Below are positions 1 to 43,681 of a stretch of DNA of 43,681 bases, in pieces (positions within the stretch are counted from its first letter, which is position 1; every line of letters starts with the position of its first letter). The notes below the pieces were generated by a model. The model made no database searches. It was not told the origin of the DNA and saw only the letters and a program-made list of their open reading frames with translations. This stretch comes from Bacteroidota bacterium. Its GTDB lineage: Bacteria; Bacteroidota; Bacteroidia; AKYH767-A; OLB10. A program made the translations under genes and the position numbers. Location of the stretch: positions 1 to 43,681 of the forward strand of contig CAUJFJ010000228.1 in assembly GCA_963169675.1 (NCBI GenBank). The letters are read 5' to 3'.

Positions 1-565
1 CAATACTGTTCGGCAACCCGGGTGTACCACCTGCTAATGCCTCCGAGGGAGCCCAATTGGATGCAATAGCACAATCGAAAAAATTATCAATACGTTCCAA
101 GGACCAGCCGCCATCTTTTTTAAATGAAGAACCATACCACGAATCGCTGTAAGTGACGGAATCGACCGGGTAACCAAGGGGATTACGGAGTGCAATTTTT
201 TCGCCGGTGTTGGTAAGCGATAACGACGAAACCGAAGCACATGTTCCAAAGGCTGAAAACAAAGATGAGTTAGTCGTGGAACAAACAATTACGAATGAAT
301 CGGGGAGTAACACGATGGCCGGTAGTTGCCGGCTGCTGCCATCGAATAAAATCCAGCCATTCAAGTTAATTGGTGCAGAGCTTCGATTGTATAGCTCTAC
401 AAATTCGGCTTCGGGCAAACCTACGACCGGGTCGGGGTCAGCCAGAATTTCGGTGATAATGATTTCAGCACCGTTTGAAGTTGATAAAATAGGCTGTGAA
501 TAAGATTTTTGAACACAGACAGTTGATAGCAGGCAAAATGCCGCAAGTGAAGTGAAAAATTTCAT
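1..565 (-). CDS. Secreted lamin-tail-domain protein (5' part; 3' end beyond window)
   Basis: The reading frame opens at the ATG at 565 and stays open to the left edge, giving 188 visible residues, so the C-terminus is missing. The first ~24 residues (MKFF, a hydrophobic core, then YSQ) look like a Sec signal peptide. From about residue 33 the sequence follows the lamin-tail (LTD) fold: IIITEILADPDP, EFVELYNRS, LNGWILFDG, SLTNTGEKIALRN, DSVTYSDSW and a terminal GGTPGLPNS turn. LTD domains are immunoglobulin-like and common in large exported Bacteroidota proteins, often next to nucleases or a T9SS sorting domain; neither is visible here because the gene is cut. The role is probably extracellular or cell-surface binding, but the substrate is unknown. 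It is divergent from the mscS gene, with 94 bases between the two starts. Confidence 0.85.
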   Translation of the reverse strand, partial: MKFFTSLAAFCLLSTVCVQKSYSQPILSTSNGAEIIITEILADPDPVVGLPEAEFVELYNRSSAPINLNGWILFDGSSRQLPAIVLLPDSFVIVCSTTNSSLFSAFGTCASVSSLSLTNTGEKIALRNPLGYPVDSVTYSDSWYGSSFKKDGGWSLERIDNFFDCAIASNWAPSEALAGGTPGLPNSI

Positions 566-643
566 CTTGAAAAGAGTTTAAAAAGTTTAACGATTCAAAA
601 ATAAATAAAATAATTCAATCTGCAAAAACAAAAATAATTCTAT

Positions 644-651
644 TATCTTTG
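644..651 (+). promoter_or_regulatory. -7 box (TATCTTTG) of the mscS gene
   Basis: TATCTTTG matches the Bacteroidota -7 consensus TAnnTTTG exactly and ends 8 bases before the ATG at 660. Transcription would start only a few bases before the start codon. I could not find a convincing -33 TTTG. Confidence 0.6.
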
Positions 652-659
652 ACAGTACC

Positions 660-1514
660 ATGGATCAGCTCAACTATTATCTTCATTACACTTTATTCAC
701 ATTAGGAAAGGTGGAATTTTCTTTGTTGGGGATTTTCAAATTTTTGATGGCAATAGTCATTTTAATATGGTTGTCCTGGAAATTGAAGGATCTGTTGGTG
801 AAACGAATTTTAGTACGTTACAACGATGATATTGGTGTGAGGCAGGCTCTGGCAACTATTGCACGTTACATTTTTGTGGTCACCGGACTTTTCGTCATCG
901 TTCATTCAAGTGGGATCGATTTAAGCGGACTGGCTTTACTGGGTGGTGCTTTGGGAGTAGGTATTGGATTTGGTTTGCAAAATATCACCAATAATTTTGT
1001 GAGTGGTGTTGTAATTCTTTTGGAGCGACCGGTAAAAGTAGGCGACCGGATTGAAGTGAGTGGCACCACCGGAGATGTAGTCAAAATATCAGCACGGGCA
1101 ACTACGGTTGTTACGAATGATGGTATCAGTGTAATTATTCCCAATTCAGAACTGGTTTCGACAAGGGTAACAAACTGGAGCTTGACGGGCAAGATGGTTC
1201 GTTTTAAGATCCCGGTGCCGGTAGCTTATGGTACGGATCAGGATTTGGTATTGAAATTACTGATGGAAGTTGCAGCCGAGGACCCCAATGTTGCCACCGA
1301 TCCGGTACCGTCTATCAGGTTGAGTCAGTTTGGCTCCAATTCTTTGGTTTTTGAACTGGTTATATGGACCTCCAAACTGATGCACAGGCAGGGGATGATG
1401 CGTAGCAGAATTAATCAAGCGGTATATCGGAAGTTTGCTCAACATAATATCGAAATTCCATTACCCAAGATGGATATTCAGGTTAAGAATAGCATTGAAC
1501 CCAAAGATTCCTGA
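660..1514 (+). CDS. Small-conductance mechanosensitive channel, MscS family
   Basis: A 284-residue inner-membrane protein of the size of E. coli MscS. Hydrophobic helices lie at about residues 22-42 and 68-86, followed by the pore-lining helix at about 88-115, rich in Gly and Ala (LALLGGALGVGIGFG) and ending in QNITNNFVSG. Then comes the conserved beta domain with ERPVKVGDRIEV and the downstream IPNSEL motif, and a C-terminal alpha/beta vestibule. The family opens under membrane tension and releases solutes on hypo-osmotic shock. The start ATG follows its promoter almost directly. It is probably monocistronic or read through into asd, 73 bases downstream, which has its own promoter. Confidence 0.93.
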   Translation: MDQLNYYLHYTLFTLGKVEFSLLGIFKFLMAIVILIWLSWKLKDLLVKRILVRYNDDIGVRQALATIARYIFVVTGLFVIVHSSGIDLSGLALLGGALGVGIGFGLQNITNNFVSGVVILLERPVKVGDRIEVSGTTGDVVKISARATTVVTNDGISVIIPNSELVSTRVTNWSLTGKMVRFKIPVPVAYGTDQDLVLKLLMEVAAEDPNVATDPVPSIRLSQFGSNSLVFELVIWTSKLMHRQGMMRSRINQAVYRKFAQHNIEIPLPKMDIQVKNSIEPKDS

Positions 1515-1559
1515 TGTATTTCTTGGCTAGTTGGGATTGGTTCTTATTCACTAAAACAG

Positions 1560-1567
1560 TAGCTTTG
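1560..1567 (+). promoter_or_regulatory. -7 box (TAGCTTTG) of asd
   Basis: TAGCTTTG fits TAnnTTTG. A TTGG at 1537-1540 lies 19 bases upstream and could be the -33 element. The leader to the ATG at 1588 would be about 15 bases. Confidence 0.6.
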
Positions 1568-1587
1568 CCTTTAAAATTATCAAACTT

Positions 1588-2592
1588 ATGAAAGTGGCCG
1601 TTGTAGGTGCTACCGGGTTGGTTGGTACCATTCTATTAAAAGTATTGGAAGAACAAAATTTCCCGGTAACGGAACTTATTCCTGTGGCAACAGAGAAGTC
1701 TGTTGGTAAGGAAATTAAATACATGGGAAAATCTTACAAAATTGTTTCCATGGAAGATGCGATTCGCCAAAAACCGGATCTCGCTCTTTTCTCAGCCGGA
1801 GGGAATACCTCATTGCAATGGGCGCCGGAATTTGCGAAAGTAGGCACTGTGGTAATCGATAATTCATCAGCCTGGCGAATGGACCCCGATAAAAAACTGA
1901 TTGTACCGGAAATTAATGCAGATGCACTTACAGCTGATGATAAGATTATTGCCAATCCGAATTGCTCTACCATTCAAATGGTGATGGCTTTAGCACCATT
2001 GCATAAAATGTACGGTGTTCGCAGAATTGTAGTATCAACTTATCAGTCGGTGACAGGCACCGGTGCTAAGGCATTGCAGCAATTGGAAGATGAGAATATC
2101 GGAAAATCCACGGAAATGGTTTATAATTATCCTATTCACCGAAATGTTATTCCACAATGTGATGTATTTACCGATAATGGTTATACCAAAGAAGAAATGA
2201 AAATGGTGAATGAAACGCGAAAAATTTTGCGTGATGATTCCATTCGCATTACATCCACAACAGTTCGGGTTCCTGTGAAAGGAGGCCATTCAGAAGCGGT
2301 GAATGTAGAGTTGGGAAAAGAATTTACTATTGAAGACATACGTTCACTGCTTGAGAAAACACCGGGTATAAAAGTGGTTGATGATCCTGCCACGAACCAA
2401 TATCCTATGCCTATTCATGCAGAGGGCAAAGATGATGTATTTGTCGGCCGAATTCGTCGCGATGACAGTCAGCCCAACACATTGAACTTATGGATTGTTG
2501 CCGATAATCTGAGAAAAGGTGCAGCTACCAATGCGGTGCAGATTGCAAGCTGGATGGTGAAGCATCACTTGGTTGGAAAGCAGAAAGCATAA
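1588..2592 (+). CDS. asd: Aspartate-semialdehyde dehydrogenase
   Basis: Converts aspartyl-phosphate to aspartate semialdehyde with NADPH, the branch point to lysine/diaminopimelate, methionine and threonine; cytosolic. The 334 residues match the family length. The N-terminal dinucleotide-binding loop GATGLVG is at residues 7-13, the active-site cysteine is Cys126 in NPNCST, and the catalytic base is His234 in GGHSEAVN, with the substrate-binding arginine at Arg227. The DAP branch feeds peptidoglycan synthesis, which suits the envelope genes elsewhere in the window, but there is no operon link to them. The start ATG directly precedes the Rossmann strand KVAVVGATG, so the start is secure. Confidence 0.96.
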   Translation: MKVAVVGATGLVGTILLKVLEEQNFPVTELIPVATEKSVGKEIKYMGKSYKIVSMEDAIRQKPDLALFSAGGNTSLQWAPEFAKVGTVVIDNSSAWRMDPDKKLIVPEINADALTADDKIIANPNCSTIQMVMALAPLHKMYGVRRIVVSTYQSVTGTGAKALQQLEDENIGKSTEMVYNYPIHRNVIPQCDVFTDNGYTKEEMKMVNETRKILRDDSIRITSTTVRVPVKGGHSEAVNVELGKEFTIEDIRSLLEKTPGIKVVDDPATNQYPMPIHAEGKDDVFVGRIRRDDSQPNTLNLWIVADNLRKGAATNAVQIASWMVKHHLVGKQKA

Positions 2593-2644
2593 TCTCAAAA
2601 AAATATTGTAACATACAAGTAGTAACCGTTGGTATCAATCGGGA

Positions 2645-3457
2645 ATGAGACAAATATTCATCAAGAAAAAATTTGGTCCGAAGTCGGTTCGCTGGCGATT
2701 GCATGAAACTTCACGCATAGAAAGTTTCACCGATTCGGTATTTGCATTTGCCGTAACATTGCTGGTAGTTTCACTTGAAGTACCTGAAACGTTTAAAGAA
2801 CTTTCCTTATCGTTGAGTTCGATGTTCGGATTTGCGATTTGTTTTATGATGATCATGTTGATCTGGTTCGAGCAATATATTTTTTTCAGAAAGTACGGAT
2901 TGCAGGATACCAAAACTATTCTGATGAATTGCATTTTACTTTTTGTAGTTCTGTTTTATGTTTATCCGTTAAAATTTTTATTTGGGTTTCTTACCAGTGG
3001 AAATAAGGTGGAGCATCCCGATGGTTCGGTTGTGTACCGATTTGCCAATGATGGCGAAATTGGTCAGTTAATGGTAATTTATGGAGTGGGTTTTATGGTT
3101 CTCTATGGTGTATTTTTTATGATGAACCACCATGCATGGAAGCTACGTGATGAATTAAAGCTAAACAAACTGGAGGTGTTTAATACCCGAACCGCCATGA
3201 TGGGAAATGGAATTATGGTGCTGATCGGAACGTTATCTGTAACATTCGCTCTTCTTGATTTAAGCTCCAAATCGGCATATGCTTTTTTATCGGGTATGTG
3301 CTATGCATTAATCGGCCCTTCACTGGGAATATTTTACAATCGAAGAGCTAAGAAAATCAAAAAACTATTTACGCAAGAAGAAATTGATGAGGTAGCTAAT
3401 CAGGTGGTAACGATTACGGTTTCGGAGTTTAAAGATACAAGTGGTGTGTCTCAGTAA
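2645..3457 (+). CDS. TMEM175-family (DUF1211) potassium-channel-like membrane protein
   Basis: A 270-residue protein with about six hydrophobic segments. The first helix carries the family signature RIESFTDSVFAFA (Arg24, Phe28, Asp30), where most members have R-x(3)-FSD; here the Ser is Thr. Bacterial TMEM175 proteins are tetrameric K+ channels with one six-helix repeat per subunit, consistent with the single signature seen. The long hydrophilic N-terminus (about 20 residues before the signature) and the charged C-terminal tail probably face the cytosol. It lies 52 bases after asd; I see no clear promoter, so it could be cotranscribed. Channel activity is inferred from the family only. Confidence 0.8.
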   Translation: MRQIFIKKKFGPKSVRWRLHETSRIESFTDSVFAFAVTLLVVSLEVPETFKELSLSLSSMFGFAICFMMIMLIWFEQYIFFRKYGLQDTKTILMNCILLFVVLFYVYPLKFLFGFLTSGNKVEHPDGSVVYRFANDGEIGQLMVIYGVGFMVLYGVFFMMNHHAWKLRDELKLNKLEVFNTRTAMMGNGIMVLIGTLSVTFALLDLSSKSAYAFLSGMCYALIGPSLGIFYNRRAKKIKKLFTQEEIDEVANQVVTITVSEFKDTSGVSQ

Positions 3458-3500
3458 AAAGATGTGACTGCTTTATAATGTGCTAATTTGCTGATGCTTG

Positions 3501-3747
3501 CCCTGAGCAGAGCCGAAGGGTGCTGATGCGCCGCCCAGAGCGAAGTCGATGGGTGCTAATTTTTTGTTCCTGAGTAAAAAATGCGGTCCCCGCAAGGCAC
3601 GATGCGGGGTGACTGCAATTGATTTGGTAGTTTGATGATTCTTGCCTTGAGCTTGTCGAAAGGTGGTAGTTTGGTGATTTGTGTTCCCTAGCCAAAAGAT
3701 GACACTGCACTTGAGTTGAAAGCGCTGCCCTGAGCGAAGTCGAAGGG
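3501..3747. repeat. Four copies of a REP-like CCCTGAGC...GAAGGG repeat
   Basis: Copies lie at 3501-3520, 3534-3553, 3645-3663 and 3728-3747; the last is CCCTGAGCGAAGTCGAAGGG. The third has the variant centre GAGCTTGTCGAA. Each is an imperfect palindrome (CCCT...AGGG) that could form a short hairpin. Further copies occur at 7967-7985 (reverse orientation) and 28367-28386, so this is a dispersed family confined to intergenic DNA. Confidence 0.8.
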
Positions 3748-3862
3748 TTGAAGGTTGAAAGTTGTAAGTTGGGGGATTCAGGCAGAATGAAATTTCGTTT
3801 TGCACTTATGATTTATTTTGGTGCTGCCAAAATAGGTGGTTTTTCGTTCTCAAGATGATTTT

Positions 3863-3896
3863 ATTGAATAGCGATTAACAAGAATTGAAAACTGAA
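3863..3896 (+). repeat. 34-base dispersed repeat, copy 1
   Basis: This stretch (beginning ATTGAATAGCGATTAACAAG) matches 6159-6192 at 30 of 34 positions in the same orientation. The two copies lie on either side of the T9SS gene pair. Confidence 0.75.
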
Positions 3897-3927
3897 GAAC
3901 GACATATTATTCGGTTGGAAACAAAAA

Positions 3928-3955
3928 ATCCTAAATTCTTAATCCTTAATCCTTA
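3928..3955 (+). repeat. Heptamer array ATYCTTA, four units
   Basis: Successive 7-base units read ATCCTAA, ATTCTTA, ATCCTTA, ATCCTTA. Related arrays lie at 4127-4147 and 6133-6160, each preceded by an ACAAAA tract. Confidence 0.75.
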
Positions 3956-3966
3956 ATTGAATCTCT

Positions 3967-4018
3967 CCCTCTCCAGCCCGAAATATTCCACGGAGGAAGA
4001 TGCTAATGCTGGAGAGGG
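3967..4018. repeat. Perfect 11-bp inverted repeat with 30-base loop
   Basis: CCCTCTCCAGC at 3967-3977 pairs with GCTGGAGAGGG at 4008-4018. There is no T-tract after it, so it is not a standard terminator for the gene ending at 3457. It resembles a REP/BIME-like intergenic palindrome. Confidence 0.65.
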
Positions 4019-4126
4019 CAGGGGTGAGGCGGAGTGAGAAGCAGAATGAGAATGAGAAAGGGGAAGAAACAGGAACAGACTCAAAAACAGAAGGAGAAGA
4101 AATTTCCTGTTGAGCAGAAACAAAAA

Positions 4127-4147
4127 ATCCTTAATCCTTAATTCTTT
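4127..4147 (+). repeat. Heptamer array ATYCTTA, three units
   Basis: Units ATCCTTA, ATCCTTA and ATTCTTT end 15 bases before the start of the T9SS gene at 4163, so the array lies inside that gene's promoter region. Confidence 0.7.
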
Positions 4148-4150
4148 TCG

Positions 4151-4158
4151 TATTTTAG
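4151..4158 (+). promoter_or_regulatory. Weak -7 box (TATTTTAG) of the T9SS gene
   Basis: TATTTTAG differs from TAnnTTTG at one position and ends 4 bases before the ATG at 4163, which would make the transcript essentially leaderless. It lies directly behind the heptamer array. Confidence 0.35.
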
Positions 4159-4162
4159 CCTC

Positions 4163-5665
4163 ATGAAGTTATTCCGGACAACATTTTTAATCATTGTTCT
4201 CAGTATCATCTCTTGTTGGGTGCAGGCACAAAACAGAGGGAATATTTGGTGCTTTGGTGATTCTGCAGGTATCGATTTTAATTCTTTAATAAATCCCCAA
4301 GCAATAAATTCTGGATTGAGAACTCGGGGTAGTTGTGTTTCGGTTAGTGACTCCTCTGGAAATCTTCAGATGTATGCATTCACAAGAGCAACAATCCCAG
4401 GCAATACCACCAAGATTTTTAATCAACAAAATCAACTTATTCAAAATGGGGATAATATTGTTGGGGAGGGTTGGTATCATGAGTTGATCACATTCCCAAA
4501 GCCTGGAACCGATTCGATGTGTTACATTTTTTCGGTTGGTGTGGCAGGAAGTAGTCAATATGGTTTATATTATTCAGTGGTAGATCTGAAGGCCAACGGA
4601 GGTCTTGGTGCTGTGATTCAAAAAAATATGATGGTAATGCCGGATGAACAGGCGGACTGTATTAGTGCTGTGAAGCACGGCAATGGTAAGGATTGGTGGG
4701 TAGTGGGGCGGAGACTACAACATTCTCAATTGATTTGGAATAACGAATATTATGTCGTGTTGATTACTCAGTCAGGCGTTTCCTTGCCTTCATTTCAAAC
4801 AATTGGCTCGTTAAATAAAACTGGATTTGGCAGAATAAGTTTTTCTCCTTCGGGTGATACGTTGTTATTTACAAATGTAGGCCAGGTTATAGAATATTTT
4901 CAATTTGACCGGTGCACAGGAGTATTGAGCAATCCAGTTACAATCAGACCAGTTGCAACAACTTACAGTGATTGGACCTGGAGTAATGAATTCTCTTCCG
5001 ATGGCCGTTTCATTTATACCAGTACAAGTAAAGATACCACCCAATTGTTTCAATACGATTTGCAATCAACCAACCCACTGGCAACACGTACCACTTTGTA
5101 TCAGAGTAACTTCCCAAGATATGCAGGAGGTGATGTAAAACGAGGCCCTGATGGAAAAATTTACTTCAGTATTGCCTATGTGAACACCGGTGTGTCGTAT
5201 CCTTATCCGGATACAGTTTATAACAATTATAACATGAATTTAAGTGTTATAAATGCTCCCGACAGTTTAGGTGCAGCTTGTAACTTTCAGCCCTACAGTT
5301 TTTATCTTGGTGGGAAGCGAACCTATTATGGATTGCCCAATAACCCCGATTACTTTCTGGGTCCTAAAATTGGTAGTCCATGCGATACAATTACAGCAAT
5401 TTCAGAAGCAAGTGAAATTCCGGTCATAAGTAACATTTATCCAAATCCGGGCATCGGACCAGTTACAATTAATTACTTTCTGTCCAATGGGAAGCAAGGT
5501 AAACTGCAGATCTACAATGCCCTTGGAGAACTTGTTTATGAGCAACAATTAGCTCGATATACTTACATGCAGACTTTGGATTTGAGTAAATTACCGCAAG
5601 GAATGTATTTATTTAAATTGCAAAGTGGAAATTATGTTACCTTTAAAAAATGGATCAAACAATGA
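4163..5665 (+). CDS. T9SS-secreted protein with C-terminal type A sorting domain
   Basis: 500 residues. The N-terminal ~22 residues (hydrophobic core, then VQAQ) form a Sec signal peptide. The middle (about 25-410) contains spaced repeats such as NIWCFGDSAGIDFN, GRISFSPSGDTLLFT, SDGRFIYTSTS and KRGPDGKIYFSIA, which look like strands of a beta-propeller. The last ~75 residues form the Por secretion tail: SNIYPNPGIGPVTINY, LQIYNALGELVYEQ and LPQGMYLFKLQSG, ending in a basic KKWIKQ. Such tails direct passage through the T9SS and are cleaved or anchored by sortase PorU. It overlaps a second secreted gene by four bases. The propeller's ligand is unknown. The pair sits between two repeat-rich spacers, hinting at a variable locus. 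Confidence 0.87.
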   Translation: MKLFRTTFLIIVLSIISCWVQAQNRGNIWCFGDSAGIDFNSLINPQAINSGLRTRGSCVSVSDSSGNLQMYAFTRATIPGNTTKIFNQQNQLIQNGDNIVGEGWYHELITFPKPGTDSMCYIFSVGVAGSSQYGLYYSVVDLKANGGLGAVIQKNMMVMPDEQADCISAVKHGNGKDWWVVGRRLQHSQLIWNNEYYVVLITQSGVSLPSFQTIGSLNKTGFGRISFSPSGDTLLFTNVGQVIEYFQFDRCTGVLSNPVTIRPVATTYSDWTWSNEFSSDGRFIYTSTSKDTTQLFQYDLQSTNPLATRTTLYQSNFPRYAGGDVKRGPDGKIYFSIAYVNTGVSYPYPDTVYNNYNMNLSVINAPDSLGAACNFQPYSFYLGGKRTYYGLPNNPDYFLGPKIGSPCDTITAISEASEIPVISNIYPNPGIGPVTINYFLSNGKQGKLQIYNALGELVYEQQLARYTYMQTLDLSKLPQGMYLFKLQSGNYVTFKKWIKQ

Positions 5666-5928
5666 AATATTTTACACTGATAATTCTATTGGTTTTTACT
5701 ACAGGAATTTCTAATGCACAGCAGCCTGAGATACCACCTGAAACGCCATGTTTTACCAAACAAAAAGTCGACAGTATTAATGCAGCAAATATGTTGAAGC
5801 TGGAAGCTATTGTTCCGGTATTCATTGAATGGTATGTTTACGAAGGACAGACTGAAATATATTCCGGACCGCCAAATGTGGTGTCAATTGTAAATATAAA
5901 AATCGCTGAAACTTGTCCGGAAGAATGA
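5662..5928 (+). CDS. Small secreted protein coupled to the T9SS gene
   Basis: 89 residues starting at the ATG at 5662, which overlaps the upstream TGA (ATGA), so translation is probably coupled. A start 12 bases further upstream is possible but would put MDQT before a clean signal peptide. Residues 1-20 (MKYFTLIILL, then ISNAQQ) are a signal peptide, leaving a mature protein of about 69 residues with two cysteines (in TPCFTK and ETCPEE) that could form a disulfide. It has no sorting tail and no domain I recognise. Because it is coupled to a T9SS cargo gene, an accessory or partner role is plausible, but that is only inference. Confidence 0.6.
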   Translation: MKYFTLIILLVFTTGISNAQQPEIPPETPCFTKQKVDSINAANMLKLEAIVPVFIEWYVYEGQTEIYSGPPNVVSIVNIKIAETCPEE

Positions 5929-6132
5929 ATCTTATTCAATGGTTTGACATAAAAACATCCAAATCCATCGATAAATGAATTTAAAATACAAAGCTCAAAC
6001 TGGAATTTGTGCAAGATAGTATTTCAGAAAAATGTATTTCTCCCACTGAATTCTGGTCACTGCAAGTAGCTTTAGCTCTGATGCGGGGTAATTTATCATA
6101 TTGACGAATTTCCTTCTACGTAGAGATACAAA

Positions 6133-6160
6133 ATCCTTAATCTTTAATTCTTAATCCTAT
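6133..6160 (+). repeat. Heptamer array ATYCTTA, four units
   Basis: Units ATCCTTA, ATCTTTA, ATTCTTA, ATCCTAT. It merges directly into copy 2 of the 34-base repeat, whereas at the left spacer the order is reversed (34-base element first, array later). Confidence 0.7.
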
Positions 6161-6192
6161 TGAACAGCGATTATCAAGAATTAAAAAGTGAA
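6159..6192 (+). repeat. 34-base dispersed repeat, copy 2
   Basis: Begins ATTGAACAGCGATTATCAAG and matches 3863-3896 at 30 of 34 positions in direct orientation, 2.3 kb away across the T9SS gene pair. Confidence 0.75.
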
Positions 6193-6304
6193 TAATGGCA
6201 ATTGTGTCATATACAAAATTATTTTCTGCGCAGAATTTAATCTATCCTCTATCATTTATAATTTATCATTTTAACGAAGTTTCCTTCTGAGAAGAAAAAA
6301 TAGC

Positions 6305-7090
6305 CTACTTCGTTTTCGATGTCAATGGATTGGCCAGACCAGAATAACCCTTGAGATCCATTTTAATGGAGCCGACCAGAATTTCTGCTTCAGCACGCAC
6401 GACAATTCTGTTTTTGTCGTCGGTTACCCAAATGGTCATGTCTTCTTCTTCTTTAAAAACACGTCCTTCAAGAAGCATTGGACGAAATTTAATGCAATTA
6501 AAAGTTCCGAAGGTGGTCTTGATTTTTTCTTTACCAACGTATTTAACATTCATGCTAAATACCTCATCATCGAGATATGCATTAATTGGAAATACATCGC
6601 CGGCAGCTGCATGTGTAAAATCGAGTGTGCGGGCATAATAAAAAGCTGAAACCAAATCCTGAACATATTCAGGAACAGGAACCGTCATTTTTTCAGATGA
6701 AGCCGTTTTTTTATAATGGTTAAAAGTTACATTCTGATTAATGGTATAGCCACCTTCATCAACTCTTCTGATAAAAATCCAGGGCATGATTGCTTCGGTA
6801 TCAATGTAACTTTCGTAACGGTCGCGGACTTTAAAAAACCAATCGAAGGCACCCTTAGTTCTTCCGGTACCTACCACATGAAAAGTTTTGCGCGATCCCA
6901 CGGGATGTAACTCATCTTTGACTTCCAGAATTGCTTCACCGGCATCCATGAAACCATAGTGAATTCGATACTTCAAAATTTCACCTGCTTTAAAAGCTTC
7001 ATTCTTAACATTACGGAATTTATCCTGCGCTGGCGCAGATTGCCATAACAGGATTAAAAGCAGAAGGGATTTCAGGTGCAAATATTTCAT
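6305..7090 (-). CDS. Exported DUF3108 protein
   Basis: 261 residues from the ATG at 7090. An upstream in-frame TTG at 7120 would add ten residues ahead of an obvious signal peptide (MKYLHLKSLLLLILL, cleavage after APAQ), so the ATG is preferred. The mature protein follows the DUF3108 pattern: an early AGEILKYRIHYGFMDAGEA segment, a central VGTGRTKGAFDWFFKVRDRYESY block, then LVSAFYYARTLDF and a C-terminal beta-rich part with ITIWVTDD-like strands and a final GSIKMDLKGY. The family is exported to the periplasm and has no established biochemical role. It lies 45 bases after scpB on the same strand and is probably cotranscribed with it. Confidence 0.85.
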   Translation of the reverse strand: MKYLHLKSLLLLILLWQSAPAQDKFRNVKNEAFKAGEILKYRIHYGFMDAGEAILEVKDELHPVGSRKTFHVVGTGRTKGAFDWFFKVRDRYESYIDTEAIMPWIFIRRVDEGGYTINQNVTFNHYKKTASSEKMTVPVPEYVQDLVSAFYYARTLDFTHAAAGDVFPINAYLDDEVFSMNVKYVGKEKIKTTFGTFNCIKFRPMLLEGRVFKEEEDMTIWVTDDKNRIVVRAEAEILVGSIKMDLKGYSGLANPLTSKTK

Positions 7091-7135
7091 AGGAAAAGGA
7101 TATAGCAAATGGTGTTCCAAAAATAAATGCCCTGC

Positions 7136-7882
7136 TTATGCTTGATTCTCAGGGTCTTCTGCATTGGTCTCTTCTTCCGACTCCTCACCTTGCTGAGAAA
7201 CAGTCTCTGAATCGGAATCCGGTTCATTTTCAGGGAATGCTGCATCACTCACTTCTTCAATTACTGAAGGTTCCTGGTCATCGGAAGCAGTTTCGAGTTC
7301 AACCGGAATATTTTCTTCAATACCAAGCGGGAGTCCGATTTCATTGGCATCTAGCGATTGAATGTCTTTCAGTTTAGGAAGGTCTTTAACAGAGCGCAAT
7401 CCAAAGTGATCCATAAAATTCTTGCTGGTAGCATACAATAATGGTTTTCCGGGACCATCACTTTTTCCGGCAATTACAATCAATTCTTTTTCCAGCAATT
7501 TTTGAATCGAATAATCGCAACTTACACCACGGATATGCTCCAGTTCAGGTTTCGAGATGGGTTGTTTGTAAGCAATAATAGCCAGTGTTTCGAGTGCTGC
7601 TGTAGAGAGACGTTTTTTCTCTTTCAACTGCAGCATCACATGAATGGTAGCATGAAATTCTTTTTTACTCAGAAATTGAAAACCACCGGCAATTTCATTC
7701 AATTCATAAGAAAATTCTTCAGATGCATACTTTACTTTAAGCTCATCAGTTATGGCAATGATATCATCTTTTTTCAGATCCCAGCCATAAACAGCCTTAA
7801 GACACGAAATCATTTCATCAGGAGTGATGGCCTGTTCAGTAGTGAAAATAAGCGCTTCAATGTGTTGTTTAAGAAGTTTCAT
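7136..7882 (-). CDS. scpB: Segregation and condensation protein B
   Basis: ScpB dimers bind the kleisin ScpA and the SMC ATPase to form the bacterial condensin complex. The first ~180 residues contain the two winged-helix domains; the typical motifs LKQHIEALIFTTEQAI, LSTAALETLAIIAYKQPISK and RGVSCDYSIQKLLEKELI are present. The last ~70 residues are a strongly acidic, low-complexity tail (EPDSDSETVSQQGEESEEE), common but variable in this phylum. Total length is 248 residues. No scpA lies next to it, unlike in Firmicutes. The start ATG at 7882 begins MKLLKQHIEAL, matching the family N-terminus. Confidence 0.94.
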   Translation of the reverse strand: MKLLKQHIEALIFTTEQAITPDEMISCLKAVYGWDLKKDDIIAITDELKVKYASEEFSYELNEIAGGFQFLSKKEFHATIHVMLQLKEKKRLSTAALETLAIIAYKQPISKPELEHIRGVSCDYSIQKLLEKELIVIAGKSDGPGKPLLYATSKNFMDHFGLRSVKDLPKLKDIQSLDANEIGLPLGIEENIPVELETASDDQEPSVIEEVSDAAFPENEPDSDSETVSQQGEESEEETNAEDPENQA

Positions 7883-7966
7883 TTTTATTATTATTCGATT
7901 TTTAAATACTCTAATTTTTTGTCACAAAATAGTGTCAATTCCTTTTGACACCATATCACTGCTAAA

Positions 7967-7985
7967 CTTTCGGCTCCGCTCAGGG
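7967..7985 (-). repeat. REP-like repeat, reverse-oriented copy
   Basis: CTTTCGGCTCCGCTCAGGG is the reverse complement of the CCCTGAGC...GAAGGG family seen at 3501-3747, with two changes. It lies just before the heptamer array at 7990. Confidence 0.7.
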
Positions 7986-7989
7986 CGGC

Positions 7990-8073
7990 ACTGATTACTG
8001 CTCACTGCTCACTATTCACTGATTACTGCTCACTGCTCACTGCTCACTGGTCACTGCTCACTGATCAGTGCTC
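7990..8073 (+). repeat. Heptamer array ACTGCTC, twelve units, abutting the leuS stop
   Basis: Twelve consecutive 7-base units: six are ACTGCTC and the others differ by one to three bases (ACTGATT, ACTATTC, ACTGGTC, ACTGATC, AGTGCTC). The array ends one base before the leuS stop codon at 8075-8077. There are no spacers of CRISPR size. Short tandem heptanucleotide repeats of this kind are known as STRRs in cyanobacteria; here two unrelated heptamer families occur within 4 kb. Confidence 0.85.
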
Positions 8074-8074
8074 A

Positions 8075-10834
8075 CTACAGTACTACGTTAACAATTCTCC
8101 CCGGAACTACAATCACTTTTTTAGGTGTATTCCCTTCAAGATATTTTTTCATTTCAGCCGATTGCAACACTTCGCTTTCCAGTTGTTCTTTCGTCAGATT
8201 TAACGGAAACGTAAGTTTAAATCGTGTTTTGCCATTAACGGAAACAGGATACTCAAATTCATCTTCAATAAGGTATTCAGGATTTACTTCGGGGAATCGT
8301 GCAGTTGTTACGGATTCGGTATTTCCTGCCAGATGCCACAGTTCTTCGGCAATATGAGGTGCAAAGGGAGAAATAATGATGCTGAGTGGCACCAGTATTT
8401 CACGTTTATTACATTTCAAATCGGTTAACTCATTCACACAAATCATGAAGGTGCTGACGGATGTGTTGAATGAAAACCGTTCAATATCATCGGTTACTTT
8501 CTTAATGGTTTTATGCAGTACTTTCAGCTCAGCTTTTGTTGCGGGCTCATCCGATAACTGGAAGTTTCCACTTGCAAAATAGAGTCGCCATAATTTTTTC
8601 AGGAAACCACTTACACCTGTAATGCCATTTGTGTTCCATGGTTTACTCTGTTCAATAGGTCCCAGGAACATTTCATAAAGTCGCAGACAATCGGCGCCAT
8701 ATTGTTCGATAATCAAATCGGGGCTAACCACATTCCATTTCGACTTCGACATTTTTTCGACTTCATTTCCACAGATGTATTTTCCATCTTCCAAAATGAA
8801 TTCGGCGTTTTTAAATTCATCGCGCCAAGCCATAAAAGCTTTCACATCGAGTACATTGTTGTTGACAATGTTTACATCCACATGAAGTGCAGTTGTATCA
8901 TAATTTTTTCTCAGGTTATAGCTGACAAATTTATTAGTACCATTTATGCGATAGGCAAAGCAAGATGTCCCCTGAATCATTCCCTGATTGATCAGTTTTT
9001 TTGCAGGTTCCTGAACGGGTATAATTCCAAGATCGAACAGCACCTTGGTCCAGAAGCGAACATAAAGCAAGTGTCCTGTTGCATGTTCAGAACCTCCGAG
9101 ATACAGATCTACTTCCTTCCAGTAATTCATAGCTTCAGCGGATGCAATTGCTGAATCATTTTGCGCATCCATATAGCGGAGAAAATACCATGAAGACCCT
9201 GCCCATCCCGGCATGGTTGTAAGTTCATATTCGTATATGCCCTGATATTTCCAGTAGGTTGCTCTTCCGAGTGGTGGTTCACCGGATTCGGTAGGAAGAA
9301 ACTTGTTTATTTCAGGAAGTACCAGTGGTAATTCGTTTTCCGGAATTGGATATGGCAATCCGTTTTTATAGTAAATAGGAATAGGTTCACCCCAATAGCG
9401 CTGACGTCCGAATACGGCATCTCGTAAACGATAATTAATTCTTTTTTCTCCCTTTCCGGCAGCTGCAATTTTATCAATAGCCTTTGAAATTGCTTCTTTG
9501 GCAGTGAGACCATTCAGGAAATCACTGTTCACCATGATGCCATCCTTCGATTCATAAGCATCCTGAGAAAGGTCACCACCCTGAACAACTTCTTTTATTT
9601 CAATTCCAAAATGTTTGGCAAATGCATAGTCACGGCTATCATGTCCGGGTACTGCCATTACGGCACCGGTTCCATATCCTGCAAGCACATAATCGCCAAC
9701 CCAAATCTGAATTTTTTCTCCTGTAAAAGGATGTATAACATAACTTCCGGTAAACTGGCCCGTAATTTTTTTAACATCGGCCATCCGTTCCCGCTCCGAG
9801 CGGTTTTTTGCATAGGTGATATAGTCGTCGACTAATTTCGTATATTCAGAGGTCGTTAGTGATGCTACCAGTTCATGTTCCGGTGCAATGGTTACGAAAG
9901 TAACACCAAAGATTGTATCGGGCCGCGTAGTAAATACTTCTATGAATTCTTTTTTGCCGTCAATCTGAAAACGAATCAATGCGCCTTCCGATTTTCCGAT
10001 CCAGTTGCGTTGTGCTTCTTTCAGAGAATCACTCCAGTCGATAGTATCCAAACCTGTGAGTAACCGTTCGGCATATGCACTGATGCGAAGACTCCACTGC
10101 TTCATTTTTTTTCGTTCCACAGGATACCCACCTCGTTCCGAAACGCCATCTTTCACTTCTTCATTGGCCAAAACAGTTCCCAATGCAGGGCACCAGTTCA
10201 CCATTGCTTCCGAGAGGTAAGCCAGACGATAGTTCAACAAAATATTTTGTTGTTCCTGTTCTGAAAATGATTTCCATTGAGCAGCCGTAAACGGTTCGCC
10301 GGGTTCACAGCATGCATTAACGGAGGCATTACCTTTTGCAGCAAAGTGATTTAACAAAGTTGCAATAGGTTCTGCTTTTTGCGAATCGTTATTGAACCAG
10401 GAATCAAATAATTTTAAGAAGATCCATTGCGTCCATTTGTAATATGCAGGGTCGCAGGTGCGTACTTCCCTGGACCAGTCGAATGAGAATCCGATGCGAT
10501 CGAGTTGTTCGCGGTAACGGCCAATATTTGCCTGTGTAGTAACTGCAGGATGTTGTCCGGTTTGAATAGCATATTGCTCGGCCGGTAATCCAAAGGCATC
10601 ATAGCCCATTGGGTGCAGCACATTAAAACCTTTTTGTTTTTTGTAACGCGAAAAAATATCGGAGGCGATATATCCTAATGGGTGACCGACATGTAATCCG
10701 GCACCGGAAGGGTAGGGAAACATATCGAGCACATAATATTTTGGAAGAGCAGGATTTTCAACAACCTTATAAGTTTGTTGTTCTTTCCAGTGCGCCTGCC
10801 AGCGAGTTTCAATATCAATAAAATTATAATCCAT
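8075..10834 (-). CDS. leuS: Leucyl-tRNA synthetase
   Basis: Class I synthetase that charges tRNA-Leu. The 919 residues include the HIGH-type motif HVGH at 48-51 and KMSKS at 694-698. The CP1 editing domain carries TTRPDTIFG and GHDSRD. Two insertions stand out: one in the zinc-binding region around [14 protein letters not shown], and one just before KMSKS around [16 protein letters not shown]; both are frequent in Bacteroidota LeuRS. The C-terminal domain ends in [12 protein letters not shown]. The start ATG at 10834 opens with [13 protein letters not shown], normal for the family. It is the first gene of a minus-strand group and has a possible structured leader. A heptamer array begins right after the stop. 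Confidence 0.97.
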
Positions 10835-10860
10835 AAAATGAACAGTGCAATAATCCTGAC

Positions 10861-10920
10861 TAGTGGTTCGGGATGACTCCCGTAATGAGTGGCCGGGGCA
10901 ACAGCTGAACCCCGGAAAAA
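10861..10920 (-). promoter_or_regulatory. Candidate structured leader of leuS
   Basis: Two adjacent hairpins lie between leuS and its possible promoter: CGGGA/TCCCG with a 4-base loop (10869-10873 and 10878-10882) and CCGGGG/CCCCGG with an 11-base loop (10893-10898 and 10910-10915). They are the most GC-rich stretch of the spacer and would be in the 5' UTR of leuS. Neither is followed by a T-tract, and no T-box features were recognised. Function unknown. Confidence 0.35.
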
Positions 10921-10928
10921 TGAGGGTA

Positions 10929-10936
10929 CGAAGATA
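10929..10936 (-). promoter_or_regulatory. Possible -7 box (TATCTTCG) of leuS
   Basis: On the minus strand TATCTTCG differs from TAnnTTTG at one position. It would give a leader of about 90 bases that includes both hairpins. Confidence 0.35.
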
Positions 10937-11023
10937 GGAAAAAGGGAGGTTGTCTGATCACGGAATTGTTAATAATCCATTCAATTCATGCTTAGAAAGG
11001 AGGGATAAATGCAGTAAAAAAGC

Positions 11024-11031
11024 TACTTTTG
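11024..11031 (+). promoter_or_regulatory. -7 box (TACTTTTG) of the ftsX gene cluster
   Basis: Exact match to TAnnTTTG, 18 bases before the ATG at 11050. It likely drives ftsX, DUF3098, uppP and truB, which are spaced by 4-29 bases. Confidence 0.6.
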
Positions 11032-11049
11032 CGCCATCTTAATCCGTAA

Positions 11050-11925
11050 ATGGCACCAGAAGGTAACAAAATGGCCCGGAAAACCCTCCGGACCTCCTAT
11101 ATTTCGACTGTAGTCAGCATTTCGCTGGTACTTTTTATGATTGGTACACTTGGTGTACTTGTTTTGCATGCCCGTAAAGTTTCCAATTATGTGAAAGAGA
11201 ATATTCAATTGTCGGTTATGCTGTTGCCCGATGCCGGAATGGCCCAGGTTGAGAGTTTACTGAAGGTATTGGAGAAATCGGAGTATGTCAAATCAGCAAC
11301 TTATGTTACTAAAGATGAGGCTGCTGCGAAGTTAAAGGAAGATTTGGGTGAAGATTTCGTGGAGTTTTTGGGCTACAATCCGCTGTTAGGGTCCATTGAT
11401 GTGAAGATGAAAGCACAATATGCTGATTCTGAAAATATTGCAGCATTAAAGGCTAAAATTACAGCTTCATCGGTGGTGAAGGAGGTGTATTATCAGCAAT
11501 CGTTGTTGGATGATATTAACAAAAACATGAAAACGCTGGCCCTTGTAATTCTGGGATTCAGCGCCTTACTCTTTTTCATTGCGGCCGCACTTATCAATAA
11601 CACCATTCGTTTGGCATTATATTCCAGACGCTTGCTTATAAAAAGTATGAAACTGGTGGGCGCAACCCGTGGATTTATCCGCAAACCGTTTGTAATCAGT
11701 GGCATCATGCAGGGTATTTACGGAGCCATAATTGCAAATTTATTGTTGCTGGGATTGTTGTATTTCGCCAAGAAGGAAATTCCGGATCTGGTTGAAATAC
11801 AAGACTATGAGATGGTTCTTACCCTAATGGGAGGAGTCATTCTGGCTGGAATATTTATTTCGGGAGTTAGTACTTTCTTCGCTGTTAACAAGTATCTTAG
11901 CCGGAATACACAGGATTTATATTAA
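11050..11925 (+). CDS. ftsX: Cell division protein FtsX (ABC transporter permease)
   Basis: FtsX pairs with the ATPase FtsE at the division site and transmits ATP-driven movement to periplasmic EnvC-type activators of murein amidases. The 291 residues show the FtsX layout: a short cytosolic N-terminus (RKTLRTSYISTVVSISLVL), TM1 at about 20-38, an extracytoplasmic domain at about 40-160, and three more helices at about 160-185, 217-240 and 255-280. The C-terminal permease part contains LIKSMKLVGATRGFIRKPF, the typical FtsX/MacB coupling segment. FtsE is not adjacent. An EnvC-like protein is encoded at 41110-42339 in the same window. An internal ATG at 11071 (MARKTL) is a possible alternative start. 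Confidence 0.93.
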   Translation: MAPEGNKMARKTLRTSYISTVVSISLVLFMIGTLGVLVLHARKVSNYVKENIQLSVMLLPDAGMAQVESLLKVLEKSEYVKSATYVTKDEAAAKLKEDLGEDFVEFLGYNPLLGSIDVKMKAQYADSENIAALKAKITASSVVKEVYYQQSLLDDINKNMKTLALVILGFSALLFFIAAALINNTIRLALYSRRLLIKSMKLVGATRGFIRKPFVISGIMQGIYGAIIANLLLLGLLYFAKKEIPDLVEIQDYEMVLTLMGGVILAGIFISGVSTFFAVNKYLSRNTQDLY

Positions 11926-11954
11926 TAAACGATAGGATCATTAATAAGACGACC

Positions 11955-12194
11955 ATGTCAAAAGAAAAAGTAAAAGCAGATTTTGCTTTCGGAAAGATTA
12001 ACTACACGTTGATGCTTTCGGGATTAGGAATGATAATTTTAGGCTTCTTCCTGATGTCGGGTGGTGGTACTAAAGATCCGAATGTTTTCAGTGAAGAAGT
12101 TTTTAGTCCCTTGCGTATTACTGTTGCTCCACTTTTGGTGTTAGCAGGTTTCGCACTGGAGATTTATGCTATTGTAAAAAAAGCTAAAGACTAA
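11955..12194 (+). CDS. DUF3098 small membrane protein
   Basis: 79 residues with two predicted membrane helices, at about 17-34 (NYTLMLSGLGMIILGFFLM) and 52-73 (LRITVAPLLVLAGFALEIYAIV), joined by a short loop with GGGTKDPNVFSEEVFSP. This arrangement is the DUF3098 family, found almost only in Bacteroidota and usually between ftsX and uppP as here. No function is established; the position suggests a link with division or cell-wall lipid recycling. It begins 29 bases after ftsX and ends 9 bases before uppP, so cotranscription is likely. Confidence 0.88.
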   Translation: MSKEKVKADFAFGKINYTLMLSGLGMIILGFFLMSGGGTKDPNVFSEEVFSPLRITVAPLLVLAGFALEIYAIVKKAKD

Positions 12195-12203
12195 TCCGGA
12201 GTT

Positions 12204-13004
12204 ATGACCTTACTGGAGGCCATCGTATTAGGTATTGTTGAAGGTATTACCGAATTCCTGCCGATTTCATCAACGGGACACATGATTATTGCTTCTTCTC
12301 TGATGGGAATCGCTGAAGATAATTTTACCAAAACGTTTACGGTTTCCATTCAGTTCGGAGCAATTTTGTCGGTGCTGTTCCTCTATTGGAAACGTTTTTT
12401 TCAGTCGATGGATTTTTATTATAAATTGTTTGTTGCCTTTTTACCTGCAGCAATTTTCGGAAAATTATTGAATGATTTTATTGATTCGTTACTGGGCAAT
12501 GTTGCAGTTGTAGCTTATATGTTGCTTGCCGGTGGAATCTTTCTGATATTTATGGATCATCTCCTCAAAGAGAAAAAAGAAGGCGAAGAAGATGCTCCGA
12601 TTACTTACTTAACTGCCTTCAAAATCGGGATGTTTCAGGTTATTGCTATGATACCCGGAGTGTCACGGTCCGCAGCAACTATCATTGGTGGTTTAACGCA
12701 GGGACTGACCCGCAAAACTGCAGCGGAATTTTCATTTTTTCTGGCAGTGCCAACTATGTTTGCTGCAACTGTTTATAAAGTTTATGAATTTTATAAATCG
12801 GGAGTTACTGTTGAAGAGGGACAAATTACTTTGCTGGTTGTAGGAAATATTGTAGCTTTTATCGTAGCTGTTTTAGCTATCAAATCGTTTATCGGTATCG
12901 TCACCAAATACGGATTAAAGGTGTATGGATATTACCGGATTGCTGTGGGAGTTTTAATTATTGTGCTCATGGTAATGGGTGTCGACTTACAAATTGTCGA
13001 TTAA
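12204..13004 (+). CDS. uppP: Undecaprenyl-diphosphatase (UppP/BacA)
   Basis: Integral membrane enzyme that removes one phosphate from undecaprenyl diphosphate, renewing the lipid carrier for peptidoglycan and other surface polymers; overproduction gives bacitracin resistance in other bacteria. The 266 residues carry both signature regions: [15 protein letters not shown] at about 13-27, and [17 protein letters not shown] at about 150-167, with the catalytic Glu, Ser and Arg residues. About eight hydrophobic helices are visible. The gene follows the DUF3098 gene by 9 bases and precedes truB by 4 bases, so it is inside the ftsX operon. Confidence 0.96.
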
Positions 13005-13008
13005 CAAC

Positions 13009-13689
13009 ATGGATTTCGAAAAGGGAGAGGTACTCCTGTTTGATAAGCCACTCAAGTGGACTTCATTCGATTTGGTTCGGAAGGTTCGCGGATTGATCAG
13101 AATAAAAAAAGTTGGTCATGCAGGAACGCTTGATCCATTGGCAACGGGGTTGATGATTATCTGCACCGGAAAGATGACCAAGCAAATTGATACTTTTCAG
13201 GCGCAGATAAAAGAATATACCGGCACGTTCAAATTAGGAGCAACCACACCATGCTATGATATGGAGCAGCCGGAAGATGCCACTTTTCCAACGGAACATA
13301 TCAGTGAACAAATGATTCGGGAAATGGTGAATCAATTTACCGGAGTGATTTCGCAATTGCCACCACCACACAGTGCGGTGAAAATTGATGGGAAACGTGC
13401 TTATGAGCTGGCACGGAAAGGCAAGGAGGTGAAGATGAAATCGAGGGAGGTGACCATTGAAGCTTTTGAAATTACCGGAATCAATATGCCGGAAGTAAGC
13501 TTCCGGATTGTTTGTTCAAAGGGGACTTATATCCGGTCAATAGCACATGATTTTGGGAAGGTTTTGGGATCGGGGGCTTACCTGACTTCGCTTTGTCGCA
13601 CCCGCATTGGGGAATTCCGGTTGGAGAATGCCATGCAGCTAGCCGATTTTTCGGCTTTGGTATCTACGCAAAGCACTAAAAGTGAATAA
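13009..13689 (+). CDS. truB: tRNA pseudouridine synthase B
   Basis: Makes pseudouridine 55 in the T-arm of tRNAs. The start is the ATG at 13009, four bases after the uppP stop; an in-frame GTG further upstream would lie within uppP and add ten residues with no family match. The 226-residue product begins MDFEKGEVLLFDKPLKWTSF, a typical TruB start. The catalytic aspartate is Asp42 in HAGTLDPLATG, followed by TGKMTKQ. The later motifs QLPPPHSAVKIDGKRAYELAR and CSKGTYIRSIAHDFG are both present. It is shorter than E. coli TruB (about 314 residues) because the C-terminal PUA-like domain is absent. Confidence 0.95.
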   Translation: MDFEKGEVLLFDKPLKWTSFDLVRKVRGLIRIKKVGHAGTLDPLATGLMIICTGKMTKQIDTFQAQIKEYTGTFKLGATTPCYDMEQPEDATFPTEHISEQMIREMVNQFTGVISQLPPPHSAVKIDGKRAYELARKGKEVKMKSREVTIEAFEITGINMPEVSFRIVCSKGTYIRSIAHDFGKVLGSGAYLTSLCRTRIGEFRLENAMQLADFSALVSTQSTKSE

Positions 13690-13793
13690 ATTACGATTAT
13701 TCTAATTGATACGGTTAACAAAGTCGCCCTTTTCGTTTGCAGGCTCAGTATCAAATAATTGAGGCATTTGGTCGAAAAAGGTCTTTCTTGACG

Positions 13794-13801
13794 TATCTTT
13801 G
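13794..13801 (+). promoter_or_regulatory. -7 box (TATCTTTG) of queA
   Basis: Exact TAnnTTTG match, with a TTTG at 13767-13770 upstream at a slightly long spacing of 23 bases. The leader to the ATG at 13847 is about 40 bases. Confidence 0.6.
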
Positions 13802-13846
13802 CACCCCGATATAAAGAAATCCGTAAGTTATCTTTAATCAATCATT

Positions 13847-14896
13847 ATGAAACTTTCTCAATTCAAATTCAACATCAGTGACAGCCTTTTGGCTACGCAT
13901 CCTTCATCGAGTCGTGATGAGTCACGTTTAATGGTAGTCGATCGCAAAACAGGAAAGATCGAGCACAAAGTATTTAAAGATATCATCAATTATTTTGGAG
14001 AAGATGATTGCATGATCCTGAATAACACCCGCGTTTTCCCTGCTCGCTTATATGGCAACAAGGAAAAAACCGGAGCAAAGATCGAAGTGTTTTTACTTCG
14101 TGAATTAAATAAGGAAAGCAAACTTTGGGATGTTTTGGTTGACCCTGCAAGGAAAATCAGAATTGGAAATAAACTTTACTTCGGAGAGAATGATATGTTG
14201 GTTGCTGAGGTAATCGACAATACCACTTCAAGAGGTCGTACACTTCGTTTTTTATTCGATGGTACAGCAGAAGAGTTTCGCAAAACCATTGAGAGTTTAG
14301 GACACACTCCATTACCGAAATACATCAAGAGAAAAGCAGAGCCTGCAGATAAGGAACGTTATCAGACGGTTTATGCAAAGCATGAAGGCGCAGTTGCTGC
14401 TCCAACAGCAGGATTGCATTTTAGCCGTGAATTGCTAAAGCGTCTCGAGTTGAAAGGTGTGAATATGGCAGAGGTTACTTTGCATGTGGGACTTGGTACA
14501 TTCCGTCCTGTTGAGGTGGAAGATTTAACCAAGCACAAGATGGATTCTGAGCAATTCATTATTCAGGCTGATGCTGCTGATACGGTTAACAAAGCACGTG
14601 CTAAGAAAAAACTTATTTGTGCAGTTGGTACTACCAGTATGCGTGCTGTTGAGTCATCGGTATCTACAACCGGTGAATTGAAGCCTGCATCGGGATGGAC
14701 AAATAAATTTATTTTTCCTCCTTACGATTTCAGTGTTGCAAATTGTATGGTTACGAATTTCCACATGCCTGAATCAACCTTGTTGATGATGACAGCTGCA
14801 TTTGGCGGATACGATTTGATCATGCATGCCTACAAAGTAGCGGTAAAAGAAAAATACCGTTTCTTCAGTTATGGTGATGCGATGCTTATTCTGTAA
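13847..14896 (+). CDS. queA: S-adenosylmethionine:tRNA ribosyltransferase-isomerase
   Basis: Transfers and isomerises the ribosyl part of SAM onto preQ1 at tRNA position 34, giving epoxyqueuosine. The 349 residues have the normal length. Conserved blocks seen: [19 protein letters not shown] near the N-terminus, [12 protein letters not shown] at about 61-72, [10 protein letters not shown] at about 182-191, [13 protein letters not shown] near 205-217 and the late [17 protein letters not shown]. No other queuosine genes are in the window. It has its own promoter and is followed by ispD after 51 bases. Confidence 0.96.
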
Positions 14897-14947
14897 GTAG
14901 CTTCTTACGGATGTGATCCATTAAGTAACATTTTCAGAAAAACCGAT

Positions 14948-15613
14948 TTGAAAAAATCTGCAATTATTGTTGCCGGCGGATCCGGTGTAAGGATGGGCAG
15001 CGATGTCCCCAAGCAGTTTTTGCTCCTTAACGATATTCCGGTTTTAATAAGAACACTTCAGCTTTTTCATGCTGTGGCAGATGAAGTAGTTTTGGTATTG
15101 CCCCGGGCGCATTTCGATTATTGGGATAAATTGAGTAATCAGTTTAGTATCAATAAATCTGATTATCAACTGGTTGCCGGAGGTTCATCCCGTACGGAAT
15201 CGGTCATTAACGGATTAGAAAAGGTGAGTGGTCCGGGATTGGTAGCAATTCATGATGCGGTTCGGCCTTTAGTTTCGAAGGAGTTGATTGTCCATGCTTT
15301 CGAGTCTGCTGCAAAATATGGGAGTGCTATCCCGGTCATCCCCGTAAGGGAAACCTTGCGGAAAGTTGAAGATAGCAGTTCCGAGGTTGTAGACAGAGAG
15401 CAACACCGATTGGTGCAAACACCGCAATGTTTTGATATTGAAGTAATTAAAAATGCTTACAAGCAATTTTCAGGCACTACATTCACCGATGATGCGGGTG
15501 TTTTTGAGGCTGCAGGAAATACTATTCACCTGATTGAAGGCGAGCATTCGAACATAAAAATTACGTTTCCGACCGACCTCATTTTTGCTTCTGCGTGGCT
15601 AAATGCCAGATAA
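14948..15613 (+). CDS. ispD: 2-C-methyl-D-erythritol 4-phosphate cytidylyltransferase
   Basis: Third step of the MEP isoprenoid pathway (CTP plus MEP gives CDP-ME). 221 residues, starting at a TTG at 14948; no in-frame ATG occurs between the queA stop and this codon, and the product begins directly with the nucleotide-binding loop KKSAIIVAGGSGVRMG and PKQFL. Other family motifs are AIHDAVRPLVS (about 99-109), IPVRETLRKV and the late TQTPQ-like LVQTPQCFD followed by FTDDAGVFE. IspD supplies precursors for the undecaprenyl carrier recycled by UppP upstream, though the link is metabolic rather than an operon. No promoter of its own is clear, so read-through from queA is likely. Confidence 0.94.
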   Translation: MKKSAIIVAGGSGVRMGSDVPKQFLLLNDIPVLIRTLQLFHAVADEVVLVLPRAHFDYWDKLSNQFSINKSDYQLVAGGSSRTESVINGLEKVSGPGLVAIHDAVRPLVSKELIVHAFESAAKYGSAIPVIPVRETLRKVEDSSSEVVDREQHRLVQTPQCFDIEVIKNAYKQFSGTTFTDDAGVFEAAGNTIHLIEGEHSNIKITFPTDLIFASAWLNAR

Positions 15614-15674
15614 TCGTAATAAAATTCAATTTTAGACCTCATATATAATTCCCACGCAGTACTTTTACACAACG

Positions 15675-15686
15675 GGAAACGTTTCC
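15675..15686. promoter_or_regulatory. Perfect palindrome GGAAACGTTTCC, possible operator
   Basis: A perfect 12-bp palindrome around a central CG, about 118 bases before the -7 box of the carboxypeptidase gene and 62 bases after ispD. The AAACGTTT core is typical of operators bound by LacI-family repressors. No such regulator is encoded in the window. Confidence 0.35.
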
Positions 15687-15792
15687 ATTGCATTTACGTA
15701 TAACGGGAGTCGGTAGCAGGCATGTTTGATTTGAACATCAAAATGTTAGTAATCAATATGCTGTAGCAGAACATAGACCGGCTTTCTTTTAC

Positions 15793-15800
15793 TAATCTTG
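15793..15800 (+). promoter_or_regulatory. Possible -7 box (TAATCTTG) of the carboxypeptidase gene
   Basis: One mismatch to TAnnTTTG; ends 13 bases before the ATG at 15814. Confidence 0.4.
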
Positions 15801-15813
15801 CATTGCTGAAAAA

Positions 15814-17463
15814 ATGAGGGGAGAAAAAGGATATTTTATCGGAATTGTAACAGCTTTTTTCATGCTGTTCACAGTGTTGTTGCAAGCACAGGTTGCGCCT
15901 GATTCTGCAACGACCGAGGCTTCTATTCCGGTTATTTCTTCTGAAGTACCACAACCAATTAGAGAAATTATTGTTGATACCATTGGTGGTATTGTTTACC
16001 GCGAGCAGGATATCAGAGCGGGGCTTTTATATGATGCGGTACGAGGTGCGGTTGTATGGCAGAAGGATATGTATTATGCTTATCCGATTGCATCACTCAC
16101 AAAGATGATGGTTGCCTTGTTAACGGTTGATGATATCAGAGCAGGAAAACGTGATTGGTCGGATGAGGTTGTAGTTGATCGTGTTTACAAAAAGAGTAAG
16201 CGCAGTCGTCAGGTATACAAAACCACAGAAACGTATACGCTTGAGTCGTTAGTACAGCTTGCAATGATACCATCCAACAATCAGGCATGTGCTGATATTG
16301 GTAAGTATTTGGATGGTGATTTGCAGACTTTTGTTAAACGCATGAATTCCCGGGCACTTTCATTGGGCATGAAGAATACCTTTTATTCCAATCCATCGGG
16401 ATTACCCGGTGTAGTGAAAGAAGTTGATAACAGTGCATCGCCACATGATTTGTTGTTGCTTGCTCTGGAAATGATCAAGTATGAAGAGATTTTAAAAATT
16501 ACTTCCATAGGATATGCAGAAGTAACAAATGATAAACGTACGGGTGTTTTCAGAAACCACAATCACCTGGTTATCGATTATGAAAATGATGTTGATGGAT
16601 TGAAAACAGGTTTTACAAAGCGTGCGAAATTCTGTCTGGTTGCTACATCCAAAAAAGATGGTCACCGTTTAATCAGTATTGTTTTAGGTGTTGACGGACC
16701 CTATCTGCGAAATGAGATTGTAGCTACGATGCTCAACAATTATTATGAAAAGATTGGTTGCGGTGCAATGATACCAACCAATGGTGGTCCAGTAGCAAGA
16801 AAGAGTATTGTAAGCAATCCGTTGGTAGAAGAATTTAAGGCGGAGTCGGATAGCAATGTTACTTATAAAACGGTGTGGACGAAGAAAAAGAAAACGCACA
16901 CTGTTCGTGGCGGAGAAACTTTATCGGGCATTTCAGCGAAGTACAATGTTTCGATGGCTCAGGTGAAGAAGTGGAACCGGATGAAAACTACTAAAATTTT
17001 GAAAGGGCAGAAGCTTTTAGTTTATGTGAACACACCTGTAAAAGTAGCTATCAAAAACGAGAATGTTCTCGATAATGAGGATGAAACAGCAGCGCAGTCG
17101 GTAGATGGGGAATCGCCGGCCATAGCAGCAAAAATAGATATGCCTGAGAGTAATGAAGACAGTACTGCAGAGCAGGTAGCACCCACAGCGAAAAAAATTA
17201 CAGAGCCAACAAAAAAAGCGAGTGCATCAACTGCTCCAAAAAAGGCGCCGGCAAAATCTAATACAACTGCAAGTGCTTCAAAGCCGGCACCAAAACCTGT
17301 TCGTCAATATGTGTATCATATCGTTCAGCCGGGCGATACTTTATGGAGTATTGCACAAAGGTATGATGGTATTTCAGTAGATGATTTAAAGCGGGTGAAT
17401 AACATTCACAATTCGAAAAGTCTGAAACCGGGTACCAAGCTTAAAATAAAAGTCAAGGCCTGA
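15814..17463 (+). CDS. D-alanyl-D-alanine carboxypeptidase (PBP5/6-like) with two LysM domains
   Basis: 549 residues. A signal peptide spans about 1-26 (GIVTAFFMLFTVLLQAQ). The S11 penicillin-binding catalytic domain follows with all three active-site motifs: SLTK with Ser94 and Lys97, SNN at 154-156, and KTG at 264-266. It trims the terminal D-Ala from peptidoglycan stem peptides in the periplasm. A first LysM domain (HTVRGGETLSGISAKYNVS to KLLVYV) lies at about 366-411, then a Lys/Pro/Ala/Thr-rich linker of about 85 residues, then a second LysM (YHIVQPGDTLWSIAQRYD to KLKIKV) at the C-terminus. LysM domains bind glycan, so the fusion would hold the enzyme on the wall. It converges with the next gene, only two bases between stops. 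Confidence 0.92.
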   Translation: MRGEKGYFIGIVTAFFMLFTVLLQAQVAPDSATTEASIPVISSEVPQPIREIIVDTIGGIVYREQDIRAGLLYDAVRGAVVWQKDMYYAYPIASLTKMMVALLTVDDIRAGKRDWSDEVVVDRVYKKSKRSRQVYKTTETYTLESLVQLAMIPSNNQACADIGKYLDGDLQTFVKRMNSRALSLGMKNTFYSNPSGLPGVVKEVDNSASPHDLLLLALEMIKYEEILKITSIGYAEVTNDKRTGVFRNHNHLVIDYENDVDGLKTGFTKRAKFCLVATSKKDGHRLISIVLGVDGPYLRNEIVATMLNNYYEKIGCGAMIPTNGGPVARKSIVSNPLVEEFKAESDSNVTYKTVWTKKKKTHTVRGGETLSGISAKYNVSMAQVKKWNRMKTTKILKGQKLLVYVNTPVKVAIKNENVLDNEDETAAQSVDGESPAIAAKIDMPESNEDSTAEQVAPTAKKITEPTKKASASTAPKKAPAKSNTTASASKPAPKPVRQYVYHIVQPGDTLWSIAQRYDGISVDDLKRVNNIHNSKSLKPGTKLKIKVKA

Positions 17464-17465
17464 TT

Positions 17466-18131
17466 TTATTTCTTTTTCTTGTGCTTGATATATCCTTTTG
17501 AGATGGCATAGAAGGCCAGTCCAACCATATTCTTAGCACGTGTTTTTACCATAATATTATTTCTGTGGGTCTCGACCGTTTTATAGGTAAGCGATAACTT
17601 ATCGGCTATTTCTTTAGTTGAAAGTTGTTTGCAAATGAGTAACAAAATTTCGGCTTCGCGATCTGAAAGTTTATTGGGGTCATTAAAACTTTCTTCAAAG
17701 TTTTCGGGGATAATATATTCGTAGTTAAAATATTCACTCACTTCATCAGGCACTAGAATATTGTCTTTCATCACCCAATCGATAGCATGTAATAGTTGGC
17801 GATGATCGGTATTTTTATGCATGAAACCATTGATACCGGCATGGAACAGCTGAAGAATGCTTAGTTTATCTTCGAGCATGGAGATAATGATAATTTTGAT
17901 TTTGGTATTCTTCTTCCTTATCAGGGATGTAGTTTCAAGTCCATTTAAATTAGGCATTTTGGCATCCATTAAAATCAGGTACACAACAATGAGGTCGAGT
18001 ACATCGAGTACTTCAACACCGCTTGACGCATGCGTTATGGTTCCGGCAATTCCAAGCCGGATAAGAGCCTGCTCGAGACCGTCCCGGTAAATAGGATGAT
18101 CATCTGCAAGGATGATGTTAATCAGTCGCAT
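17466..18131 (-). CDS. NarL/LuxR-type response regulator
   Basis: 221 residues from the ATG at 18131 (MRLINIILADDHPIYRDG); a longer frame upstream has no receiver-like sequence. The receiver domain shows the acidic pair Asp10-Asp11, phospho-acceptor Asp56 in LMDAKMPN and the conserved Lys106 in FMHKN. The C-terminal LuxR-type helix-turn-helix begins near residue 155: LSDREAEILLLICKQLSTKEIADKLSLTYKTVETHRNNIMVK. Such proteins bind DNA as dimers after phosphorylation by a partner kinase. No partner is encoded beside it, so it is an orphan in this window. It diverges from the DUF4468 gene, with a 227-base spacer that contains G-rich tracts near 18200-18222. Confidence 0.92.
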   Translation of the reverse strand: MRLINIILADDHPIYRDGLEQALIRLGIAGTITHASSGVEVLDVLDLIVVYLILMDAKMPNLNGLETTSLIRKKNTKIKIIIISMLEDKLSILQLFHAGINGFMHKNTDHRQLLHAIDWVMKDNILVPDEVSEYFNYEYIIPENFEESFNDPNKLSDREAEILLLICKQLSTKEIADKLSLTYKTVETHRNNIMVKTRAKNMVGLAFYAISKGYIKHKKKK

Positions 18132-18325
18132 AAAAGATACTAATAGGCAGCAAGCCTCAATTTGAGGACAGGTATTTCTGCTCTCATCCAAAAGTGGTCA
18201 GGGGGGATGACTACGGGGGGGATGAAAGTAGTTTATTATAGCACCTAAAAGTAGAGAAAAGGAAATAAAGTTCCAAATTTTTAGTTCTAAAGGCGTATTA
18301 AATCACACATTAATTACTGATTCGT

Positions 18326-18333
18326 TACCTTTG
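18326..18333 (+). promoter_or_regulatory. -7 box (TACCTTTG) of the DUF4468 gene
   Basis: Exact match to TAnnTTTG, 25 bases before the ATG at 18359. Confidence 0.55.
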
Positions 18334-18358
18334 TAAATCGAATGTTAATCAAAATTTT

Positions 18359-18925
18359 ATGAAAAAATTAGTCTTGATAATTGTTGGAGTATTGCTGACG
18401 ACACAAGTTTTAATTGCGCAAAAGAAAAAAGAGCCCGTGGTAATTCCGGATCTACCCACCAATTCTGAAACCGGATTATTTAGTTATACGGAAGTGGTTG
18501 AGGTTCCATCTGTTTCGAAAGCTGAATTGTATAAGCGTGCTTTAGCCTGGGCGAACACTTATTTTAAAAACCCAACAGATGTAATCAGGGAAAAGAATGA
18601 GGAAACGGGAGAGATTCTGTGTAAAGCCCGGTTCCGCATTATGAATGAAGCCGATAAAGATGGTGTTGCTACCAATGCCGGTGATGTTATGTATAGCTTA
18701 GCCATCAGTTTAAAGGACGGCAAGTATAAATATGAACTTACCAAATTTAACTGGCAACAAAAATCGGCATTCCCGATCGAGCGTTGGAAAGATATTAATT
18801 CACCATCCTTTATTCCAGCGTATGCTTATTATCTGAAGCAGGCAGATGACAAAGCAAAGGAAATTACATCAAGCTTGAAAAAAGGAATGCTGGCGACAGA
18901 GAAAAAAGCAAATACCGACTGGTAA
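18359..18925 (+). CDS. Exported DUF4468 protein
   Basis: 188 residues. Signal peptide at about 1-20 (MKKLVLIIVGVLLTTQVLIAQ). The mature region matches the DUF4468 pattern of Bacteroidota: FSYTEVVEVPSVSKAELYKRALAWANTYFKN, then KARFRIMN and a later SLAISLKDGKYKYELTKFNW, with alternating strands and two helices. The domain is described as having a TATA-binding-protein-like fold; no function is known. It may be a periplasmic or surface protein. It ends three bases from the convergent amidohydrolase gene. Confidence 0.8.
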   Translation: MKKLVLIIVGVLLTTQVLIAQKKKEPVVIPDLPTNSETGLFSYTEVVEVPSVSKAELYKRALAWANTYFKNPTDVIREKNEETGEILCKARFRIMNEADKDGVATNAGDVMYSLAISLKDGKYKYELTKFNWQQKSAFPIERWKDINSPSFIPAYAYYLKQADDKAKEITSSLKKGMLATEKKANTDW

Positions 18926-18928
18926 TTA

Positions 18929-20101
18929 TTATTTAATTCGATGCAGTGAAATATTTGCATCTAGTTGTTGGTGTGCATTTTTCAATTCCGGAAAATTCAG
19001 GATTCCCGGAGTTTTTCCCGTTACAAAAGCTCCTAAATGTGACAACCTCATAAAGGCGGCACCATTTGCTGTAGCCCAATGTAGCAATTCGCCTGTACCA
19101 ATTTCCGGATGATGTTGTGCAATCGTTTTTAATTCTTCCAATACTGAAAGTTGGTGATTGGAAGCCAGGCTATCGGTTCCGATGGTGATTTGAGCACCGG
19201 TTTTCCGGAGTAAGGCAATATCAGGAATACGGTCTTCGATATACAAGTTTGCCAGTGGGCAAAGACAAAACCAGATTCTATCCCTCAAGTTTTTCGAGAA
19301 TAAAAACTGCAAATCTTTCTCTCTGATAAAAGTGTTATGCACCAACAGGATATTTCCTTTTTGAGGGAAAAACCGGGAAGCACGTTGAATGGACTCTGTT
19401 GGGAAAGGAATGTCATCATAAAAATCAACTCCGGCTTTTTGCATTAATTCAAATAGCTTTCCTTCGTGCAATTCAAAGAGTTCATTTTCACCGGAGCTTT
19501 CCTGATTGTGCAGCGACCAGAGTGTACCGGCGGTGTTGTTATGAGCTGCAATGCTGCTGAATAATTCATCCGAAACAGAATAAGGAGCATGCGGAGTAAG
19601 GGAGGCGGCAAGTTGCGATGTTAATGCATTTTCATATAGCCTCAATCCGTTAGTATAGGCTTCGTGTGTTGCAGCTTTTCTGATGTCAAATAATTCAATA
19701 AAGCTATGGTAAACTATTTTGCTTACTTGTTTAACAGCAAACGAATCTGTAGTATTACAAATATCGGCAACAGCCATGATGCCATTTTCCCACATATGGT
19801 GATCTGCATTTTTGATGGCATCAGGATCGGGTGAGGGATCATTTTTTCGTGCTTGCAGAAAATCGGAAATAAATCCGTGCAATCCATTTTTTTGCGGAAT
19901 TCGGTTTTCGAGGTGTGACAGTTCGAGATGACAATGTGTGTTAATGAATCCGGGGGAAACGGCGCCTGTAAAATGTTCATGGATTTGCTCTTTGATGGGA
20001 CCGAAATAATGAATGGTTCCACGATCATCAAATGTGAGTTGATGTCCGGGTACCAGTTCGCCGGTTGGGGTGAGCATGAGATCGGCGGAAATGTGTTTCA
20101 T
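18929..20101 (-). CDS. Metal-dependent amidohydrolase (deaminase type)
   Basis: 390 residues. The N-terminal strand region leads to GFINTHCHLELSHL at about 51-64, with the metal-binding His56 and His58 of the amidohydrolase fold. Further ligands appear in SLTPHAPYSVS and LWSLHNQES, and the catalytic aspartate in TIGTDSLASN. This layout belongs to the cytosine-deaminase/chlorohydrolase branch (Zn or Fe enzyme, cytosolic). Proteins of this branch include the aminofutalosine deaminase of the futalosine menaquinone route, as well as SAH/MTA and guanine deaminases; the sequence alone does not tell which, and no mqn gene is nearby. It is divergent from rlmN. Confidence 0.85.
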   Translation of the reverse strand: MKHISADLMLTPTGELVPGHQLTFDDRGTIHYFGPIKEQIHEHFTGAVSPGFINTHCHLELSHLENRIPQKNGLHGFISDFLQARKNDPSPDPDAIKNADHHMWENGIMAVADICNTTDSFAVKQVSKIVYHSFIELFDIRKAATHEAYTNGLRLYENALTSQLAASLTPHAPYSVSDELFSSIAAHNNTAGTLWSLHNQESSGENELFELHEGKLFELMQKAGVDFYDDIPFPTESIQRASRFFPQKGNILLVHNTFIREKDLQFLFSKNLRDRIWFCLCPLANLYIEDRIPDIALLRKTGAQITIGTDSLASNHQLSVLEELKTIAQHHPEIGTGELLHWATANGAAFMRLSHLGAFVTGKTPGILNFPELKNAHQQLDANISLHRIK

Positions 20102-20199
20102 TTCTCAAAGGTCTGATTTTAATGGGAGACGAGCCAAAAGGAAGTGGCTAATTTTGCAATTAATTGATATTTAGGTTGTTAGGACTTAGATTTTTGCCG

Positions 20200-20207
20200 T
20201 ATCTTTG
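20200..20207 (+). promoter_or_regulatory. -7 box (TATCTTTG) of rlmN
   Basis: Exact match to TAnnTTTG with GTTG at 20175-20178, 21 bases upstream. It lies inside the frame that could be extended from 20164, which argues that translation starts after it, at 20215. Confidence 0.65.
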
Positions 20208-20214
20208 CACTTCC

Positions 20215-21255
20215 ATGCAAACCTCCAGACAAGACATCCGATTATTATCGAAAGAAGCTTTAACGGCTTATTTCGCCACCATTGGTGAGAAGCCATTTCG
20301 GGCAAAGCAGGTTTATGAATGGATCTGGAAAAAATCGGCTCGTTCTTTTGAGGAGATGACGAACTTATCGAAGGAACTTAGGAATACTTTGGAAGAACAT
20401 TTTGTAATAAATGGAATTTCTGTTGCCACAAAGCAAACAAGTAATGACCGGACTATCAAAAGTGGATTCAAGCTACATGATAGTCACATTATTGAAGGCG
20501 TTTTAATTCCTACGGAAGATCGAATGACTGCTTGTGTATCATCACAGGTTGGTTGCAGTTTAACCTGTAAGTTTTGTGCAACCGGCCGCCTCGATCGCAT
20601 ACGGAATCTGGATGCTGCAGAGATTTATGATCAGGTAGCTATTATAAAACATCAGGCAGAATCGGCATATGGTATTCCATTAAGCAATGTTGTTTACATG
20701 GGTATGGGTGAGCCGCTTTTAAATTATGCTAATGTGTTAGAATCGATTGAGCGGATTACTTCGCATGAGGGATTGGGAATGGCGCCTAAGCGCATTACGG
20801 TTTCGACAGCCGGCATCGCAAAAATGATTAAGAAGCTGGGTGATGATCAGGTAAAGTTCAATTTGGCCTTAAGTCTACATGCTGCCAATGACATCAAGCG
20901 TGACAAGATTATGCCAATTAATGAACACAATTCGCTGGAGGCTTTGAAAGAAGCTTTGCAATATTTTTATAGCAAGACCAAGTCGAGAGTTACTTTGGAG
21001 TATATAGTTTTCAAAGGATTTAATGATGAGATTTCAGATGCACGTGAATTGGCAGAATTTTGCAAATCTGTTCCATGTAAAGTAAATCTTATTGAATACA
21101 ATCCGATAGAAGGTGGTGAATTTACCAATGCCGCTGAAGATAAGATAAATGCCTTTTGGCAGTTTTTAGTTGACAGGAATATCATTGTCAATTTTCGCCG
21201 CAGTCGTGGTAAAGACATTGATGCAGCATGCGGCCAGTTGGCGAATAAGCATTAA
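20215..21255 (+). CDS. rlmN: Dual-specificity 23S rRNA/tRNA (adenine-C2) methyltransferase RlmN
   Basis: Radical SAM enzyme that methylates A2503 of 23S rRNA and A37 of some tRNAs. The start is the ATG at 20215, giving 346 residues. The frame is open back to 20164, but the -7 box lies between, so that extension would not be transcribed. The 4Fe-4S motif C-x3-C-x2-C is Cys114, Cys118 and Cys121 in VGCSLTCKFCATG. Other family motifs are EGVLIP, NVVYMGMGEPLLN, RITVSTAGI and the C-terminal DIDAACGQL with the cysteine that carries the methyl group. The N-terminal KPFRAKQVYEWIWKK segment is also typical. It has its own near-leaderless promoter. Confidence 0.96.
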   Translation: MQTSRQDIRLLSKEALTAYFATIGEKPFRAKQVYEWIWKKSARSFEEMTNLSKELRNTLEEHFVINGISVATKQTSNDRTIKSGFKLHDSHIIEGVLIPTEDRMTACVSSQVGCSLTCKFCATGRLDRIRNLDAAEIYDQVAIIKHQAESAYGIPLSNVVYMGMGEPLLNYANVLESIERITSHEGLGMAPKRITVSTAGIAKMIKKLGDDQVKFNLALSLHAANDIKRDKIMPINEHNSLEALKEALQYFYSKTKSRVTLEYIVFKGFNDEISDARELAEFCKSVPCKVNLIEYNPIEGGEFTNAAEDKINAFWQFLVDRNIIVNFRRSRGKDIDAACGQLANKH

Positions 21256-21290
21256 TAACATTACGGTTTCATAACTGGTACAAAAAGCTA

Positions 21291-21324
21291 AACCGCCCTC
21301 TCAATCCATTAAAAGAGGGCGGTT
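21291..21324. terminator. Hairpin after rlmN, possibly bidirectional terminator
   Basis: AACCGCCCTCT (21291-21301) pairs perfectly with AGAGGGCGGTT (21314-21324) around a 12-base loop, 35 bases after the rlmN stop. On the plus strand it is followed by GAAAAGCTTTTC, on the minus strand by TAGCTTTTTG, so U-tracts are modest on both sides. Confidence 0.6.
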
Positions 21325-21428
21325 GAAAAGCTTTTCGAAAAGCAGAGATATCGCTTGCTGCATCCGGATATCTCTATGAAAAGAACATGTCAAAGGAACG
21401 GCAGATAATTTATACCGTAAATAGCCAA

Positions 21429-21716
21429 TGAGGAATTGTTGGGATAAATTGAGGGAACGTAGGGTATTGACTCGTAATAGCAGTTTTTCCGTGTATTCAT
21501 TTAATAGAATTTGGGAATTCTTGGCAAAAAATAAAGCCATCTCAACCTTAAATGAGATGGCTTATCAAAACACACATGAATCTTGTCGATGCCAGTTGAA
21601 AAGCTGAAGCACTGTGCGACTTAAGTCAATTCAAAGGAATTAAAGATTGTATTCGTTAACAACAGGTAATGAGGGAGATGCTTCCTTGACTGAGGGAACG
21701 TAGTCCTTTAATGAGG
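21429..21716 (+). repeat. TGAGG repeats phased at 21 bases, two clusters
   Basis: TGAGG begins at 21429 and 21450, then at 21670, 21691 and 21712; within each cluster the period is exactly 21. The units at 21450 and 21691 share 13 bases (TGAGGGAACGTAG). The last unit lies at the 3' end of the kinase reading frame. A 21-base period is two helical turns and is typical of paired sites on one face of the DNA. Confidence 0.6.
21526..21563 (-). terminator. Intrinsic terminator of the sensor/LytTR operon
   Basis: Reading the minus strand, an 11-bp perfect stem (arms 21563-21553 and 21544-21534, 8-base loop) is followed directly by TATTTTTT at 21533-21526. It lies about 145 bases after the kinase stop. 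Confidence 0.85.
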
Positions 21717-24638
21717 CAACGGGCTAGAATTGGAAGCTAACCGGTACATTTTAGGAGTTAATTGGAGTCTGATCCGGGTTCCGGGGTTGGTATTTTCGAT
21801 GGTAAAAAAGGCATTTGATGAAGGGTCGAGTAGTTGAAGGCGTTCCTGAATGAGCTTCATACCTTTCGACTGGTGGCCATTTTTCTTTTCTTTTAAAGGT
21901 AGTTCGACGCCTACACCATTGTCGTTAATTTCAATCACTACCGTGCCATCGGCCATTTTAAGGAAATTGAGAATTACCTGACCATTTTTTTCCGAGGGCA
22001 TAATTCCGTGCCAGATGGCATTCTCGACAAAGGGCTGGATGATCATATTCGGAATTTCGATTTCGGTGAGACCATTTTCCCGATCCAGATTAATTTTCCA
22101 CTGGAGTTTATCGCCAAAGCGCATTTGTTCGAGACTTAGGTAATATTCCAGGCGGTTAATTTCTTCCTGAACGGGAATAAAACTTTTATCGGCAGCATTG
22201 AGATGCATCCGCATGAGTCGTGAAAATTTTGCGAGATAATCGTTGGCCTCTTCGGGCTGATGTGAATTTATGAAATGTTGAATGCTGTTTAAGGAATTAA
22301 AAACAAAGTGCGGATTCAGGTTTCCTGCTAATGCTTTTTGCTGCAACTCAACTAATTTTTGTTCGATGCGGTTTTTTTCGAGTTGCTTTTTTTCAGCCAG
22401 ACTGATTTGTTTTTTGATAAAAAAGAAAACGATGAAAAGAAATCCTGCAAAGGTTAATAGATAGAACCACCAGGTGCGATAGAATGGAGGTGCAATTTGA
22501 AGAGCAATAATTTTTTCCGGTCCCCATTTTCCATTCGATATTCCCGCTCTTACTTTAATGAGGTAAGTACCGTAGCCTGCAGCTGCAAACTCTATTTTCC
22601 CCTGCGACAAAGTGACCCAGGGTTCGTCGTTTAATTGATATTGATATTGAATTCTCGAAGCATTGGCAAAATAAAACGCACTCAGTTTAATTGATAAAGT
22701 ATGACCACCGAAAGGCACTTCCATGTTTTCGTGTGCATGAATTTGCTGGTCGCCATACCAGATCTGAATATCATTAATTGGAATCGTTGTATTGGCAATA
22801 TTTCGGATGGCATCCGGATTCATCTCCATGAACCCTTCAGAAGAAGCTATCCAGATTTTATTCGTCTTTTGATCGTAATGAATATCGTTTATGGTTTCTG
22901 AAAGCAATCCATCATCCGGCTTCAGCCAGATACTTTCGTTATTAATATGATATAGCAATCCGGTTCCTGTACCTGCAAGGTATTCGTTTTCATTAAAAAA
23001 CAGCAGGCAGGAAGGTTTTTTAAGTTCTGTAAACGATTTTACTTTAGCATAGGGAGGTGTTTGCTGCATGGTCAATAAATGAAATCCTTTTGCAGAAAGC
23101 AGCGCTGCTGATGAATCATTGATCCAGTTCAGGTCGGCAATATCAGTGTTTTGGAATTCGCCTTCGGGAAACCATTTTCGTTTTTCACGATCTATAATAC
23201 ATAAGCCCTGCTGACCGGCAATCCATAGGTTTTCATTCTTGTCGATGCTGACATCTCTGATGCGTACATCTCCTGCATTTTGCGCTTCGAAAATATCAGT
23301 CAATTCACCTGCAGGAAAAAAAGTATTCTTATCATGGACCTGTACATTATTATTCCAGCCTCCCGAATAAATGAATTGGTTGCCTGTAAATATAGTATTG
23401 CAGACCATGTACCGAACTTTAAAGGGAGTGCCACTAATGTTGAGTTCTTCGGATAGTTTTCCATTCAGCCTTTGTTCGGATGTTGCTACCAATAAGGTGG
23501 AACTATTTACTAAAGCCAGATCTTTTACAAATTCAAAATAATCGGGGAAAAATTTAACAGAAGTTGAAGTGTTTAAAGATTGATCGAGAGTAACCAGTCC
23601 GTCATTGGTACCAAAAATCATCCATTTTTCATCAGGTTGTACGATGGCATGAATAGAAGTATTCTGGAAATCTGGTGTTTCCGGATACATACGCATATCG
23701 ATGTTGGCAAAAAGGAAAATCCCTTTTCCCAGAATAGAAACCCAAATATTTCCAGCGCGATCACTGTATATGGTTGCAATCGTACCTTTATTCAGTCCCA
23801 TTTTTTCGGATACATTCACAACATTATTTCCATTGATCATGAACAGATCATTATTCCCCCATACGCTGAACCAGATATTATTGCGTTTATCACGAAGCAG
23901 ATTAAAAATGCGTGATGAGGTATTTTTGAAAAGCTGTTTAACAACTGTAATTTTATTATTCCGCAAGGAGTAAATAGCATTTTCGCCTGCGATTAATAGT
24001 GAGCCATCCTGTTCTTCAAAAATGGAAAATGCTGAAATGTCCCCGAAGCCTTCAATGGTTATTTTAACCAATTCGTTGTTTTCTAAACGGTACAACCCTT
24101 TGGTAGTGCCTATTAAAAATTCTCCACTTTGAGTTTTAATGATGTCAACCGGAGCATTATTTTCGGGAACACGAATTATGGTTGATGTGCTGTCTTTTAA
24201 GTTTAATGTTTCCAGCAAATTAAACGGATGAATGGAATGAATCTTATTTCCTTGCAACTGTAATTTGCCACACATTCGCATAGGTGTTTTGTTGATTTTT
24301 GATGTCGACCCCGATTCATAATTAAAGAGAAAAATTCCTTCGCCTCTTGTTCCAATGTACATGTGAGCCGAATCTCTTTCAGTCAGTGAAGTAATGATGG
24401 TGGAAATTCCTAATTCTTCCTGACTGTAATTGGTGAAATTGATTCCATCAAATTTACTTAGTCCGTTTTCGGTTCCAAACCACATGAATCCTTTGTGATC
24501 CTGCATGATGCTGTACACAGAAGAGTTTACCAAACCCTGTTTGGAAGAGTAATGACTATAAGGGTATATCTGGGCTGAACCGGGATGGTATAACAGGTTA
24601 AGCACAAATAACAAAAGCAAAATAACAGTATTTCTCAT
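21708..24638 (-). CDS. LytS-like sensor histidine kinase with Reg_prop beta-propeller
   Basis: 976 residues from the ATG at 24638 (a GTG two codons upstream is possible). Order of parts: signal peptide at about 1-23; a long extracytoplasmic region of Reg_prop propeller repeats (SIMQDHKGFMWFGTENGLSKFDG, DKRNNIWFSVWG, DRAGNIWVSILGKG, KNENLWIAGQQGL, KTNKIWIASSEG); a Y_Y_Y immunoglobulin-like domain near 640-715; one membrane helix near 728-750 (WWFYLLTFAGFLFIVFFFI); then the His_kinase domain with phospho-acceptor His777 in LNPHFVFNSLNSIQ, and an ATPase with N-box EIPNMIIQPFVENAIWHG and G-box NDNGVGVELP. It would phosphorylate the LytTR regulator encoded 20 bases upstream. The input signal is unknown; no SusC/SusD genes are near. 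The operon ends in a clear terminator. Confidence 0.94.
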   Translation of the reverse strand: MRNTVILLLLFVLNLLYHPGSAQIYPYSHYSSKQGLVNSSVYSIMQDHKGFMWFGTENGLSKFDGINFTNYSQEELGISTIITSLTERDSAHMYIGTRGEGIFLFNYESGSTSKINKTPMRMCGKLQLQGNKIHSIHPFNLLETLNLKDSTSTIIRVPENNAPVDIIKTQSGEFLIGTTKGLYRLENNELVKITIEGFGDISAFSIFEEQDGSLLIAGENAIYSLRNNKITVVKQLFKNTSSRIFNLLRDKRNNIWFSVWGNNDLFMINGNNVVNVSEKMGLNKGTIATIYSDRAGNIWVSILGKGIFLFANIDMRMYPETPDFQNTSIHAIVQPDEKWMIFGTNDGLVTLDQSLNTSTSVKFFPDYFEFVKDLALVNSSTLLVATSEQRLNGKLSEELNISGTPFKVRYMVCNTIFTGNQFIYSGGWNNNVQVHDKNTFFPAGELTDIFEAQNAGDVRIRDVSIDKNENLWIAGQQGLCIIDREKRKWFPEGEFQNTDIADLNWINDSSAALLSAKGFHLLTMQQTPPYAKVKSFTELKKPSCLLFFNENEYLAGTGTGLLYHINNESIWLKPDDGLLSETINDIHYDQKTNKIWIASSEGFMEMNPDAIRNIANTTIPINDIQIWYGDQQIHAHENMEVPFGGHTLSIKLSAFYFANASRIQYQYQLNDEPWVTLSQGKIEFAAAGYGTYLIKVRAGISNGKWGPEKIIALQIAPPFYRTWWFYLLTFAGFLFIVFFFIKKQISLAEKKQLEKNRIEQKLVELQQKALAGNLNPHFVFNSLNSIQHFINSHQPEEANDYLAKFSRLMRMHLNAADKSFIPVQEEINRLEYYLSLEQMRFGDKLQWKINLDRENGLTEIEIPNMIIQPFVENAIWHGIMPSEKNGQVILNFLKMADGTVVIEINDNGVGVELPLKEKKNGHQSKGMKLIQERLQLLDPSSNAFFTIENTNPGTRIRLQLTPKMYRLASNSSPLPH

Positions 24639-24658
24639 CCTCACACCATTTGCACCGT

Positions 24659-25396
24659 TCAGGGGCGGATCATGAGTGAAAACTTCTTCAGGGCATCAAA
24701 GAAAACCGAATTTTTTCGTTTCGACACCGGAACTTTGTAGCCATCCTGTAAAGTTACCAATCCGCCATCTTCATTCGAAAATTCTTTCAGAAAATGAATG
24801 TTGATCATGTATGACTTATGTGTTCTGATAAATACATCGGCAGGCAAAACGCGTTCGAAATCTTTTAAAGGCTTTGAAATCAGATATTGTTTTCCTTCTC
24901 TGGTATAAACACGGGTGTAATTATCGTCGGCGTGTAAGCGCACAAGATTGGCAATTTCTTCAATAGCAAAACCATTCGAATGTGCCAGTGCAATTTTGCT
25001 TGCTGCTTCCGTATTTCCTTTTTTTCTATTGTCGAAAAAAGTAGCAATTTTAGCAGTTGCCTGTTGCAGTTCTTTGATACTAATGGGTTTCAGTACATAA
25101 TCGAGTACCCCTGCTTTCAGTGCCTGAATGCCAAAATCGATGGATGCAGAAACAAAAATCACAGCAAATTTTCTGTTGGGGAAATGATCCAGTAAATCGA
25201 ATCCATTGTATTGTGGCATCAGAATATCGAGAAAAACAACATCAGGATTCAGCTGATCAATCAATCCTTTTGCTTCAACAACAGAAGCTGATTCGCCGGC
25301 GATTGAAATTTCCGGACAGTAATTGGTAAGCATGGAACGGAGATTATCTCTGCCATGTTTTTCATCATCAACCAAAAGTGCTTTAAATTTACTCAT
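24659..25396 (-). CDS. LytTR-family response regulator
   Basis: 245 residues. The receiver domain starts MSKFKALLVDDEKHGR with acidic Asp10-Asp11, phospho-acceptor Asp57 in FLDILMPQYNG and the conserved Lys in YVLKPIS. From about residue 140 follows the LytTR DNA-binding domain: IANLVRLHADDNYTRVYTREGKQYLISKPLKDFERVLP, FIRTHKSYMINIHFLKEF and VPVSKRKNSVFFDALKKF. LytTR proteins bind pairs of direct repeats about two helical turns apart. It is the first gene of the operon with the sensor kinase, a normal Bacteroidota pair. The 209-base spacer upstream holds a TTTTAAC/GTTAAAA inverted repeat at 25406-25420, ten bases before the start. Confidence 0.95.
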   Translation of the reverse strand: MSKFKALLVDDEKHGRDNLRSMLTNYCPEISIAGESASVVEAKGLIDQLNPDVVFLDILMPQYNGFDLLDHFPNRKFAVIFVSASIDFGIQALKAGVLDYVLKPISIKELQQATAKIATFFDNRKKGNTEAASKIALAHSNGFAIEEIANLVRLHADDNYTRVYTREGKQYLISKPLKDFERVLPADVFIRTHKSYMINIHFLKEFSNEDGGLVTLQDGYKVPVSKRKNSVFFDALKKFSLMIRP

Positions 25397-25577
25397 TTCA
25401 AAATTTTTTAACTGTTAAAATCAGATATCCCGGAAAACGGGCAAAAAGTTGTCGAAATATAGTTAAAATGATCATTTCCACTGCAAAATAGTCCATTTTT
25501 TATGATAATTGTACTTTTTTGGTCATTTTAAAGGGCATATATGGGTAGGTCATGGATTGAAGCGAACTAAAAATATG

Positions 25578-25585
25578 TAATTTTG
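25578..25585 (+). promoter_or_regulatory. -7 box (TAATTTTG) of the M28 peptidase gene
   Basis: Exact match to TAnnTTTG, 20 bases before the ATG at 25606. Confidence 0.6.
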
Positions 25586-25605
25586 CAACTGTAAAAAAAT
25601 AAAGA

Positions 25606-27285
25606 ATGCGCCATTTAATCTATTCCAAATCAATGCTGGCGGCCATCATGCTGGTCGGTTCAGTTTATTCTTCTGTTGCACAGGTACTATCACCTGACAC
25701 CCTGCTGTTGAAGCAGCATATTACGATTTTGTCTGATGATAAAATGGAAGGCAGAGAGACGGGTACAGCAGGAGAAAAGATGGCTTACGAGTACTTGTCG
25801 GCTGAATTTCGAAAAGTTGGTTTATTGCCAAAGGGTAGTGCCGGTTACATTCAACCATTTCCGTTTAATGCCGGTTCCTACATGGGCTCCGGGAATACTT
25901 TGCGGATTAAGAAGCAATCGTTCATTGCAGGAGAACAATTTTATCCGTTAGCCTATTCTGCCAACAAAACATTTTCAGGAGAAATTGTGCACGTGAAGCA
26001 TGGTGTTTGTGCTCCTGGTATGGATGATTATGCAGGAATGGAAAATCTTAGCGGAAAAGTTTTTGTGATGGAATGCGGATATCCTGAAGGAATTGATCCA
26101 CATTCAAAACTTGCCGAATATGCTGATTTGAGAACACGAATAGATTCTGCTGCTGCCAAAGGAGCTGTCGCAGTGATTTTCATTAATTCGGATAAAGACA
26201 CCGAAAATCCATCGAAAAAATATTCGAATCGCATTACACCAACTATGCTGCCAGTTATTTTTGCAAACAGTGATGTTGCCAAAGCCATGATCGATACCAA
26301 ACGTGTTTTGGTAACTGGTGTAACGGAAATTCTTAAAAAAGAAAAAACAGGACACAATGTCTTAGGATATATCGATAACAATGCCAAGCAAACTGTTGTT
26401 ATTGGGGCACACTACGATCACCTGGGTTATGGTGAAGAGGGATCACTTTATCGTGGAGAGCGGGCAATTCACAATGGTGCCGATGACAATGCAAGTGGTA
26501 CTGCAGGTTTGATAGAGCTGGCACGAATTCTTAAAGCATCTGATTACAAATCGAATAATTATTTATTCATCGCCTTTTCCGGTGAAGAAATGGGATTGCT
26601 TGGTTCCAACCATCTGGTTAAACATTTTCCTATGCCAGTGGAACAGGTAAACTACATGCTGAATATGGATATGATTGGAAGATTGAAACCTACAGATCCT
26701 GTTCTGATCATTAATGGTGCCGGAACTTCTCCTGAATGGAATCCCGCAATTTCAGCTATTGTTATTGATGGTGTGAAGCCTAAAACCACAGAGTCGGGAG
26801 TAGGGCCAAGTGATCATACTTCTTTTTATCTGAAAGATATACCGGTGCTGCATTTCTTTTCCGGTACTCACGATGATTATCACAAGCCCAGCGATGATGA
26901 GCATAAAATTAATTATGCCGGTCAGCAGAAAATTATGGAGTTCATGCTGCAGATTATTGCTAAGCTCGACACTAAAGGCGAAATCGCATTTACTAAAACG
27001 AATGATTCTGCCAATGAAGATGCACCTCGTTTTAAAGTAACTTTAGGTGTGGTGCCCGATTATGGTTTCGATGGCGAAGGAATGCGCATTGATGGCGTAA
27101 GTGATGGTAAGCCCGCACAAAAAGCAGGTCTGAAAGCAGGTGATATCGTGATGCAAATTGGTGATCATAAAGTAGTGGATATGATGAGCTACATGAAAGC
27201 ACTAGGTAAATTTGCAAAAGGTGACAAGACTACCGTGAAAGTTAAACGTGGTGATCAGTTGCTGGATCAGGCAATTGAATTTTAA
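25606..27285 (+). CDS. Exported M28 zinc peptidase with PA and PDZ domains
   Basis: 559 residues. Signal peptide at about 1-26 (ML AAIMLVGSVYSSVAQ). A protease-associated (PA) insert lies at about 115-235 (GMENLSGKVFVMECGYP, AAAKGAVAVIFINS, PTMLPVIFANSDVAKAM). The M28 catalytic domain supplies zinc ligands in GAHYDHLGYG (His269), NGADDNASGTAG, the catalytic glutamate in FSGEEMGLLGS, an aspartate in NMDMIGRL and a histidine in DDYHKPSDDEHK. The C-terminal ~80 residues form a PDZ domain (DYGFDGEGMRIDGV, KPAQKAGLKAGDIVMQIG). M28 enzymes are aminopeptidases acting on peptides, here outside the cytosol. It lies 23 bases before gpsA on the same strand. Confidence 0.94.
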   Translation: MRHLIYSKSMLAAIMLVGSVYSSVAQVLSPDTLLLKQHITILSDDKMEGRETGTAGEKMAYEYLSAEFRKVGLLPKGSAGYIQPFPFNAGSYMGSGNTLRIKKQSFIAGEQFYPLAYSANKTFSGEIVHVKHGVCAPGMDDYAGMENLSGKVFVMECGYPEGIDPHSKLAEYADLRTRIDSAAAKGAVAVIFINSDKDTENPSKKYSNRITPTMLPVIFANSDVAKAMIDTKRVLVTGVTEILKKEKTGHNVLGYIDNNAKQTVVIGAHYDHLGYGEEGSLYRGERAIHNGADDNASGTAGLIELARILKASDYKSNNYLFIAFSGEEMGLLGSNHLVKHFPMPVEQVNYMLNMDMIGRLKPTDPVLIINGAGTSPEWNPAISAIVIDGVKPKTTESGVGPSDHTSFYLKDIPVLHFFSGTHDDYHKPSDDEHKINYAGQQKIMEFMLQIIAKLDTKGEIAFTKTNDSANEDAPRFKVTLGVVPDYGFDGEGMRIDGVSDGKPAQKAGLKAGDIVMQIGDHKVVDMMSYMKALGKFAKGDKTTVKVKRGDQLLDQAIEF

Positions 27286-27308
27286 TAGCAGATAATTTAA
27301 AAGCCACT

Positions 27309-28304
27309 ATGAGCACTGGTAGAATAGCCGTAATAGGAGGAGGTAGCTGGGCAACTGCTATTATCAAAATACTTTCTGTTAATTGTGACCAGATTTCCTG
27401 GTGGCTGAGAAGTGAAGATGCCGTAAACTTTATTAAGACACATCATCACAATCCGGTTTATCTTAGTGATGTTGTTATCGATACCAATAAAGTTCATCCA
27501 ACCAGTTCACTTGATGAAGCGGTAGCAGATGCAACAATTGTAATTCTTGCAGTTCCTTCGGCATTTCTGAAAGATGTTCTGAAAGATGTTTCCGATTCTA
27601 TATTCGCCAATAAAATTGTTTTTTCAGCAATCAAAGGGATTGTACCTGATGATTTGTTAATCGTAGGGGAATTTTTACACCGCCGTTTTCAGATTCCGAT
27701 TTCTCATATCGGTGTGATCACCGGACCATGTCATGCCGAAGAAGTAGCACTAGAGAAATTAAGTTATCTCACGGTTGCATGTAACGAAACAAAACATGCA
27801 GCGCTGCTAGCGGGATTGATGAATGGAAGATATATCAAGACCATTGTCTCCGACGATATTTATGGCACAGAATATTCCGCAGTCATCAAAAATATTATTG
27901 CCATTGCCAGTGGTATTTGTCATGGTTTAGGATACGGCGACAATTTTCAGGCGGTATTAATCTCGAATGCAATTCAGGAAATAAAACGTTTTCTGGATGC
28001 TGTTTCACCAATCAGTCGCGATATTAATGATTCCGCTTATCTCGGTGATTTGTTAGTGACTGCATACAGTCAGTTCAGTCGCAACAGAACATTCGGAAGT
28101 ATGGTTGGGAAAGGATACTCTGTTAAGTCGGCGCAACTTGAAATGAACATGATCGCCGAAGGATACTATGCTGTAAAGTGTATTCATGAACTGAATAAAA
28201 AGCATGGTGTTGATCTTCCGGTTTGTAATGCGGTATACAAAATTTTGTATGAGCAAGGATCACCGAAGATGGAGATGAAGGTTTTGTCGGATAGGTTGCG
28301 TTGA
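27309..28304 (+). CDS. gpsA: Glycerol-3-phosphate dehydrogenase [NAD(P)+]
   Basis: Reduces dihydroxyacetone phosphate to sn-glycerol 3-phosphate for phospholipid synthesis; cytosolic. 331 residues, normal length. The Rossmann loop is GGGSWATAI at residues 10-18, where most members have GxGSWGTA, so Ala replaces the second Gly. VSAIKGI-like FSAIKGIVPD, ITGPCHAEEV (usually GPSxAxE), and the catalytic-lysine region SAVIKNIIAIASGICHGLGYGDN are all visible, followed by DLLVTAYSQFSRNRTFG. The GPC-H variation in the substrate loop is common in this phylum. Its stop faces the aldehyde dehydrogenase gene across a repeat-containing spacer. Confidence 0.94.
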   Translation: MSTGRIAVIGGGSWATAIIKILSVNCDQISWWLRSEDAVNFIKTHHHNPVYLSDVVIDTNKVHPTSSLDEAVADATIVILAVPSAFLKDVLKDVSDSIFANKIVFSAIKGIVPDDLLIVGEFLHRRFQIPISHIGVITGPCHAEEVALEKLSYLTVACNETKHAALLAGLMNGRYIKTIVSDDIYGTEYSAVIKNIIAIASGICHGLGYGDNFQAVLISNAIQEIKRFLDAVSPISRDINDSAYLGDLLVTAYSQFSRNRTFGSMVGKGYSVKSAQLEMNMIAEGYYAVKCIHELNKKHGVDLPVCNAVYKILYEQGSPKMEMKVLSDRLR

Positions 28305-28633
28305 ACAATTATCAGTGAACAGTTGCCATTGCTGCTCTGGTCGTATCCGAAGGGTTGAAAGCGCCGCCCTGAGCGAAGCCGATGGGTTCCGCCCTGAGTC
28401 TTCCGGTTGGTGCTTCGAAGTGTTGAGAGTTGAGTTTTTTGCTCTGAGATACATTTCTAGTTTAACAATTAATTTTGTATTTATAGCATCTCTCTCCTAA
28501 TCGCGCCAGCGAAATTCTCCGCGTCTCCCTAACTCTGCGTTCAAAAAATAGTCATAAGCAATTTGTCAATTGAGTAATTTCAAAGTTTAATTCCGATACT
28601 GAACTATCTTTGGCAAGGATTCGTTTTCAGTCT
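28305..28633. other. Intergenic region between convergent gpsA and aldehyde dehydrogenase genes
   Basis: 329 bases with no credible gene. It contains one REP-like copy (28367-28386) preceded by GTTGAAAGCGC, as in the copy at 3728, and a second, degraded copy starting at 28394. A stretch near 28510-28545 (CTCCGCGTCTCCCTAACTC) is GC-rich and unlike the surroundings. No clear terminator was found. Confidence 0.65.
28367..28386 (+). repeat. REP-like repeat copy CCCTGAGCGAAGCCGATGGG
   Basis: Differs at two positions from the copy at 3728-3747; similarity extends about 13 bases to the left (GTTGAAAGCGC then G). Confidence 0.75.
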
Positions 28634-30007
28634 TCAAAAATATTTCAAAAGTAAAGTCACGAGTTTTTGTTTCCACTTATTGTAAGGAGGATATAACAAC
28701 TTCGCGGTGGTGAATCCTATTCGTTGTTTGAAGTAGACACGCTCATTTGAAAAAGCCTGGAAACCTGCTTTGCCATGTGACCTACCGATGCCGCTGTTTT
28801 TAATTCCTCCGAATGGTAATGCTGGATTTAGAAACTGAACAGCACATTCATTGTAACACAAACTTCCTGATTTTGTCTGCTTGCGAAATTGCTTTTTTAC
28901 ATAGCCCGATTTGGTGAATACATAAATACTGAGTGGTTCATCCAAAGTATTCATAATCGAGATTGCTTCTGCTTCGGAACTCACTATTTGGAATGGCATT
29001 ATCGGACCAAAAATTTCTTCCTGCATCAAAGGCACATTCAGGCCACTGCATTCTTTGAAAGTTAACGGCAATATGCGAAACTCGTTTTGTTCTGCCGTTA
29101 GTTCCGGCTTTCCTGCCAAAGTTAACTGACGCTGAAAATGAGAATCGCTTACAATGGACGCATAACCTTGATTATTAGCTGATTGCGATGGATCATAGAA
29201 GTTTCTGGCTGCTGCATGGAGCTCGCGGAGCAACGGTTCTTTGATTGACTCATGCACTAAAAGGTAATCGGGGGCAATGCACGACTGACCGGCATTCACC
29301 ATTTTCGCAGCAATTATTTTACTTGCTGCATCTTTCACATCGGCATCAGTATGTATGTAAACTGGTGATTTCCCTCCCAATTCCAGGGTAACCGAAGACA
29401 AGTTTTTAGCCGCAGCTTCCATCACTACCTTCCCGATTTTCGGACTTCCCGTAAAGAAAATATGATCGAAAGGAAGTGCCAGCAATTCGGTAGCAACAGA
29501 TTTATCGCCTTCCACCAAAGTGACATGGCGCGGTTCAAAGACTTTCTCAATAATCGATTTCATTAAAGCCGCCGTCGCCGGTGTAAATTCACTTGGTTTA
29601 ATGATGGCGGTATTTCCGGCTGCCAGACACAAAGCAAGTGGTCCGAAGGTGAGATTCACGGGATAGTTCCAGGGCGATAAAATAAGACAGGTCCCTTTTC
29701 CCTCAAAAACAGTCTCGGCTGAAGTCCCGAGCATTGCCAACGGAATATCTGCTTTCACCGGACGCATCCAGTTCCGCAGGTTTTTACGGATGTGTCGAAT
29801 TTCAGCCAAAACCACCCAGAGCTCCGTGATATCGGCCTCCATAGCGGGTTTTCTGAAGTCGGTGAAAAGCGCCTGCTGCAGGTCGGTTCGCCTGTTTAAC
29901 AGTTCCTTTTCGAGCTTCTTCAGCAATGCTGAGCGTTCTGAAACGGTGGTATTTCGGATTGCAGTCCGGTGCTTTTGCTGTTCCTGAAAGAGGTGAGAAA
30001 TGCTCAT
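28634..30007 (-). CDS. Aldehyde dehydrogenase, class 3 (ALDH3-like)
   Basis: 457 residues from the ATG at 30007 (MSISHLFQEQQ). Oxidises aldehydes, in this subfamily usually long-chain or aromatic, to acids with NAD(P)+. Class 3 features: short length, the early ITELWVVLAEIRHIRKNLRNWMRP segment, LILSPWNYPVNLTFGPL, AAGNTAIIKPSEFTP, FTGSPKIGKVVM, the catalytic glutamate in LELGGKSP and the catalytic cysteine in NAGQSCIAPDYLL. The C-terminal LPFGGIKNSGIGRSHGKAGFQAFSN and the last ~30 residues (IGFTTAKLLYPPYNKW, then LLKYF) also match and may contact membrane. It is divergent from the large kinase, 144 bases between starts. Confidence 0.95.
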   Translation of the reverse strand: MSISHLFQEQQKHRTAIRNTTVSERSALLKKLEKELLNRRTDLQQALFTDFRKPAMEADITELWVVLAEIRHIRKNLRNWMRPVKADIPLAMLGTSAETVFEGKGTCLILSPWNYPVNLTFGPLALCLAAGNTAIIKPSEFTPATAALMKSIIEKVFEPRHVTLVEGDKSVATELLALPFDHIFFTGSPKIGKVVMEAAAKNLSSVTLELGGKSPVYIHTDADVKDAASKIIAAKMVNAGQSCIAPDYLLVHESIKEPLLRELHAAARNFYDPSQSANNQGYASIVSDSHFQRQLTLAGKPELTAEQNEFRILPLTFKECSGLNVPLMQEEIFGPIMPFQIVSSEAEAISIMNTLDEPLSIYVFTKSGYVKKQFRKQTKSGSLCYNECAVQFLNPALPFGGIKNSGIGRSHGKAGFQAFSNERVYFKQRIGFTTAKLLYPPYNKWKQKLVTLLLKYF

Positions 30008-30127
30008 AGATTGGTTCAAGCGATATCAAATTGAGCATGCTAAATTAGCTAAAAGTGCGTTAACCAATTGTTGGGTTTTTTGTGGATAAATGAATTTTCG
30101 GCATACATCGTGCTGCCTGTGGCTGGT

Positions 30128-30135
30128 TATCTTTG
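30128..30135 (+). promoter_or_regulatory. -7 box (TATCTTTG) of the large sensor kinase
   Basis: Exact match to TAnnTTTG, 16 bases before the ATG at 30152. It lies inside a longer open frame that begins with a TTG at 30068, so translation from that codon is unlikely. Confidence 0.6.
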
Positions 30136-30151
30136 TGAACCGATTAACCTG

Positions 30152-33100
30152 ATGAAGTCCAATTACCGCCTGTTTCTGTTAGTAGCAATTTTGATGTTCG
30201 GAGGAGCTATGATTTCCGAGCAACTGCTGATGAAGCAGAAAACAGATTTCGAAGGTATTGCTGCCGATGCCCGTCATTGTCTTGATAAACTCGAAAAACG
30301 GAGTCTTGCTTCCCTCAACCAAATTGCTGAGAAAGTAACTGAACAAGGACTTCCAGCAGTAAGGAATTATACTGGTGATGTAGAAGGGCTCAGCATTTCC
30401 ATTTTCAGAAACGATTCGTTATTATGGTGGTCCGATAACAGCGTATTGCCCAAGCGATCGATGTTTACGCCTGGTTTTTATTTTCAGAAAAACGGATGGT
30501 ACGAAACTTTTTCGGTGAAGAAAGGCGATTTCACCTTCATTGGCATGTTGAAAATCCGCAATCAGTATGCCTTTCAGAATCGTTTTCTGTCTAATGATTT
30601 TAATCCCGGACTCGATATTCCACCCTCCGCCATTCTGTATGAGAAAGAACATCCTGGATCACATGCGGTGCAGGGAAGTTCGGGCAAGCCACTTTTTTAT
30701 CTTGCATTTCCAAATAGCAATCATGTAAGCCGGGATCATCCGGTGATTGCCTTCATTTATATTTTAGGTTATTTGCTGTTGTTGCTTGCCATCTATCACT
30801 TTGTAAAACAAAAATCGGGGAGTGAGCAAAAGGCGGGATTGATGACTCTTGCGGCGCTGATTGTTACACGCGTGCTGAGTATTTACTTCAGTTTCCCGGC
30901 TGCTTTATACGATTTGTCTTTGTTTAGTCCCAGCTACTATGCAAGTTCACTGGTTCTGAATTCGCTTGGCGATTTACTGATCAGTGCCTTGGTGATAACC
31001 TATCTCGTAAATGTAATGTTCAAGCTGCTGGGCACACAACCCGGCAACAGACTTGCAACGGCATCAGGATTCACAGTGCCGGTGGTGCTTACATTGTTGT
31101 TACTTTTCACGTTTTTATATTCTGTATTTATCAATTATTTGCTTGCGGGACTCATCATCAATTCCAGAATATCATTCAACATTAACAACGTTTTTGAACT
31201 GAATATTTACAGTCTGGTTGGTGTTGTAATTATCGGAATTCTGCTCTTTTCTTTTTATCTTGTTTGTGATGGGGTTGTGCGTTTCATTCAGCGAACGAAG
31301 ACAGGGGTTCGTAAAATGTTTATTTTATTTTTGATCACTCAAGGAGTGTTTTTATTGATGCTATTGCTGTTCCGCGAGTCCTCCTTATTTTGTGATTATG
31401 GAATCAGTGCCTATTTGCTGACGAATTTTTTAGTGATCTATAGCGGATACATCCGCAGGAACATGCGGAATATTATTGCCTTCACTAGGTATTTACTGAT
31501 TGTGTTCGGATTCAGTATTTATGCAGCGCAAACCATTTCTGAATTTAATAAAGTACGTGAAAAGGAAAACCGGAAACTGCTTGCCGGGAAACTGGAAAAT
31601 GAACAGGACCAGATTGCAGAATATCTTTTTGATGATATAGCAGATAAGGCATCTAAAGATAAAGTCTTGCGCTCATTCTTTGAAAGTTCATATGATCAGT
31701 TAGTAAGTAATGCATCCACCGAAGAAGTGATTTCACGTAGGATGGCGCAATTGTATTTTACCGGTTACTGGGGAAAATATGATATTGCTATCAAGTGTTT
31801 TAATATGGATGGTTTACCGATTAATACCGGTGGCGATCCAACCTGGAACCTCGATTACTTTAATGTGATCATCAATGAAGAATCGACGCCAACGTACAGT
31901 CCCTACCTTCGTTTTTCGGGGAATAATGCCGGAAGAATTTCTTATATCGGCAAACTTCCGGTTTATGCAGTAACCGATAATGAAGTTCAAACCGGAACCA
32001 TAATTGTTTCGCTTTCATCAAAGCCTTTGCAGGATGGTGATGGATTTCCGGAATTGCTGATCAGTGATAAAATTCCGCAGAAGCGCGACATCTCCAATTA
32101 TTCTTATGCACATTACAGAAATCAGGTTCTGGTAAATCAGTTTGGTAAATTTAATTATCCGCTTAACAGCAAAAGTTATGCATCACAAATTGATCGCGAA
32201 ACCAAAGAAAAGTTTGTAGTCATAGAAGGATATTCTCATCTAATTTATAAAACAGGTGATGAAGGGATGCTGATTGTAAGTATCGAAACTCCGGGCATTA
32301 TGGAGTTTGTGACTTTGTTTTCTTATCTGTTTTCATTCTATGGATTTTGTTTTATCTTAATTTATGCAATCATATTACTTTCCAAAAACAAGGGACAGAT
32401 CAGCATAAATTTCAAGAACCGGATTCAGGCTACGGTGCTCATTATTGTGGTGACAACTATGTTGCTTATTGGTGGTGCCACCGTTTATTACATCTTCAAT
32501 AACTACGTTACCAACTTAAGTTATAGTGTGAATGAGCGACTAAAGTCGATGTTAATTGCTATTCAGGATGAGTTAAGCAAACGTGCTATTGAAAATAATG
32601 AGATCACCGATGAGTTGAATTATTCGTTTTCGAAACTTGCGGGAACTTTATCAATCGACTTTAATATTTATACACCTGAAGGGCGATTGGTTTACAGTAC
32701 GCAGCCCAAAATTTATGATCAGGGAATTATATCCCGCAGTATGAACCGCGAGGCACTTAATCATTTGGCTGTCGATGATAAATCGTTGCATATTCAGTTT
32801 GAAGAAATTGGCAAACTCCGTTATTTATCGGCATACGAACCGGTGCGGAATAATAATTTCAATACCATTGGATATGTCAATCTTCCCTACTTTGCGCGAC
32901 AGGATGAACTGAAAAAAGATATCTCCTCTTTCCTGGTTGCGTTGATTAATATTTATGTGTTGTTATTTGCATTTGCCATTTTTATCACGTTCATGATATC
33001 GAGTCGCATCACCAAGCCATTGCAGCTAATTCAGCAAAGGTTAGGGAAAATTAAATTGGGCAAGCGAAATGAACTTATTGAATGGACGCATGACGATGAG

Positions 33101-33874
33101 ATTGGTTCTTTGGTGAAAGAGTACAATCGCATGGTTACGGAATTATCGGAGAGTGCCGAATTACTGGCGCGTTCAGAGCGGGAAAGTGCCTGGCGGGAGA
33201 TGGCCAAGCAGGTTGCACACGAAATTAAAAATCCGTTGACGCCAATGAAGTTGGGTGTGCAACATTTACAGCGTGCATGGAAGGAACAGAGTCCGAATCT
33301 GGAAAGTATCATGCAACGTTTTTCGCAGACTTTGATTGAGCAGATTGATACGCTTTCAAATATTGCAACCGAGTTTTCGAATTTCGCTAAGATGCCGAAA
33401 GCTAATAATGAGGAAACCGACATTGCACTCATCTTGCGCAATTGTGTTACGCTGTATGGTGAAAATGAATCGGCAACCATCACTTATTACGAGCATAAAA
33501 GCGGACCATTCATGGCTTATGCCGATAAAGAACAAATGATGCGGGTGTTCTCGAATTTGTTGAAGAATGCCATTCAGGCGATTCCCGATGATCGGAAGGG
33601 ACATGTGCATGTAGAAATTAAAACGGAAGGTTCGAAGTTGATTGCTTCGATCAAAGACAATGGTGTAGGAATTCCGGAGGAGGAGCGGGGTAAGATATTC
33701 ACACCCAACTTCACCACCAAAACAGGAGGTACGGGATTAGGACTTGCCATGGTGAAGAATATAGTGGAGCAGGCAGGTGGAGCAGTGTGGTTTGAATCGG
33801 AGCCGGGAACGGGAACAACATTCTTTGTTTCGATGCCGGTTTTTAATGGTTCGATTCCGCCACATCAGGCATAA
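30152..33874 (+). CDS. Very large NtrY-like membrane sensor histidine kinase
   Basis: 1240 residues from the ATG at 30152. Parts in order: a helix at about 6-22; an extracytoplasmic region to about 195; a cluster of about eight helices between 198 and 461; a second extracytoplasmic region of about 250 residues (from a charged EKENRKLLAGKLENEQDQ stretch onward); helices near 717-742 and 760-782; a third extracytoplasmic segment; a helix near 926-950; a HAMP linker; the HisKA box with His1023 in VAHEIKNPLTPMKLGVQHL; and an ATPase domain with VFSNLLKNAIQAIP, IKDNGVGIPEEERG and GTGLGLAMVK. The kinase core is NtrY-like. No response regulator is adjacent. The multi-helix block in the middle resembles 7TM-type sensors, but I cannot name it. 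Confidence 0.9.
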   Translation: MKSNYRLFLLVAILMFGGAMISEQLLMKQKTDFEGIAADARHCLDKLEKRSLASLNQIAEKVTEQGLPAVRNYTGDVEGLSISIFRNDSLLWWSDNSVLPKRSMFTPGFYFQKNGWYETFSVKKGDFTFIGMLKIRNQYAFQNRFLSNDFNPGLDIPPSAILYEKEHPGSHAVQGSSGKPLFYLAFPNSNHVSRDHPVIAFIYILGYLLLLLAIYHFVKQKSGSEQKAGLMTLAALIVTRVLSIYFSFPAALYDLSLFSPSYYASSLVLNSLGDLLISALVITYLVNVMFKLLGTQPGNRLATASGFTVPVVLTLLLLFTFLYSVFINYLLAGLIINSRISFNINNVFELNIYSLVGVVIIGILLFSFYLVCDGVVRFIQRTKTGVRKMFILFLITQGVFLLMLLLFRESSLFCDYGISAYLLTNFLVIYSGYIRRNMRNIIAFTRYLLIVFGFSIYAAQTISEFNKVREKENRKLLAGKLENEQDQIAEYLFDDIADKASKDKVLRSFFESSYDQLVSNASTEEVISRRMAQLYFTGYWGKYDIAIKCFNMDGLPINTGGDPTWNLDYFNVIINEESTPTYSPYLRFSGNNAGRISYIGKLPVYAVTDNEVQTGTIIVSLSSKPLQDGDGFPELLISDKIPQKRDISNYSYAHYRNQVLVNQFGKFNYPLNSKSYASQIDRETKEKFVVIEGYSHLIYKTGDEGMLIVSIETPGIMEFVTLFSYLFSFYGFCFILIYAIILLSKNKGQISINFKNRIQATVLIIVVTTMLLIGGATVYYIFNNYVTNLSYSVNERLKSMLIAIQDELSKRAIENNEITDELNYSFSKLAGTLSIDFNIYTPEGRLVYSTQPKIYDQGIISRSMNREALNHLAVDDKSLHIQFEEIGKLRYLSAYEPVRNNNFNTIGYVNLPYFARQDELKKDISSFLVALINIYVLLFAFAIFITFMISSRITKPLQLIQQRLGKIKLGKRNELIEWTHDDEIGSLVKEYNRMVTELSESAELLARSERESAWREMAKQVAHEIKNPLTPMKLGVQHLQRAWKEQSPNLESIMQRFSQTLIEQIDTLSNIATEFSNFAKMPKANNEETDIALILRNCVTLYGENESATITYYEHKSGPFMAYADKEQMMRVFSNLLKNAIQAIPDDRKGHVHVEIKTEGSKLIASIKDNGVGIPEEERGKIFTPNFTTKTGGTGLGLAMVKNIVEQAGGAVWFESEPGTGTTFFVSMPVFNGSIPPHQA

Positions 33875-33878
33875 TTTA

Positions 33879-33886
33879 TAACTTTG
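33879..33886 (+). promoter_or_regulatory. -7 box (TAACTTTG) of the B12-binding protein gene
   Basis: Exact match to TAnnTTTG, starting 5 bases after the kinase stop and 34 bases before the ATG at 33921. Confidence 0.55.
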
Positions 33887-33920
33887 ACGCGATAACCGGA
33901 TCGATGCCGGCAAAACAGTT

Positions 33921-34340
33921 ATGACAACTCAGAATTCACGCCCAATCAGGGTATTAGTTGCAAAAGTAGGTCTCGATGGACATGATCGGGGTGCCAGAGT
34001 AATTGCCGCTTTTTTGCGGGATGCAGGCATGGAAGTGATTTATACCGGTCTGCGCCAAACACCTGAAATGGTTGTAAATGCTGCCATTCAGGAAGATGTG
34101 GATGTGATTGGTGTAAGTATTTTGTCGGGGGCACACATGACTGTTTTCCCGAAAATCATGAATCTGCTGAAAGAAAAGGGGGTTAATGATGTCTTGCTAA
34201 CCGGAGGCGGAATTATTCCCGACGAGGACATGAAAAAACTGGGAGAAATTGGTGTTGGCAGATTATTCCCTCCGGGCACCGATACCTCTGAAATTGTAAC
34301 TTATATAACTAATTGGGTCGCTGCAAACCGATCTTACTAA
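33921..34340 (+). CDS. Free-standing cobalamin-binding domain, methylmalonyl-CoA mutase C-terminal type
   Basis: 139 residues: only the B12-binding Rossmann domain of a methylmalonyl-CoA mutase. The base-off/His-on motif D-x-H-x2-G is Asp19, His21 and Gly24 in [12 protein letters not shown]. Further family motifs are [13 protein letters not shown] and [13 protein letters not shown], then [10 protein letters not shown]. Stand-alone forms act as the small subunit of split acyl-CoA mutases, with a separate catalytic large subunit that is not in this window. It is followed by an enoyl-CoA hydratase gene after 8 bases, suggesting acyl-CoA metabolism. An alternative is a B12-dependent sensor role. 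Confidence 0.9.
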
Positions 34341-34348
34341 ACATACCT

Positions 34349-35128
34349 ATGGCATTCGAAAATCTATTAACCACCAATGAAGATGGCGTATTTACCATCA
34401 CCATTAACCGCCCTGATAAATTAAATGCACTCAACAAAAATACCATTGCTGAAATAGGTGTTGCTGTTGCTCAGGCTGTGGCCGATGGTTCTGTTCGGGT
34501 AATTATTCTTACCGGTTCGGGAGCTAAGGCTTTTGTTGCCGGAGCAGATATTTCGGAGTTTAGCAGTTTCAGCGAAGCAGAAGGAATGGCACTTGCACAA
34601 CATGGCCATGATGTTTTTAATAGCATTGAAAGAAGTCCAAAGCCTGTGATTGCAGCCATCAACGGATTTGCCTTAGGTGGTGGTTGTGAACTGGCAATGG
34701 CTTGTCACCTGCGAGTTGCTGCTACGAATGCAAAATTTGGTCAGCCGGAAGTGAAGCTGGGATTGATTCCCGGATATGGCGGAACACAACGTTTACCGAT
34801 GTTGATTGGTCGTACCAAAGCATTGGAATTGCTGATGACTGCCGATATGATTGCCGCACCGGAAGCACTTGCGCTGGGATTAGTGAACTATGTTACCGAA
34901 CCCGATCAGCTGTTGCCGAAGTGTCATGAAATTGCAGGAAAAATAAAAAATCAGGCACCGCTTGCTATTGCCGGAATTATACGAAGTGTAAATGCGTACT
35001 ATGGTGATGAAGCAAATAGTTTTGGTACGGAAGTGAAAGAATTCGGAAAGTGTTTTATCACGGAAGATTTCACTGAAGGTACCAATGCATTCCTTGAAAA
35101 ACGTCAGGCATCATTTAAAGGAAAATAA
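34349..35128 (+). CDS. Enoyl-CoA hydratase
   Basis: 259 residues from the ATG at 34349. Crotonase fold, cytosolic; hydrates trans-2-enoyl-CoA in fatty-acid or branched-chain amino-acid breakdown. The oxyanion-hole segments are AFVAGADISEF (about 61-71) and ALGGGCELAMAC. Both catalytic glutamates of true hydratases are present: Glu114 in GGGCELAM and Glu134 in GQPEVKLGLIPGYGGTQRL, which supports hydratase rather than isomerase or another crotonase activity. It sits between the B12-binding domain and an acylphosphatase with gaps of 8 and 1 bases, so they are very likely one transcript. Confidence 0.94.
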   Translation: MAFENLLTTNEDGVFTITINRPDKLNALNKNTIAEIGVAVAQAVADGSVRVIILTGSGAKAFVAGADISEFSSFSEAEGMALAQHGHDVFNSIERSPKPVIAAINGFALGGGCELAMACHLRVAATNAKFGQPEVKLGLIPGYGGTQRLPMLIGRTKALELLMTADMIAAPEALALGLVNYVTEPDQLLPKCHEIAGKIKNQAPLAIAGIIRSVNAYYGDEANSFGTEVKEFGKCFITEDFTEGTNAFLEKRQASFKGK

Positions 35129-35129
35129 A

Positions 35130-35399
35130 TTGCGATCTGTACGGATCATAGTGACAGGCAAAGTGCAGGGTGTATTTTTCAGAAAATATACGCTGATGAA
35201 AGCAAATGAAACTGGTGTACAGGGGTTCGTGAAAAATTTGCCTGATGGAAATGTGCACATTGAAATATCCGGAAATGAAAATGCAGTGAATGATTTCATC
35301 GCATGGTGTTATACCGGTTCACCAAATGCGGTAGTTGAAAAAGTTGAAGTTCTTGAAATGGAACCCGTAATATTCAGGAATTTTGAAATTCACTACTGA
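35130..35399 (+). CDS. Acylphosphatase
   Basis: 89 residues from a TTG at 35130, one base after the hydratase stop. An in-frame ATG at 35085 lies inside the hydratase gene and would add 15 residues without family match; the TTG start gives the standard length of about 90. Hydrolyses acyl-phosphates such as acetyl or 1,3-bisphosphoglycerate carboxyl-phosphates in the cytosol. The catalytic arginine is Arg18 in KVQGVFFRKYT and the catalytic asparagine is Asn36 in GFVKNLPDGNV, both in their signature positions. Physiological substrate in bacteria is uncertain. Translation is probably coupled to the upstream gene. Confidence 0.92.
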   Translation: MRSVRIIVTGKVQGVFFRKYTLMKANETGVQGFVKNLPDGNVHIEISGNENAVNDFIAWCYTGSPNAVVEKVEVLEMEPVIFRNFEIHY

Positions 35400-35437
35400 T
35401 TGCAATAGAATGATTCAATTAAACCCCGCTATTTAAA

Positions 35438-36925
35438 TTGGGTACACTCCGGAAACTTGCAGGTCAGTCGGCTATTTATGGGCTGAGTAGTATTGTTGGC
35501 AGATTTCTGAATTATCTGTTGGTGCCTTTGCACACCAATATTTTTAAACAGCCCGGTGAGTACGGAGTGGTGACCGAATTGTATGCCTACATTTCTTTTC
35601 TGATGATCATCTATACCTATGGTATGGAAACATCTTTTTTCCATTTTTCAGAAAAAGAAAAAGCCGACAAGAATAAAGTCTTCAGCACCGGTATGATTAC
35701 ATTGCTTGCTACCACACTTTTATTTTCGGGCCTCATTATTTTTTCTTCCGAAACCATTGCAGGTTGGCTCGATTATAAAAAGCATCCTGAATATATTACC
35801 TGGATGGCCTTGATCATTGGGTTCGATACGCTGACGGCATTGCCCTTTGCGCGACTCCGACAGCAATCGAAAGCACGCCGGTTTGCCGTTCTTAAGCTGG
35901 TGAATATTATGGTGAACATAGGCTTCAACATGTTTTTCTATATCATACTTCCGGTATGGAATAAAGCCGATGCGGGAACACTTCACAGCATCGCGAAAGC
36001 CATTTACAATCCTGCCATTGGTGTGGGTTATGTATTTATTTCCAATTTGCTGGCAAGTGCCATCACCCTGTTGCTGATGATTCCTGAAATGCGATTCAGC
36101 AGATCCGATTTCGATAAACAGCTGCTGGGTAAAATTGTGCTCTATTCGTTTCCGCTGTTGATTGCCGGCCTTGCCGGGATGATTAATGAAACACTCGACC
36201 GCATAATGGTGAAGTTTTTATCTCCCGAACCGGGTTCCGCCATGAAGCAACTTGGAATTTATGGTGCCTGTTACAAACTGTCGATTTTAATGACGCTGTT
36301 TATTCAGGCATTCCGATATGCCGCCGAACCATTTTTCTTTTCGCAATTTAAGAAAGAAGATGCACGAAAAGTTTATGCCATGGTGATGAAGTACTTCGTA
36401 ATTACCTGCGCCATTATTTTTCTGGCAATCATGATGTATCTCGATATCATCAAATATTTCATTGGTAAAACGTATTGGTCGGGATTAAAAGTGGTGCATG
36501 TTTTGCTGATTGCAAACATGTGTCTCGGTATTTTCTTTAACCTAAGTATGTGGTACAAATTAACGGGACAAACCCGCTATGGCGCTTACTTCGCTGTCTT
36601 CGGAGCTGTTATCACCATTGCTGCAAATATGATTCTGATTCCTAAAATGGGGTACATGGGTGCTGCATGGGCAACACTTATTTGTTATGCAAGTATGATG
36701 ATTGCATCTTATGTTACGGGACAAAAAAATTATCCGGTGCCATACGAAACCAAACGCATTCTCATTTATGTGCTCTTTGCTATCGGTCTCTTTTTCGTGA
36801 GCAAAGGCATTGCCTCCATGCTGGAACCTGCTGCTGTTTTACAACTCATCATCAATACGATTTTACTCGGTACTTATATGTTCGTTTTGTCACGCTACGA
36901 ACGACCACCGGTAGAACTCAAATAA
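35438..36925 (+). CDS. Polysaccharide (Wzx-like) flippase
   Basis: 495 residues from a TTG at 35438; no in-frame ATG lies between it and the acylphosphatase stop region. Twelve to fourteen hydrophobic helices cover the whole length. The N-terminus (LRKLAGQSAIYGLSSIVGRFLNYLLVPLHTNIF) is typical of the polysaccharide-biosynthesis/MATE-like exporters that move lipid-linked oligosaccharides across the inner membrane. A central GLAGMINETLDRIMVKFL segment is the second conserved block of the family. It begins 38 bases after the acylphosphatase stop and ends 9 bases before dut. UppP elsewhere in this window recycles the lipid carrier such flippases use. Confidence 0.92.
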   Translation: MGTLRKLAGQSAIYGLSSIVGRFLNYLLVPLHTNIFKQPGEYGVVTELYAYISFLMIIYTYGMETSFFHFSEKEKADKNKVFSTGMITLLATTLLFSGLIIFSSETIAGWLDYKKHPEYITWMALIIGFDTLTALPFARLRQQSKARRFAVLKLVNIMVNIGFNMFFYIILPVWNKADAGTLHSIAKAIYNPAIGVGYVFISNLLASAITLLLMIPEMRFSRSDFDKQLLGKIVLYSFPLLIAGLAGMINETLDRIMVKFLSPEPGSAMKQLGIYGACYKLSILMTLFIQAFRYAAEPFFFSQFKKEDARKVYAMVMKYFVITCAIIFLAIMMYLDIIKYFIGKTYWSGLKVVHVLLIANMCLGIFFNLSMWYKLTGQTRYGAYFAVFGAVITIAANMILIPKMGYMGAAWATLICYASMMIASYVTGQKNYPVPYETKRILIYVLFAIGLFFVSKGIASMLEPAAVLQLIINTILLGTYMFVLSRYERPPVELK

Positions 36926-36934
36926 AATTATATC

Positions 36935-37369
36935 ATGAAAGTTAAAATCATCAATCAATCACATCACCCGTTACCAGCTTATGAAACTTTGCTTTCGGCA
37001 GGAATGGATTTACGTGCTAATCTCGATGCAAGTATTGAATTAAAACCTTTGCAACGCATGCTGGTTCCAACGGGATTGTTCATTGAACTTCCTGCAGGAT
37101 ATGAAGCACAAATTCGTCCCCGCAGCGGACTAGCTTTCAAGCATGGTTTAACAGTGCTGAATTCACCCGGAACTATTGATGCCGATTACCGCGGAGAGCT
37201 AAAAGTGTTGTTGGTGAACCTTTCGGATACCCCGTTTATGATCACCGATGGCGAGCGAATTGCCCAGATGATTGTGGCTCCACACAGCAGGGTGGAATGG
37301 GAACAGGCTGAGGCTTTGAACAGCACCGAACGGGGAGCTGGTGGTTTCGGACATACTGGAACCAAGTAA
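36935..37369 (+). CDS. dut: dUTP diphosphatase
   Basis: Hydrolyses dUTP to dUMP and pyrophosphate, keeping uracil out of DNA and feeding dTMP synthesis. 144 residues, the trimeric dUTPase length. All five motifs are present: SAGMDLRA (21-28), RPRSGLA (61-67), [11 protein letters not shown] with catalytic Asp82 (79-89), GERIAQMIV (106-114) and [10 protein letters not shown] (133-142), the last with His where many have Ser. It lies between a flippase and a nucleotidyltransferase, an order I recall as common in the phylum, so it is likely transcribed with the flippase. Confidence 0.96.
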
Positions 37370-37450
37370 ATAACTGAATATCAAACAAATAAAATTCCAA
37401 CAGACCGTATTTTAGGCGGTTCGGAAGGTAAATAATAACGCAGGGTTTTG

Positions 37451-37458
37451 TACTTTTG
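37451..37458 (+). promoter_or_regulatory. -7 box (TACTTTTG) of the nucleotidyltransferase cluster
   Basis: Exact match to TAnnTTTG, 40 bases before the ATG at 37499. It probably drives the nucleotidyltransferase, TPR, DUF4292 and EnvC-like genes, which touch or overlap. Confidence 0.6.
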
Positions 37459-37498
37459 CGCTTCGAATCAAACGATTACACTTTAAATTCAAAGTTTT

Positions 37499-38506
37499 AT
37501 GAAAATTATTGTTCCAATGGCAGGTATGGGGAAAAGAATGCGTCCACATACGTTAACAATTCCAAAACCATTAATTCCGGTTGCAGGCAAACCAATTGTG
37601 CAGCATCTGGTTGAAGATATTACCAAGGTATGTCATGAAAAAGTAGATGAAATTGCTTTTGTCATAGGGAATTTTGGTAAGGAAGTGGAACAAAATTTAA
37701 TTCGTATTGCTGAAGAGCAAGGTGCTAAAGGAAGTATTTACTATCAGGATGAACCACTGGGAACAGCGCATGCTATTTTATGTGCTGCACCTGCATTAAC
37801 AGGAAAAGTGGTTATTGCTTTCGCAGATACTTTATTCAAAACGGATATGATTGCCGACACAGAAAATACCGATGGTTATATCTGGGTTTCAAAAATTGAT
37901 GATCCACGTATGTTTGGTGTGGTGAAGCTGGATGGAACGGGTGTGATTACCGATTTTGTGGAAAAACCACAAACTTTCGTCTCTGATCTGGCTATTATTG
38001 GTATTTATTACATTAAAGATGGTGATAATCTGAAGGCTGAACTGCAATATTTGATCGATAACGATATCCGCGACAAGGGTGAGTATCAGTTAACCAATGC
38101 TTTGGAAAATATGAAGCAGAAGGGCAAGAAATTGCGTGCTGCCACCGTTGAAGAATGGCTCGATTGCGGAAATAAAGACGCAACCGTATTTACCAACAAC
38201 CGAATGCTTGAAATTAAAAAAGGTGCTGCTGCAAATCTGGCGACTCCATCCGACATAAAAAATTCTGTAATCATTCAGCCTTGCTTTATTGGTGAAGGTG
38301 TGAAGATTGAAAATTCTGTTGTCGGGCCACATGTATCAGTCGGAAAGAACACATCCATTCGGGGATCTATCATTAAAAATTCTATCATTCAAACCAATTC
38401 GGTGATCAATTCCGGATGCATCGATAATTCCATGATTGGAAATTTTGTAAATCTCACCGGTGAGGTTCGCGAATACAGCATGGGAGATTATACCACTGAA
38501 CAATAA
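37499..38506 (+). CDS. Sugar-1-phosphate nucleotidyltransferase
   Basis: 335 residues. N-terminal nucleotidyltransferase fold with the G-x-G-x-R loop MAGMGKRMRPHTLTIPKPLIPVAGKP (residues 7-32; loop PMAGMGKRM), later EPLGTAHAILCA, an aspartate in FADTLF and EKPQTFVSDLAIIGIYY. From about 250 a left-handed beta-helix follows with hexapeptide-like repeats (NSVIIQPCFIGEGVKIENSV, VGPHVSVGKN, SIRGSIIKNSII). It makes an NDP-sugar, but whether the nucleotide is UTP, dTTP or GTP and which sugar is used cannot be read from the sequence. The helix could serve acetyltransfer or only oligomerisation. The TPR gene starts at the base after its stop. Confidence 0.92.
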   Translation: MKIIVPMAGMGKRMRPHTLTIPKPLIPVAGKPIVQHLVEDITKVCHEKVDEIAFVIGNFGKEVEQNLIRIAEEQGAKGSIYYQDEPLGTAHAILCAAPALTGKVVIAFADTLFKTDMIADTENTDGYIWVSKIDDPRMFGVVKLDGTGVITDFVEKPQTFVSDLAIIGIYYIKDGDNLKAELQYLIDNDIRDKGEYQLTNALENMKQKGKKLRAATVEEWLDCGNKDATVFTNNRMLEIKKGAAANLATPSDIKNSVIIQPCFIGEGVKIENSVVGPHVSVGKNTSIRGSIIKNSIIQTNSVINSGCIDNSMIGNFVNLTGEVREYSMGDYTTEQ

Positions 38507-40288
38507 ATGACAAATTATTCCCGGTTTTTAAGAGTTTCGTTTTTGCCGTTTGCATCATTGCTATTGGTGTTTGCAATTAGTTCGTGCAAGCCATCTGAAA
38601 AAGCAACGCAATCAGCAAAAGCACCTGCAACTACATCCCCGAAAGGGAAAAAGCAGTTGACCGAAGAAGAACTGATTAACCTCAAATTCTTATTCGTAAA
38701 TGCAACCAAAGAACGTGCTTTGGGAAATGATGATAAGGCTGCGGAATTATTTGCACAGTGTATTCGAATTGATGGCGGCAATCATGCTTCCATGTATGAA
38801 CTGGCTCGTATTTATGCTGAAAAAAGAAAGCTTACCGATGCCTTGTTTTTTGCCCGTAGTGCTAGACAGTTAGATCCGCAAAATGAATGGTACCGGATTT
38901 TCCTTGGTAACCTGTACATGTCTGCGAAAAAAGGTCCTGAAGCAGAATCAGAATTTTCATCTCTATACAAAGATCATCCCCGCAATCTCGATTATGCTTT
39001 TAAGTATGCATCGGCATTGTTGTTTAACGGAAAAATTCAGGAAGCGATAAAAGTTTATGATAAGGTTGAAGATGAAATTGGAATTTCTGCTGATCTGTCA
39101 GTAGAAAAAGAACGACTTTGGTTGCGCCTCGGAAAAGTGGATAAGGCTGCGGAGGAAATTGAAAAATTGATTGCAAGCGATCCTAAAAATATAAAACACT
39201 ATTCTTTGCTGGTGGAATTATATCAGGTGAATAACATGCCTGAAAAAGCCTATGAGTCTATTCAACGCATGCAAGGTATAGATGCAGGTTCTCCGTATGT
39301 GATGCTTGCTCTTGCAGAATATTATCGCAGCACAAATCAAAAAGAAAAATCTTTTGAGCAATTAAAACTTGCTTTTGGAAATAAAGACCTGGAAACAGAT
39401 CTGAAATTAAAAATTATTACTTCCTACATGCCGCTCGTAGAAAGCAGTCCGGAAATGATGGATCAGGCTACTACGCTTTCGCAGATATTTGCTGAGACAA
39501 ATCCTGAGGATGCAATGGCTTTAGCTATTTATGCTGATTTTCTCACCATGAATCAGAAGTATGAAGAAGCTGCGAAAAAATATGAAGCATCGTTGCTCAT
39601 CAACAACAAAACGTTTATTGTTTGGCAGCAATTATTGATTTGTCAGTCGCAGTTAAGCGATTTTCCTGCCATGCTGCGTACTTCCACCGAAGCATTAACT
39701 TTATTCCCCGATCAGTCGATTGTTTATTTGTTCAATGGTATTTCCTTATCGCAATCCGACCGACATGAAGAAGCGGTATCTATTTTAAATGCCGGAAGCA
39801 AACTGGTTGTCGATAACGATTTTCAATTGATTCAATTTTATAGCAACCTTGCTGATAATTACAACACCCTCAAAAAATATGAGGAGTCGGATGCAAATTT
39901 TGATAAGGCCTTGAAATTAGATCCTCGCGATCCTTTGATTCTGAATAATTACGCATATTATCTTTCTGTGCGGAAAGTAAATCTTGAAAAAGCTGAAAGC
40001 ATGTCGAAGCTTTCCAATGAAATTCGTCCCGATCAGGCTTCTTATGAAGATACCTATGGGTGGATACTTTTTGAGATGGGAAAATACAACGATGCTTTGA
40101 TCTGGCTGCAGAAAGCACTCGATCATGGCGGTTCTGCAAACGGCACCATCCTGGAACATATGGGTGATGTGCTCTTTAAATTAAACAGAAATACCGAAGC
40201 ACTCGATTACTGGAAACGTGCTAAGGAAGCAGGCGATACAAGCGATAAGATAGATCAGAAAATAAAGGACCAGAAATTCTATGAGTAA
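38507..40288 (+). CDS. Tetratricopeptide-repeat lipoprotein
   Basis: 593 residues. N-terminal lipoprotein signal with the lipobox Cys at residue 27 (VFAISSC, then KPSEK). The rest is built of TPR-like helical pairs, for example AAELFAQCIRIDGGNHASMYELARIYAEK, ALFFARSARQLDPQNEWYRIFLGNLY, AEEIEKLIASDPKN and ESDANFDKALKLDPRDPLILNNYAYYLS, over almost the entire length. Such proteins bind partners and often act in outer-membrane assembly. No enzymatic domain is seen. It begins directly after the preceding stop (TAAATG) and overlaps the DUF4292 gene by 8 bases, so the three are translationally linked. Confidence 0.93.
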   Translation: MTNYSRFLRVSFLPFASLLLVFAISSCKPSEKATQSAKAPATTSPKGKKQLTEEELINLKFLFVNATKERALGNDDKAAELFAQCIRIDGGNHASMYELARIYAEKRKLTDALFFARSARQLDPQNEWYRIFLGNLYMSAKKGPEAESEFSSLYKDHPRNLDYAFKYASALLFNGKIQEAIKVYDKVEDEIGISADLSVEKERLWLRLGKVDKAAEEIEKLIASDPKNIKHYSLLVELYQVNNMPEKAYESIQRMQGIDAGSPYVMLALAEYYRSTNQKEKSFEQLKLAFGNKDLETDLKLKIITSYMPLVESSPEMMDQATTLSQIFAETNPEDAMALAIYADFLTMNQKYEEAAKKYEASLLINNKTFIVWQQLLICQSQLSDFPAMLRTSTEALTLFPDQSIVYLFNGISLSQSDRHEEAVSILNAGSKLVVDNDFQLIQFYSNLADNYNTLKKYEESDANFDKALKLDPRDPLILNNYAYYLSVRKVNLEKAESMSKLSNEIRPDQASYEDTYGWILFEMGKYNDALIWLQKALDHGGSANGTILEHMGDVLFKLNRNTEALDYWKRAKEAGDTSDKIDQKIKDQKFYE

Positions 40289-41126
40289 TTGTTACGGCAG
40301 GATTCCGGTAATTTTATTTGTAGTTGTTATTGCTATTATGACGGGTTTGTCATCGTGCAAAACGCGACACAAAGCGCAGGTGCCTGTTGTTAAGGATGAA
40401 AAAAATCCGGATGATAAATCGGCTCCCGATCTGCAGCAATTGATTTATGACAATTCTTTTAAAGTAAATTCGTTTTCTGCTAAAGCATCTGTAAAAACAA
40501 ATATTGGTGATCAGTCGAATTCTTTTAATATAAACCTGCGTGTTAAAACCGACAGCGTAATCTGGATTTCAGTGAGTCCCTTGCTGGGAATTGAAGTTGC
40601 CAGAGTGATGATCACCAGAGATTCGGTTAAGTTCATGGATCGCCTCAATAACAAATATTCAAATTCCGATTTTCGTTTTTTCAATGATCTGTTGAATGTA
40701 AATATTGATTTCGAAATCATACAAGGAATACTCACCGGAAATTTATTCTCGTACAAGAAAAATAAGTTTAATTCTGTTTATATCGAAGATAAGTATTACA
40801 TCCTGAGTACACTCAGCAAACGAAAGCTGAAACGTTCTCTCGAAGATATAGATCCCAACAAACCAATTGTACAGGATATGTGGGTGAGTTATCAGAATTA
40901 TCGGATCACCAGGTTAAGTGTAGAAGATCAGCGCTTGCAAAAATCTTTATTAACCGATTATTCCGACCATCGCCAAACGGAAGGCGGACTCTTTCCTTTT
41001 TTTTCAAAGACAGTTGTGAAAGCTGAAAAACAAGTGAACATCGAAATTGAATATAATAAAGTTACGATTAACAGTGATCCCGAGTTCCCATTCAATATTC
41101 CATCAGGCTATGAGAAGATGCGGTAA
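40281..41126 (+). CDS. DUF4292 lipoprotein (LolB-like fold)
   Basis: 281 residues. Signal sequence with lipobox Cys26 (MTGLSSC). The mature region has the DUF4292 pattern of long amphipathic beta-strands: FSAKASVKTNIGDQSNSFNINLRVKTDSVIWISVSPLLGIEVARVMIT, then RDSVKFMDRLNNKY and a C-terminal IEIEYNKVTINSDPEFPFNIPSGYEKM. The fold is thought to resemble LolA/LolB and related lipid-binding outer-membrane proteins, so a role in lipoprotein or lipid handling is possible. It overlaps the TPR gene at its 5' end by 8 bases and the EnvC-like gene at its 3' end by 17 bases, a firm operon signal. Confidence 0.88.
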   Translation: MSNCYGRIPVILFVVVIAIMTGLSSCKTRHKAQVPVVKDEKNPDDKSAPDLQQLIYDNSFKVNSFSAKASVKTNIGDQSNSFNINLRVKTDSVIWISVSPLLGIEVARVMITRDSVKFMDRLNNKYSNSDFRFFNDLLNVNIDFEIIQGILTGNLFSYKKNKFNSVYIEDKYYILSTLSKRKLKRSLEDIDPNKPIVQDMWVSYQNYRITRLSVEDQRLQKSLLTDYSDHRQTEGGLFPFFSKTVVKAEKQVNIEIEYNKVTINSDPEFPFNIPSGYEKMR

Positions 41127-42339
41127 ATTTCTGTTGTTGTTGTGGCTGCTACTGCTCACCATTCCTGCCATTCCGCAAAGTAAAAAGGAGTTGGAGCGGA
41201 AGAAACAGCAGCTGCAAAGAGAAATTGATCAGACCAATAAGGAACTGAATGCAACTGCGAAGAGTAAGAAGTTAACTGCTTCCCAGGTAGATGCGCTTAA
41301 GAAAAAAATTAAACTTCGTCAGCAATTAATCGGCACTATCAATTCTGAGTTAGATGGATTGAGTAGTCAGATTACCACCACATCCGGTGAAATAACATCG
41401 CTGGAACATAAGATGGAACAACTGCGAAATGAATATGCCAACATGGTACGATTCGCGCAACGCAATCAGGGAAGCTACCAAAGGTTGATGTTTATTTTTG
41501 CTTCCGATGATTTTAATCAGGCATTCAAGCGACTTAAATATCTGCAACAGTACAGTGACAGTCGCAAACGACAAGCAGCTTTGATCGATAGCACACAATC
41601 GCAACTCAGTAATCGTAAATCGGAACTTGAGGCTAAGAAGAATGAAAAGACCAGCTTAAGAAATCAAGAGCTGCAACAAAAGCAGGAGCTTGAAAAAGAC
41701 AAGAAGGAGCAGGATAAAGTTCTTGCCAATTTGCAGGATCGGGAGAAGAAACTGAAGAAGCAACTAGCAGAAAAACAAAAAGCAAAACAACGTCTCGATC
41801 GTGCTATCGATAATTTGATTCGGAAAGAAATTGAAGCTGCCAAGAAAAAGGCAACTGCATCGGGAAAGAAAAATGTGACCAATGCGAATGTCTTTTCGCT
41901 GACTCCGGAATCGCAGAAGCTATCGAATAGTTTTGCCGGTAATAAAGGTAAGTTGCCATGGCCTGTTGAGAAAGGAAATATCAGTAGCAGCTTTGGTGAG
42001 CATCCACATCCTGAACTAAAAGGAATTGTGGTGAAGAATAATGGTATTGATATTCGTTCAACACCTAATTCACAGGCACGTTCGGTGTTCGACGGTGAAG
42101 TGAGTGGCGTTATTACCATTCCGGGATCTAACAGTGCTGTGATTATCAGGCACGGTGAATACCTGTCGGTTTATTCCAATCTCGAGTCGGTTTATGTGAA
42201 AAAGGGCGATAAAGTAACCACGCGACAAAAAATCGGGCAAGTTTATACCGATCAGGCAGAGGGCACTACCGAACTCCATCTGGAAATCTGGAAAGGGACC
42301 ACCAAACTCAATCCGGCCCCCTGGTTGGCAGGAAAATAG
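41110..42339 (+). CDS. EnvC-like murein hydrolase activator (degenerate LytM/M23 domain)
   Basis: 409 residues from the ATG at 41110; an upstream frame start at 41047 lies inside DUF4292 and before an obvious signal peptide (MRRCGKFLLLLWLLLLTIPAIPQ). After the signal come long coiled coils (about 25-125 and 150-260) with KKELERKKQQLQREIDQ, then the M23/LytM fold from about 290 (LPWPVEKGNISSSFGEHPHPELKG). The zinc-binding positions look changed: NNGIDIR in place of H-x-G-x-D, YSNLESV in place of YxHL, and TELHLEI in place of HLHFEI. In E. coli EnvC such loss marks a non-enzymatic activator of amidases, controlled by FtsEX. The end PWLAGK also resembles EnvC. FtsX is encoded at 11050-11925. Confidence 0.92.
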   Translation: MRRCGKFLLLLWLLLLTIPAIPQSKKELERKKQQLQREIDQTNKELNATAKSKKLTASQVDALKKKIKLRQQLIGTINSELDGLSSQITTTSGEITSLEHKMEQLRNEYANMVRFAQRNQGSYQRLMFIFASDDFNQAFKRLKYLQQYSDSRKRQAALIDSTQSQLSNRKSELEAKKNEKTSLRNQELQQKQELEKDKKEQDKVLANLQDREKKLKKQLAEKQKAKQRLDRAIDNLIRKEIEAAKKKATASGKKNVTNANVFSLTPESQKLSNSFAGNKGKLPWPVEKGNISSSFGEHPHPELKGIVVKNNGIDIRSTPNSQARSVFDGEVSGVITIPGSNSAVIIRHGEYLSVYSNLESVYVKKGDKVTTRQKIGQVYTDQAEGTTELHLEIWKGTTKLNPAPWLAGK

Positions 42340-42359
42340 CCAAATCCGAAAATATTTTG

Positions 42360-42367
42360 TATTTTTG
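42360..42367 (+). promoter_or_regulatory. -7 box (TATTTTTG) of tatA
   Basis: Exact match to TAnnTTTG, 23 bases before the ATG at 42391 and after the EnvC-like stop, so tatA has its own promoter. Confidence 0.55.
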
Positions 42368-42390
42368 CAGCACTAAATAAAGAATAAATC

Positions 42391-42591
42391 ATGTCTACGC
42401 TATTGATACTAGGGTTTCTGGGAGGCATCGGCGGTACCGAAATCATCCTGATTATTGTGGTTTTATTGCTGTTTTTTGGCGGGAAAAGAATCCCAGAACT
42501 GGCAAAAGGGCTGGGAAAAGGTATCCGTGAGTTCAAAGATGCTACTAGTGGCAAATCTGACGAACCAAAGGAATTGCCTAAAAAAGATTGA
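42391..42591 (+). CDS. tatA: Twin-arginine translocase subunit TatA/E
   Basis: 66 residues: one membrane helix (about 11-30, [14 protein letters not shown]), the hinge with [24 protein letters not shown] and a short charged tail. TatA oligomers form the pathway for folded proteins with RR signal peptides across the inner membrane. The polar Glu at the start of the helix and the FGxKRxPELAxxLGK motif are diagnostic. No tatC lies in the window. A strong terminator follows the stop by about 25 bases. Confidence 0.95.
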
Positions 42592-42614
42592 CATTCAATA
42601 ACTTAAATAACTTT

Positions 42615-42649
42615 TAAGCTGTTTCTGAGCCGGAAACAGCTTTTTTTTT
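42615..42649 (+). terminator. Intrinsic terminator after tatA
   Basis: AGCTGTTTC (42617-42625) pairs with GAAACAGCT (42633-42641) around a 7-base loop, followed by nine T residues to 42649. The two flanking A residues can extend the stem into the T-tract. Confidence 0.92.
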
Positions 42650-42693
42650 GTCTGTCGTATTTTTATTCGATTTTAAACTTGAAAGCTTCTTAG

Positions 42694-42701
42694 TTACTTT
42701 G
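42694..42701 (+). promoter_or_regulatory. Weak -7 box (TTACTTTG) of the zinc-ribbon gene
   Basis: One mismatch to TAnnTTTG; it ends 4 bases before the ATG at 42706, which would make the transcript leaderless. Confidence 0.4.
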
Positions 42702-42705
42702 CACT

Positions 42706-43539
42706 ATGTATTATCTGAAATGTAATCATTGTGGACATGCTAATGAACTGAAAACGGAGTTCCTCACGTTTTGTAATCAGTGTGGTAAAAAGTTAAGTTC
42801 CAATTTTCAGGAGTGGAGCAAAGAGCATCCCGGTGCAAGCTTCGACGATTATAAAAAAATGGTAGGAACCTCCGATTTGCAGGTGCTGAAAGAAGGACCA
42901 TTTCAAAAAAAGAAAAAGTTCCCGATAATAGCCGGTGTTCTGGTTGGTGTGGCATTCATGGGATTATTCACATATTACATGACGAACATGTCGGGAGTGA
43001 GTATTCTTTCCCTTTTACGTTCCGGAAAAACTCCAGATTCTATTATTCAAAGTAAATGGGAGCGATATAATTTCGGTCGCTTTGGTTTGTCGGTTGAAGC
43101 ACCGGTTAAACCGGAAGCAGTAGAGCTTGCTATTCCTGATGAGGTTAAGCAACAGATAAAAGAAATGGAGACATTTCAGTATGCACCACTCAAAGGATTT
43201 GAAATGATGGTGAGTAGTGTGTTGTATTCGGAAGGCATTACTGCGAGTCTGGAAGGTGCTGCAAACGGTTCGTTGAATGAGATTGTAAATAAACCCGGAG
43301 TAAGTAATTTCGAATTCAAGGATAGTCCCGTTACATACAATGAAGTGAATGGTGTGCTGATTAATGGCAGCTTTCATTTGAATGGTGTTTTTATGCGATT
43401 CAGCACTGTTATTTATACGCGCAATTCACACATGTGGCAAGTGTTGGTATCGTGGCAGGATCAGGATGCGAATGGTAAAATTGCCGCTGAGCGAATTCTT
43501 GATTCGGTGGAGATTAATTATTACGTGAAAACTATTTGA
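42706..43539 (+). CDS. Membrane protein with N-terminal zinc ribbon
   Basis: 277 residues. The N-terminus has a four-cysteine zinc ribbon: C6-x2-C9 and C23-x2-C26 in LKCNHCGHANEL and FCNQCGKKL. A basic KKKKFP stretch then leads to one membrane helix at about 72-92 (IIAGVLVGVAFMGLFTYYM), so the ribbon should be cytosolic. The C-terminal ~165 residues are probably outside the membrane and form a soluble alpha/beta domain (FGLSVEAPVKPEAVEL, GVLINGSFHLNGVFMRFSTVIYTRN, MWQVLVSWQD, AERILDSVEINY) similar in layout to the PsbP/DUF1795 type; that is an inference from the pattern of strands. Function unknown. It lies behind the tatA terminator and has its own putative promoter. Confidence 0.75.
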   Translation: MYYLKCNHCGHANELKTEFLTFCNQCGKKLSSNFQEWSKEHPGASFDDYKKMVGTSDLQVLKEGPFQKKKKFPIIAGVLVGVAFMGLFTYYMTNMSGVSILSLLRSGKTPDSIIQSKWERYNFGRFGLSVEAPVKPEAVELAIPDEVKQQIKEMETFQYAPLKGFEMMVSSVLYSEGITASLEGAANGSLNEIVNKPGVSNFEFKDSPVTYNEVNGVLINGSFHLNGVFMRFSTVIYTRNSHMWQVLVSWQDQDANGKIAAERILDSVEINYYVKTI

Positions 43540-43595
43540 TACACTATTGCCGGAGCAAATAGATTCCGGAGCGATCACATATTTAAAAAAATAAA

Positions 43596-43681
43596 ATGAA
43601 CGGAGCTCATATTCACCTGCTGTTAAATCATGTTCCTATTCTGGGATCTGTCTTTGCCCTATGTTTGTTGTTGTATGGAAT
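43596..43681 (+). CDS. Small membrane protein (5' part; runs off right edge)
   Basis: Opens with an ATG at 43596 and stays open for 28 codons to the right edge. The visible part, MNGAHIHLLLNHVPILGSVF then ALCLLLYG, has His residues in the HIHLLLNHVPI segment followed by a hydrophobic helix. Similar N-termini occur in short membrane proteins of unknown role in many bacteria, but the cut prevents a firm assignment. The 56-base spacer before it shows no TAnnTTTG box. Confidence 0.6.
   Translation, partial: MNGAHIHLLLNHVPILGSVFALCLLLYG

What the first reader, a model, noticed from the sequence alone, without database searches (positions are those of the whole stretch)
3863..6296. T9SS gene pair bracketed by direct copies of the same intergenic repeats
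The 34-base element at 3863-3896 recurs at 6159-6192 with 30/34 identity in direct orientation; ATYCTTA heptamer arrays occur on both sides (3928, 4127 and 6133), and the words AATTTCCT and ACAAAATCC recur around them. Only the two secreted genes lie between. Direct repeats on both sides could allow loss, gain or duplication of this cassette by recombination. The alternative is that such repeats are scattered in many spacers of this genome and the bracketing is incidental.
Basis: partly seen in the sequence, partly recalled or inferred. Interest (0 to 1): 0.5.

Follow-up and report, generated by a model that had tools for sequence, protein, structure and literature searches.

The report
Slot-swapping secreted-protein genes in repeat islands
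The repeats around this gene are ordinary for this genus, but they mark a slot whose secreted-protein gene differs between two sister species, and members of its family have swapped their central parts while keeping their starts and ends.

Summary
The repeats are real: 30 of 34 bases match, with heptamer arrays on both sides. They are parts of genus-specific repeat "islands" (34-nt element: 14 copies here, 17 in the sister species, none in 59 other genomes). The 34-nt bracket around this gene is not special (6 of 13 cross-comparisons score as well).

The locus is nonetheless variable. In the sister species (about 95% DNA identity) the two flanks lie on different contigs, end at the two islands, and abut other type IX secretion (T9SS) genes. 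In 11 outgroup loci the old neighbours are 18-199 nt apart.

The 500-aa gene belongs to a family of at least 21 copies here and 26 in the sister. Twelve equivalent slots could be compared: two keep their gene, two are empty here, eight hold different content. A second slot in the window (28305-28633) is empty here and filled in the sister. Promoter-leader, core and C-terminal domain assort independently: the three best of 260 cross-species leader matches are slot-mates whose cores are not orthologous. Homologous recombination or gene conversion is the best explanation; the islands' active role is unproven. Function and expression are untested.

The parts
1588..2592 (+). Aspartate-semialdehyde dehydrogenase gene (ASD), left neighbour; in outgroups it directly faces DUF3108
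   Evidence: Pfam; adjacency with 18-199 nt gap in 11 named loci
2645..3457 (+). TMEM175-like gene, present beside ASD in this genus only among the loci examined
   Evidence: Pfam; 100% aa in G001 C51; not found near the locus in 80 named loci
3457..4029 (+). Left repeat island (modules A, B, C, D; includes CCCTGAGCGAAGTCGAAGGG-type REPs and an inverted repeat with arms at about 3963-3980 and 4009-4029)
   Evidence: modules and copies elsewhere; homology with G001 C51 ends at 4029
3863..3896 (+). 34-nt element, copy 1
3928..3956 (+). ATYCTTA heptamer array
4099..4162 (+). Upstream module U with heptamer array 4127-4148 and TATTTTAG just before the ATG; with the leader it is shared with other family members
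4163..5665 (+). P1, 500-aa T9SS-secreted family member: leader residues 1-25, variable core about 26-400, sorting domain about 401-500 that is foreign to the rest of the family
5650..5928 (+). 92-aa ORF, more likely starting at 5662 (ATGA overlap with the P1 stop); orphan
6020..6158 (+). Right island, module F with heptamer array 6133-6154
6159..6192 (+). 34-nt element, copy 2; collinearity with G001 C11 begins at 6152
6158..6297 (+). Right island, module E
6305..7120 (-). DUF3108 gene, convergent right neighbour
28305..28633 (.). Second slot in the window: convergent junction that is empty here (only a partial A module at 28347-28387) and holds an island and a P1-family gene in G001 (L189 2756-5080)

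Best explanation
The window locus is one of many chromosomal slots, mostly convergent gene junctions filled with genus-specific repeat islands, that hold members of a large family of T9SS-secreted proteins. Slot content turns over fast. Homologous recombination or gene conversion, between paralogues or with DNA from related cells, exchanges the variable core, with the conserved promoter-leader on one side and the homogenised C-terminal domain on the other acting as homology arms. Whole cassettes are also gained, lost or replaced; the islands give insertion-tolerant DNA and probably extra homology. Shown: content differs between congeners, close relatives of one core sit in different slots, and leader, core and C-terminal domain assort independently. 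Inferred: RecA-type recombination as the agent, an active role of the islands, and diversification of a secreted or surface protein as the benefit.
For: Main locus: homology with G001 stops at the two islands and other T9SS genes lie there; P1 has no orthologue in G001 (47-52% best). Of 12 comparable slots 2 are kept, 2 are empty in G000, 8 have different content. Of 260 cross-genome leader comparisons ranks 1-3 are slot-mates (91.8, 88.6, 86.4%), yet their cores are only 52, 50 and 39% identical in aa, and relatives of two of those cores sit in other G001 slots (L110-L172 80%, L305-L276 97% aa core). Leader and core identity are uncorrelated over 378 pairs (r = 0.05), L109/L173 combine 97.7% core with 36.8% leader identity, and silent sites are homogenised over residues 401-500 but near saturation in the core. 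A 374-nt, 95.5% direct repeat brackets one G001 cassette whose slot is empty in G000.
Against: Only two genomes of the genus were available and both are drafts; at the main locus the G001 gap is not closed, and only 3 of 12 slots have both flanks on single contigs in both genomes. One of the four slot-mates with testable leaders (C10/C88) shows no leader conservation (46.0%, rank 244 of 260). The window gene's own 34-nt bracket is not special, own brackets beat all cross-comparisons in only 5 of 36 members, and core exchange needs no islands. In G000 only 6 of 15 islands are at convergent junctions by my ORF calls. The window gene's C-terminal domain is not the shared family type, so it is not a typical member.
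Confidence: 0.7

Rival explanations
1. Incidental bracketing only: repeats litter spacers of this genus, and the gene simply lies between two of them; the repeats play no part in gain, loss or exchange, which happen by ordinary insertion at tolerant convergent junctions.
For: 14 element copies and about 187 heptamer-triplet hits genome-wide; 6 of 13 cross-comparisons equal the window bracket; islands without family members are common; a 3.56-kb insert with a methylase-like gene sits in a G001 convergent junction without island modules.
Against: Breaks at the main locus coincide with the islands; own brackets exceed every cross-comparison in 5 of 36 members, up to 374 nt at 95.5%.
Confidence: 0.45
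2. Fast divergence in place: slot-mates are true orthologues whose cores diverged by diversifying selection, and no exchange took place.
For: Leaders and flanks of three slot-mates are orthologous in position; surface proteins can evolve fast (general knowledge).
Against: Slot-mate cores have silent-site identity of 32-55%, while genes kept in place have 62-68% and leaders 75-100% (few sites); relatives of L110 and L305 cores are found in other slots; two slots are empty.
Confidence: 0.07
3. Assembly or binning artefact: paralogues and repeats made chimeric contigs in one or both draft genomes.
For: Many family members lie at contig ends; both genomes are fragmented drafts (351 contigs and about 100 contigs).
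Against: Exact matches of 100 nt or more are shared by only 3 of 528 between-locus pairs; near leader-core junctions none exceeds 58 nt in the six pairs checked; a G001 project contig name carries k141, which suggests assembly with long words; the pattern is seen in both assemblies.
Confidence: 0.08
4. A site-specific system moves the cassettes: an integron-like integrase or a REP-associated transposase acts on the islands.
For: Islands hold palindromic modules and bracket cargo; two Y1_Tnp genes per genome exist.
Against: Three Y1_Tnp loci examined show no island modules; breakpoints inside genes at leader and sorting domain do not look like fixed attachment sites. No integrase search was made.
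Confidence: 0.08

Closest known systems
Domain rearrangement and allelic exchange of surface proteins in Porphyromonas gingivalis (PMC5266723; abstract and passages read)
   Same: Bacteroidota, T9SS-dependent surface proteins among those concerned, mosaics out of step with genome phylogeny, homologous exchange proposed.
   Different: There, allelic variants of particular genes; here, a dispersed family of 20 or more members whose cores change slot while leaders stay, inside repeat islands, in a genus known here only from metagenome assemblies.
Intergenic heptamer repeats of Beggiatoaceae, Cyanobacteria and some Bacteroidetes (PMC4679880; abstract, passages and section 12 read)
   Same: Heptamer direct repeats in spacers; in Bacteroidetes assemblages of several heptamer repeats and a suggested role in gene rearrangement; contigs that end in the repeats.
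   Different: Heptamer here is ATYCTTA, not TAACTGA, and is one module of a composite island; here gene turnover at the islands is shown between two congeners.
REP elements (PMC3733652; passages read)
   Same: Palindromic modules in many copies, found downstream of genes and between convergent ORFs.
   Different: Islands here are longer composites with non-palindromic modules; no transposase of the REP-associated type was found linked to them.
Cassette-type antigenic variation (gonococcal pilin, Borrelia vlsE and similar; recalled, not read)
   Same: Variable core between conserved arms, exchanged by recombination among paralogues.
   Different: No silent, leaderless donors were seen; the full-length members carry their own leader and sorting domain; there are no within-population data and no known host.

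Membership tests
T9SS type A cargo proteins | C-terminal sorting domain (TIGR04183 / PF18962) | tested here: met
   26 of 26 aligned members match
T9SS type A cargo proteins | T9SS machinery in the same genome | not tested
   No search for PorV, SprA and the like was made
Cassette-type antigenic variation system | Variable core between conserved homology arms with mosaic copies | tested here: met
Cassette-type antigenic variation system | One expression locus and silent donors without promoter or leader | tested here: not met
   The full-length members in alignment A1 (26) all carry a leader and a sorting domain; members cut by contig ends cannot be judged. So it is not filed as such a system
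Cassette-type antigenic variation system | Variation within one population | not testable with these tools
   No reads or strain sets available
REP/RAYT elements | High-copy palindromic modules, mostly 3' of genes or between convergent ORFs | tested here: inconclusive
   REP-like module A in 4 places of the window; convergent islands 15 of 17 in G001 but 6 of 15 in G000; GTAG/CGTC tags not tested
REP/RAYT elements | Y1 transposase gene flanked by the repeats | tested here: not met
   Two Y1_Tnp matches per genome; the three loci examined have no island modules; the fourth, weak match (C327) was not examined for this
Integron gene cassettes | Integron integrase and attC sites | not tested
   No integrase or attC search was made
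TAACTGA-type heptamer arrays | TAACTGA direct repeats just upstream of start codons | tested here: not met
   The heptamer is ATYCTTA; one array lies at 4127-4148, 14 nt before the P1 start, the others lie further off in the islands

The most novel reading that the evidence does not exclude
A dedicated diversification system: dispersed repeat islands serve as recombination platforms on which a T9SS surface-protein family exchanges its cores behind fixed promoter-leaders, so that the lineage continually re-pairs cores with expression signals; a many-locus relative of antigenic variation in a bacterium with no known host.
Probability: 0.25. Interest if true: 0.78.

Novelty: new variant of a known kind. 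Interest (0 to 1): 0.56.

Why it matters
It would show that core swapping behind fixed leaders, well known from host-adapted pathogens, also shapes secreted proteins of a Bacteroidota genus known here only from metagenome assemblies. It ties a poorly understood class of intergenic repeats in this phylum to concrete gene turnover, and makes the earlier suggestion that heptamer islands take part in gene rearrangement testable slot by slot.

Tried and rejected
Clean excision between the two 34-nt copies at the window locus: no genome with a single copy and rejoined flanks was found. Reciprocal empty slots at G000:C194 and G001:C1: first read as empty in G001 (a notebook entry, still says so), rejected after one search showed a long cargo ending in another family member (60% aa). 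Structure of P1: single-sequence prediction was useless (mean pLDDT 33), so no fold search was run. Solved-structure search: 0 hits at E 0.1. Pfam beta-propeller hits are weak (PD40 in 3 of 26, WD40 in 2 of 26, best E 0.009), so a propeller fold for the core is only a guess. Family members in the 80 named DUF3108 loci: none. Literature: of nine searches none listed a description of this family or of slot exchange of this kind; only open-licence papers are held, and I read parts of three.

Rows dropped: five superseded copies of loci (L111, L113, L114, L116, L117); members outside 470-560 aa or under 38% identity to P1 before (28 kept); 11 of 47 members without both flanks; members without the WCFG-type motif before (13 x 20 kept). 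The island counts use unfiltered ORFs, and the loci were chosen because they carry islands or family members.

Full report
WHAT WAS CHECKED. The 34-nt element at 3863-3896 and 6159-6192 matches at 30 of 34 positions in direct orientation. The heptamer arrays are at the stated places. Between them lie a 500-aa ORF with a T9SS type A sorting domain (P1) and a 92-aa ORF that overlaps its stop codon and has no match in 60 relatives. The window is one contig (C228) of a 3.87-Mb draft genome in 351 contigs (G000).

THE REPEATS ARE A GENUS TRAIT. With up to 3 mismatches the element has 14 copies in G000 and 17 in G001, the only same-genus relative among the 61 genomes searched, and none in the other 59. 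A triple ATYCTTA pattern has 187 hits in G000 against 70 for the reversed control. The elements are parts of islands several hundred bases long, with modules in a fairly constant order (A 3457-3580, B 3609-3720, C 3792-3913, D 3918-4029, F 6020-6158, E 6158-6297). Counting junctions with at least two kinds of module after removing T9SS cargo, 15 of 17 in G001 and 6 of 15 in G000 are convergent; for all adjacent gene pairs in the same loci the figures are 28 of 135 and 30 of 214. The G000 figure is weak and the ORFs are unfiltered.

THE WINDOW LOCUS DIFFERS IN THE SISTER. G001 is the sister genome; its contig C11 has the same length (18032 bases) as JAEUTI010000073.1, 'MAG: Bacteroidia bacterium isolate new MAG-325', whose DUF3108 gene matches at the same 98%. 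Window 6152-18291 is collinear with C11 at 94.8%, and collinearity starts at 6152, just before the second 34-nt copy. Window 1-4029 matches C51 and stops just after the left island. On the C11 side of DUF3108 lie a 461-aa T9SS gene and a large T9SS ORF cut by the contig start. On the C51 side, 796 bases without homology lead to an ORF cut by the contig end. The simplest reading is one locus with other content, but the gap is not closed. The 461-aa protein has no orthologue in G000 (best match partial, 41%). P1's best match in G001 is 47-52%, while flanking proteins are 98-100%. In 11 named loci the old neighbours ASD and DUF3108 are 18-199 nt apart, so TMEM175, islands and cargo look like later additions.

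A FAMILY, NOT A PAIR. P1 belongs to a large paralogue family. Of 30 members whose 3' neighbour could be named, 23 face a convergent gene; 17 more end at contig ends. In 12 of 47 the 5' neighbour is a T9SS gene on the same strand.

SLOTS. Twelve orthologous slots could be compared by flanking identity, written G000 contig / G001 contig. Kept in place: C75/C45 (90% aa; G000 has an extra member) and C196/C15 (88%). Empty in G000, filled in G001: window 28305-28633 (C95) and C306 (C8). Filled in both but with different members: C273/C79 (56% aa), C209/C16 (60%), C303/C3 (53%), C190/C40 (40%), C10/C88 (55%), C289/C59 (28%). Different cargo: C194/C1 (two members in G000; in G001 a long run of genes ending in another member, 60%) and the window slot itself. 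Both flanks lie on single contigs in both genomes only for window 28305-28633, C306/C8 and C273/C79; the others rest on one flank or on two contigs.

PARTS ASSORT INDEPENDENTLY. Among 260 cross-genome comparisons of leader plus upstream DNA, the top three (91.8, 88.6, 86.4%) are the slot-mates C209/C16, C273/C79 and C190/C40; the fourth slot-mate with testable leaders, C10/C88, ranks 244 (46.0%). The cores of the three are 52, 50 and 39% identical in aa with silent sites at 32, 40 and 55%, while the two kept genes have 85-88% aa and 62-68% silent identity in the core. The close relatives of two of these cores sit in other slots of G001: L110 with L172 (80% aa core) and L305 with L276 (97% aa core). 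Over 378 pairs of 28 members, leader and core identity are uncorrelated (r = 0.05), and the C-terminal domain averages 71% nt identity against 55% for the core; L109/L173 combine 97.7% core with 36.8% leader identity. Mean silent-site identity is 0.27-0.45 along residues 26-400 and 0.51-0.68 over 401-500. The window gene fits partly: its leader is 95.5% identical to that of L105, its core 55%, and its C-terminal domain is foreign to the family (43% on average).

WHAT THE REPEATS DO. One G001 member (L178) is bracketed by a 374-nt direct repeat of 95.5% identity, and the same slot is empty in G000, with a different short island. Own brackets beat all cross-comparisons in 5 of 36 members (L171, L173, the second member of L174, L175, L178), not in the window gene. 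The islands may thus be platforms for gain and loss or merely tolerant sites; the data do not decide. Y1_Tnp genes exist (two matches per genome) but the three loci examined show no island modules.

ARTEFACT CHECK. Between loci of one genome, exact matches of 100 nt or more occur in 3 of 528 pairs, and matches near leader-core junctions were at most 58 nt in the six pairs examined. Chimeric assembly is therefore unlikely, though not excluded.

PLACE AMONG KNOWN THINGS. Mosaic surface proteins are known in Porphyromonas gingivalis (PMC5266723, abstract and passages). Heptamer-rich spacers with a suggested role in rearrangement are known in other Bacteroidetes (PMC4679880, abstract, passages and section 12). 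REPs are known to favour convergent and unidirectional spacers (PMC3733652, passages). The combination seen here, leader kept in the slot and core moved among dispersed T9SS paralogues within repeat islands, was not listed by the searches.

Noticed in passing
window about 21255 (junction of ORFs 20164-21255 + and 21708-24644 -); L346 3120-6683: G001 carries a 3.56-kb insert here that G000 lacks: a 372-aa ORF and a convergent 574-aa ORF with a DNA-methylase-like motif (LDPACGEGELLLSLG, recalled as such), perhaps a restriction-modification pair. The junction is convergent but has no island modules.
   Followed up: partly
window 5650-5928: The 92-aa ORF downstream of P1 is an orphan: found in 1 of 61 genomes, its own. 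It overlaps the P1 stop by ATGA at 5662-5665.
   Followed up: partly
window 4140-4165 and the leaders of family members (L105, L110, L172, L173, L272): TATTTTAG or a close variant lies a few bases before the ATG, right after heptamer units in several; it resembles a Bacteroidota -7 box (recalled), which would make the mRNAs nearly leaderless.
   Followed up: no
L189 2730-2880; window about 28310-28340: A tandem repeat of about 16 nt (ATCAGTGAACAGTT type) is expanded in G001 and nearly single in G000 at the edge of the second slot.
   Followed up: no
L109, L303, L309, L308, L273, L279: Family members often lie directly downstream of a much larger T9SS gene, some with overlapping ends, suggesting operons that may move together.
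   Followed up: partly
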